Shown here in pieces: positions 1 to 64,000 of a DNA stretch of 64,000 nt; the stretch's first letter is position 1; each line of letters begins with the position of its first letter. A model generated the notes under the pieces. That model ran no database searches. It was not told the origin of the DNA and was given only the letters and a program-made list of their open reading frames with translations. Both the position numbers and the translations under genes were made by a program. Origin of the DNA: Malus domestica (Eukaryota; Streptophyta; Magnoliopsida; Rosales; Rosaceae); contig NC_091674.1 of assembly GCF_042453785.1 (NCBI RefSeq), positions 9,044,001-9,108,000 of the forward strand. Reading direction: 5' to 3'.

Positions 1-399
1 GTCTTGCAATGGCATGTAATTTGTCTTATTGTCTTGCAATTGCATTTGCAATTGGGCATGGGGTTATCATTATTTCATACATCAAATTATATTTGTCCTG
101 TTATTATTGCTACTTTCGTCCTACTCACTTTCTTAATTATTTTTTCCACTAAATTACTCAACCATCCACTATAAGATAGTTTTTCGATTAATTTTATCTT
201 TTTATTGACAATTAGTTATGTAAACTGCCATTAAATTAAAATTACATAACAGTAATATCCCATTAAATTATGATATACAACAACGAATTAATTGTCTTGG
301 ATTGCAGCTTTACAAAGTAGCCTTGTTATGTCCTAGCAACAACCTGAAACACATGAACCAAAAATTTGATATTTCGCAATTCTTCGACTAAAAAAAAGA
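1..399. other. AT-rich intergenic DNA
   Basis: No gene, RNA or bounded repeat recognised. Confidence 0.5.
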
Positions 400-1185
400 G
401 AGTTTTAATGCAAAGGGATTGGACTAACTTTAATTTAACCAAAAAGCACATTCAACTATTCTTTAACCAAAAGGGCCTAAACTTTAACCATAAGGACACA
501 GGCTGAATAAAAATCATGGGTTGAATTAAAAGCCCAACACACTTTTGCACTACTTCTCTTTGAAAGCCTAACACGCTTTTACACTAGTTTTTTTTTAGAT
601 CAAAAAGTATTTCAAGTCTAGAAATAATGTATTTTGCACTCCTTCTCTTTTGAGAAAAAAAAAAAACTAGTTAACAAAAATGGTGTGAGTTATTTTAAGT
701 TCAGTTTCATAAATAATGTATAATTTTGCGGTAGTTCTAGAAATAGTGTTTGTTATTTTGGTTTAATTTCTAAAATAGTGTGGGTTATATTGTTGTATTT
801 CTTGAAATAGTGTTTATTTTGTTCCCTTCTAAAAATATTGTGGGTTATTTTGGTTCGATTTCAGAAATAGTGTGGAATATTTTGCTATAGTTCTAAAAAT
901 AAGGTGGGTTATTTGTTGTTATTTCAAAAATAGTGTTTATTTTGTTGTATTCCCAAAATGGTGTGAGATATATTGGTCTCGGTTTTCAGAAATAGTGTGG
1001 GTAATTTTCATGTAGTTCCAGTAATAGTGTGGGTTATTACCCAGCTCGTGGGCTCTTTAGTTAGGCTTGTTTTCTTATAGTTTGTGTCCTTTTTCATTAA
1101 AATTCATGCCCTTTTTATTAAATAAAGTTATTATGTGGTTTTTGGTTAAATAGAAGTTAACCCAAGCCCTTTTCATTAAAGCTCC
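400..1185. mobile_element. TIR element containing a degenerate tandem repeat
   Basis: Arms of about 90 bp: left AACTTTAATTTAACC, AAAGGGCCTAAACTT, AAGGACACA; right, inverted, AACTTCTATTTAACC, AAAAGGGCATGAATT, AAAGGACACA. Between them, 620-1045 has about seven imperfect units of 50-65 bp around AAATAGTGTGGGTTATTTTG. Boundaries approximate. Related end sequences recur near 1985, 3185 and 4105. Confidence 0.6.
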
Positions 1186-2282
1186 ATTTTTTCAAACAAA
1201 TGAACCTTGAGTCCTTCTAGTGCTGCAGATACAAAAACTGCATATGACAAGTTTGTCCACATTCATCCAAAATACACACAAAAACAAATGAAAGGGCACA
1301 TTCAAACTCCAAAAAACTGCATAGAATAAACTCCAAGCCTTCAATAGTAGTAGTACGAATTTGTCTTCGTATAATAAGTTCAAATATAAAACAATGATTG
1401 CCAAACTTCAACTACTACAAAAAATTTCGAAAATAATTCACCAAAAACTAAAACCTTTAGTTTATATTTTCCAAATATTGTTTTTCTAGCTAATAGCTAC
1501 AACAGTAAATCCATATGAAATCAAACGTTAACCAACCTGCAAATCTCAACATTGGAAACCTCGCTTGTGTATGCATGTCTGCTGATGCATGCCAGTCCAT
1601 ATGAAATCAAATCTTAACAGTCCATAGCGGTATGCATACCTGCTGATGCTGAAGCTCGCTTGTTCTTATTGGATTCGATCAATTCAATTGATTCAAAAAT
1701 GGTGGAATTCTAATTAAATTGAAAACGAAAAAGTGACTAGGTCGAGAGGGAGAGAGACAGATTCGATCCGATTCGATTGCAAAAATGGAGGTATTGTTTC
1801 TGTGCAAAGAAGAGATCAAAGATTAGATGGAGAGATCGAGAAATAGAGACTAGGCGAAGATTTCCAAAAAGGGGGAGAGTGATTAAACGGCAAAGGTTTG
1901 CTGTCAAGGGCAAAACTGGAAACTCATTACTTGGGCCATTTTTATTGGGCTTGTTTGATGTTGGATTTGTCCTAACCATTAAATAAACTTATAACATGGT
2001 TTTTGGTTAAAATTCAAAGTTTTCAAACCATTTTCATTAGTTTTTCTTATTTTCTATTGATGACAAATCATTTGATTTGCAAATTTGGTTCAAAAATTGG
2101 ATCTCCCTAACATTATTCTTTATTTAATTAACAAAATTACAGCACAACGTTTTATAGTGATACTCTATTAAAGGATAACCTTGGTTTAGTGATAAAAAAT
2201 TTCGTCCACACTTGGACCAATTATATATTGGAATAAACTCCATATTGTAATAAATTATAAGGTTTTTACGTCTCGTTTTAAG
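1186..2282. other. Intergenic, no supported gene
   Basis: Short open frames on both strands near 1200-1400 and 1740-1990 have no domain. The sequence near 2000-2040 repeats the end of the TIR element at 400-1185. Confidence 0.4.
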
Positions 2283-2408
2283 AAGGGAATTGTTATTAGC
2301 ACTTCAAAAATCTCATTTTGTACTCCAAACTTTCTATAATTAGAAAGAAAAATACACTTGTGAGGAGTGTAGAATGAGATTTTTGGAATGCTAATAACAA
2401 TTCCCTTT
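2283..2408. repeat. Hairpin MITE
   Basis: 126 bp; arms AAGGGAATTGTTATTAGCA and their inverse, then CAAAAATCTCATT on both. Related copy at 40598-40710. Confidence 0.75.
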
Positions 2409-3036
2409 AAGAAACTTGCCTCCACATAGTAATAATTGTCAAAACGTCTGGAAAATATGCAATGTCACAAATGAAAATTGAAAATAAAGTAAAATATTTC
2501 TCTTAAATTGCTTGGGAGAAAGATTTATTATAGAATTGATGCTATACAACTTGAAGATACTATTGGATTTATTCCAATATAAATCAACTTTTAAGTGGTT
2601 TACAATATAAAATAGGAATGTAATATTGAAGATTATGTAAACATTGTGATTTGATTTCCTATGTCTCAATCTTATATTAGGATTCTTGGAATAAAGTTAA
2701 GATCGATTGAGTCATTGATTATATGTGATTATGATATCTAACTGATAGACTTAATGGGATTTGGGATTCTTTTATGGAAAAAAACCTAATGCCTTAGCAA
2801 GTACAAATACTAAGGTCCTTGCAAACTCTAGAAACACACAATGGAATGCTTTTCTTAAAATAATTATATCCAGCTAGGTATTTGTAGAGGACTTAGGTGT
2901 TGCCTTTCTTGTTTGACTTCCATGGTTGCCATGACAATCAGGTCAACAAACTCTTCCTTTTGTGTTTTAATTATATAACCATATAAAGCTAACAATTGGT
3001 ACAAGAGCCATTGATAATATGACTAATACCTATACT

Positions 3037-3124
3037 ATTTCTGAAATTGAACACGGATAATATTTCTGAAACTGAACACGGATAAAATTTCTGAAACTGA
3101 ACACAGATAATGTTTCTGAAACTG
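3037..3124 (+). repeat. Short tandem repeat, four units of about 27 bp
   Basis: Unit ATTTCTGAAACTGAACACGG followed by ATAA, with small changes between copies. Confidence 0.8.
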
Positions 3125-4262
3125 CGCCTTTTTGATTCAGTTTTTTTTCTTTTTCTTTTTTATTTCTTTTGTGCTTATCATTAAATAAAGTTGTTAGATG
3201 ACCTTTTGTTAAAATTCAAAGTTTTGAAGCCCTTTTTCATTAGTTTTCATAGAAATATTTTGTGTTCAATTCTAGGAATAATCAATGTCCAGTTATAAAA
3301 ATAGTTAGTGTTAATATGACATGACATAAACTTTGTTGATGTACAAAATCAGATGGACTTTAGAACAATGTAAAGTGTTAAGTTTTTTACATTTGCAGGG
3401 TTGTACCGGTCACCTAATGAGGATAATATGTAAAGAGATAGAGATAGGGAAGCAAACACAATATGTACATAGTTCACCCTAAGTTAGGTTACGTCCACAG
3501 GGATGTGGTATACTTTTGGATGTAATGTTAGTATCCTTTTGATTTCATGTTTATCCATAGTATGATTTTTTGGATTTAAACAGGTGTTACGGCGAGGGAT
3601 TATGTTGTTGAGAAAACTTTTATTAAAGCTTATTTTCTGGCCTCATTCTTGTTTTATCCCTCCAGGTCTAATAGCGGAGCTTTTGTATCGACGAGGATTT
3701 GTGGCAAATCTTCGTATTGGAGATTACCTTTAATGGTATGATTTTCAATTCATTTTACTGTACTTTGCTTATACTCTGACGTCCCGTGTGAAATTGGTTC
3801 ATTTCCGCTCACGGCGCACTGTTGTATTTAGACACTTTTAGGTTTAAATTTATTCATTTTTTCCACATCATCACACTTTATGGCTTCGTCACATTCCAGG
3901 TGTCGGCCAACACAGCTAAATTCGGAGTTCTAGTGGACATTCTGGGTCGGGGTGTGTCATTATACACATTGGTACAAACACAAATAAAACTTTAAAAAAT
4001 ATGGGTACAAAAAGAAACTAATATATGGGTACAAATTAAAAATGAAAAAAAAATTGGTACAAATTAAAAAGTCAATCTTGGTATTATTCACTTACAACAC
4101 ATTTTTGTCTTTTTCGTTAGAACTCAAAGTTTTCAAGCAATTTTCACTAATTTCCCTTTGATTATATGATTAAAACCTATTAGGATTGAAGTTTTGATTA
4201 TATAATAATCTCATGAACTGTGGCTTTGATCTTAAATCCAAATTGTAATTGCACTTGGCAAC
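3125..4262. other. Intergenic, retroelement-like debris
   Basis: No gene. A stretch near 3900-3960 (GTGTCGGCCAACACAGC, GGGTCGGGGTGTGTCA) resembles retroelement leader DNA but has no boundaries. Confidence 0.3.
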
Positions 4263-4267
4263 ACCAC

Positions 4268-4901
4268 TGTGGAGCCAAAAATAATCACAAGGCGACACGT
4301 GGATCCAATTCAAGGTCCATCTCATCAAATCCCCTTTTGCAAGGTAACCTACAAAATAATGTTAATTGGTTAATTACTGGATTAATTACCCAATTAATCC
4401 ATTAAACATCAATTAAATTACCCAATTAATCACAAAATATATCCCATTCACCCTAAAAATAGGTAGTGGCCGGCCACCTCATATTCTTCTTAGTCTTTCC
4501 TACTTTTTCCCATTTTACTACCCCATTTATACAAATAAATAATTTTATAACCTCCCATTTACTTCTTTCATACTTAATTAGCCAATAAATTGGCTAATTA
4601 AGCCAAAATCATAACCACCAAAACCACCAAGGCCGGCCACACCAAAGGGAAAAATGGGTAAGCTTAATCCTATAAATAGGCACCTATTCTCACCAAAAAG
4701 TCATTCCAACACTTTGGCAAAAATCCCAAAATTCTCTGAACACTCTTTCTCTTTAAATTCTAACTTTGGCATCGGAGGTTCTTCAGCCAAAGCCCCCCAT
4801 TCATTGTGGGCGCGTGAGACTCTTGGTCTTAACCTAATGTGTTAATTGTTTTGTAGGTGCAAAATTGTCCAAGATCAAGAAGGAAGAAATTTGCATCCAC
4901 A
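4268..4901 (+). mobile_element. Solo LTR, same family as 47901-48496
   Basis: 634 bp from TGTGGAGCC to GCATCCACA. Flanks are ACCAC (4263-4267) and ACCAT (4902-4906), a 5-bp duplication with one change. TATA box CCTATAAATAGG at about 4669. Shares ordered motifs with the minus-strand copy at 47901. Confidence 0.8.
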
Positions 4902-5175
4902 ACCATCCCGCCGAACATCCAAGAAAACTGCACATTGTCGTTCTCTCTCATTCTCTCTGTCTATATTTTCTTTTTTTGGTTGTTGGCGTCACAAATCCGG
5001 GGTTGGGCTGGAAGGGAATAGGGTGTGTGATCCAACACAAGACAAAGAGATCGGGTTTGGCTGGGTAGATTTTTTATGGGAACGAGACAGAGATTGGAAG
5101 AGAGATGTGGTGGTGGCTGTCAAGCTGATAATGGTGATGAGCTGAGGATGTGATGCGGTTTCCATCGGTTACAAT

Positions 5176-6036
5176 CAAGGAAGAAAAAATCGATAATATC
5201 GGCGATATTTCGCCGATATTATCGTTTTTTTAGGGGTCCGATATTTTTTTAACTATCCAAATGATTTTCGTCAAAATATCGCGATATTATCGATAATATC
5301 GCGATATTTTCGAAACTATCGCGATATTTGGCACTGTAGTAACCGGAGAAGAACGCCGGAGCAAATTAACCGAATCCCTAAATCCCCAAATTCGAATTCA
5401 AAAGCAAATTAACTGAATCCCTAAATCCCCAAATTCGAATTCAAAGCAAATTAACTGAATCCCTAATTCCTAAATCCCTAAATTCGAATTCAGTACAAAA
5501 ATGAAATTACATGCAGAAAATTCGAATTCTGTACAAAAATGAAATTACATGCCGAGAAGAAGAGAAGTAGGAGCCTGGGAACGTCGTCTTCCTCACGAAT
5601 CCAAGACGGCTGGGACAACGTCATCCTCCTCACCGACGACTACGATGAGTTTCGGTCCATCGTCCGGTGTCCGCTGCCTCCGCTTCTCTCCGGATCCCAA
5701 AACCCGCTCGAGTTTGATGCACTATCCTAGAGGAATCAGACATGCATGTTTCGCTCTACCATGGATGGGGTCTGAGAGGAAAAAGAGAGAGTAAAGAGAA
5801 ATGAAAGACTTCTTTCCGTCTCTATTGAAATGCGAGAGACTGGGGTTTACAAAGCTTTCAGAAAAGTAAGGTTGATCTTAACCGTTCCTTTGGAATCTTA
5901 AGGAGCTCCATACCGTGATGCATGCCACGTGTTCAAAGCTGGAGTATTCCTATGTCTGCTCAATTTACTCGGTTTGAATTAAAGAGGGGAGAGAGCCGTT
6001 TGGGCTCTGACAGAGACAGAAACAAATCTGCACGCC

Positions 6037-6083
<47 letters not shown>

Positions 6084-7331
6084 GGGGAATCCAATGTTTA
6101 TTTCAAAAGGGCGTGCAGCAAGTGGCCCGTCACGTCCTGATCTTTTCCATACATCCCAGGTGGTTTGAAGTCCTTTCTTTACATTTTGTTTTCTAGTTTC
6201 TTTCATTTTCTTTTCTTTTTATAGTCTTGTCCATTTTATTTTTCTAGTGTCACAGTTTTTGTGTTGTGTTTTTTTTATTTTTTTTAGTTTTCTTTTTATT
6301 TTCCACACCTTGAGGACAAAGTGCGAAATAAGTTTGGGGGTGGGAAATAACATTTTAGGTTTTTAATTTTTGTGTCAGGATAAAATTTTCATTCTTCTTA
6401 AGTTAATATCCATAGATTATTTTAAACGTTAAAACAAATGGACATGGTAAAGATTAATCCCACAGTAGAGTCTTTTCTATTTATCGTTGCTTAGACACTA
6501 ATTCATGAATTATACTCTAAAGTTTGCACATCACACTAACATGGTTTGTGGGGAGTGAGATTGAAACACTCGCTTTTAGTCTAAGTTTATTTTTAAATTT
6601 TGTTTTAAGTAAAGTCAGTTATTATTGTGAAAAAGAGTAATAATTGTCTCACCCGAGGTTTTGCCTAGTAACCGGGCCAGTCCTGCCTAATCATCAGTGA
6701 TTCTCGCGTCAAACGGTAGAGTTTTGACATGGGGCAGGGTGGTTAGTTGGTTTCGTAGCCTTTTCAGCTCGGGTTAATAAGTCCTTAGGGGTGTTCTACA
6801 CCTAGTGCCCTAAAGCCCTAGTGGTTTGCGAGTCATTGACCTAAAGCTCGCTACATGGGTTGGATCGAAAGTTTAAGTGAACCGACATTGCACGACCACT
6901 ACTGTTACTTTATCTTCTTCTCCACGTGAAGACCAAATTCTGTCAGAGAAGAACCAAAAATGCAATGTATAAAGTGTAAAATATTGTACTAATTTATTAT
7001 ATATAAATGATTATGGTGTGTTTAGACTTCTTTCATTAATTACTACATATTTTCTACACTTACAATGTTTGTCAGCTCGCTATATAATCAACTTGATAAT
7101 GTTAAATCCATCATGCAATGCATTTCCTTCAAATATTTTGTGATAAACTAATAGATAATTGACTAAATAAACATCCTGCAAAGTTTCAATAAAAATTTCC
7201 AAGTTTTTTTTACAATTTCCGTGGTTTCCATGTAATTTTTATCGATATCGATATTATCCCGATATTTCCATCGATATTTCCGTGTTTTCGGACTACCGAT
7301 ATTTCCGATATTACCGATATTTTCTTCCTTG
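5176..7331. mobile_element. hAT-like element, 2.16 kb, with CGATAT-rich ends
   Basis: Ends CAAGGAAGAAAAAATCG and, inverted, CAAGGAAGAAAATATCG. A perfect 8-bp duplication GTTACAAT (5168-5175, 7332-7339) identifies hAT. Both ends are crowded with CGATAT, CCGATA and TATCGG motifs, probably transposase-binding subterminal repeats. The interior has a 43-T run, a CCTTGAGGACAAAG..GTTTGGGGGTGG stretch of Gypsy character, and short ORFs without domains. No transposase. Confidence 0.85.
6039..6081. repeat. Poly-T run (43 T)
   Basis: Homopolymer inside the hAT-like element; likely a retroposed tail or an assembly-sensitive site. Confidence 0.95.
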
Positions 7332-7631
7332 GTTACAATAGCTGTTGAATTCTGTTTTTTAATTATTTATTTCTAGTTGTTGCAAAAAAAATTTGAATTT
7401 CACACATCTTTCTTTATTTTCCATTGTCAAACTAAATGAAAACAAAAAACATGATTAAACAAATGTGTGTTGGAGGAAAAAAAATATTGTGGCTTCACCC
7501 CTCAAGTCAAGATGGTCTGAAAAATTCTGGACTTTGTTCTATTGAAGGTCAAGATTGCCAACTCTATTGTGTTTGTTTGCCTTCACTAGGTCTCACTGGA
7601 TTAGATTGGACTAAGAATTAGTGTAGTCTCA

Positions 7632-8062
7632 TCTATACTATTTATTAAGAGAACACACTTTGTCAACCTTTTTGCCCCTCACTTTTGAATACACAATGTT
7701 GAGACGAGGAGGGCAACATAGTAATTTTGTACCTATTGACAAAATGACAATCATATCCCTTTTTTCCTATTTTGCCCTCACTTTTGATACACAATATTTA
7801 AATAAGAAAGGCAAAATAGTAATTTTGTATCAAAATATTTACATAAGATAAAAATATGCACTTATTAAGAGAAATTGTCCCACCATCATTTTTTCATGCA
7901 AGTAAGTGAAATCATGATATTTTTTTGGATAGTTTGAATGAACTGAAGTGGTTGCGCTTGAGAAGAATATGGGAGGAGGTGGACGGTTACAGTTGCGCTT
8001 GAAGAGAACGTGGGAAAAGGTGTGCGGCTGTTCACACATACAAAGTGTGTGCTCTCTGCTAA
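7632..8062 (+). mobile_element. Small non-autonomous Helitron
   Basis: 431 bp inserted between A and T. It begins TCTATACTATTTATTAAGAG, like plant Helitron 5' ends. It ends CTAA, 12 bases after a hairpin (CACAC ATACAAA GTGTG). Two imperfect copies of CACTTTTGAATACACAATGT to AGTAATTTTGTA lie inside. No RepHel. Confidence 0.7.
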
Positions 8063-8125
8063 TGTTTGTTAAAGGAAGAGACTAGCTTTAGTGGATTTAA
8101 ACTTCACTCGCATGAACTAAGGGCT

Positions 8126-8327
8126 GGTTTGGTATTGCTGTGCTTTGAAAACAAATTGCTTTTGTTGTGCTGTGAGAATAAGCTTATTTTTGTTGCTTTA
8201 CGTTTTCAGTTTTTTTCACCCCAAAACTGTGAAAATAAGCTGTTTTTAAATATTTACCAAATATTTTTTTAAGCTTAATTTTTTTTTATATCCACTTTTT
8301 ATAAAATAGCCTCAGTACCAGACCTGT
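8126..8327. repeat. Short MITE
   Basis: Ends GGTTTGGTATTG and, inverted, GGTCTGGTACTG. Flanked by ACTAAGGGCT on both sides (8116-8125, 8328-8337). Confidence 0.6.
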
Positions 8328-8337
8328 ACTAAGGGCT

Positions 8338-10440
8338 CGTTAGCTGGTCTTAGTGAAGCCCACCAAATACCAGCGGACTGCTAAGACTACCTCACTCTCG
8401 CGTCGTCCCGCTCGACTGCTCGCCTTGCTCAATCGACGGCAAAGAACAAGCTTTCTTTCTCCAGTCCAGCCTATCTTCGACTCAAGGTTATCTCTTCCAC
8501 CTCCTCTTCTTCTTTTTTTGATTCAAAACAAATTCAATCTAAAGTTTATAACTTTGAAGAAGTAGAAATTGAATGACTGGATTCTAAATCTTAATAGATA
8601 TTAAATTCAATTTTTGTTCTTCTTTTTTTCTGCAGCTTCGTGAAGTTGCTGATTTCGGCGCCCAATCTCGGCCGATTAAGTGTATCCGAATGCTCTGAAA
8701 TGGAGAAAATAATTGATTTGGAGGAAAATAATCACATAAATGTTTGCAATCACTATTGGTGTTGAAGAGTATACATGACAATGCCCTGCCATTTCCTTGT
8801 CTGAACAAAATCTGGGTAACTGATTGTCTTGCACAGAAGAGATGCCGCTCAAGATTGGCTAATCTCTGCTTCGTGGTTGGCTAAGCTCTCCATCAATTTG
8901 AAAATTGAGGTTTCCAGCGAACGACAATGATAGAAATGTTTGTCAATGTTTTTTATCCCTGCTTCATGATTATCTTCTGCAAAAATTTGCTCTTGTTTGA
9001 GTATTGAAATCTTCAAGAAATTTGTGGAAAATTTTATGCAAAGATAGAGGAAAATTGTTAATTTAATTGGAAGGCTAGGGATTGAACTAGAATTAGAAGT
9101 TAGTCATGTTTCTTGGTCCGACGCTGTACCCAACATTTTATTAAGTTAGTCTAACTTAGTCTATTCTAAGTCAATCTAGTTTAGTTCCTAAAACTAGTCT
9201 AGTCCGAGATAATCTGGTGTAACAAATGCACCAGCTTGCTACAAGTAGAATTGTCTTAAGTCTAAAATATGCAATGTTACAAATAAAAATTTAAAATGAA
9301 GTAAAATAGCTTTATGGGATAATGGTACATAATAACTCGTTTATATAGACACCTTATTGTTGAAGCTAAAATATTTCTAGCTTTTCATGCATGTTTTCAA
9401 GCACATCATGTATATACATACAATGGCGGATTCAGGATTTGAATTTTGGAAGGTCCCAATGTTAAAAGTCCAAGTTTTTTAGATAAAAATATAGCACGAA
9501 GCAAACAAAAAATTTCAGTATTGTATTTCATTGACCACTTGTGGGCTCCTTGTTGTGAACCGAATCATGTTGCGCATAGTCAATGGTATCGACATTTGCT
9601 GTTACAATCTGATGAGTATTATCGAAAACATTGTCGAGTGTTAACGACACAACTTATTGAATGCTACCGAGATACGCTAGCATGCATTTCCTCAAACACT
9701 TAGTGGACACAAAAGGTATCATACAAAACATTCGGAGCATCCCAAAGACATTTACATGCTTATTTCATGGGCTCCAAGTGGGCCTGGTACCATCTTGGTC
9801 CTATAGTGCATCCGCTATACGGACATGAATTAGTTAGAGACTAGATGTCTCTCTTTTTTAAATTTCCAATCAGCACTTTAAAGTAGTCCAAACCTCATGC
9901 ATTTCCCTAAATTTGATGAAATGCTTAAATTCATGGAAGCTCCTTTCTATTTGTTGGAAGCGCTTCGTCCATATACTTAGGATTTCACAATGATGTGGAG
10001 ATGCTGTAAGTTAGGAAATAAGTTTATTGATAACGGTGATATTTACAAGTTTTAATATTTTTTCAAACGGTAATATGTAATTGACTAGAAATATTAACGC
10101 TCTGATATTTAATTATAAAAATTAGGACTACAATATTTTTATTTGAGTGTGTAAATACTCAATAAATTATGTGTAAGATTCTACAATATCTTTTAAAAAG
10201 TTTCATAGTTGTAAATGTATTACTTGGAGAACAAAGATTTCTCTCTCTCTTACACTATGTTTAGATAAGCGAAATAATCTTGGAATTTGGCTAAAAGTCA
10301 GAATTTATAATTGACATACATCAATTCCCTTGTTTCAATTCATAAACTTAGAAATTTAAAATTTTCGCATGAAAAAAAAAAAACTTGAAATTTGAGACCT
10401 TCAATTCTCAAGTTTAAATTCGATGTAAATATGTGTTATT
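8338..10440. other. Intergenic, no supported gene
   Basis: Short frames (8353-8565, 9446-9703) show no domain. CAATGGCGGATTCAGG at 9421-9436 resembles a common transposon end. An A-run is at 10374-10383. Confidence 0.4.
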
Positions 10441-10603
10441 TTCCAATTTTTACTATTGAGGCTTAAAAAGGGAAGCGACTTCCACGCCTTTGGCCACGCC
10501 TCTGGCTTCCACTCTCTCGTTCTCTCCCTTTCTCTCTCTAAGTCGTCGCCTCCCTCTCCCTCTCTCTAAATGCTGTGAGAAATAAGTGAGAGAAAGTGTG
10601 GAA
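10441..10603 (+). promoter_or_regulatory. CT-rich 5' leader of the Ca2+-ATPase with a two-codon uORF
   Basis: The stretch before the start codon is rich in CTCTCT runs, as in many plant 5' leaders. An upstream ATG at 10570 reads ATG CTG TGA, a minimal uORF that stops 25 bases before the main ATG. The transcription start is not visible, so it is inferred, not shown, that the uORF lies in the mRNA. Confidence 0.45.
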
Positions 10604-13600
10604 ATGGAGAAGTACTTGAAGGACTTCGAGGTGGAGAACAAGAATCCGTCGGAGGAGACTATAAGGAGATGGAGAAACGCCGTCGCGCTCGTCAAAAACC
10701 CTCGCAGAAGGTTCCGATTCGTCGCCGATCTCGCCAAACGATCTGAAGCCGAGAAGAAGAAGCTTCAAATCCAGGTCTCTCCCTCTCTAAGTATTTTTTT
10801 ACTCTTCTCTTTTACGAAACGAAAAATTGAAAACGAAGCGTTTTGAAGATCTGTTTGGTAGCCTGGTTGTTTGGTTGCCGAGAAAATATGGTCGGAAAAC
10901 GAAAGAAACTGAAACGATTTTCTGCATTTTGCTTTTGCCTGATATTATTATTCCTGTTTGATTTGCTAATTTTGACCGATCGTTAGTCTTAAACACGTAG
11001 TTTCTGAATTAAATCGTCATGGTGAACCGAACGGCTGAGATTTAGGATAGCATTTGGAGGACTCGGAGTTTCTTAATTTCTTTGATTTTCTCGGCTCCCA
11101 AATAGGTTGGGGAGCTATGGATTTCTTTGGGCCTTGTTGGCATCACATGCTTGAACAAATTTGTGACAGTAGAAAGCTCCGGCTCACAATGCGCTAAGCG
11201 TAGGTGGTCCCACATGCATTAGTCCAAGAGTGATGTTTTGATCCCCTTCCGTTTTGCGAACCCATCCCTATTGGTATTTCCCCGCCACGCCTGGTGGGGC
11301 CCACATTCGTCTGAGTGTGGCAAAAGTTCTTGGATGCTCCGGAGTATCTAGGACTCCGGCTGTTTTAACTATTAGTTCTTAATTTTTGTATTTTTAAACA
11401 AATATGTAACAGTCAAGATATTTGGATTACCCCTAAGAAAGTTCGGTATTGAACCACATTATTGCTAACTCATTGTAAGGCTAACCAATGTCCCTCTCCT
11501 TATTGTAGACAATATCGTTTGTTAAAAAACAAAAATGGAGAAACAGATCAGCCTGCATTCAAAGTTTTCGAACTTCAGAAACCTACCATCGTTGAAGAAA
11601 AAATTTCTTTTGAGAAACAGAAGGGGAGGCTAACTTTATTGGTGATGCTGGTATTTTGCTAGGCCGTTTGGTCTCATTCGATTCCATTATCCGTTGACAC
11701 ATTCTTTTCATTTTGGTCCATTTGGTGGGTGTTGCATGGATTTTTCTCGTTCATTAGTTTCGTTTTCCTTTTTGGTTAAATGAAAATTATTATAGAACAA
11801 AAGAGAAGACGCACTCGATTGCTGGTAGATATAATAAAGCGACTTTCTGAGTCCATCTTCCAATAACGGCAACGCAGGAAATTTCTGGGAACTTTCGTGA
11901 GGAACTAAATGTACTTCAATTGAAAAGATGACTTAAGGGTAGGGGCAACAACAATGGTTGTTGACCGTGGAAATAGTTGGTGGTAGCTATCGAATAAGAT
12001 TGGCTTTCTCTCTGTCCATTTTTTATCCTTAGAAAGTGGGGTATCATCACGGGCTCATTTTCCTACCCCTCAAATTACGTAGTGACAGACCCACTTCCCA
12101 ATTTTTTTTTTTTGATGCTATTCACCCACTTGGACACCCTATATATTACGATAAGATTTGTTTATGTCGGATGACGTGTACTTGGTCATCTTCTAATTAT
12201 TATATAATAATTGATATGTTAATTCATTTTGTTATTGAGTGTAAACTTGCATCGCGATAATTTTTTCATTGTGACTAGAACACGGATAGTACGCTACGTG
12301 TTTTTATATAAGTGGTGAAAAATTGTATGTTTTAAGTTATTAAGTTTTTAGCATACATATCCCACCATTTATATAGTGACACGGGATGTACTATCCTGTG
12401 TTCCGGTTACATTGAAAAATCTCTCTTACATCACGATGTGAGTTGAACTCCATCGACTTCTTAATATAATATCTAATCTAACAAATCTACCGTTTAATAA
12501 AAAGTACAAGACATTCCAAATGTGGGTTTGTTAGTTGGCCAAGGTAGAATGGGCCGTTGCCTTATATTCGGAGTTTCAATTTTTCTCTTGATAGACTATA
12601 ATGATTTAGAATATCGCAAGATTAAAAGGCTTATTTATAACACCGGCCTCTAAAACTTGACATTGGTCTCACTCAATGTCGTTGTAACATTGAGTTTTAG
12701 TAGCAATTATATTAGTTCATTCTTTGACATTTCGATTGATAACTAAACTAAAATATTAGTAGTCACAAGGTTCTAAAAGATATTAGGCGCTAAACGGGCG
12801 ACGGGCTTGGGTCTAGTGCCTAGGCGGATTTAAGTAAATCTATTGTATTTTGTGTAAATAAGTGTTTGTTTATACTTAAAATATATATAATTTCATTATA
12901 AACTAGAAAATAGAATGACGTATATATTATGAAGTATTGGAACATAATGAAAACATGGGGAGCAAACATATAATGTGTGTTTGTTTAAGTGTTTAATAAG
13001 TTTCTTACAATTTATTGGAAACAATAAAATGCAAAAGGAAAGTTATCTATTTTCTATCTAAGCGAGTTGCAACCTAGACAGTCTAGGCGGGCGCCTCAGT
13101 AGGTCTAGGTGCCCTTTCTTGATTTTCAAACGCCTAAGCATTAATCGGGACGGTGGCCAACCGCCTAGCGCCTAGACGGCGCTAGGTGGGGATTTTTAGA
13201 ACAGTGAGAAGTCATAATTAAAAGGTATTTAATTTTAGAGCTCCCAAACATTTTCTCTTTCTGTAGTGAGGAATCACATGCATACCATGTATATTTCCAA
13301 TTTTATGTACTTTTTTTTTTAGTCAATAGAAATTGTATGTACTTGTTATGACTAATTGTGTTAATTTTGAATGGGACAGTTATACTTTTTCTTCTGTTGT
13401 CACGTGCTGTCCTTCATATTAAATTCCTAAAAGTAATTGTTTTCACATTAAGGTCGTGTGTAATTATAACCGTAAAACGGGTTGCAAGTGTTGGGTCATG
13501 CTCAACTATTATTTTGTTCAAATTTCAGGAAGATAATGGTTTTCACACAAACACGCTGCAGACACTGCTTTGGTAGTTTTAGTACTGAATAATAGATTGT

Positions 13601-16600
13601 CGGCATCTACATGTTAAAAAACAATACTTGAAACCAACATGAAATTAACATATTACGGTTGACTATTACTTGACACAAAACTTGTATGTAATGCGACCTG
13701 CCAACATGGATTATTTTGACATGACATTCTTCTCACTACAATGTAGAAAGAAATGTTCAATTTTTTTTCATTTCTAATACGTATTGTATGAATCCCTGTA
13801 GAAGAACAGATCATTTCTGATTGATTTGTTAGTAGCAAGGCAAACAGATTTACTTATTTACAATGTATTGCTTGGTTTGGTTTAAAATTATAGTAACTTA
13901 GTTTTGTTCTAGTTCTCAACAGTTGATCTCCATTTGGTGATATCAATTTTTTTTTCATACTTCTGTCAATGTTTGTGTTCGCAGACCTGACAACAAGTTT
14001 TATTACCCAGTATACAAAAAATTTCTCATAAGTTCCTTAAAGGAGGTTATGTTTCTCATGTATAGACAGCTGAGTTGCATTGAGAGTAGCCATATATGAT
14101 TTAACAACTGCTAGTGTGACTTCGTTGACGATTTTATTTAAGGACCATATGAGAGAAATAACTGCATATAATGTGTGTAGAACTGCAGACACACACATGT
14201 AGTTATAAGCTATGTATTTTTGAAGATTACTAATTTATATATCTATGTAGGTATACAGCTGCCGGTTACTATTCTTGTCCGTTGAAATTTTTGGTCTTTT
14301 AATTGTTCCTACAAATATAGCTCTGAATGACATGATTATCATTACTTTTTTTGACTTTTTTGTTCTAATTTGATTTACCAGGAAAAGATTCGAGTTGCTC
14401 TTTATGTTCAAAAAGCAGCACTGCAGTTCATTGATGGTATCATCCTTAAATTTAGAGGTCAAGTGAAAATTGATTGTGTGTGTGCTGATCTCTTGTATTG
14501 AATACTCTTTGTCTCTTTGTTTTGTGATGTTGTGAAGCTGTTGATCGTGGAGCTGATGCAAAGCCAGGTCTGCATGAATTCAAGCTGTCAGAAGATGCCA
14601 GAATGGCAGGTTTCAGCATTCACCCAGATGAACTTGCATCTATTACACGTGCCCATGATATTAAGGCCTTGAAAAGCCATGGTGGAATTCATGGGATTTT
14701 AAGGAAAGTCTCTGTCTCGGTAGATGAAGGTGTCAAAGATAGTAATATAGCAATCAGGCAAAATGTTTATGGCTTAAACCGTTACAAGGAGAAACCTCCT
14801 CGAACTTTTTTGGTGTTTGTATGGGAAGCACTACAGGACTTAACATTAATGATCCTTATGGTCTGTGCTGTGGTTTCAATTGGAGTTGGAATTGCCACTG
14901 AAGGCTGGCCCAAAGGCACGTACGATGGTCTGGGAATTTTAATTAGTATAATTTTAGTGGTTACAGTTACCGCCATTAGTGACTACAAGCAGTCTTTGCA
15001 ATTCAAGGATTTGGACAGGGAGAAGAAAAAGATTTCTGTTCAGGTCACTAGGGATGGAAAAAGACAAAAAGTTTCCATTCACGACTTGGTTGTTGGAGAT
15101 ATTGTGCATTTGTCGGTTGGGGATGTAGTTCCAGCTGATGGACTTTTCATATCAGGGTACAGTTTGCTGATTGATGAGTCAAGCTTGTCAGGTGAGAGTG
15201 AGCCGGTGAATATATATGAAGAGAAGCCTTTTCTTCTTTCCGGAACTACAGTGCAGGATGGATCAGGTAAAATGCTAGTGACTGCAGTTGGTATGAGGAC
15301 TGAATGGGGAAAATTGATGGAAACACTGAGCGAAGGAGGAGAAGATGAGACCCCACTGCAGGTGAAGCTTAATGGTGTTGCTACAATTATTGGTAAAATT
15401 GGTTTGACTTTTGCAGTGTTGACATTTTTGGTATTGACGGTAAGATTTTTGGTGACAAAAGGACTTAACAACGAGATCACTGATTGGTCTTCAACTGACG
15501 CCGTAACACTTTTGAACTACTTTGCTATTGCGGTAACTATAATTGTTGTTGCAGTTCCCGAAGGATTACCATTGGCAGTGACGCTGAGTCTTGCTTTTGC
15601 AATGAAAAAATTGATGAATGATAGGGCACTTGTAAGGCATCTCTCAGCATGTGAGACAATGGGTTCTGCTGGTTGTATTTGCACAGATAAAACAGGAACA
15701 TTAACTACAAATCATATGGTAGTTACCAAAGTATGGATATGTGAAAAATCTGTAGATGTTAAAGAAAATGACAGTAAAGAAACATTGACATCAGAAATAT
15801 CTGGAGCATCAAGCATCCTTTTGCAGGTTATATTTCAAAATACAAGTTCTGAGGTTATTAAGGATGATGGAAAGACCTCTATTTTGGGAACACCAACGGA
15901 GTCAGCATTGCTAGAGTTTGGTTTACTTTTAGGTGGCGATTTTGATGCCCTGCGCAGAGAGGTAAGGATTCTTAAGATTGAACCTTTTAATTCTGTCAGG
16001 AAGAAAATGTCTGTTCTTGTAGCTCATCCTCATGGTGGAAAACGAGCGTTTTGCAAAGGTGCATCAGAACTAGTACTGGGAATATGTAACAAGTACATTG
16101 ACTCTAATGGAGAGCCTGTTCATCTCTCCGAAGAAATGGTAAAGAATATCACGAATGTCATAAATACTTTTGCCTGTGAAGCTTTGAGAACTCTCTGCTT
16201 AGCTTTCAAGGATATAGATGACTCTTCCATCGAAAGTGGCATCCCAGATGACGGCTATACATTGGTAGCAGTTGTTGGTATTAAGGATCCTGTGCGCCCG
16301 GGGGTCAAGGAGGCAGTTGAGACTTGTTTAGCTGCTGGAATCACTGTACGTATGGTAACTGGTGATAATATAAATACAGCTAAAGCCATTGCTAAAGAAT
16401 GTGGCATACTCACAGAGGGTGGTATAGCCATAGAAGGACCTGCGTTTCGTAGCATGTCTCTTGAGCAGATGAAAACTGTGATACCGAAGATTCAGGTTAG
16501 TAAACAATTGCATTGAAAATTTTGACCCTCAATATATATCCAAGGATGCTTCAAATTTTCTAAATGTTCCGTGTGGATACAGGTAATGGCCCGGTCTTTA

Positions 16601-18324
16601 CCTTTGGATAAGCACACATTGGTAAAAACTTTGAGGGATGAATTTGGTGAGGTAGTTGCAGTGACTGGTGATGGGACTAATGACGCTCCTGCTTTGAAAG
16701 AGTCAGACATTGGACTTGCTATGGGCATAGCAGGAACAGAGGTTTGTATTCTGCCACATGAGATTTTTTTTCTTCAATTCTGTGATGTTTTGCTTCTAAT
16801 TATTTCTTTTTATGTTACCTCTTATCATTTCCACATCCATTTACATGTAGTTCAGAGAGCTTAGTCTGGACTAAATATACTGATAGTTATTGTGGGTGCG
16901 TGAGCTACTAATAATTAAAAATCTCCAATCTTTCGAAAAATGCTCTTATTTTACCTGTTACTGTATCGTTTTCACTAAATATTAATGGGGTTTTACTGAA
17001 TACTAGAAGTGCATAATATTAACTTCCATTTTGTGTCATTTTGCATCATTTGAGCTTTAGAATTTATGTTCTGTCACATTGCTTGATAATTGAATGTTTT
17101 CAATTCTAAATTATTCATGGATATGTTGCAGGTTGCCAAAGAAAGTGCCGATGTCATCATATTGGATGACAATTTTAAAACTATAGTAAATGTGGCCAGA
17201 TGGGGACGTTCAGTATACATAAACATTCAGAAGTTTGTGCAGTTCCAGTTAACTGTTAACGTTGTTGCTCTAATAATCAATTTTGTTTCTGCATGTGTCT
17301 CAGGTTTGTTGTGCAGCAGATTTTTCTTATATGAAATTCCGTTATATTTGTTTGGAGGTGAACTGACATGAAATAATGACAAATTCCACATCTCTTTCAG
17401 GATCTACTCCCCTTACAGCAGTGCAACTGCTTTGGGTGAACATGATTATGGACACTCTTGGTGCTTTGGCACTGGCAACAGAGCCTCCAAATGATGGACT
17501 TATGAAAAGGCCCCCAGTTGGGAGGGGTACAAGCTTCATCACCAAGGCTATGTGGAGGAATATCATTGGTCAGAGTATCTATCAACTGGCTGTCCTTGGA
17601 GTTCTTGATTTCTCTGGGAAGAAGCTACTAGGACTTACTGGTTCAGATGCAACTGAGGTTCTTAACACTGTGATATTCAACGCATTTGTGTTTTGCCAGG
17701 TACATTTTACTGGTTTGACCAGTACCCTAGTTTTCTCCGTGCATCTTCCACTTGGTTACGTTTAATACTTACCGGCATATAACTTCTAGTTTTGATTTTA
17801 TTATTCCTAATTAATACACACACGCACACACACACAAAATTTTGGTGTCAATGTCAGTTATATTGTGGTTAGGAAATTAAGCAGATGGTATCGGGCCTGT
17901 GTTTGTTATTTCCTGTCGTGTTTGTTTTCTGAGGTTGAACTAATGCTTCTCAAAAGCTTGTAGTAGAAATACTCAAATCCCACATATGTATGATCTTGCT
18001 TTTCTTTTGTTCTAACAGGTGTTTAATCAGATAAACAGTCGTGACATAGAGAGGATAAACATATTCCGTGGAATGTTTGATAGCTGGATATTCCTAGGCG
18101 TCATGGTTTGCACAGTGGTCTTCCAGGCTATCATAGTAGAGTTCTTGGGAGATTTTGCTAGCACTGTACCACTAAGCTGGCAACTATGGGTACTCAGCGT
18201 TTTACTTGGATCTGTTAGCATGCTTGTTGCAGTTGTGCTCAAATTAATACCTGTCGAAAGAACAATTAAGCACCATGACGGATATGAAGCACTTCCTTCT
18301 GGTCCTCCGGAGGGCATAGTATGA
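10604..18324 (+). CDS. ACA4/11: Autoinhibited Ca2+-ATPase, ACA4/ACA11 type (seven exons)
   Basis: P2B-type ATPase that pumps Ca2+ out of the cytosol; ACA4/ACA11 of Arabidopsis are vacuolar or tonoplast pumps. Exons by GT..AG and frame: 10604-10774, 14382-14436, 14538-16495, 16583-16741, 17132-17303, 17401-17699, 18019-18324; every junction keeps frame and gives 1039 aa (Arabidopsis relatives are about 1025-1030). The N-terminus has the basic calmodulin-binding autoinhibitory stretch (RRWRNAV, about residues 21-43). SGES of the actuator domain is at 293-296, PEGLP of M4 at 416-420, the phospho-acceptor DKTGTLT with Asp459, and TGDGTND at 756-762. The C-terminus ends in GPPEGIV after HHDGYE-like residues typical of the ACA4/11 branch. 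The ATG at 10604 is chosen because [11 protein letters not shown] aligns with the family start. Intron 1 is long (3.6 kb) and contains a MITE. All catalytic residues are intact, so it is probably functional. ACA4 and ACA11 cannot be told apart here. Confidence 0.95.
12770..13202. mobile_element. MITE in intron 1 of the Ca2+-ATPase
   Basis: 433-bp element with ends GTTCTAAAA / TTTTAGAAC and subterminal GC-rich runs of the type GCGCCTAGGCG on both sides. It is flanked by AGTCACAAG and AGTGAGAAG, a 9-bp target duplication with two mismatches. There is no coding capacity. The superfamily is uncertain; the 9-bp duplication hints at Mutator-like. Confidence 0.65.
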
Positions 18325-19518
18325 ATAGGGCCGTGTGAAATGCCCTTTTTTCCTTGGAACTTGCTGAGGTTGATGACTTGTACTGCTGAATCTAGCACAA
18401 CGTCTTGGGTTGGTCAAAAGGCCAATTTTTGAAGGTGAAGAACTTAAGACGGTTCGGTGAAATACTCAACAGATCTGATTGGTATTTTGTTTTTGTTTTC
18501 CAAAAGCGAGAAAGGGTTGGTTCAGTCAGCAGATTGGTAGCATCTTTCCTTATACGAGTTCCCCACTCGCGGAGTAATTTGAAGCACATTGTGATGCTTG
18601 AAATGAATCTTCAAAGTCATGTATTGAGAATCTTTGGTTATCTGATTGAACCTCGGTATAGTTGGTTAGAAAGAGAGATTTATGCTGTTCTTAAACATAC
18701 ATCAGCAGTATCTGCATGTCATTTGCCTTGTGATTTGGTATTTCAGTGAAGGTTATAAATTGAAATTGCTGATCTAAGAGAATTATAATTTTGTGAATCT
18801 GTTCTATTTCACTGCGTTAGCTGCTGATTACACCTTTAGATTGGCAAGGCAACAGTTGTTTCACATGCGGTTAAGTTTCACTAGAAAAACAGAAATTATG
18901 TGTTACTTTCTCAACAAAAAGAACATGCCTGGTTCATTTCAAAAACTTATTCTCAACTACTAAAAATAACATTAGGCTCGACTCACAAACATAAATTTTA
19001 ACTAATTGAAAGCTTCAAAAATTCAATGCAGTTATTCAAATCCATAAAAAGAGGGAGTTGAAATGTTTGAAATAACTTTGAAATTTCCAATAGGAAAATT
19101 TTATTGGAACTCAACATTTCTCTTTCTAAACTCAACTTATGATTTTATTTTGAAATTCCTGTTTTACCCCATATACTAAATGAGTTTAGAAAGAAAAAGC
19201 CAAAAGAAATCCCATTAGTGAAAGTACCCCCGATCACCCCATCTCCACCCCTCCACGAAAACATCCTCGACTGCCTAAACCTTTTGTCATTCCTATTGAA
19301 TGATTTAAACTCGTTGAGTTTCAATCTCAAATTGGTTTTATCACAAACTAGTCGAATTTTTGTGAAAATGAAGAATGAAGAACTAGAATTCAGCACACAT
19401 ACTCATTGAACTAGTTTTAATGGTTCAGATTAAACAAATTGGCTTAATTAGATGTTATCTCTTAATTGATTTATCATTATGGTGATGAAGTATTGCTTCT
19501 ATATTATGGTGGATGAGA
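18325..19518. other. 3' UTR and downstream non-coding DNA of the Ca2+-ATPase
   Basis: Non-coding. The first several hundred bases are probably 3' UTR. Most of it has a counterpart at 25525-26840 in unit B, except 18408-18637, which is absent there. No supported ORF on either strand. Confidence 0.6.
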
Positions 19519-21399
19519 TGGAAGGGAAATTATGAGATTTAATTGGGATTTCTAGTGACTAGCATGCATATACAATTCTAAATTTATATACATAAGCAAC
19601 GGAAACATATTATCACATATTATCAAAGTAATAGTCATGCAAATCCCATTCAAGAAGCATAGGTTGCATCAAACAAAATATTGAAGAACAAAGTGAAGGT
19701 TGAGTTTTATACCTCTTGATCTAGACTTTAGACCAATGATGGACCACCTCCAAGCTCCTTGTTCTTGGAACTCCTTAAGTCTAACCTCCCTCCTTGTTTC
19801 CTCTACCTTGATAGATTTGGAACTCATTTGATTCTCCTCTAGTCTCTAAAGTAGAAGACCTCTAAAGATCCACAGCCACTAGTATAGTGAGATGGATGTT
19901 GGAATAACCAAAAGGAGAAGAGATGATTAGCTATATCCCCTCTTGGTGGCCGGCTATGAATGTGTGAAGAGAGAGAGACTTGTTTTTCTCTTGTTGAAAA
20001 GAACACACAAAAAAGCCCTAATGAAACTTTTTCATCTCTTTATAAAGGTAAAAGAAGTCAACTAATTGACTCTTTCTCTCTCTTCTTTCCTCATCTTTGG
20101 CCGGCCCCTTAGTGTAGGTTTGGATTTTGGTTTTTTATCATTTCAAGTCATCCTATGCTTGAATAAAAAATCCAATGGGCCCGAATGAACCCGAACTTTG
20201 TTCTTTAAGCCCGAAACGATCTTTCATCGCTTCTATGATTTCTTTAGACTTTCTAATTAATCATAGCACTTAATTAATCCAATTAATTAATTCAATCATC
20301 CTTTAGTTGTCTCACCACAAGAGTGTATTGGTGTACAATCATTTTAGGTTCTAATTAGTGAGGCAATGAAGTGATTGGTACCAATCCAATTGATTAGTAT
20401 TTATCCAATCATTCAGTGAATTAAAGCTTACTTTTAATTCTTCTTCTTCTTTGAAGACTACTTATTTAATCATCTAGAAGAACCCACAAGCCATGAGTGA
20501 CATCTAACCATATATCATGGCTACCCAAGCTAATGTAGAATTTGGTCAGAGAACCTATTCAGTTGGAATTACAATGTAATTCGATCATTCTCTAATACAA
20601 TACTCACAATCACATTACTAGGATATGGATACTTAATGTCAAACCCCTAATGTGATTATACCAAGTTATATGATTCAATTGAGTAGTATAGGAACGCATT
20701 CCATCATTACGCTTGATACTTCGGCCGAAGATTCCCGAATCATATCTAAGAGTATTCTTCCTCTTATAACGAGGATTAGAGATCCCTTGTTGATCATTCA
20801 CATGCCTCTGAGAATAAATCACTGACCCCAACAATGCATAGAACACATCTAAGATGAGATGTGGTCATGTCTCATTATCAAATGATCAGCAACGTATCCC
20901 CAAGACAACTATGATGTCTCAGGTCAAAGGATTACTTACATTATTCCAACCAGTAGAGTTACTTGCTTGACATGTGAGTAAACCTCCATGCAAGTACTTT
21001 CGTTTGATTGTGTTCAGTGAACTCATTCCCTTAATGAGCACTTACATACTTGTCTTAGTGTCACTACACGAATGACTTGAGACTTTCCATCCTTCCCATT
21101 TGAAGGGGACATAGTATGTACTGGTCTATGTATTATCAGTATCCCTCTGACAATCCTATAACCTGGAACCTTTTGGACATTATGGTTATGTGAAAAAGGT
21201 CTTTGCTGTCTAACATCATTAGATTACTTTTTCCATCAATCCATTGTCCATGGATTCACTATTTTGGATGTATATCATTTTATTGAGGTATTCCTAATGA
21301 GTGACTTTGCCTTTTTGTTGTATTAGAGTTATCTACGCATATAGACATTGTCTTGAAATGTTTCTTCCAAAGATTGACTTTCAGGGCATATCTCCAACA
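19519..21399 (-). mobile_element. Solo LTR, Copia (Angela/Tork-like) type
   Basis: 1881-bp insertion present in unit A and absent from unit B, which has the uninterrupted target GGATGAGATTTGG. It is flanked by a perfect 5-bp duplication TGAGA (19514-19518, 21400-21404). On the minus strand it starts TGTTGGAGATATGCCC, like Angela-type Copia LTRs, and ends CCTTCCA, giving TG..CA ends. There is no internal coding region and no second LTR, so it is a solo LTR left by recombination. Confidence 0.85.
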
Positions 21400-21485
21400 T
21401 GAGATTTGGATATTTGATTGTGGGTGGTAAGGGAGGTGCAAGTGGCGTGGCTGGGTGGTTGGTAAGGGGTGATGAACATTCAGTT

Positions 21486-22430
21486 CTCGTTTGGCAGCCA
21501 GTATAAAGGATCAGATAGGATAAGTAATACATTCCCGAGTGTTTGGTGTGATTATGTACTAAATAGTACTAGTATAATTTATTTGGTCTCATATTTTTAG
21601 TCCAATTCACACCCGTTTATTTATCCATTCTAAAGGCTCGGTATAATTAGTCGGGCCAATGATACGCTCTCTTTACCTTCCTTCGTGTCTCTCGTTATCT
21701 CTATTTCCTTCTCCAGTTTGTCTTCTGCGCATCAGAAACGCAAACAATCAGCTACCCACCTTACCTCGCAGGTGACTGCGAGAGTACCATCCTCTATCTT
21801 TCTCCATCAGCCTAACCCCGACTTCTCCCATCCTGAGATCTACTCTCTCAAACTCTTCACACATCGACGTCGGCTATGAATCAAACCCATTCTTCCTCAT
21901 CTCTCTAACTGTGTTCTTTATCATCTACCATTCATGGTGTTCTTGTTAACCCATCAGCAACAATCCGACAAGAGATGTGGGTAAAAGGATTTCCTCTTTT
22001 CAGATCTGCTTTGAGTTTTGAGTTTCAATTCTTGGTAAAGATTGAGCAATTGTAATTTTTGGTTGTATTTGAGTGGAGGTTGATGAGTTGGGTTTGGATT
22101 TGGCTGGGTGAAAAGCAAAGGTGCTGCGAGGAAGATGAAGAATTTTTGGCTTTTCTATGTGAGAAGTAAAGGTCTAGGCAAATCTAGAAGTATCATGACA
22201 AAGTTTTTGTTTTGGGTGAAATTAATGAAAGTTGAGGCACCCAAATTTCTATCTAAAATTAGTTTTATAATTACAGTATGATGATCGGTACAATATCAAA
22301 CTTAGTACTAAATAGTCAATGTTTTAATCCGGTAGAGTACCAAACATCTAACTAATTTAGTCAGTACTATTCGGTGACTAATTATCTTATCCGATGGAAA
22401 TAGTCACTACAATCCGAGTTGCCAAATGAG
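21486..22430. mobile_element. Non-autonomous TIR element in unit A
   Basis: 945-bp insertion relative to unit B. Ends are CTCGTTTGGCA and, inverted, CTCATTTGGCA, followed by a similar GGATAAG motif inside each end. A clear target duplication is not visible. The only open frame inside (64 codons, 21685-21879) has no recognisable domain. The superfamily is undetermined. Confidence 0.6.
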
Positions 22431-23037
22431 GATGTCTTTTTGTATGGAAAGGTAGGGGTGGATGTTAGACGTGACTTTGGCTGGGTTTCTATTTCTTTCT
22501 CTTCTTTTTCTTTCCAAACCCATTTTGTATGTGTGATAAAATAGAGATTTCAAAGTAAAAGACTTATAAGTTTGGTTTAGAAAGAATTTTTTTGGGTCTG
22601 AATCAAATTTCACTTTCCGAAATAATCTTGAAGGGGAGGGGAATTGAAATGTTCAAAACAACCTTGAAAATAAGTAATGTGTAAGCCACATAACTTATTT
22701 TGAATGGAAACTTAATGAAGTAACAGTGAGATGACAAATTAATGATTTAGAAAAAATAAAATGACAAATTACTTAAAATTGTAGTTTAGATGACAAATTG
22801 AAAAGAATTACAAAAGTTTGTATGACATTTAAAAAAAAATTCCGAGTCTAATCAGTAGTTTGGGCTATGAATCAAGTTGGGAAGACTAGTGCTACATTCC
22901 TTCAAGCCTAATCACAGCATGGCAATGCAGCTATATGAATTCGACAACGCCCACTGCAGGATATGCCCAAATGAAATTGGACACAAAAAGCCCCTATGGT
23001 GACATTATTTAAACATGGCTCAAATTTTAAATAGATT

Positions 23038-23165
23038 ATTTAGTTGTATTCTTCTTCACTTATAAGTGAGATATTTGAGATTTGAATTTCGTTAATGACG
23101 AGTTTAATATCGACTTATTCCCCACTTTTAATGTAAATGTATTTTTATCAAAAAAAATAAAATAA
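23038..23165 (+). repeat. SINE-like copy with A-rich tail
   Basis: Shares the core ATTCTTCTTCACTTATAAGTGAG with other copies in the window and ends in an A-rich tail (TCAAAAAAAATAAAATAAAA). Unit B has only a shortened match near 27460. Degenerate. Confidence 0.45.
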
Positions 23166-23204
23166 AATAAAAACTATTTTTTCACAAGGGCGTTGTGTGA
23201 AGTG

Positions 23205-23373
23205 AATAAGTATCCCGGGGATCTTTCAATCACATCCGTTCATCGTATATCATGCGGTAAAAAATCATTGTAATTTTTTAATTTAAAATGAAATATAAAC
23301 AGTACATAACGAAAACTAGCCGCACGATGTATGATGAACGAATGTGATTGAAGGATCCCTGAGATCCTCGTTC
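23205..23373. repeat. Hairpin MITE
   Basis: Inverted arms around GGGATCTTTCAATCACATCC and its inverted partner near 23335-23370 with an AT-rich centre. A related sequence lies at 39985-40200. Confidence 0.5.
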
Positions 23374-23461
23374 ATGTGAAGTGGATTTAACTAATTGATG
23401 GTCAAGACCATAAGACTTTTGTAGGTTGGGTTCATAAAAACAGTTTTATTACTAACATTAT

Positions 23462-23635
23462 TTATTGCCACTCAGTACTATGGTTTGGTGATATTTCTTT
23501 TCACTTGTAAGTGAAAGGTCTTAAGCTCGAATCTCGTGGATGATGAAGTCGTTACTGGATTAGGTTACCCATTGTGTGGCTTAGCCAAACTCCCCTTTTA
23601 TTTAATATAACATATATCATTATACTAACAAAAAA
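23462..23635 (+). repeat. SINE copy
   Basis: tRNA-like core with a B-box-like AAGCTCGAATCTC and a 10-A tail. Same family as the copies at 31493, 47728 and 54967. Confidence 0.5.
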
Positions 23636-23883
23636 AAAATATCTTTAGCATATCCTAATTCCACATCAATTTTTATCTTCTTTTAAATTGATCTTGAGCA
23701 TAAAACATAAGAACTATTACTTATAGGTGGAGAAAAATACACCATAATGCTAGGGACAGACTTATAAATTATGCATCACCATCCTTCACCAACCTACATA
23801 CAATTCAATTGGACAGGCGGCCTTCTTATTAGGTACCTATTTATGGATCACCCCCACAAAATATTAATTGGCACTATTTAATT

Positions 23884-24038
23884 AGGGTAGTGTTATTCAC
23901 ATTCACTTGAATTTTTTACTTCTCACACCCTCTTGTTAAACTTTGTTCATTGATCTTCTTCAATTCATTCTTTCCGACGGTCGAAAATTAAGAGTGAGTA
24001 TGAGAGGTAAAATTGAGTGTGTGGATAACACCACCCTT
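23884..24038. repeat. Short hairpin MITE
   Basis: Ends AGGGTAGTGTTATTCACA and, inverted, AAGGGTGGTGTTATCCACA. A sister copy lies at 35250-35392. Non-coding. Confidence 0.55.
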
Positions 24039-25218
24039 TAGTTATTTAACTATGACCAAATAAATTGACAAATAAAGTATTATGTGCATGTACTGTAGGA
24101 CATCCCTAGTGGAGAAATACACATTCGAGATTATAAAACCACATTTACATCTCGTTTTGCATTTCTGAAAGATTTGATGTGAATACTACTATAATGGAGG
24201 AAATGTAAATTTGATATTTCATTTACTTCTCTCTATAACTCACAGGCCACACCTTCAAAAGATGTAGATGTATATTTACATTTTTATTTTCATTTCTAAC
24301 GAAAATAAATACTTCTTTAAATCTTTCCATTGGCCTGCTTCCGGCCAACTAAAACTATAAAATGTCCATTTCAAAGCATTTTGCATTGAAGAAGATCTTA
24401 TGATAACCAAATGCTCTTAATAATCTTAAATAGAGATTTAAACCCTTATTTTTTGTCAAAGAGATTTATAACTTAGGCAGTCCTAAGCATGAGCCCCAAC
24501 AATACCACACTTCGGAGTGGCCATGCGATCCTTCCACTCTCAAAAGGGGATCCCTCTCAACAAGGGAATACATTAATACCATCATGCAAGTTTTAGGCAC
24601 AAAATAATATCCCCAACAATCATATTTGCAACTGTAATACGATCATGTGGTATTATCAGTTGACTAAAAAAAGAGCATTTTTAATAATACTGCATGTGAG
24701 ATGAAAAATTAAAAATAATCATTTGACTCGTATCTGCGTCAGCTTATATATCCCATGTCAGATTTAATTATTTTTTATGAATTTATTATATTTTTGGTTT
24801 GCCTATATTACCCTTAGGTACAATTGTTTTAACGTTTTGGCATTATTTACTACTCACTTCTCAAATTTATCTGTTACAATACAGGTTTCTCCATTCGGGC
24901 ATTAATGAAGTTTTTTCATTAACTGGTGATTAGCTCATACTAATCTTTTTGTCGTTCGGGTTTTAAATCCCAATTCCAACCAATCCATCCATTCTGAGGT
25001 AAGTTATGCAAAATTGTAAAAATGTCAGTTCTTTATTAGGTCCGTGTTATATGCGGCTTAGATTGTGGTTAGAAAATTAAGCAGTTGGTATTAGGCCCGT
25101 GTTTCTTATTTCCCCTCGTGTCATTTTTCTGAGATCGAGCTAATGCTTCTCAAAAGCTTGTAGTAGAAATACTCAAATCCCACATACGTATGATCTTGCT
25201 TTTCTTTTGTTCTAACAG

Positions 25219-25524
25219 GTGTTTAATCAGGTAAACAGTCGTGACATAGAGAAGATAAACATATTCTGCGGAATGTTTGACAGCTGGATATTCCTAGGCG
25301 TCATGGTTTGCACAGCGGCTTTCCAGGTTATCATAGTAGAGTTCTTGGGAGCGTTTGCTAGTACTGTTCCACTAAGCTGGCAACTATGGTTACTCAGCAT
25401 TTTACTTGGATCAGTTAGCATGCTTGTTGCAGTTGTGCTCAAATTAATACCTGTCGAAGGGACAATTAAGCGCCATGACGGATATGAAGCACTTCCTTCT
25501 GGTCCTCCAGAGGGCATAGTTTGA
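25219..25524 (+). pseudogene. Duplicate terminal exon of the Ca2+-ATPase (exon 7')
   Basis: A full-length copy of exon 7: 101 codons plus stop, no indel and no premature stop, about 21 base and 11 amino-acid differences. The acceptor and the 18 bases before it (TTTTGTTCTAACAG) are identical to those of exon 7. No copy of exons 1-6 precedes it, so alone it is a fragment. Because the gene's exon 6 lies upstream on the same strand, it could serve as an alternative last exon. At several family-conserved positions it keeps the Arabidopsis-like residue where exon 7 does not: EKIN, QVIIVEF, LGAFAS and WLLSI. It differs elsewhere (Cys in NIFCG, CTAAF). Its ATA to GTA change creates a donor-like CAG/GTAAAC at 25231. 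Whether it is used is unknown. Confidence 0.8.
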
Positions 25525-28500
25525 ATAGGACCGTGTCAAACGCCCTTTTTTCCTTGGAACTTCCTGAGGTGGACGACTTGTAGTGCTGAATCTAGCACAA
25601 CGTCTTGAGGTTGCGTCTTCGGTTATCTGATTGAACGTCGGTGTAGTTGGTTAGAAAGAGAAATTTATGCTGTTCTTAAACATACATCAGTAATATCTGC
25701 ATATATATCATTTGCGTTGTGATTTTGTATTTCAGTGAAGATTATAAATTGAAATTGTGTTCATCTAAGAGAATTGATTGTGTTGGTATAATTTTGTGAA
25801 TCTGTTCGATTTCACTGCGTTAGCTGCTGATTGTCTACTTTTTGATTGGCAAAATTTGTTTCAGATGCAGTGGAGTTATGAAGTTTCACTAGAAAAAACT
25901 GAAATTGTGTGTATTTTCTCTACAAAACTTAAATTATTGGTTTGTGTATTGAAAAGGTTAGGGAATTAATTCTCCCACTCTCATTTTTCTTCCCTTCACA
26001 CTTTGTTGATTTCTAGCATTTAAATTGGATAACTTAGAGAAAAGTGTGAGACACAAATAAACGAGGGTGTGCAGAATCATTTCCTAAATTATTATTCAAA
26101 AATGCTTTTGTTGATGTAATAACGGAATATCCTTTTCGAAAAAGAAAAAAAAGTATAACGGAATCTCTTTGGACTTTACACATATGAAATGTCGTATGAA
26201 CTTATTCATTTTTTTTAATTGTCATGTGAATTAAAAATTTTGGCTAGTACAAACCGAAACTTCTGGCTGGTAAAAAGAACATGCGTAGTTCTTTTCAAAA
26301 AACTTATTGTCAACTACTAAAAATGCCATTAGGCTCACAAACATGAATTTTAACTAATCGCAAGATTTGAGAATTCAACAGTGTCATTCATGTCCCTAAA
26401 GAGAGAGAGTTGAGATGTCTGAAATAACTTTGAACTTTTCAAAAGAAAATTTTTATTTGAACCCAACATTTCTCTTTCTAAACACAACTTATAATACTTT
26501 TTATTTTGAAATCCCTGTTTTACCCCATATACTAAATGAGTTTAGAAAGAAATGGCCGAAAAAATCCCATTAGTGAAAGTATCTCTAATTACCTCATCCC
26601 CCCTCCACGAAAACACCCTCGACCGCCTAAACCTTTTGTCATTCCTATTGAATGATTTAAACTCATTGAGTTTCAACCTCAAATTGGTTTATCACAAAAT
26701 AGTTGAATTTTGTGAAAAGGAAGAATGAAGAATTAGGATTCTGCACACATACTCATTGAACTAGTTTTAATGGTTATTAGATGATATCTCTTAATTGATT
26801 TATCATTATGGTGCTGAAGTATTGCCTCTATATTATAGTGGATGAGATTTGGGTTTGTGAGTGGTGGGGAGGTGCGAGTGGCGTGGCTGGGTTGTTGGTA
26901 AGGGGGTGAAGAACATTGGACGTTTTGGGTTTGGAGAGGTAGGGGTGGTGTGGGATGACTTTGGCTGGGTTTCTTTTTCGTTTTCTTCTTTTTCATTCTA
27001 AACCCATTTTCTATGGAAGTAAAACAAAGATTTCAAAGTAAAAAAGTTACAAGTTTGGTTTAGAAAGAAAATTTTGGGTCCAAATTAAATTTCACTTTCC
27101 AAAATAATCTTGAAGGGGATATGAATTGAAATGTCCAAAATAACCTTGAAAATAAGTCATGTGCAAAGTAATGTCATATGACTTATTTTGGATGAAAAAC
27201 TTAATGGAGTTATAGTGAAATAACAAATTAATGATTTAGAAAAATTGATATACCAAATCTCGTGAATTGTAGTTCATATGACAAACTGAAGAAAATATAT
27301 AACTTCATATGACATTTTTAAAATTTTCCCTAGTCTAATTAGTAGTTTGGGCTTTGAATCAAGTTGGGAAGGATATCCCTAAATGAAATTGGACACGTAA
27401 GCTCCTATTGTGACATTTATTTAACATGACTTGAATTTTAAATAACTTATTTAACGGTATTCTTCTTCACTTATAAATGAAAAAAAGATAAAGACACTTA
27501 GACAATATTTTCAGGTCTTATTTTTTTACTGTGTGAATGTGAAATGTAAAAAACTATATTTACATCTCATTTTGCGTTTCCGAGAGAAGTGAATGTGGAT
27601 TCTACTCTAATGGAGGAAATGTAAATTTGATATCTCATTATTTTTCTCTGTATAACTCAAGGAGCTCACCTTCTAAGAGCAACTCCACCCCCACTAAGGT
27701 AATTACTGCTTGGGCTATTAAGCAAATACAATTACTGTTTTAGTGAACAGTAACTGCTCTAGTGCATCTCCACCCTTAAAAAGTAGTAGGATTCTTTCCC
27801 CTCACATTCTCTCCCTTTCTCTCTTACTTTCGTCTTTGACTCTCTTTGTGTGTAAAGAAGTCAACACAAAATGTTGATGTGGTTTAATTATGATCATTCA
27901 AATAGGAGGAGAGGAAATAGGAGGGGAATTTAGACTACCTACGTTAGAGAGGAGAGAATCCTACTCTTGTAAAAATAAAAAAAAATAAAAAAAAGATGTT
28001 TATTTTACATTTTTATTTACATTTCTAATGAGAATAAATATTTTACATCTTTTCATTTGAACAACTTCCGGCCAACCAAAACTATAAAATGTCCATGTAA
28101 AAGCATTTTGCGTTGAAGATGCTCTTAATGATAACGAAATGCTCTTAATGATCTTAGATAGAGATGTAAACCTTTATTGTTTGTCAATGAGATTTATAAC
28201 TTAGGCGGTCCTAAGCATGAACCCCCACACTACCACATTTCGAAGTGGCCCCAACAATGTAATCCTATGCACTACGACATTTCGGAGTGGCCCCAACAAT
28301 GTGATCCTTCCACTCTTTTTAAAAGGGGTCCCAAACAATAGGCTTGGCAATTCCTGACACGACCTGATAACCCGACACGACCTGACATGAAATTAATAAG
28401 TGTTCGGGTCGACACGATAACGAATCGAATCATTATCGGGTAACTCAATAAGCACCTGTTAAGATAACGAGTTGGTTCGGGTTTACACATGGGTAACACG

Positions 28501-28560
28501 ATACACGATAAGCAAAATATTAATTTTATAATTTTATAACACTAAAAAAATACTATAATA

Positions 28561-28582
28561 ATTATATATATATATATATATA
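28561..28582. repeat. (TA)n microsatellite
   Basis: Simple TA repeat at the left margin of the satellite; a second run is at 28690-28709. Confidence 0.9.
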
Positions 28583-28719
28583 TTAAATTAAATATTAAAA
28601 ATTGGTGACCATTGGATCGGCTTAAAAATACATACCATTCAATTTCTTAAGTGTTATATGTACAAAATAAATACATTTAAATCTACATAATATATATATA
28701 TATATATATACTATTGAAC

Positions 28720-30755
28720 TTGATGGGATACGAATTTTATGAAACTAATTTCAATGATCCAACCGTCAAACTTATTTGTATATGCTTCGAGATTGCATCA
28801 GCAAAAAATCGCAAAAAACCGCAAAAAACAAACATTCAGAGATCAAGTAACGGGACAAACTTTTCGACGGTTATCAACGAAAAATCACTATTTAACGGTT
28901 ATTTTAACTCTGATTTTGATGATTTTTTATAGCTACACTCATTGACCCTATATGAATACAATGAATTAACTCGATCTTCAATTTAAAATATTTACATTAG
29001 TGGATACCACAAAATCTTATGTTATACTTAATGAAAGTTTGAATAAACTCTCAAGTGTTAGTTCATCTATTGTTTAGATGAGATACGCATTATACGAAAC
29101 TAGTTTCAACGATCCAACCGTCAAACATGTTTGTATATACTTTGAGATTGCATACGCCAAAAATTGGAAAAAATAAATATTCAGAGATCAAGTAACAGGA
29201 CAAAACTTTTCGACGGTTATCAACGGAAAATCATAATTTAACGGTTATTTTAACTCTGATTTTGATGATTTTTTACAGCTATACTCATTGACCTTATATG
29301 AATACAATGAATGAACTCGATCTTCAATTTAAAATATATACATTGGTGGATACCACAAAATCTTATGTTATACTTAATGAAAGTTTGAATAAACTCTCAA
29401 GTGTTAGTTCATCTATTGTTTAGATGTGATACGCATTATACGAAACTAGTTTCAACGATCCAACCGTCAAACATGTTTGTATATACTTTGAGATCGCATA
29501 CACCAAAAATTGCAAAAAATCAATATTCAGAGATCAAGTAACAGGACAAAACTTTTCGACGGTTATCAACGGAAAATCACAATTTAACGGTTATTTTAAC
29601 TCTGATTTTGATGATTTTTTACAGCTATACTCCTTGACCTTATATGAATACAATAAATGAATTCGATCTTCAATTTAAAATATTAACACTAGTGGATACC
29701 ACAAAATCTTATGTTATACTTAATGAAAGTATAAATAAACTTCAAGTGTTAGTGAATCTATTGTTTTGATGGGAAACGCATTCTACAAAACTAGTTTCAA
29801 CGATCCAACCGTCAAACATGTTTGTATATACTTCGAGATCGCATACGACAAAATTTGCAGAAAACAAACATTTAGAAATCAAGTAATGGGACAAAACTTT
29901 TCGATGGTTATCAACGAAAAATCACTATTTAACGGTTATTTTAACTCCGATTTTGATGATTTTTTTATAGTTACACTCCTTGACCCTATATGAATACAAT
30001 GAATGAACTCGAGCTTCAATTTAAAATATTTATACTAGTAAATACCACAAAATCTTATGTTATACTTAATGAAAGTATGAATAAACTCGTAAGTGTTAGT
30101 GAATCTATTGTTTTGATGGGAAACGCATTCTACGAAACTAGTTTTAATGATCTAACCGTCAAATATGTTTGTATATACTTCGAGATCGCATACGCCAAAA
30201 ATTGCAAAAAACAAACATTCAGAGATCAAGTAACGGGACAAAACTTTTTGACGGTTATCAACGAAAAATCACAATTTAACGGTTATTTTAACTTCGATTT
30301 TGATGATTTTTTTACAGCTACACTTCTTGATCCTATATGAATACAACGAATGAATTCGATCTTCAATTTAAAATATTTACACTAGTGAATACCATAAAAT
30401 CTTATGTTATACTTAATGAAAGTATAAATAAACTCAAGTGTTAGTGAATCTATCGTTTTGATGGGATACGCATTCTACGAAACTAATTTCAACGATCCAA
30501 TTGTCAAATTTGTTTGTATATGCTTCAAGATCGTATATGTAAAAAATCGCAAAAACAAACATTCATAGATCAAGTACCGGGACAAAACTTTTCTACAGCT
30601 ATCAACTAAATATCATGATTTAACGATTATTTTAACTCCGGTTTTGATGATTTTTTTTACAGCTACACTCTTTGACCCTATATGAATACAATGAATGAAT
30701 TCGATCTTCAATTTAAAATATTTACATTATTGGATACCACAAAATCTTATGTCAT
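28720..30755 (+). repeat. Tandem satellite, about six units of 343-358 bp
   Basis: Units begin with GATGGGATACGC or a close variant at 28720, 29078, 29425, 29768, 30115 and 30459. Each holds GATCCAACCGTCAAAC, CGGGACAAAAC, TTTAACGGTTATTTTAAC and CTTATGTTATACTTAATGAAAG in the same order. Units 2 and 3 are nearly identical, as are 4 and 5, while 1 and 6 are more divergent, as expected of homogenisation by unequal exchange. A frame of about 70 codons stays open in several units, but the period is not a multiple of three and the product has no known domain. Confidence 0.9.
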
Positions 30756-31081
30756 GATGATTGATGAAAATTAAGGATTTTGTAAAAGGAATAACATGCA
30801 AGCTTTGAGTTCCATTGGTAAGGTTTAAACTTTTGAGAAAGACTTCACAACATTGAAAACAAAAGCTCTTTCATTTTGCATGTCCTTACATATTTAATAT
30901 TTTGTAATAGATTAGTAGTGTATGGATGTTTGTTTATTAGGCTCTTATTTTCGAGTGTGGATGTAGTACTTAAACGACAACTGTGTTTTAATGTTTTGAA
31001 GTAATATTTATGTGGCAATGTGTGGTATGTGCAAATTTAAGAAAACAAAATATTTTTCTTAATGGGTCGGGTCACTTTACC

Positions 31082-31370
31082 TGTCACATCCCGGCTCAAG
31101 GTGGACCACTTCCCGGGCCTGCTTCACCACCGTAGCACGATATTGTCTGCTTTGGGTCCCGTCCACGCCCTCACGGTTTTGTTTTTGGGAACTCACGAGC
31201 AACATCCCAGTGGGTCACCCATCATGGGAGTGCCCTAACCCCCTTCTCGCTTAACTTTGGAGTTCCAACGGAACCCAAAGCCAGTGAGCTCCCAAAAGGT
31301 CTCGTGCTGCTAGGTAGGGATGAAAAAATACATTTAAGGATCACTCCCTTGGGCGATGTGGGATGTCACA
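31082..31370 (-). mobile_element. Cassandra TRIM solo LTR with 5S-rRNA-like core
   Basis: 289 bp with perfect 5-bp duplication TTACC (31077-31081, 31371-31375). On the minus strand it starts TGTGACATCCCACATCG and ends GGGATGTGACA. The middle, read on the minus strand, carries 5S rRNA motifs: AACTCCAAAGTTAAGCG, then GATGGGTGACCCACTGGGA. This combination defines Cassandra retrotransposons, whose LTRs embed a 5S promoter region. There is no second LTR, so it is solo. It is nested in the hAT-like element. Confidence 0.9.
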
Positions 31371-31492
31371 TTACCCGTTGGATAAAGTGACCCGACCTGT
31401 TAAGGACCCGTTAAGATAACGAGTGTGACACGACACGACCCGTTTGCCAGGCTTACCTCTCAACAAGGGAAAACATTAATACCATCATCCAA

Positions 31493-31662
31493 TTTTTTTT
31501 TTTTAACAAATGATATTATCTACACTAAGGGAAAAGGGATGAGCTTAGCTTCACAATGAGTTAGCAATAATGTGGTTTAAATTTGTTTTCGGTGAAAATC
31601 GAGCCGAAGACCTCTCACTTACGAGTGAAGAAGAATATCACTAGACTGTAGTACTAAGTGAC
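31493..31662 (-). repeat. SINE
   Basis: 170-bp insertion in unit B, absent from unit A. Flanked by ACCATCATCCAA (31481-31492) and ACCATTATCCAA (31663-31674). It has a T-run at its left end, meaning a poly-A tail on the minus strand. On that strand GGCTCGATTTTCACC resembles a B box. Confidence 0.8.
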
Positions 31663-31717
31663 ACCATTATCCAAGTTTTAAGCACAAACTAATATTCCCA
31701 ACATTCATCTGTGCAAC

Positions 31718-31930
31718 CACAACAAATGGTCCAGTAGTAAGGGTCCAAACTGCGGCTCCCTAATAAACAAAAAAAATGTAGGAGGTCTCGGGTTTGATGT
31801 TCCCAGCTGGTGAGTCTGCTTAACTGTGGCCATGAGCAGGGTGAAATTCCCTATAGCCTCTCTGAGCCTGGAAGGGGTGGATAATTGTGATTTGCCACTA
31901 GTTGTCCCTTTTAATAAAAAAACAACAAAA
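31718..31930 (+). repeat. SINE of a second family
   Basis: 213 bp flanked by 17-bp duplications, ACATTCATCTGTGCAAC and ACATTCATTTGTGCAAC. It has a B-box-like CTCGGGTTTGATGTTCCC and an A-rich tail. Unit A has a single copy of the target. A 5'-truncated relative lies at 55335-55445. Confidence 0.8.
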
Positions 31931-32149
31931 ACATTCATTTGTGCAACTGTGACACAGTCATGTAGTATTATCAGTTGACTTTATATTACAACAGGTGTAT
32001 ACAAACTCTATTTTAATCCCTAAAAAAATCACTTTTTTAATAATATTGTATGTAAGATGAAAAACTAAAAATAGTCATTTGACTTGTATCCACGTCAACT
32101 TATATATTCCAAGTCAAATTTGATTTTGATTTTTTTTTTTATGAATTTA

Positions 32150-33258
32150 GGGTAAATTACACAGTAGCCCCTCAGGTTTTGAGATTTATTACAACCCCAT
32201 ACAACAACTTTAAAACATTTCACTTTCATACCTCAAGTACTATTTTATTTCAATATAATACATCCGTTAGATTTTCCATCCATTAATCCGTTAAATGTTG
32301 ACGTGGCTGCCACATTTGTGCCACATGGCTACCAAATATCTGCCATGTGGCAAAAAAAAATAATTTTTTCATTTTTTTAAAAAAACCTGAATTTTCTCAA
32401 CCAAAAAAAAAAAAAAAATGAAACCCACATCTGCAACCAGTGATCAAAAGGAGGAAAAGAAGGAGAAGAAGGAGGAAAAGAAAGAAAAAAAAAAATTTTG
32501 TCCCTCCCCCAACGACCAGAAGAAGAAGAAGAAGAAGAAGAAGAAGAAGAAAGAAGAAGAACCCCCTCCCGTCCCCCCCTCGTGCCCAGCGACCCTCCCC
32601 CCACCCCAACCCAGCTCCCTTCCTCCCTCTTTTTCTTCTTCTTCTTCTTGCAGATCTGGGTTTTTTTTTTTTTTTTTTTTTATTTTCTTCCTCCGACGAC
32701 CCTCCTCCTGTCCCCCCCGGGGCCCAGCGACCCTCCCCCCACCTCGACCCAGCTCCCTTCCTCCCTCTTCTTCTTCTTCTTCTTCTTGTAGATCTGGGTT
32801 TCTATTTTTTTTTCTTCCTCCGACGACCTTCCTCCCGTCTCCCCCCCCCCTCCCGCGCCCAGCGACCCTCCCCCCACCCCGATCTCTTCTTCCTCTTCTT
32901 CTTCTTCCTCTTCCTCTTCTTCTTGCAGTGGGTTTCTATTTTTTTTTCTTTTTCTTTCTTCCTCCCTCCTCTTCTTCTTCTTGCAGATGTGGGTTTCAAA
33001 TTTTTTTTTGTTGAGAAAATTCAGGTTTTTTAAAAAAATTTAAAAATTATTTTATTTGCCATGTGGCAGACATTTGGCAGCCACGTGACATATATGTGGC
33101 AGCCATGTCAGCATTTAACATATCAATTGATGGAAAATGTAACAGATGTATTATTTTGAAATAAAATAGTACTTAATGTATGAAAGTGAAATGTTTTAAA
33201 GATGTTGTAAGGAATTGAAATAGACCCTAAACCTGAGGTATGAAAATGTAATTTACCC
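32150..33258. mobile_element. Mutator-like (MULE) non-autonomous element
   Basis: 1109 bp with inverted repeats of about 200 bp starting GGGTAAATTACA. It is flanked by a perfect 9-bp duplication ATGAATTTA (32141-32149, 33259-33267); unit A has one uninterrupted ATGAATTTATTATAT. The interior has three to four imperfect copies of a unit of about 130 bp built from TTC/CCT runs, CCAGCGACCCTCC and GCAGATCTGGG. Open frames there are low-complexity and not genes. Confidence 0.85.
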
Positions 33259-33514
33259 ATGAATTTATTATATGTTTAGTTTGCCTATATACCCTTAGGT
33301 ACAATTATTTTAATGTTTCGACATTATTTACTATTCACTTCTCAAATTTATCGGTTACAATACAAGTTTCTCCATTCCGGCATTAATGAAGTTTTTTCAT
33401 TAACTGGCGATTAGTTCATACAATCTTTTTGTCCTTCGGGTCTTCAGTAAACCAATCCATCCATTCTGAGGTAAGTTATGCAAAATTGTAAAAATAATAA
33501 TTCTTTATTAGGGA

Positions 33515-34126
33515 TGGACGCACACCTTAATATCGTTTTGGCCATTTCCAAATATTGGCAGGCCTGATATTGATGGAGCTGAAGAAATTGGAGTTGAAGA
33601 GATTGCTGTGGAACCGCTATTGGCCGAAAAACAATCTAGGAGGCCAAAGTCTAAGAGGATGAAATCACTTGGCCAACAATCAAGGCCGATAACATTTGGA
33701 AGGTGTCATCGACTTGGTCGGCATAATTCCCTCACATGTGAAATCCAAATTTGAGAGTTTATATTTTTAATTCATCTTGGCGCTAACATATATATATATT
33801 TTTTTAAGTAATCTTAGAACTAGTTTGAGATTGTTTAATTTTTTTTTAAAAGAAGCTTTTTAAAAAGTTGGGCCATAAATTGTGTTCAATAAATAAAATA
33901 AAAAGTCCTTTTTTTTTTCTTTTAAAATTATGGGTCAAAATAGCAGAAAGCAAAAGCAGGTTTACCCCGATTTAGTTTTCAATGAAATGGTGTTTCATTT
34001 TGGTCATCTAAACCTATTGAACTGTACCTACAAAAGTATATTATCAACTCGTACCAAATTTATCGGACCTAAACTACATAACGTATTTAATAGAAATCAT
34101 AGTCTAATTGATTGTACGAAACTAAC
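33515..34126. other. Intergenic, with the MULE fragment only
   Basis: AT-rich. Apart from the transposase-tail remnant at 33563-33754 I see no gene or bounded element. Confidence 0.5.
33563..33754 (+). pseudogene. C-terminal fragment of a MULE-type transposase
   Basis: An in-frame 63-codon stretch ending at TGA. Two RRPKSKR-type basic runs precede a degenerate zinc-knuckle-like tail (GRCHRLGRHNSLTC). Such a tail follows the SWIM finger in plant Mutator-like transposases. The preceding GGCAG could be an acceptor site. No upstream transposase core is found, so this is a remnant. Assignment rests on the tail motif only. Confidence 0.4.
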
Positions 34127-34770
34127 TGTAGATATCGAAATTTCAGTGAAATAAATGTTGACCAATGCATTAAAATTACAACCTTTATTCATTTCACCTA
34201 CAACCTCCACTCATTTCACCAACATCATACACTCACTTCACCTACAACATCCACTTACTTCACCAAAAAAATGGATGGTGATTCATTCTCAAAGCTTATA
34301 AATAGGCTTCTCCATCAAGGGATAGAAAACGAGGAGAGATCACACTAAAACCTTGAAGCTTTGAAACTCTAAAGCTCTAAAGCTCTAAAGCAAATCCTGA
34401 AGGATCAAGAAAGCCTTCTTCGTTCTTCGTCAAATCCTCCTTCAAGATCAAGCCCTAACGGCCCTTAAGGAACTTCCACCAAATCCTCCTTCAAGATCAA
34501 GCCCCAATGACCATTGAAGAACTTTCACCAATTCAAAGTCAAGCCCCAACGGCTCCTTGAAGAAAGTGTTCATCGTTCATCACATGTTCATCATAAGATC
34601 AAGCCTCAAAGGCCCTGGGATCAACATCACAATGCATAAATTTACACATTACGAAGATCGAATCAGAGGCTAAGTTTGTAGAGGAGATTGTAACCCTTAA
34701 ATCATTAATACAAATATTATTTTGTACACGTGTTCTTGTCTCATTCATTGCAGGAATTTCTGTGTTTACA
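34127..34770 (+). mobile_element. Solo LTR (Gypsy-like)
   Basis: 644 bp with ends TGTAGATATCG and GTGTTTACA and a perfect 5-bp duplication CTAAC (34122-34126, 34771-34775). A TATA box (CTTATAAATAGG) is at about 34298, followed by short AAGATCAAGCCC-type direct repeats. A TTCATTGCAG-like sequence is near the end. No internal region. Confidence 0.8.
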
Positions 34771-35036
34771 CTAACATACCTAATTGAATACATACTCAAT
34801 TGAAATTAGAGCCTAATTGATTGTACAATACTAACATACTTAATTGAAATTAGAGCCTAATTTACCGTATTAAAACTGGCGGACCTAAACTAATACAGGA
34901 TACCTAATTGTTATTTACAACACATAACCAAACGTATTGAATCAACCGAGCCTAACCGACCGTGCCAAAAAGTCAAAAGAGTGCTTCACCAACATATATT
35001 ATGATGCTGAAAGTGAAAGGTGCCTGGAGATCTCAA

Positions 35037-35230
35037 GAATGGAATTGCATCCTCTCCTAGATCAAGATTCTCCTGATCCAATAACACGGGATTTTGATCC
35101 AACGGTTACAAAGGGGGTCTCTTTGAAAGTTATAATAATTGTAGTTGTTGGATCAAAATCTAATGGCTCGTGTTAGTGGGTCAGGAAGATCCTAATCTCC
35201 TGCTCATGAGAGGATCCAATTCCCTCAAAA
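35037..35230. repeat. Hairpin MITE
   Basis: Inverted arms GGAATTGCATCCTCTC and, from the right, GGGAATTGGATCCTCTC. Arms continue into TTTTGATCCAAC and its partner. The 79-codon frame at 34937-35176 is formed by this hairpin and is not a gene. Confidence 0.65.
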
Positions 35231-35249
35231 ATGATTATTATTATTTATA

Positions 35250-35392
35250 GGTGTGCTATTTACACGCATTTTTTATTTCATACCAATCTTCTTAATTTTT
35301 GGTCGTCGGATCGACTGAATTAAAGAAGATCAAAAGATAAAATTAACAAGAGACGAGTGAGAAGTAAAAATGAATGTATAGAAAACACACCC
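35250..35392. repeat. Short hairpin MITE
   Basis: Ends GGTGTGCTATTTACACGC and, inverted, GGGTGTGTTTTCTATACA. Same family as 23884-24038. Confidence 0.6.
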
Positions 35393-35399
35393 TATTATT

Positions 35400-36349
35400 T
35401 AATAAGAGGATTACTCAGGGAACGAAAATATGAAAATTATTTTTAGGAATTAATCAACTGAAAAGAGAAAAAAAAAGAATTTTCCAGAAACTGCGAAAAT
35501 TTGTAAAAGAAAAAGGGAAAGTTGATTAAGGTACAATCACATAATTGAGTTCCCGCTTTTACGTTCGCATGTTTTGAATTATGGGTGATAATAAATTTAT
35601 CTTTACGTTTTTTACATTTTGATGATAGAGGTTACATTGTAGAAAATAAAGATGACATTTCTTATTAATAGTGATAAAATATCTGGTATTGTTACAAATG
35701 ATATGTCATAGTGTATTAAAATAAAGAATTTTTCTAGATATGGAAAACCGTTCAGGTTATATTTTAAACATAATCTTATTTACATCCTGATATCTAAAAG
35801 TCCCTTATTAATATTACATCTAACACCAACTGATATTATAACACGTGAATTAGTAACACTATAATAAACATGTGAATTAGCAACGTCGTACCATAATTTG
35901 TATCAACCTTTTAAAGCTCTCTTCCACGATCCTTCAAGCAAAATATAAACGGGAAAATAAATATCGTTTAGTCATTTAATTATAACAAAAACGTAAGGTG
36001 AAAAATAAGTAAAGGGGGAAGGTAGACATTTCTCGTTTATCAAATTTCACATCGACTGTCACCGAGAAGTTTGTATAAAAATGCAAATCTTGCAAAGCAC
36101 TTTCCACAGCACGGTTAACCTGATTTCATCAAACCTCAAATAAACTTCACTTTCAGTCGACAATATCTGGACTAAACCAGTAATAACCACCGCGGTTCGA
36201 AGAGTTTTACTTCGAACGAACCGGATAGACCGGAAATACATTGGTTCTATGAATAATTAGGATAGATTCTGGTACAAAGAAGTTGCTTGAATACATAATA
36301 ATACACCACCACAGTGGATTCTCTTTCTTTCTCTAATACAACACCACAA

Positions 36350-36394
<45 letters not shown>

Positions 36395-36490
36395 CCCTAA
36401 AACAATAACAATATTCACTAAGAATCTATGCGCACATAATCTCACTAACTACTTGAGCCTTCAAAGACGAAGAATTTGGTAAATGCCAAG
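35400..36490. other. Intergenic and 3' flank of the transporter gene
   Basis: AT-rich with no supported gene. It contains a CT microsatellite at 36354-36391. The part next to 36497 should include the transporter 3' UTR. Confidence 0.5.
36354..36391. repeat. (CT)n microsatellite
   Basis: Uninterrupted CT repeat of about 18 units just downstream of the transporter stop codon. Confidence 0.95.
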
Positions 36491-36496
36491 GATCAC

Positions 36497-39218
36497 TTAT
36501 CGGAACCTCCGTTTTGCTTCTCCATAGGCGACGACCCCCATAACAGTTACCATGTAACCACCAATGCCGACAACAGTCACAGGGTTCTTGAACAAAAGAA
36601 TTGAGATAACAACAGCCACAGCGCCTTTTGCATTGCCTAATACCTGGTTGTAACATAATTTCCATCGAAGAAATTATATGAAAGTCCAAGAACAAGAGCT
36701 AAAAATAAATAAGCATGTTCACCTACAAAACATTGATTCAACTGCATTCGGAGTGTGTTTGTACTGCATTTAAGGCTTGAATAGTTCAATGATTATGTGC
36801 AGACACAATTGCCATATGACTGGCCCTTTATACTTTAGGCTTAGAGTCATAACTAGCTTCGACCGACAGCAGTTTAATCAATGTTTTGATACTATTCCCA
36901 ATAGAGTTGATACTTTAGCGGTGTACAATCACACTAGGAGTTGGATTTGGGGTTCTGATTACTGGGGTTTGGGGTAGACAGTGTTTTCCTATAAGATGAA
37001 ATATATAATTTCTAAATTAGCGGATATTTGTGAAGATGTCCCTTGAAGGACCTATGATATAGACCGTTCTGAATTGTGAAGTAGCTTCTAGGGTGAATGT
37101 TTGTATTCTTTTCTAAAATGAGTAATCTGGTCACAATTCATAAATCAAGAAATGTTCTTATGCTGCAAGATTGTCAATCTGGACCACACATTCAAAAGAA
37201 ACAAAAAACCAACCTGATCAATGGGGTGTGTGTGTGTTGGGTTTTTATACACTAAATTAGAACAATCAACACAGTAATTCGAGAAAGAATTAGCTAAGGC
37301 AATATGAATTAGGAAAATCAAGGTGAAAGAAGTCCAAACCTGAAGCGTTAATGCACTTGTATGTTTGGTAACCAAAAAATTTGACAAATTAGCAGAATAT
37401 GCCATTACTGAATTAACCAAAACAAGTAACCACATGAATTTATGCTCCCGTCCAAGTGACAGAGTGACATCTACGACATTGGGTTCCATTATAAGTGCAG
37501 CAGGCAACAACACTAGAATAGCAATCGGAGACATGTACAGCAGCAAATTCATTGAGTTCAACTTCTCCCTGTTAAGCAGCAGACAGAGAAACAGAAGAAG
37601 TAGTAAGAAAACACCAGAGCCAGACAAGAGTAATTTAATTTGGCTTGAGATAAAGATGGCATTGAGACGTAGAGACATACAAATTGAACATATATCACAA
37701 CTATTTCGAAAATTATAGGTTTGACTGCAGAATGTCCATTGTTTGCCAATCAAATAAAGCAAGGGGAGCATATCTAAATGCATATCAAAGAAAAAGTTAA
37801 GAAACAAGAAATAGAAGAACTGCCTTCAAACTTAAAGAGAACGTATGTAACACGTGTGTGTAGGCTCTAGTAACTAGTAAGTAACGAAACTAAATAAGCA
37901 ATTAGGAATACAACACTTAATGGCCGATATTCAAACACCCATTAGTCCTCAGGGTCCTAATTTTAAAAGCGTTCAGATGACAGATTATACAGTGAAAAGC
38001 TTTAAAGTTTTACCCTTCGGAAGAAAGTAGAATACCCTGAAGAACAGACTTAAAGGCCCTTGCAGCAGTTGCACTAATGCACATAACAAATCCAAAGAAG
38101 TGAAAACTTGGCTCGCCCTGCCACCAACCGAGAGATTTCAGTCATTCCACTAAACTAGAAAAACACAGAGTACAATGTAGGCCATAGCAGTAAACTAGAA
38201 AAACAGGCTGTTGCATTCTTAAAATTCTTCAGAAACATTTATCATATGCCAACACGAACTTTAAACACCAGCTTTGCATCATAACTACATTATCCATACA
38301 TGGTATTGATTCGTTGTTTCTCAAACTGTTTACTTCAGCCATGAAAGAGGTAGCATTATCCATTACCAATTACAAGTTACACTGTTTTAAAAGAACGACG
38401 CTTCTCCAGTAATTGTAATCGTCTATACCAAATCTCGAGCCAAATGCATTTCTGATTTCAAGTATAAACCAGATAGAATATCTAGAACAAGCCATCACTG
38501 GTTAACCCTTGCAGCTGATTACAGATCTGGATCAGTAAGTACCATATCTTAACTATATTTTCGACCGAACACTATTGAAACCAGCTAAATCAATCAATCT
38601 CATACAAAATTCAGCAAATTCACAGCAATATAAACCCGGAAATTAACAGCATTGTACAGATATCAAATCAAAATTATCCGAAAAACTAAACTCCTCAGAA
38701 GCAGATAAAAAACAATGTTAAACAATTAAATTGCGATTAAAATCCATGATCCAATGAACAAAAACAAGCATTACCCCGCTAGCAATCACCACCCCAGCAA
38801 CAACAGGCACAAGAGCAGCATAGGTAACCCAGGCCTCCCTCTTCAAGGTCGCCAAATACGCAAACAGGGCGGTGAAAAACGGCGTCGTCGCACCCACAGC
38901 CTGATTGAAAGACACAGCAAGGTACCTGAGAGAAATGTTGCCCCCCACAACCGACCCACAAAAGACAACGCTCAAAGTGGCAATCTTGACGAACTGGGAC
39001 TTAGATTTGATGGTCTGGAGAGGCACAATCTTGAGGAAGACGATGGAGAAATAGCTGAGAATTGCGCAGGCGGCCATGTGGCACATTGTGAGGAAGATGG
39101 GGAACCGAAAGCCATAGTTGGAGAGTAAGAACTTGTTGAGTAGGAGGACGCCGATGTTGGATGAGTACCAGAGGATTACGAGGGATGATATGAAAATGGC
39201 TTGCTTCTTTGACGACAT
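36497..39218 (-). CDS. Golgi nucleotide-sugar / triose-phosphate-translocator family transporter
   Basis: Multi-pass transporter of the NST/TPT family, closest in memory to Arabidopsis At3g11320/At5g05820. Relatives move UDP-sugars, including UDP-uronic acids, into the Golgi lumen for cell-wall synthesis. The substrate here is inferred only. Exons on the minus strand: 39218-38775, 38117-38014, 37568-37340, 36643-36497; all introns are GT..AG and in frame, giving 307 aa (family about 308). Exon 1 carries [18 protein letters not shown] and [11 protein letters not shown], exon 2 EPSFHFFGF and [13 protein letters not shown], exon 3 [14 protein letters not shown] and [10 protein letters not shown], exon 4 [12 protein letters not shown]. 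These are the family signatures. The C-terminus is basic (EAKRRFR). The ATG at 39218 matches the short MSSKKQAIF start. No defects seen. Confidence 0.93.
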
Positions 39219-40281
39219 TGTCCAAATGGGTTGAAGGAGGAGGAGAGATTTTAGGTGGAACAGGTGCTTGGATTTGTTTGGAGAAGCTCTCGTCTGAGCT
39301 TCAATGGAAAATTATTATTATTTCTGCAACTCTTGCTCTTTGGGTTTTTGTTTTTTTTTTTTTAATATTTATTTATAATTTGTGTACGTGGGTTTGTGCA
39401 GGGAACAATTATTGTGTTGACGCGTAGGTGGAAGGAACATGCAATCGTGGCAAGAAACAAAAACCACACCCAGTGTTTTTTTTTTTTTTTTTTTAATTTT
39501 TTTTTTATGTATTTTGTTTGTGAATAATTTTGATCTCCTGCTTCAAGTGATGATGATTCTTATTATTTTATTAAATATCATTGAATGATTTAAATTTCAA
39601 AATTTGTATAGTGAATAGACATAAATTTTCAAATTAAACACATTCAATAATAATAAATAAAGTGATGGGCATTACCAACACTTGAGGCTAGTGAGCAAAA
39701 ATATAACCGCTTAGTCGAAACAACCACGAGGTTCGGCTGACAATTTGTGATCCACAAAATAAATCATTTTATTTAAAAAAAATTAACCATTGATTTAAGA
39801 AGTAGGATTTTCTTTCCTTTTTTTTCCCTCCCTTCTCCCCTCTTATTTAAATGATCACGATTAAATCACGTCAATATCTTATATTAATTTTTTTATAGAG
39901 AGAAAAAGATAAAATCGAAAGTATGAGAGGAGGGAAAGAAAAGGAAGAGAATCTTACTCCTTGATTTGAGGATTTATATCCTCTTCGGATCCCTGCACTA
40001 GGGATTCTAGATATCAATGCATAATAACTGTTCATCAAAGATCGCGTGATCATAATTTTTTTAAAAATATTTTTTACGTAAAATGAGACTGCTTTACTTT
40101 TAAAAATATAAAAAAATTATTTAATTGTGGCCGCATGATTTTTGATGAACTGTTGTGATGCATTGATCTCTGGGATTCCCAATGAGGGGATCCAGAGACC
40201 ATCGTAAACAAGTGTCAAACGCCTAGGCGATCGACTAATATTATTCAAGACATTTGTTGCCTTTCAGCATGTATATATTTG
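39219..40281. other. Upstream region of the transporter gene, with MITE remnants
   Basis: The leader and promoter of the transporter should lie here. A sequence at 39985-40200 has inverted GGATCCCTG and ATCAATGCAT arms like the MITE at 23205. No gene supported. Confidence 0.45.
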
Positions 40282-40501
40282 GGACAAGGATTGTCTGCCC
40301 TCCACTTCCGGTGCCCTCCCTGTGCCCTCCTATTTGTGTGGTCACGGTTAAGCCACGTCAACATTTTATATTACTATTCATTTTTATTTTATTATATCTA
40401 TAAAAAAATAATATAAAATGTTGACGTGGCTTAACCGTGACCACACAAAATAAGAGGGCACGGAGAAGGCACCGGAAGTGGAGGGCAGACAATCCTTGTC
40501 C
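40282..40501. mobile_element. Near-perfect hairpin MITE with 9-bp target duplication
   Basis: 220 bp; arms of about 95 bp starting GGACAAGGATTGTCTGCCC are almost exact inverse copies. Flanks are ATATATTTG on both sides (40273-40281, 40502-40510). The 9-bp duplication suggests a Mutator-like MITE. The arms include CACGGTTAAGCCACGTCAAC. Confidence 0.85.
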
Positions 40502-40597
40502 ATATATTTGATCTCCTAGAGTCTTTTTTTTTATAGAGGCAAAATTTCTCAATTATGATGTTAGCGTGACGTTGTAGTTTAATAATGTAATAAATAA

Positions 40598-40710
40598 TAG
40601 GAAGTGTTATTGACACTTCAAAAATCTCGTTCTACACTTTTTATAAGTGTATTAATATAGAAAGTTTGAAATGTAGAAAGAGATTTTTAAATGTTAATAA
40701 CAATTCCTTA
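40598..40710. repeat. Short hairpin MITE
   Basis: Inverted ends TAGGAAGTGTTATTGACA and TAAGGAATTGTTATTAACA, then CAAAAATCTC on each arm. Same family as 2283-2408. Confidence 0.65.
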
Positions 40711-41066
40711 AACAATAATACAAATGTCATATCCTTATTACAAAATCTCACGTCATATTAGTGACTTCATTTACTTCAGTACGTACACTCAAGAATAATT
40801 TTTGAAGTTTGAACTACAGGTTCATTTATTTAACGTTATTTAATGGTACTCAAAAAGGAAATTTGTCTCTTTCCATTTACTTGACCATTTTACATTTTTG
40901 TCATGATTATGTATAGCCTTGATGATGATGATATGAGTAGTTACTGTAATCAAAATTATTGATTATCAATTTGTGACCCAATAATTCCCATTTTGCATGT
41001 GTATACGTAATATATATATCTCATTGTTTGAGTAACACAGTTCATTTGAGGCTTTCATTGTCACTA
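40711..41066. other. AT-rich intergenic spacer
   Basis: No gene or bounded repeat recognised between the MITE and the Harbinger pair. Confidence 0.5.
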
Positions 41067-41069
41067 TTA

Positions 41070-41850
41070 GACTATCTCTAATGATGGGCTAAAACTTAAA
41101 ATTTCTCTTTTTCCCCCTCTAAAATCCACTCCAACCCATGACCTAAAATTAACCTAAAACCTAAAACCCAAATGGAGGGCAAATACCGGCCCAATTTTAG
41201 GCCACAAAGCAAAATGGGCCCCACCAACTGAGATTGAAACCGGGGCTGTGAAGCCCATTGCCCAGTCCCTACTTGCCTACGCGTTGCACGCGCTAGGCTT
41301 TCTCAAAATTTTGTACCAACCCACGTGGGGTTGTTCCCCCACTGTCAGACCATCAAGTAGCCGTTGGGCTACTTTTCTTCATCCAACGGTTCCATTTAAA
41401 TGGGTTGTTGGTTAATCCAACGGTCCAAGTTCAAATTAATTTTTTTTTAGTTTTATATTTATATATTTATTAAATCCAATAGCTTAGATCGAATATAATC
41501 AAATCTAACGGTAAAAAAAAAAATCTAAGTTTATGTGGTTTATTAAATGTCGTTTGTATTAAGTTTATGTGGTTTATCATGATTTTCATGTATTGATTTA
41601 GTGATTTTTCAAAATTTATCGGAATTTAAATATTTTTAGGTTAAAATATTCATATAATCAATTTAGGATAGTCTACCTAATTTTTTTAAAAAGTTAATTT
41701 AAAAAAAAAATTAGCCTTAATTCATTCTTTGATAATTTCGGGCTAAAATTTTAGGCTAGAAGGGTTGGAGCAAGAAAGCTATTTCTGGGCTAAAACCTAA
41801 ATTTTCTGGGTTAAATATTTTTAGGTTTTAGGTCACCATTGAAGATAGTC
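41070..41850. mobile_element. PIF/Harbinger deletion derivative (MITE)
   Basis: 781 bp, flanked by TTA on both sides, ends GACTATCTCTAATG and, inverted, GACTATCTTCAATG. Read backwards it matches the neighbouring element: its right part (about 41520-41850) matches 41854-42190, and its left part (41070-41520) matches 43380-43832. The gene-bearing middle is missing. The deletion joint is near 41510-41525, in an A-run. Confidence 0.85.
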
Positions 41851-41853
41851 TTA

Positions 41854-43832
41854 AATCATCTCCAACCCTGACCTAAAACCTAAAAATATTTAGCCTAGAA
41901 AATTTAGGTTTTAGCCCAGAAACAGCTTTTCTACTCCAACCCTTTTGGCCTAAAATTTGAGCCCCAGATTATCAAAAAATGAATTAAGGCTATTTTTTTT
42001 AAATCAATTTTTAAAAAAAAAAAAATTATGTAGACTATCCTAAATTAATTTTATGAACATTTTAACCTAAAAATATTTAAATTCCGATAAATTTTGAAAA
42101 ATCACTAAATCAATACATGAAAATCATGATAAACCACATAAACTTAAAAAAAAAAAAGACAATTAATAAACCACATAAACTTAATACAATCGAAAACTCA
42201 TAGACTACATAAACCTAATAATGATATCCATCATCTTGACTTGGTGGTGGACTTGGGTGATAGTCTTGAGATGAATCATCATCTTGAAATATACTTCTTG
42301 TGGCATTCCTTCGTAAAATTTCTTTTTGCTTACCACGTAAGTATCTCTTCCTCTCTGGAGTGTATTTATCGAGGTCCTCCATTATCAAATTAGTTTCGTA
42401 CCTTTCTTGCTCCCTATCCCCTTCTTGCTTCATGGCCAAAAACCTTTGGGCCGATTCTTCTTGCCGACGACACTGGTTTTCATTCATTCTTGCCATTTCG
42501 CTAACAAATTGTGCATGTATCGGATCTTGGGACTTCCCTTTTCTCTTTGCTTCCTTTTGCTTATCTCTACCCGAGGGCCTTGGCAAAGAAGAAGTTGGGC
42601 TAATTTGGTCGATACCTTCATTGTCGGCAAAATTCACAGCTTCATTGACATCATTTGGAGGTGGGGCTTCATTATGAAATAATCTTCCACATTGTTGATT
42701 TGCATCGGTTCTCCACCTCGGACAATCCTTGAGGATGTTCCAAGCATGATGCAACTTAAAAGCTTGATTTTTTGGTGTAGTTCTTGTTTTGTAAATTGCC
42801 ATTGCTTTGTCACCCTATGCAACAAATACATAAAAATAATTAGTTGCAAAATACTATTATGTACATGACAAGTAAAATATCAACAAAGAAACTCACAATT
42901 TCTGAGGCGCCCCTTCCACTAGGCATGTCAACCATGGCTCTCTCCAAGCTTCCCTTCCACAAAGTGCACGCTTTGTTGATAATCTTCCACCGATCATAAA
43001 CACCACCAACTTCCCTTCGACCGGTGTTGGAGTTTTCATGGAACTTATCAACGATTTTACCCCACAAATCCTTTCTATTTTGATTGGTGCCGACGGCACC
43101 ATCTTCACTAACAGAAATCCATGCCAAACATAAAGCTACTTCATCAAAGGTCCAATTACGACCTCTAACATGCTCTTTTGCCATCTTGAAAATTTTGGAA
43201 ATGAGAAGAAATGGTAGAAAGAAAAATTGGAAGAATTGTAGGAGAAAAATGAGTTTTGTGTGGATGTTTGAACAAATACATAGGTATTTATAGAGTTTTT
43301 GGTTGAATTTTAAGTTAAATAATTTTTTTTAATTATTTTAGCCGTTAGATTTAAATTTGGACCGTTAGATATTTTTTTTACCGTTAGATTTGATTATATT
43401 GGATCTAAACCGTTGAATTCAATAAATAAATAAATATAAAACTAAAAAAAATTAAATTTGAACCTGGACCGTTGGATTAACCAACGGCCCATTTAAACCT
43501 GCCGTTAGATTACAAAAAGTAGCCGTTGGGCTACTTATTGCCCAGACAGCGCCTGACAGGCAGGGGAACACCCCCACGTGGGCCTGTTGGCTTTCTGAAA
43601 ATGCCTAGCGCGTGAAGCGCGTAGGCGAGTTGGGAAAGGGAACTGGGCTTCACAGCCCCGGTTTCAGTCTCAGTTGATGGGGCCCATTTTGCTTTGTGGC
43701 CTAAAATTGGGCTGGTATTTGACCCTCAAATGAGTTTTAGGTTTTAGGTTAATTTTGGGTCATGGGTTGGAGTGGATTTTGGGGAGAAAAAAAGGGGAAA
43801 TTTTAGGTTATAGGGCAGGGTTGGAGATGGTC
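41854..43832 (-). mobile_element. PIF/Harbinger (Tourist-like) element with ORF1
   Basis: 1979 bp flanked by TTA (41851-41853, 43833-43835). Ends are AATCATCTCCAACCCTG and, inverted, GACCATCTCCAACCCTG. It carries one SANT-like gene and no DDE transposase, so it would need a transposase in trans. It shares the middle TTA with the derivative at 41070. Confidence 0.85.
42215..43184 (-). CDS. Harbinger ORF1: Myb/SANT-like, NAM-associated C-terminal protein
   Basis: Two exons on the minus strand, 43184-42897 and 42814-42215, joined in frame across a GTGAGT..CATAG intron; 295 aa. The N-terminal part has RGRNWTFDEVALCLAW and GTNQNRKDLW, the trihelix/SANT-like region of Ping/Pong-type ORF1 proteins. 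The part after the intron has KLHHAWNILKDCPRW, the usual continuation. Then comes a basic linker (KQKEAKRKGK), a Gln/Glu-rich coiled-coil-like stretch (EGDREQERYE) and KRYLRGKQKEILRR. Such proteins bind element ends and work with the transposase. The frame is fully open, so the copy may be young or still expressed. It is annotated in many plants as a NAM-associated or glutathione S-transferase T3-like protein, which is misleading. Confidence 0.8.
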
Positions 43833-43835
43833 TTA

Positions 43836-44994
43836 CAAGTTCAAAGTTTGGAACATATAAGTCTGGCATTCATCAAGCATGCAACAAATTAGTTATTATA
43901 GTCACATATAAATCGTGTATAATTTGGATGAAACAAAAGTAGATGTATCAATGCCAATTCATGATGTTCTTAAATATTATCATTTCCCCCTAACAATCAT
44001 TTAGAGAGAAAGTATTTATTACAACATATCCAACCGACTACAAATGAGAGGGAAAATATATTTATACAAGGTATTTTGAAGACTACTTAATTCTAAAGCT
44101 ATCGCTGACATGGCAATTGCCTACGTGACATGTATATCCAATATAATTCACCTATTCACAACCCACTTCTCCCCGTCAACTCATCATTGTAAGATGCATG
44201 ACGCACCACAACTGTTCTTATGCATGAACTCCATGCCCCAAAAAAATTTCGACTTGCTCTAGAACCAAATCATGGTTCAATTTCAGTTGATTGACTTATG
44301 AGTTGCTTGGAAAAAGTTATTCTAGGCTTATTTCTTCTTTTTTGGGAGGGGATGCAGAAAGGTTTTGAATGAAGTTTGAGTTATGTGAAACTATTTCGTA
44401 TAACGGACAACAATAAATCATGGACTGAGTGAAATTATCTTGGTTACTATCAGACACGGTAGATTCAGATAGTGGATTTAATGGACAGAGTTAAAGAGAG
44501 CAGAGTAGTAGAGTACAAACCTGAAGGAACGAGAGCAAGAAGAGAGTGAAGTTCTGATTGCTGTGCAGTGCAGATTCAGATTCAGAAACTAGAGTGCAGT
44601 GCAAAAGAGAGTTGATCGATGTCGACGCCGTAAGGAACGAGAGCGGACCTTGTTGTGTGAAGGATTTGGTAACGAGAACGAAGAGAGTTGAACGATTTGG
44701 TAAAGTGAAGTTCTAAACTTCTGATTGCTGTGTGAAGGGGCTGTCTGAGGGTTCTCACGTGAGTGAGTAGTGAGGTTTTAAATTTTTTTTAATGACTTGG
44801 CTCAAAACAACGTCGTTTTGGCCAAGTCATTTTAAAAAAAAAATTGGCTTTCTTCTTCCTCATTCTGAAATGCACAGCGACCAGAGCAGCCATGGCTGCT
44901 GTTCTTCTCCATCATTGCCCAGACTTGGGTGGTCCTTGAAGATCCTCACAGCCATTTTTCCAAGCTTTGGGTGGTCCCGGACCACCCTGGTCCC
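43836..44994. other. Intergenic DNA downstream of the B3 gene
   Basis: No gene supported. It holds a perfect-armed palindrome at 44791-44831 (AATGACTTGGC / GCCAAGTCATT around AACGTCGTT). The stretch next to 44994 looks like the inside of a transposon end reading CAGGGGCGGATC on the minus strand. Confidence 0.45.
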
Positions 44995-46218
44995 TTAATA
45001 GATCCGCCCCTGACTGTAGGTGTCCACAACTTCATCGCTACTTGCACTTGTGCTACATTCCGCTCGTTTACTTCTCTCGCCGCTCCACTTAATTCCATGA
45101 CCACAATAAAAAACATGGCTGCTCCCTCCACTCTGATTGCTACATTCCGTAGCTCTTTGAACCAAAACAATTGCCAAGTGAAGCTGATTGCCATTAGCCC
45201 TGAATGACCAAACCTGGATTACATCACCAGCAACCAGCTTGTTCTTCTTAACAACCTTACCCCAACTAGTTTTCAACGCATAGGATTTTCTGTCTGAGTT
45301 CGACAGCGTCCACAGACTCAAGTTGATCCCTTTCTTTTCTTTAAGCTTGAGCCTTGGATCGATAAATGGAATATTAAGGAAACCCAGATCACGACTTTTC
45401 TGACTCCGCTTCGGATTAAGGGTTTCAATCTCATTAGATGTGAGGAAACTGCCGGACAAAACTTGAAGCGGAGGCAAAGACAACCTGTTATGGTTGGGGT
45501 TGACGTCAGTGGGGTACAACTTCTTCTGTATGAGCAGGGTCAACTCTGTCCCGTTCATCTTGCCGATGATCAATTTCTTGTATTCTTCCGGCAAATCAGG
45601 CGGAGGACAGAGATAACTAGTCTTGTTGTTCTTGGTGTACACCCTCTTCTTCGTCTTCGTCTTCTTCTTGGAAGCAGACCAATCTTCATCACCATCATAT
45701 TTTCTTTTCAACGTCGAATCAATATTACTCTTCAGATCAACATATTCATGAGTAGCAGTAGCGGTAGTAGGGTTCTGCCCAAAACTAGATTTTGACCTTG
45801 GTTTCTTAGGGTTACCCTGCAGCGCCCAATTGAAATTGAAACTGGACTGTCGGATCTCGTTCTTCTGTTGCTTCTTATGATCAAAACCCAGATTGAAACA
45901 TTTGCACTGCGGCAGTATGCCAGGGAGCTGAAAAGGGGCAGCATTTGAACAAGAAGAAGAAGCAACATCTGTTGGTGTTGAACTTGAGGGTTTGATCCTT
46001 TTTCCGGCAATGCCATCCTTCAGTTGTTTCTCTCGCTCGTTTTTCCGAATACGAACGCAAAGAACCTCGCACAGACGATCGATGGAGGACAAAGAACGAT
46101 GAAAATCGTCATTAAAGTCCCTGCCCTTGAAGTCCTCCATCGTCAGAAACCCCACAACCATCTTCTCTTCTTCTGCTCTTTTTCTTGAGAGATTGAAAGA
46201 AGCGAGTGGAGAAGCCAT
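44995..46218 (-). CDS. B3 DNA-binding domain protein (DUF313 / At1g05920-like)
   Basis: Intronless 407-aa ORF. The N-terminus has MEDFKGRDFNDDFHRS, and the middle has a basic nuclear-localisation-like run (KKKTKTKKR, near residue 190). Then comes the family signature LPEEYKKLI..NGTELTLLIQKKL with TDVNPNHNRLS. A B3-type fold follows: NIPFIDPRLKLKEK, INLSLWTL, YALKTSWGKVV and KLVAGDVIQVWSFR, about residues 275-355. The subfamily is plant-specific, nuclear and probably DNA-binding; targets are unknown. The last 50 or so residues are poorly conserved. The final codons (SQGRIY and stop) fall in CAGGGGCGGATC, a sequence typical of transposon ends, so the natural stop may have been replaced. The start is the first ATG of the frame. 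Confidence 0.85.
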   Translation of the reverse strand: MASPLASFNLSRKRAEEEKMVVGFLTMEDFKGRDFNDDFHRSLSSIDRLCEVLCVRIRKNEREKQLKDGIAGKRIKPSSSTPTDVASSSCSNAAPFQLPGILPQCKCFNLGFDHKKQQKNEIRQSSFNFNWALQGNPKKPRSKSSFGQNPTTATATHEYVDLKSNIDSTLKRKYDGDEDWSASKKKTKTKKRVYTKNNKTSYLCPPPDLPEEYKKLIIGKMNGTELTLLIQKKLYPTDVNPNHNRLSLPPLQVLSGSFLTSNEIETLNPKRSQKSRDLGFLNIPFIDPRLKLKEKKGINLSLWTLSNSDRKSYALKTSWGKVVKKNKLVAGDVIQVWSFRANGNQLHLAIVLVQRATECSNQSGGSSHVFYCGHGIKWSGERSKRAECSTSASSDEVVDTYSQGRIY

Positions 46219-46583
46219 CGACGTAACAAAATGACCAAGAACTGAAAAGGGTCGTTAGGGTTTGGCTAGAAAGGGATGAGTTTGAACGAATTGACAGAGA
46301 TCTGAAGAGGGGTTTTAGGGTTTTGGAACCCTTTTCCTTCTCTGTCTGAGCGCCAGAGAGAGAGCTCTTGGGCTTCAAGCTTATTTAGTTCCCAACGGTA
46401 ACTAGAGAATGAATGCGGATTCGGGTCAAATATCTAATTGACCCGTTAAAGGTGGCTTTTTGATGCATACAATTATTATGTAATTAATATGTAATTTACC
46501 AAAAAGGATTTGGTATTACATTTATTTTCCAAAATAAAGAATAATTACTTAACAATTTAACTAAAAAATATAGGGATAATATT
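46219..46583. other. Upstream region of the B3 gene
   Basis: Probable leader and promoter of the B3 gene. A longer frame runs through it in another register but has no support. No TATA box can be called with confidence. Confidence 0.4.
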
Positions 46584-47341
46584 TGGGAAATTTTATTTGA
46601 ACTCATATAACTTTTTTTTACACCTAACTTACTCTTTATACCTATATTATTTTTAACCAAACTATCAATATCTCTTTAAACCCTATTTAGAAAATGAAAA
46701 CCCAAAATCAGTGTTGTGAAACTCATTCAAGACGTAAAGAGAGCCGTATTTCTCACATATTTGTCTCATGCTTAATCCTTTTTTGGCTGAGTTTGCTTAA
46801 TTCTATATATGTTTTCATTAATCCTTTATCTCTTGATTTCGCTTAATCATGATTAAAAAATTTCAAAAATTTAAATCCCTTTTTTTTATTTTTTATTTTT
46901 GTTCAAGCCAAAATTCAGTATGTTTTTTTGCAAATGATCGAAAATTGGATCATCAAATCCCTCCAACATTTAGTACAAAATCCAAAAATTTTACACGGTC
47001 CGTTGGATCAACTTTTCATTCATGTGATCTGAAGTTTGAACAATCCTTGGTTACTTCGAATCCATAAATAATAACATAAGCATGTAAAAACTCAAAAATA
47101 ACATCGAGCTAGTACAATCATAATATTGCTGCACCAAAGGCTTATGCATTTTCAAGGAAGGTAAGATTGCGTGATGGTAGGGTTTGATTATTGGTTGTGG
47201 GTTTAATGATAAATTTTGGTTTTATTGTTCATTTTATCTTGTACTTGACGGTAATTAGGCAATAGGGTAAAAAAGACACTTCACCTTTAAAATTTAAATT
47301 GGGTGTAGAAAAAAGTTATATGAGTTCAAATAAATTTCCCA
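46584..47341. mobile_element. TIR element (non-autonomous)
   Basis: 758 bp; ends TGGGAAATTTTATTTGAAC and, inverted, TGGGAAATTTATTTGAACT, then TCATATAACTTTTTT on both arms. Flanks TAATATT and TAATAGT may be a decayed target duplication. No ORF of note. Confidence 0.7.
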
Positions 47342-47727
47342 TAATAGTTAGGTACTCATTATTGAGTACTTTATTTACTCGTTTTTAGACCCAACCCAGT
47401 GATATTTTAATACATGTTTTATTGTTTTAAACAATGGGGCATATATTATTTAAATTTTCTTGGACTTTTAAAAATAACTAACACGTGTCATGTTTTGATT
47501 AAAACAAATCAGAAAGTAAGTATATAAGATACTCACTAACGAGTACTTAAGTATTATTCAAATTCAAACTCATCTCCATGTAATTTAAATTAAATTAGAA
47601 CATCGTTGGATCCTCTGTTCATAATTTGGAGCATCCCAAAATAAGTTGGGAATTCATGCATCATTTTTTCAACCATTTTCTCTAGTTACCATATTATAGG
47701 GATAAAGATTTTGTGAATAATCATATA

Positions 47728-47895
47728 TATTTTTTTACTAAACGATATTATCTATACTAAAGGGAGAGAGGATGAGTTTAGCCTCATAATGGGCTAGCAA
47801 TAATGTAGTTCATATTTATCTTTGGTGAGAATCGAACCTAAAACCTCTCACTTACAAGTGAAGAGGAATACCACTAAACCGTAGTACTAACTGAC
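47728..47895 (-). repeat. SINE
   Basis: Same family as 31493-31662: left-side T-run, ACGATATTATCTATACTAA, and on the minus strand the B-box-like GGTTCGATTCTCACC. It is directly abutted by the solo LTR at 47901, whose target duplication lies at the SINE end. Confidence 0.7.
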
Positions 47896-47900
47896 ATAAT

Positions 47901-48496
47901 TGTGGATGCAATTTTCCGCCTTCTTCTTGGACGAAAATGCATATGCAAAACAATTAACACCTTAGGTCAAGATCAAAAGCCTTACTCGCCCACGATGAAT
48001 TAGGGGGGGGGCACTTTGGCCAAAAAACCTCTGATGCCAAAGTTAGAATTTGAGGGAATATTGTTGATAGAAATTTGGATAATTTTAGAAGAGAATTGGA
48101 CTTAGGTTTTTTGGAGAAATGAGGGCCATTTATAGTGGTGTGGCCGGCCCTATTTGGAGAAAAGGGGTATGGTGACTTATGTTGGTTTTTTGCTCTAATT
48201 GCAAGATAGTATGTCAAAATAATATCTTGCAATCAATTAGTAAATTAATTAGGAAATTAATCAATTAAATTTGGTAATCAATCCTAATTTGAAAGAATGA
48301 TTGGGGGTTGGATTTGATGAGGATAGATAAAATATGTTTTGAATAAATACCTATTTTGATCACATTGACCTTGATTGAGCTGTTATTATCCACTGCTTGC
48401 GCGTGGGAGTTCCGGTGTGCCTCGAGGGTAATTTTGTCTTTTTCACCTAAAAATCCACGTGTCGCCTTCATATTCTTGATTATTTTTTGCTCCACA
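47901..48496 (-). mobile_element. Solo LTR, same family as 4268-4901
   Basis: 596 bp with perfect 5-bp duplication ATAAT (47896-47900, 48497-48501). On the minus strand it runs from TGTGGAGC to GCATCCACA. It shares AGGCGACACGTGG, GGCCGGCCACACCA, TCTAACTTTGGCATC and GTGTTAATTGTTTTG with the copy at 4268, in the same order. A TATAAATGG box is near 48140. Confidence 0.85.
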
Positions 48497-48656
48497 ATAA
48501 TCATACTTATAAAAACAAGTATGGAGATAGCTCAACCGATGGGATAGTAGGTCGTGTATGGAGCTCAATTGGCATATACCCACCATAAGCGTACTTGTTG
48601 TTGGCAGCCATATGCCACAAAAAATTATTGTGCGTGATGGTAACACGGCATGGAAC

Positions 48657-49488
48657 TAGGGATAGCAACGGTTCGGTTTGAAGACGGAAATCCTATATCC
48701 ATCCACATAACCACGAAAATTAACCATATTCATAACCGCAAATTAACCATTGGGGATTATCCATAACCATATCCACCGGTTAACGGATTTTCAATCGGTT
48801 ATCGGTTATATCCATTTTCGTCAAAAAATTAAAAAAAAATTATATTCATCCAATTGATGCACTATAAATTTTAGTAGATACTAATTCCATCATTAAATAA
48901 CAACATCCAATTACAAAGACATAACAATATATTTGAAGTTGTTTATGATAAGCCAATATGATAAATTGGTCCAATAAAAAAAAAAAGAGGACAAAAGCAA
49001 ATATGAAAGGAAGACAAAACAAATTGATTTAATGAATTAATTTCTTGACAATGAGACTTTTGAAGAGAGATGAATCTGATAAACTTGGAACATTTGATAA
49101 TTGATATATAAAATGATTCAATGAATTAATTTGGTTAAGTATAACAATAAGAGTATTGAATTGATGAGGTTGTTGGTATGCCCCATGCATGATGTTTGGT
49201 GCATAATAAAAATAGTATAGGGTTTGATGCATGCATAATGAATTAGTATAGGGAGGGTTTGATAAATAAATAAATAAATATATATATATACACACACAAT
49301 ATATTCGGGTTGGATTTGGGGATGGATATGAATTGGGGACCCCTATAACCATATCCAAAACCATAACCAAATAAAGTTCACGGTTTTTCCCCATATCCAT
49401 ACCATATCCGAATTTTCATAACCAAATCCAATCTATTCGGGCGGTTATCCACGATTATCGGGTTTAACGGTTAGAATTGCCATCCCTA
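48657..49488. mobile_element. hAT-like MITE
   Basis: 832 bp; ends TAGGGATAGCAAC and, inverted, TAGGGATGGCAAT. A perfect 8-bp duplication CATGGAAC (48649-48656, 49489-49496) indicates hAT. The arms are rich in CCATATCC and GGTTAT motifs. The centre has a TA/CA microsatellite near 49280-49300. Confidence 0.85.
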
Positions 49489-49904
49489 CATGGAACCGAT
49501 AATGACCAACGCTCAGATACCGATATGGTATTAATAGCTCACTCAAATTTTAACATGTTGGGTTTAGATTGATTACCACATCAGTCGATTGCACATCACA
49601 AACTTTGCTTAGTAGTATGTATATCCACCACCAGTAGCAGCAGCTGCAAGCTTTTTCTGCAGCAAGTCAGTATCAAAAGTAACATTTTCCCTCTGGCCGA
49701 TGTGGGATTCAACAGTAACATTTTCCAGGCATGCATGTGAAACGTTCATCTTGTATTTTGACCTTCACCGTGCATCAATTCAACGACAATATCACGCAGT
49801 GGAATTTGGCAAGAACAGAACTTATGTCAGTGTTCCTAACAAATACACATTGGCTGACTAAATTTTAGCTAAGCCTACTTACTACTTGACATCATTTCGT
49901 TTCA

Positions 49905-50729
49905 TCACAATTCACAGCTGAATTCCCCTGCGGTGGAAAATGAAATCATCAGTCTGCATCATTTGATTCGTATAAAAGGGGTAGTATCAAGGGGCAATAC
50001 AGGTGGTTGTATAGAGAAACTTACTTTCATCTCCTCACTCCTGGAAGAGATACACGAAACAGGTAGGAGTTGTCACATTCTCCAATGTCAATGAGCCCTA
50101 TTGTTGGTCTCACCTTTGCCATTGCCGCACTCCCAGTCAATGCAAATCCATCTCTGGTGGAAGCTACAGTATTGGACAACTCTTTTTTTAGTTGGAAGAG
50201 AAGGAAGAAAAATCATAGCACGATCAAGTTTCTCCACAGGACCAGAGTCATTTTTATTCATCTGCAGGGACCTATAACAATGCAGCATAGGAGTACCACT
50301 ATCTGGAACAGTACTGATAGGTGCCTCAACATGCATAGGTTTCAACTTTCAAAGGATCCTTCAATTCCATGAGATCCTCTAAATGGATTGGCAAGAACTG
50401 ATAGGTGCCTCAACATGCATAGGTTTCAACTTTCACAGGATCCTTCAATTCCATGAGATCCTCTAAATGGAGTGGCAAGAACTGATAGGTGCCTCAACAT
50501 GCATAGGTTTCAACTTTCACAGGATCCTTCAATTCCATGAGATCCTCTAAATGGATTGGCAAGAACTAGCGGGAGGTGACTTACCATTGGACTTCGGCTC
50601 CTGCTCTGACACATTATGTAAAACACTTCCATCATGAACAGTATGCAGCCTTGCAGCATCTCTGTCCAGAAGAAAATCCTCCAGCCCAGTAAGCCTCTTA
50701 AATTTGTTTGAGTGGCTTCTGAAAAGCAT
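49905..50729 (-). pseudogene. IDM3-like alpha-crystallin-domain gene, broken
   Basis: The minus strand shows pieces of an IDM3-type protein (alpha-crystallin/Hsp20-like, part of the IDM complex that promotes active DNA demethylation). These are NDSGPVEKLD, MIFLPSLPT, STRDGFALTGSAAM, IGLIDIGECDNSYLFRVSLPGVRR and, after a GTAAGT..CGCAG intron (50024-49928), EFSCE. At least four breaks are visible. A frame change falls in a 7-A run (50183-50189). A TGA at 50027-50029 lies where two bases appear lost, just before the donor. A stop at 49905 follows EFSCEL, so most of the alpha-crystallin domain is missing. An 83-bp segment is tandemly triplicated upstream. It lies tail-side of the G3P dehydrogenase on the same strand. 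Family call from remembered homologues. Confidence 0.7.
50314..50567. repeat. 83-bp segment in three tandem copies
   Basis: Copies begin CTGATAGGTGCCTCAACATG near 50314, 50398 and 50482 and are almost identical, so the expansion is recent. Eighty-three is not a multiple of three. The minus-strand frame through each copy encodes LEDLMELKDP and hits a stop. Confidence 0.9.
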
Positions 50730-51223
50730 CAGTGAAAAACCTGACGGTGAATTTCTACATCATATATACAGAATGAAGAAATCGACATGCAGATCCCAAA
50801 GCAGCATTTCATATCAGGCTAAGCCGGTGCAGTAAGAGCGGCAAGATATACAGAGTTGCACATACACAATTCATCAAACACTTATCATGTTTTCACATGC
50901 AAAACCATCACAACAATTTCCATTACTTTTCACCGAAACTGCAGCAAAAGCAACTTGTTTTTAACCAAGTAAACAAATTATCGAAATAAAACCCAGGAAT
51001 TATTAAACCCAATTGGTCTCCAGCCATTCCGGAATCATGGAAATTGAATTAAATTGCTAGATTAGATCACCTAAAAATTGTGAAACAGGACAAATGTTTG
51101 TATGAACAGAAGTGATAAGGTGTTTTATTACTAAGATTAACCAAATACAAGCGGTGCCAGATGGGTACATATTTCCTTTAGTGACCAATTTCTCGATCCA
51201 AAGATACAAATAGTTTTAAACCC

Positions 51224-54020
51224 CTATATCACCACTTTATCTTGCAGTCGGAAACTAGTCAAAGGCTGTCCGAGGAGGGAAGGCCTATAGAAGACATGGC
51301 TCTGTGCAATCTCAATGCGTTCCCTGGGATCGTTCAAGTTTTCATCCCTCAACGCTTGAAGAATAGCTTGCGATGATTGCTTCCTGGGGATAAAACAACA
51401 CACATGGCAAAGAATTGATATACATACCAAACATATTATACAAAGTAATGCCAAACATGATCCGGGTCGTACTAAGCATTATCTTTCGAATTATAAGTTT
51501 ACGGGAAATTACCGTGTTATCAGTATTTTATATAGCGTCTTCAAGATGGGGCAGAGCTCTACAGGAGCAACAGGCTTGTTTTCTTCTGGATGCAACACAT
51601 TTAAGCTCGACTGACTGAGAAGTTCATAAAATGCTTTGACTGCAGAGACACCCTAGAAGCAAAGGGGTCAGAGCATTATATATAGATCGGTAACAAGTTA
51701 GAAGAAATGGATTACAAGGGCACGTTTTAGCTGGACACCCCTAGAAGCAAAAAAATTCCTCAATGGAATGACAAGGGCACGTTTTAGCGGGACTAGATCT
51801 TTGCTAGTGCTGTTATGGAGGAGTAATCATATTCTTCACACATTCTTCTTACACTTTAATACAATGTCACACATCTTCAATCCTTATTTAGATGTGCCTC
51901 GTCTGATGATTTGATAACTAAAATGTTTACTTGATTGCACATACTTTTACCGGTCAATCATTTCTCTTTTAAATTAATTACTGAGGTATAATTGTGACTT
52001 GAAATGAATATATCTTGTAAGGGATTGAAAACGAAAATAACTAATACCTGAATCATTCCTTTGCCACTGATGTTTTCACCCATATCCCGGTTTAGTTCCC
52101 CTTTGGCTAACATTTGCCCATACCATGCATTGCGACCTTTCAACAGGGTTACATATGTGTCAGCCAACAAAGGCCCTGCAAGTTTCTCGGGCTCTTCCGT
52201 CAACAAATGAGTGATAAATATCATCTCTGAGGTACAATGTGCAAAGTATACGGATTTGCTAGTAGCACTCTCCTTTGTGAGGGCTGCTACCATCCCTGAG
52301 AAAATTAAAAGGAAAAATGGCCATTACATCATCCAATATTTATAGCTATAGAACTGAATTGGTTTTCCATTCTTCCGAGAAGCTTCCCTAAGCAATGCCG
52401 GGCAACTACAGTTCATATACAACAAATTTCATGTTTGTCCGGGCAGGAATTTTCTGACAGTTCTTGAACAGTCAGTTGTGAATTATTCCATTTGAAACAG
52501 TAATGTCAGCTCGTAAATAAGGGAACAGGATAGCCTGTGATTTTAATGAAAACATATCCCTCTTAGCATGGTTCGGAGCTTCATACATCTGATACCTTGA
52601 GGACAGAATTGAAGAGTAGTGTTTTCGTAAAAACAGGACTCTAAATCATATAAAAGCATCAAAATACTTCTCTTCAAATCTGTCCTCATTAACACGGTAT
52701 CAGGTGTACGTAGCTCAGAAATTTAATGAAGTGGAACAAAAATTACAAGAACTCAAATGAAGGTGAACAACAATAACCAAGCAGAAAACTTGATTTCTCA
52801 TTCACTGTATTCCATTTTCATGTTTATGAAAAAGGACATCGGAAGTCAAGATGATTGGTATCCGAAGTTGTTCCTTGTAATTAAATTCTTGAACACCTAA
52901 AAGTTCATTTCTTTTTACTGGAGTCCACCTTTATCGTATGAGATATGTCTGTCAGAATGAACTTCAGATTTACCTGCTCCAATGGCATAGACATTCTTTA
53001 AGCCACCCATGACTTCATGTGTAACAAGATCGCTATTGTCCCAGACAATAAAATGGGGTTGCCTTAAGAACTTTGCGAGAGGTTTTCTCCACTTTTCAGC
53101 TCCGCATATTCGAGCATTAGCATATTCTTTGTTGTAGATTTCTGAGGCAATGTTTGGGCCACCCAGATAAAGTATGTTCTCTATAGGTACACCGGCTGCG
53201 AGTCATACAGAAAAGAATGAACAGAAATTGAGAAGTGGCAATAACAATATACGACAGTTACTTTAGCTTTACTCACTTCAGTAGCATATTTCTAATTGAA
53301 CTTTAAAGTTAAAACCCAACATACTGAAGGTTCACAGTCAAATTAAAAGAAGAGAAACATACTCGCTTGATGAATCATTTGCGTGGGAGTTATGATACGC
53401 GGGAGAGGCTCAAGTGCGGCCTCGATACCTTTTGCCAAAGAGATGATAATAGGATCTGTGATTCTTTCCTTCCAATAATTACTAATCTCTTCAAACACCT
53501 CTTTTGTTTCCGTTGATGGCAAGCCATTCACCACAATATCAGCATCCCAAACTGCCTCCTGCAAACTAGTCACAACCTTCAAAGGGCACAGCGGCGTCTC
53601 AACCATGTTCAAACAAAACCCATCTTTCAAAATCTCATCGGCATAAAGTGTTCGATCCCCTAGCCTTGCCTCCACATATTTCAAATACGCACATCGCCTG
53701 ATCAACCTCCTCAACACATCTTCCCTCGAATTGATCACTTCAAAAATATGTTCAGCGGTGGCTCTATCAACAGCTCTTCCCGGTCTTCTCCATATCCTTA
53801 TTTGAACCTTGTCTCGAAATTGACCATAGCTATCTTGCAACACAGCAGCAAAAACACTGCCCCAAGCACCCGCCCCGACACCAACAATTCTCAAAGGGTC
53901 ACCATTAGCCTTCCCAAGGCGGCTCCGGAGCTCGTCAAGCTTCTCCTCCAATGCATTAAAGTTCTGAACAGACCCGTTCGAGTACAAATTACGATTCATA
54001 GCTTCAATGCTCCCCACCAT
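51224..54020 (-). CDS. GPDHC1: Cytosolic NAD-dependent glycerol-3-phosphate dehydrogenase
   Basis: Interconverts dihydroxyacetone phosphate and glycerol-3-phosphate with NAD(H). It is of the Arabidopsis At2g41540 type, linked to the cytosolic side of the G3P shuttle and NADH balance. Exons on the minus strand: 54020-53363, 53195-52974, 52295-52048, 51652-51513, 51383-51224; junction phases all agree and give 475 aa. The Rossmann motif GVGAGAWG is at residues 47-54. IISLAKGIE and LGGPNIASE follow. [14 protein letters not shown] with the following [10 protein letters not shown] contains the substrate-site lysine region. [17 protein letters not shown] and [17 protein letters not shown] lie near the end. 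The tail after GQPL ([11 protein letters not shown]) is about 10 residues longer than I recall for the family. The base run TTTAG right before the ATG could be a 5'-UTR intron acceptor. No defects. Confidence 0.95.
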
Positions 54021-54966
54021 CTAAATCCAGGCAAAATAAGACCATCAACAATAACACACAAAACTGAAAAAACTCCCCAACTACTTGCTTATGCAGGTTT
54101 TTCTATAATTCCAACTGATCTTGAAAGTTTCTAACCAAGTCAGAATTTAAGAACAACCCACCTTTTATATTTATATGATCGCTCTCCCAATACACAATAT
54201 TGAAATGTATGATATTTTTAATCAGATTTTACGACCCACCAATCAAGATTTGTTGCTAAACAAATCCGGCAGAAACTGATACAAACAAGAAAAAGGACAA
54301 GACTTCATCCTATGCATGCAATGCAAGTCTCTTCCTTTTTATTTAAGAATTCCAAAGAGTATGCCAAAAAAAAAAATAAAACCCAAATATTCAAATTATA
54401 TTGTTATCTCCGCCTGAAGTTGTTCATCTACCAAACCATATACTTCAAAAACACTTTGTCAAAGCTCAGAAATTAAAGAACAAGAAGAAGAAAAAATCAA
54501 CAAAAAATACCAACCTTGTCGGAAATTACAAAGCTTTTTTGGTCAAAGTTGTGTTGGGTTGTTCACTCAAATTCCTGTCAGCTCAGAGACCCGCCCGCAC
54601 TGGCTGTGGATATAATGCTGAAAAATTGAAGCCGGACGGAAAGACGCCAAAAAGTGCGATGGAGATGACAAAAATGTAACTAACATGAAGAAGCTCAGGC
54701 TGAGGAGGAACAAAAAAAGCCATAAAAGGCATTAATGGGTGCAGTTGAGGTTGAGTTGGGTGCCAAAGTCATTAATAGGTTTTAGATTCTGCCAACTTCA
54801 CCCACGGTCATTAATATTGGATTATTTTGGTCGGTGTTCGATCACGGGTGCTAAAACCCCATTGTAACATATAATATTTGTATCAAAAGCTGAACTAAAC
54901 TCAAGTGTGAAAATCTAAAGTCTAGATTATTTAACCAATACACAAAAAATCCACATCCTGAACTTC
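54021..54966. other. Upstream region of the G3P dehydrogenase
   Basis: Expected leader and promoter. No competing gene. The open frame at 54401-54679 on the other strand has no recognisable domain. Confidence 0.4.
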
Positions 54967-55160
54967 CTTCTTTTTTTTTTCTTTTTAACAAACGATATAA
55001 TCTACACTAAGAAGTGGAGAGTGGAAAGTGGGCTAAACCTCACAATGCGCTAGTAATAATGTGATTCAAATTCACTTTTAACTAATAATAATGTGGTTTA
55101 AATTCACCTTTAACGAGAATCAAACATATAACCTCACTTACAACTGAAGAGAAATATTTG
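54967..55160 (-). repeat. SINE copy (partial, internally repeated)
   Basis: T-rich left end, AACGATATAATCTACACTAAG and CACAATGCGCTAGTAATAATG as in the SINEs at 31493 and 47728. The AATAATGTG..TTCAAATTCAC part is repeated twice. Confidence 0.55.
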
Positions 55161-55334
55161 GAAATTTATCGTCAAAGACCTCTGATAGAGAGAAAATTTA
55201 GAGAAAAGCAATAGTACTCATGACTCATCTAAGTAGAGAAAAGCTTTTTTTTTTCTTGGAAAGAAAATAGAGTTATACATTCAAAATAGAGAAAACAAAA
55301 CACTACATCCGCTAGTTGTAGCCGTGAATTTGCA

Positions 55335-55445
55335 TGATTGTGGTCATGGGTAAGGTGCTATTCTCAATTAACCTTCTTCGAGCTCGAAAATAATGAATAA
55401 TCGTGATTTACTACTAGTTGTCTTTCTTTTCATGAGGGGAAAAAA
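55335..55445 (+). repeat. 5'-truncated SINE, second family
   Basis: Matches the 3' half of the SINE at 31718 (TGTGGTCATGGGTAAGGTG, then ATAATCGTGATTTACTACTAG and an A-rich end). A 114-codon frame at 55393-55737 begins in it; the rest of that frame matches nothing I recognise. Confidence 0.5.
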
Positions 55446-56172
55446 CATTACACTTGCTCTCTTCCTACACTCATCCAAAGCCAAGAATGTGTCAAAACTT
55501 CGAGGGCTTCTTCATTTTGAGCCTAAGAGGAGGAGCTATACAAGGTGGTTTCAAGCTTTGAAAGGAGTTGGTGTTACATTGGATTTAAAGCACGCTCCAA
55601 GGATAAGTAACATTCAGATTTCTTCTACTTTGATCCTTGAAACAAATAAGTACAATGACCCTAGGATTAAAGATCTTAAAGGGGGTTTATTTGGAAAAAG
55701 AGTTGAAGTTCCATCATACAATTATTTGGCAATATAAGTAGTTCAATTACTTAGAGGATCTCCAATAGAGACCCTAAATGAAGTTCATACAACCGTATAA
55801 TCCCTAAATATAGAGACAGAAGGATTCCAATGAACCGAAATTGAAGTCCTCAAAGTATCTCTATATATAGAGACTTGTTGGATACTCCATAGAAATTCTC
55901 AAATATAGAAACTATATATAGGAACTCAAAGAGTGGATTCCATATTAATTTTGACTTTTGAGTGTCAATGGTGCCGCTTTTTTTTTTTTTTTTTTGAACC
56001 CACCCACATGGGATAGCTTCTCGTTTGATTTATTTTTATTTTTATAACTCTTGAAAAGTCATTAGTAGAGATAGTTTTATTACTTTTTATCAAAGGTCAT
56101 AATATGCCAACGAAATGAATAATAATTTTTAAATTTTTTAGTCACTATATTTATGGATTATAATTAAGGACT

Positions 56173-56441
56173 TGTTGTAGACATAATTTACTGAATAATT
56201 ATGGAGGCCTTAGAGAGAGGGGTGCGGCAATAGGTAGAGAGAATGAGAGAGATGTGTAATTGTGGGTGTGTTCTATTTCACCCCATTGTGCCTTTATTTA
56301 TATTAGTAGGGAAGGTTAATTCCTTACCCTTTAGGATTACAACATTTAATAGGTAATCTACTCCTAATAGGAATATAAGAGATATTCCAATATATACTAG
56401 GATTTACACAATCACATTCATAATCTAATAGGACTGCAACA
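56173..56441 (-). repeat. Copia 3' LTR (element orientation)
   Basis: Direct copy of 62576-62845, next to the polypurine tract. Confidence 0.9.
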
Positions 56442-59400
56442 CTCCCCCTTGAGTGTGTAAATACTCAAGTAAATGGCGCATCATGTTTTCAGTGATGAAG
56501 TAAGTACAGTTGATGAAGTTGTCGGCACAATGAGTGAATGTGAGTCTCAAATCAATGGAAGAATGCATAAAAAGTAAAACTCACAAAACCTTGCTATGGT
56601 AAAACCCAAGGTGGGAGAAAAACCCATAGTCTAAGGAGAAAAGTGAGAAGTTGCATTAAGTTAAAACTATACATCTTTTGGACGCAAGTAGAAGAGCTCG
56701 CAAGGGTATGATCAGCTCAGAATGGGTGCCTCGTTAAAACCTAGTTAGGTAGCAAAAACCCAGTGGGAAAAATGCTCCTAATCGTAGGGGAAAAAAGTAC
56801 ATTAAGATCAAGTGAGTATACTTCTGGATACTTCTCCTGAGTTTGACATAACTTCCAAATGAAAACTACAAGCATTGCATCTGACTAGTTAAGCATACCA
56901 ATTCCTCGGACAAGCTTCTAGAAGGTTAATTTTGGCAGTGACGTCGTGTAGAGGTCGGCAAGGTTATCTGAGATCGGCTTGCATGACTTTAATCTCCTGA
57001 TGCTTTGTTGATGTAGATGTAGACGCAATATGTCTTAGTGTTGACTTTGTTGGTGTATCATGGCTTAGTTGGGTTGATACATGCGGCATAACCTTCATAG
57101 ATCGTCGTTGGGACTCAACGATGGATGAAAACACAACAAGTACTTCGAATATGCTCAACAAGAACTCTTAACCATGTCTTACTTGTGGCGTAGTGAAGTG
57201 AGGTAAGTCTTGGAACGATTCAAAGATTTGACAACTAAGGTTATATCATGGACCTCCAAGATATTGCAATATCCCTAGCGGTAAAGACATAACTATTTTG
57301 GGATTTTGCCTTGTGCGGGTTTGATAAGTAACCTGCTTCAGTATAACAAACAAGGCAATCATCATTTTGAGGATCAAGGGGGTTGGATCCACTCGAGATG
57401 CGTTGGGATTTACCCTCGTAGTACCTTCCGGGTATGTCTTTAATACTAATTCAGTGGTTGCGTGTAGGTGTGGTGCTGCATCTTTACCAAGATCAACAGC
57501 GAAGGAGATGTCTTGTCTAAATACAATGAGCTAAGTACAACGAAGCGCAAAGTTGAACTTCAGATATGGAACTTCGAATTCCATAACCTCTTCAAGGGTC
57601 TCATTTGCATATAATGTACGGATGATCAAAGGTATACTTAAATGTGACACATTCAGAACAATGCTCGAACTTCAGGTCAAAGCATAAATGAGTTTTTCTA
57701 AGATCCTTCATCTCAAATTCCATCTTCAGGTGCGAGGCAGTTTTCTCAAGCTCTTCCGGAGTCTTAGTGAGATTCGTGTCAATGACATAAACTGTAACTC
57801 TAGAAATTTGGAATAAGACTTCATAGTTTAACATGCAAGGGCATAATTCATTCCTAACTGATCAAATAATCACTTAAACGGGTATACCACATCCGTTGGA
57901 TTGTAAGTGAACGCCTCAAGCAAGTTAAGATGGTGTTCCGTGGTTTTGGAACTATTTGAACCAGTCCATGTAATTCTTCAAGAACTTACATGTAAATCTC
58001 CGTATCTATATCCCCATGGAGAAACACTAACAACATTTCATAATGTTGCTATTAATCACATGACGTTTTGAGAGAAACCTTGCACCGTATGACGTGCATC
58101 ATATCGCATTATTTCATTCATCTCAATACACTTCCTTTCCCATTTGTAACACAACAGGGTTACCTTGGGCAGTGTAGGAACAACAGGTCCAATACACACT
58201 TTGGTAAAGAATTTGACTGGATTGTAACTTTAGTTGTCCAATCAGTTCTACGTTGTAACTTAATCAACGGAACACGGTTCGATATCGTCACTTTTCATTT
58301 ATGTCAGTAGCTACCATATAAGTGAAAACATCATCGATGGTAATCTCAATTCAATTCCATTTTCTCATCCAAACTAATATACTGGACCAAGAACTTTTAA
58401 GTCTAGGGAGAAATCTGGATTAATCTCATGAGATGGAAATGATTTGAGATAATGATCAAGTTTAGATTCATTGTTGTGTCGTATCTTCCTCTTCTAGGGA
58501 AGTGAATCCTATGAACCGAATGATCTGTTGTGCTCCAGGCCAAGACAAATTGATTGGCTATCCGCCAGTGTACTGGACCGTCCAACAGGGGCGGCACACC
58601 CTCTAGGGATGTTGACTCAATGCCCATTAAGTACATCTATCCTTGCAGGCATGTTTGCAGCTGGTATATGATCTTGTCACTTTAGTTAGATCAAAGGAAT
58701 ACGTCTGGAACAACATTCTAAAATCTAGAATTTTTCGTACTTGCTTATCATATTTGTGCGGTATGGGGATTAAGATGAGACATAATGGGTAACGTCCATG
58801 CAAATTCATGTCGTTCTACAGGAACGTTGAAGTTCTTATCTCCCCTTAACGGCGGGAAGACTATCTCATTTAAGTGACAACCCGCAAATGAGCGGTAAAG
58901 AGATCGCATGTAAGGGCTATAAGAGAGCTAATGTGAAAGAGAATCATGATCGACAAAAGATACACATCCTTCTTTGAGGACCTATGGTGGTACGTTGCGG
59001 CGGCGCAAACCCATGGTAGTACGTTGCGGCAGTGCAACTTGGCACATTGAATGCACACCCAAATGCGTAAATACGAAAATCGTTAGGTTCGTACCTAGTA
59101 ACCAACTGTAATGTTATATAGGTTGGGTGGCAATGGGCTTCAAGGTGAACCAACATAACTGCGTACAAGGATTGCATAGCCCTAGGCAGAAACCGAAAAC
59201 TTGGTACATTTACCAAAATTCGGGCGATCATTTAAATTGCGCTTTATGATCACTAGGTGAGGCTCTTTTGGGGTGAACATGGGAATTCAATGTTCAATTA
59301 TAAACCTAAAATACATGCAATACTTTATCGAAAACCGTCGATATAAACTCTCTGACATTATCTAGTCTCCCAGACCTTAAGGGATAAGTAGGGTGGTGAA

Positions 59401-62211
59401 CCCTTAATCGACCATAAGGTTTAGCAGTAATGTTTGTGGATAAACATGTGACCAGTTTGTCAATTCATCAACCAAAACCATAAGTATTTATATGGTCCAC
59501 ATTTTGGTTGGATTAGTCCACATATATTCCCTTGAATCCACTGTGAAAAAGTGGTGATTTCGTATCTTTGCGAGGGATAATATAGAAAATCGATTTCCCT
59601 AATGAGCAGGCTTGGCAAAGTGTGCTTGTAGGCACAAGATCCTTACTTTGGGTAAGGATATGCATCATAGCATCATTGTTCGACCTAAGTGTCCCAAAGA
59701 GTCGTACTAAAACAAGTGAACTACTCAATCACCCAGCTTTAGGCCGGCCACATGTGGTGTGTTCCCAGTTGGGAGATAACCCATTGGCCCTAAATCAAAG
59801 TTCCAAGCTCATTTTTGGAGGTGGTGCAAAGATATTTCACTCTATTTTCTTCAGTGATTTCATTTATGATCATTGTCATCTCGAATATCCTTAAAAACTT
59901 AACGTCAGGGAGAATTTAAGGTCCCTTAAATGGTGATGCAGTACCATTCATACAACAAGGAGCGTGCCAAATGCTCTTAATCAGGTTGGATAGACCAGAA
60001 GTCGTTGTTAGAGATGTGATTTAGGTGTAAAGTTAGTGTGCGTAGTACGCATTCATCCAGACAACTAACCTTCCCACATTCCTACTTAATCACGTGTTTA
60101 ATTGAATCGGTCACATATATTAAGAAACATGATTCAATTAACTCATATTCGAGGACAATATCAATAAGATTATCCATAAGTAAAACATACACTAAACTTG
60201 AATCCAAGAACATAGAAAAATGTTCAGAAAGTAAATGGTTTACGAAGGGGATTCGGCCAACAAGGCTATCAATGTCAAAATTCTGCTCTATTGACTACTA
60301 GAATGGTACTCCTCAACGACATTGGTAGGGACACGAATAGGTGCATAACCAACAATCTATTCCATCGAGACGGAAGTAGATTCTGTAGGGTTGAGGTTAG
60401 GGAATATTATCCTTTATTCTTGAAGTTTTAGGTTTTAGGTACCAAGGATCACGCTTCGGGCATGATGCTACACCTTGGCAGGTCCTGATTCTACCATATG
60501 TTTGTGGTAGTAATCAGATCCGAGAATTTGGTAAACTTCTGCTTTCTAAACTGCTGCTTCAGGGGTGAGTTAGAAACAAGGAAGGATTAGAAAAGTATTC
60601 TCCAATCAAAATTCGATCGGATTTATAACCTTCAGAATTGTACTCATTCATGGACATAATCATAGTGGGCTTCACGCAATGTCTTTCATGATTAGATAGT
60701 CCGTAGGAGCGAGCCAAAAAGCCATGAAATCCTCGATCTGGAGGTATTTCTATTTGTAATGCTTTAAGCATAAGTCTTCGAATGAAGATCATGGAGGAAG
60801 CTTATTCAACTCTTCTATGCAATTGTTGGCTTCAATGTTTCTCAACTTCTTGATAGTCAAGTGGAGATTTACGTCTTGTACCCCACATAAAGTGGTTTCT
60901 ATTAGAAACGTCCAAATAGGAAAATCAAACTTTTGACGATTCGACAATCCACTGAATTGGAGGGAACAATATTATGATTGGTGCTATGTGAATGAATCAT
61001 CCATAAGCATCAAAGTTAGAACATTTGAGTTCTAAGACATGGTTTTCATGAAAAAACGTCGGGTTTTCATGGGTGTATTGTTTTATGAAAACTTCAGGTT
61101 TCAAAGGCACTAAATTTGAAACTACAGGTTCAATTTAGTTTATGAACGTTTAGTTCATAAAAGAGAGGTTCCTGCAAGAACATAGAATGCAATACACAAC
61201 TAAGTGTAGTGGATTTGAGTTTCTTTAGGAACTCAAGTGTGAGCTCTTCGGGACTACGAAAGTGAGTCAACGGTTCAAAGAAAAGAAATAAAATATTGAA
61301 TCGTTAACGTCCAAAAGTGGGCTTCAGACCAATAATTTTGGATTAATTATCAGATTAATGGACTGCATGTCACTTTTAATTAATTCAATAGATCGGGACC
61401 ATTCAGGGTCGATCGTAGAAGCAAAATAATAAAATTTGTCTAGGCCCATTTATTATTTAATGTTGGCTACAGGCCACACAAATAAATTATAAGGTCTAAA
61501 TTGGGCTCGAGTTAAATAAATAATAACCCTAGCAAACTGGGTTGTGAGCCATGACAAAAAGGAAGCCTAACCTAGGCTTGGGTTGTAATATAAGGCAGCC
61601 CAACGAACTGCTAGAGTTTTTCACTCTGCGGACTAGTGGTCCATACTACCAAAGTCCTAGGAAGAAGAAAGGCAACCCAGTCAGCGTGTGCAAGCTGCAG
61701 GTTTGCAATAGGAAAGTGGGCCATGTGAGGCTTCTGCAGGCAGCCCGACAAATTGCAAAAGTAAGCTTGCAGGCTTACTGCAATCACGGGTCGAGGAAAA
61801 TGAGAGTAGCCCAGCAGCATTAGGCTATTGGCCGTGCAACCCAGGACTGGCTGGTATGCGGGCCAAAACAAAAGGAAAAAAATCAGAAGTAGCAGGCTTG
61901 TGATATGCGGGCCGAAGGCTGCAAGTTTGTCAGATAAGAAAAGCCCAGCGTGTGGGCTTTAGTTCCGTGCACAGAAAAACCCAAAAAAAAAAAGTGAGTT
62001 GCTGTCTTGGCTTGGCTTCAGACCAGCTAGGCGCAGCTCAATAATTTTCCTTTTTTTTCTTTTTTTTTTCTTCAAAATCTAGGGTTTGAAAAACCCCAAA
62101 ATCTAGGGTTTGAAAAACCCTAATTGCTTCTATTTTATTTCGATTCTTTGACTCACAAATTCCACACAGCGATTTAATTACGTAATGCATGAAACAAATA
62201 TATGAACATAT

Positions 62212-62214
<3 letters not shown>

Positions 62215-62242
<28 letters not shown>
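62215..62242. repeat. (TA)n microsatellite
   Basis: Simple TA repeat in the leader region of the Copia element. Confidence 0.9.
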
Positions 62243-62575
62243 CGGAAGGAAAATATAAACATAGGGGGGTTCATGCATCATGGGGAATGTTTTCATGCTT
62301 CATGGTCGTTTCAAATATCCTTCTTTATTTTAAGCGTACCTGATTGGCAGAAAACAATAAGAGCCTTTGAATTTGTAGAAGATCCTTCTCATGAAGCCGA
62401 AATTGCATCTCCAATGCGTTGTATCACGTTCAACACAGAAAAATTAAATTGAATGAATAACATGTAGATCAATTCAAAACAATAAATTAATCATAAAAGA
62501 ATGATTAAAACGTAATACTCCCCTGATTGAAGAATAAACTCTCTTTAGCACAGCGTTTAGAGCATGTTGATAACG

Positions 62576-62845
62576 TGTTGTAGACATAATTTACTGAACA
62601 ATTATAGAGGCCTTAGAGAGAGGGGTGCAGCAATAGGTAGAGAGAATGACAGAGATGTGTAATTGTGAGTGTGTTCTATTTCATTACATTGTGCCTTTAT
62701 TTATAGTAGTATAGAAGGTTAATTCCTTACCCTCTAGGATTATAACATTTAATAGGTAATCTACTCCTAATAGGAATATAAGAGATATTCCAAGATATAC
62801 TAGGATTTACATAATCACATTCCTAATCTAATAGGACTGCAACAA
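62576..62845 (-). repeat. Copia 5' LTR (element orientation)
   Basis: Direct copy of 56173-56441, next to the primer-site-like sequence. Confidence 0.9.
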
Positions 62846-62966
62846 GACTTTTTTTTACAGATAATATTTTTTTTTTAAAATTCGAATATTAATATAAAGC
62901 CATTAAATGAGTCATCAAAGTTAGTGGTGGGAGTCCCTAAATAGGGACTCTCATTGGAGACTCTTA

Positions 62967-63621
62967 TAAGCCTATGCAATGTACCTCTTCATTAATGTGA
63001 AATTCATTCTCAACATGCCCCCTGTGTAGTCGATGAGTTTCTAGGGCACAATTCCAATAATTTTTCACTTAAGTCAATTAATGATTATATTGACTTAAAC
63101 CCACACCCTACAGGTGTCGACCAAGAATGTTTTTGTGTCATCGCCTTGGTAAATGGATTCACGTTTTTGGCAAAGTTAATGCCTCCTTGTTACCACCATA
63201 CTACAATAGTAGTAATTAAATGGTAAGAAAAACCAAGTTTAATAATGAACTTTTTGATGCAAACAACCTTTCAACTAGCATATGAAGCATGTTATTTTTA
63301 AAAGCCGCTATTTCGAGTCATCGTTTTAAAATAAGTAAAATATTTTATTTTTATCCAATGCTTTTTTATTGTTTAACTTTAAAGTTAGAACTTTAGTTGA
63401 AGAACGCAATATCAAAGTTTATGTCATAATACTTTGTGACTTTAAGTACTAAAATATAAAATTTTAAAAGATACGGACCCAATTGTTAAATAGACAAAAA
63501 CACAAGGGTGTAAAATGCAATTACCAAAACAATAAAATTGACACCCGGAGGCTTCGAGACCGAACAAAAACTTCACTCACTGCTGAAGTAGAGAGAAGAG
63601 AGAAGAGAGAAGAGAGAAGAA
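62967..63621. other. Intergenic DNA and leader of the S-formylglutathione hydrolase gene
   Basis: AT-rich, no gene. The last 40 bases before the ATG are AGAGAAGAGAGAAG repeats, a purine-rich leader. Confidence 0.5.
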
Positions 63622-64000
63622 ATGGAGACGAAGCCAAGTGAGATGAGCAGCTCCAAGATGTTCGGAGGGTACAACAAGAGGTACAAGCATTTCAGCCCTA
63701 CGCTCGGCTGCTCCATGACCTTCCACATCTACTTCCCTCCTTCCCCTTCCCCTTCCCACCGATTCCCTGTAACTCCTCTCTCTCTCTCTCTCTTACCTAT
63801 TTACAACTTCTTTTGAAATTACATCCCCCAGTGAAATTGCTATCTGGGTTTTATCTAATTTTTGACATCCTAGGGATATGTGGCTGAAATCTGTTGCTTT
63901 TTGTGAATATATGGCGTAAATTGATAAGGGTTTTGCTATACTTGCTTGAGAAATTTGGAATTTAATTTCCCTCGATTCAGTGTGCTGATCCGCCCGACAG
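63622..64000 (+). CDS. SFGH: S-formylglutathione hydrolase, first exon (runs off window)
   Basis: Esterase that hydrolyses S-formylglutathione to formate and glutathione, the second step of formaldehyde detoxification, cytosolic. Exon 1 is 63622-63768 (49 codons), with a GTAACT donor at 63769; the rest of the window is intron 1. The encoded start has KMFGGYNKRYKHFS and LGCSMTFHIYFPP, the conserved opening of plant SFGH, and the break after RFP falls at the expected place before the VLYWLSG strand. The catalytic Ser, Asp and His lie outside the window. The CT repeat after the donor (63777-63793) is intronic. Confidence 0.88.

Follow-up and report, generated by a model that had tools for sequence, protein, structure and literature searches.

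A P-type Ca2+ pump gene of apple (Malus domestica) is followed by a second, fully open copy of its terminal exon, here called exon 7', which we tentatively regard as the orphaned 3' fragment of an old tandem segmental duplication, one that the pump messenger would not normally include today. The gene is located in a window of 64,000 nucleotides (contig 14:9044001-9108000), to which all positions refer unless another contig is named. Found at 10604-18324 on the plus strand, it consists of seven exons that are all open and bordered by GT and AG, and its product is a P-type Ca2+ pump of 1039 residues.

10604-10774, 14382-14436, 14538-16495, 16583-16741, 17132-17303 and 17401-17699, plus strand: exons 1-6 of the Ca2+ pump gene, all open
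18019-18324, plus strand: exon 7, the in-place terminal exon, matching the second half of the Pfam family Cation_ATPase_C with 42 bits
25219-25524, plus strand: exon 7', the open duplicate of the terminal exon, matching Cation_ATPase_C with 39.3 bits

In a Pfam scan that covered exons 3, 6, 7 and 7', all four match cation-ATPase families above the curated cut-offs, which places the gene among the P-type cation ATPases. Both terminal exons resemble the plant Ca2+-ATPase (ACA) family, aligning with residues 950-1028 of Arabidopsis ACA8 (8qmp), which among solved structures is the closest match of exon 7. We take the N terminus of the pump to be closer to ACA4/ACA11, and exon 7 to encode, by its presumed topology, membrane helices nine and ten, the loop leading into helix nine, and the tail.

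The initial annotation had proposed a second open terminal exon with the same stop position and an identical acceptor, about 7% diverged and 7.2 kb downstream, and our comparison bears this out. Both exons are 306 nt long and align without gaps in the same frame and with the same stop position, their starts are 7200 bases apart, they differ at 21 of 306 bases (6.9%) and, as had been counted before, at 11 of 101 residues, and the final 31 intron bases including the acceptor are identical. The suggestion that exon 6 is compatible with either copy also holds, with exons 1-6 summing to 2814 bases and exon 6 ending on a codon. Likewise, no second copy of exons 1-6 was detected when the window was compared to itself for matches above 80 bases, a cut-off that the 55-base exon 2 alone would escape. 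The stretch preceding the acceptor is similarly well preserved.

25139-25218, plus strand: the 80 intron bases before exon 7', with 2 differences from 17939-18018 versus 12 in 64 bases in the stretch just upstream (P 0.0013)

On the branch leading to exon 7, these last 80 bases before the acceptor have accumulated 0 changes, and short gene conversion could explain the low change on both branches.

The duplication itself is larger than the exon. Where the initial annotation described a repeated exon between 17866 and 33514, the doubling of exon 7 stands, but what is repeated in tandem is a segment of about 7.2 kb that begins in intron 6; we place the bounds of the repeat at about 17845 and about 33512, that is, about 21 and 2 bases away.

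17845-25040, plus strand: unit 1 of the duplicated segment, running from within intron 6 across exon 7 into its 3' flank and transposon-like repeats
25044-33512, plus strand: unit 2, in the order of unit 1 and with its own insertions
19520-21398, no strand assigned: insertion of 1.9 kb found only in unit 1, a gap between aligned blocks, located within the intron that would have to be removed to join exons 6 and 7'
26185-27331, no strand assigned: transposon-like repeats nested within one another in the 3' flank, alignable in part to unit 1 and present in many genome copies

The units form a direct, head-to-tail repeat that continues past the exon in the same order, which characterizes a tandem segmental duplication. 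Aligned blocks pair 17858-18412 with 25058-25613 and continue from 18631, 18916, 21399, 22442, 22958, 24132, 24266 and 24664 to a final block at 24777-25040, with the counterparts in unit 2 reaching 33512, and the main blocks differ by 6.9-17.2%. Homology back to about 17845 and 25044, which takes in the leftmost 13 bases of the repeat, was judged by eye, as was the breakpoint at 25040/25044, where no clear microhomology was seen. The private insertions of unit 2 include a satellite-like tandem array at 28720-30755, with six copies of a unit of about 346 bases (spacing 345-355). The region 25620-28250 has at least 98 genome matches, the window's own counted in, and since transposon-like repeats lie behind exon 7 in both units, they predate the duplication. 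Further downstream, an inverted repeat of about 400 bases with about 78% identity (32141-33268) encloses open frames, of which the single one scanned, at 32391-33011, has no Pfam match.

Related copies were identified in a search of the 651-Mb genome of 19 contigs, of which contig 12 is presumably the homoeologue of contig 14. For exon 7, five matches were found: two lie on contig 14, and of the three on contig 12 one is partial. Above 90% identity, exon 3 has one match on contig 14 and two on contig 12; the remainder of its 21 matches reach at most 74%, the best of them being on contigs 7 and 2, and the search found no remnant of this large exon from a second full gene on contig 14. The copies on contig 12 are a full gene (c12_1), a gene with open exons 1-6 and a cut exon 7 (c12_2), and an orphan group of exons 5-7 (c12_3). 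The exons 1-6 of c12_2 contain no stop and one in-frame gap of 15 bases, and their omega of 0.73 is not different from 1. Like exon 7', c12_2 and c12_3 are open-frame pieces of one pump gene, but c12_3 keeps exons 5-7 and is closer to c12_1, from which its exon 7 differs at 1 of 306 bases, than exon 7' is to exon 7. In c12_2 (contig 12:9405608-9411031), exon 7 ends after about 130 bases and is followed by unlike sequence; c12_3 (contig 12:9495943-9497076) differs from c12_1 at 14 of 261 bases of intron 6.

The surroundings of c12_1 reveal how the two contigs diverge behind the pump gene, where the counterpart of window position 36116 begins 43 bases after the 3' flank of exon 7.

36116-39386, minus strand: stretch with a triose-phosphate-transporter-like gene, whose contig 12 counterpart directly follows exon 7

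Within the 17.3 kb at 18819-36115, the second copy of exon 7 with its flank is the only part that matches the compared 70 kb of contig 12 (9385001-9425000 and 9485001-9515000) over at least 100 bases. The spacing of 43 bases at c12_1 thus indicates that 18819-36115 either represents additional sequence on contig 14 or was deleted from contig 12.

In a tree of codons 1-80 built from six sequences (exon 7, exon 7', c12_1, c12_3 and the paralogues on contigs 7 and 2, with the truncated c12_2 left out), exons 7 and 7' group together with an ultrafast bootstrap of 88, and at codon 27 they have a two-base change from ATC to GGC in common. Both observations place the duplication after the split between contigs 12 and 14 and reject the opposite order. 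The silent divergence of 0.151 between exons 7 and 7' points to an old event. Toward c12_1, the silent divergence of the two exons is 0.236 and 0.216, whereas exons 1-6 put this split at just 0.125, and the short exon is thus a noisy estimator.

The initial annotation had called a frame this clean after about 7% divergence somewhat surprising, which our simulations contradict, as 74% of neutral runs with 9 changes, in which indels were not counted, stay open. We have therefore dropped openness of the frame as evidence of function. The argument is weakened further by c12_2, whose frame is open despite its missing parts, and a clean frame is thus not rare in the family.

More informative is the number and kind of changes. 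With c12_1 as outgroup, the branch from the inferred ancestor carries 4 amino-acid changes and 5 silent ones for exon 7', and 7 amino-acid changes and 6 silent ones for exon 7, where one silent site with three states is counted on both branches. Residues A33, A34 and I61 are found in exon 7' and c12_1, whereas exon 7 and the paralogues on contigs 7 and 2 have V at these positions, a pattern that had suggested the rejected older date for the duplication. This match to distant paralogues renders the direction of three of the seven changes in exon 7 less secure, and once these sites are set aside, the amino-acid changes number 4 in either exon. These counts support the view that exon 7' has not decayed faster than exon 7. 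The difference in relative rate (12 private sites in exon 7 and 8 in exon 7') is not significant (P 0.50).

The 9 changes in exon 7' compare to 15-23 expected under external clocks, which were derived from near flanks, silent sites and far blocks and provided four neutral settings including a rerun with indels; the far-block clocks stem from repeat-rich sequence and may run fast. Depending on the clock, the probability that exon 7' has at most 4 amino-acid changes is 0.0155, 0.0005 (0.0003 in the indel rerun) or 0.0008. Exon 7' also contains no indel, versus 2.2-2.9 expected in the three settings with indels, the near-flank rate being based on 10 gap openings in 532 bases (9 or 10 depending on the alignment). 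In a joint test at 9 changes, requiring an open frame, at most 4 replacements and a fit to relatives that is no worse, P is 0.010 for exon 7' and 0.0011 for exon 7. Between the two exons, Ka is 0.051 and Ks 0.151 (P 0.012, from rounded counts), with both branches contributing. A codon model of three sequences assigns an omega of 0.32 to exon 7' and of 0.50 to exon 7 and does not reject an omega of 1, as 2 x delta lnL is 2.3 for exon 7' (P about 0.13, calculated by hand), 1.2 for exon 7 and 3.8 for both, and the test of exon against intron on the branch of exon 7' yields a P of 0.068. Together, these comparisons offer moderate evidence for past constraint on exon 7', but none that it is in use at present.

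At the protein level, exon 7' fits relatives slightly less well than exon 7, save against 9gsd. The match to ACA8 (8qmp) scores 65.8 bits for exon 7 and 64.3 for exon 7', the match to 6a69 37.3 and 34.8 bits, and the BLOSUM score to relatives is 487 for exon 7, 482 for exon 7' and 489 for the inferred ancestor; with 9gsd, exon 7' scores higher (31.1 versus 29.4 bits). The four amino-acid changes of exon 7' comprise one from I to V, one at a site that varies among relatives and two in the tail, and its cysteine at residue 17 is found in none of the relatives compared.

In the history that we tentatively favour, the segment of about 7.2 kb, with its left end in intron 6, was doubled head to tail after the contig 12/14 split, and exon 7' would have been kept protein-like by selection during much of its lifetime. 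The simplest source of this selection would be a second, more complete gene copy that ended in exon 7' and whose exons 1-6 were later deleted, although early use of exon 7' as an alternative exon could have had the same effect. Such an orphaned fragment is consistent with the direct-repeat anatomy extending past the exon, with the contig 12 loci, which directly display extra gene copies without parts, and with changes as few as 4 amino-acid and 5 silent ones, for which P ranges from 0.0003 to 0.0155 under the four neutral clocks. Its weak points are the missing 5' remnant of a second copy on contig 14, in the window self-comparison as in the exon 3 search, and the modest outcome of the internal tests for constraint, namely the codon model and the comparison of exon and intron. 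A one-step duplication breaking in intron 6 would moreover be simpler, and lasting constraint would then come from use; a relic and a partial duplication leave the same anatomy in one genome. The same shortage of changes, together with the lack of indels and the P of 0.010 in the joint test, renders it unlikely that exon 7' was plain debris from the outset, as a non-functional partial duplicate that is open by chance. Such an origin would agree with the 74% of neutral runs that stay open, with an omega of 1 that is unrejected for either exon or both, with a flank rich in repeats and insertions and with other incomplete copies of the pump gene that are also open. An assembly artefact, in which two haplotypes were placed in tandem, has nothing in its favour and is highly improbable in light of main blocks that differ far more than expected for haplotypes and of private insertions in each unit.

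Doubtful, although less so than plain debris, is the current use of exon 7' as an alternative last exon, where the exon 6 donor (after 17699) would be joined to 25219 in some transcripts with their own 3' ends, resulting in a pump that differs at 11 residues. Exon 7' has preserved its frame, stop and acceptor, the intron bases before the acceptor have changed little, it has 4 amino-acid changes where exon 7 has 7, these include the one from I to V, the one at a variable site and the two in the tail, and its match to ACA8 is about equal. The same 80 intron bases are, however, quiet on the branch of exon 7 too, as short gene conversion could explain, the codon model does not reject neutrality of exon 7', its scores against Pfam, ACA8, 6a69 and BLOSUM are slightly below those of exon 7, and the cysteine at residue 17 is unmatched among relatives. 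Joining exon 6 to exon 7' would in addition involve an intron of 7,519 bases holding the complete exon 7, with the same acceptor, and the 1.9-kb insertion, so that the nearer exon 7 should win by default. Use of exon 7' would require transcription past the 3' end of exon 7 and skipping of an identical acceptor. A scan with seven six-base words of the poly(A) type gave raw counts of 3 in the 600 bases after the stop of exon 7 and of 2, one of them AATAAA, after that of exon 7'. The retrieved titles and abstract openings on apple Ca2+-ATPases, the apple genome duplication and duplicated or terminal plant exons contain nothing on the locus. Slightly more doubtful is the extended proposal that exon 7', possibly nearer to the ancestral protein, forms with exon 7 a pair of alternative last exons and has been kept since after the contig 12/14 split, by which a partial duplication would have led to a two-isoform gene. 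An orphaned fragment with past constraint or plain debris are together likelier than an alternative exon.

Homologous alternative 3'-terminal exons are a kind already known, with human capping protein beta as an example in a passage of PMC3228551. As in that gene, the two apple exons are terminal, similar in length, frame and sequence, on one strand and with their own stops, exon 7' lying downstream with an acceptor and phase that fit exon 6. According to the same passage, the exons of capping protein beta are treated as expressed alternatives with their own poly(A) sites (PMC3228551), whereas exon 7' is a candidate alternative exon, and at the apple locus the copy arrived with a segment of about 7 kb. 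Strict mutually exclusive exons are described there as an internal cluster with further exons on both sides (PMC3228551), whereas exons 7 and 7' both carry a stop codon and, if used, would belong with the homologous alternative 3'-terminal exons. A passage of PMC3266260 names tandem exon duplication as a general source of mutually exclusive splicing and FLM/MAF1 as a plant gene with mutually exclusive exons. There, too, one or the other of two exons is included, but the exons of FLM/MAF1 are internal and have translatome reads, that passage does not state an origin of the pair by duplication (PMC3266260), and the choice between the terminal exons 7 and 7' would rest on poly(A) use in addition to splicing.

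If exon 7' were used, the locus would show for a plant that a large segmental duplication can create an alternative last exon, and a tree could have two variants of a single Ca2+ pump without needing another gene, variants that would differ modestly in the last membrane helices and the tail. If it is not used, it illustrates how long an orphaned terminal exon can remain open, which bears on the handling of such exons by gene finders. Elsewhere in the window, open frames on the minus strand at 42218-42814 and 44998-46254 contain a NAM-associated domain and an At2g31720-like B3 domain, and an 84-base tandem repeat with copies that are about 98% identical is located at 50310-50567.
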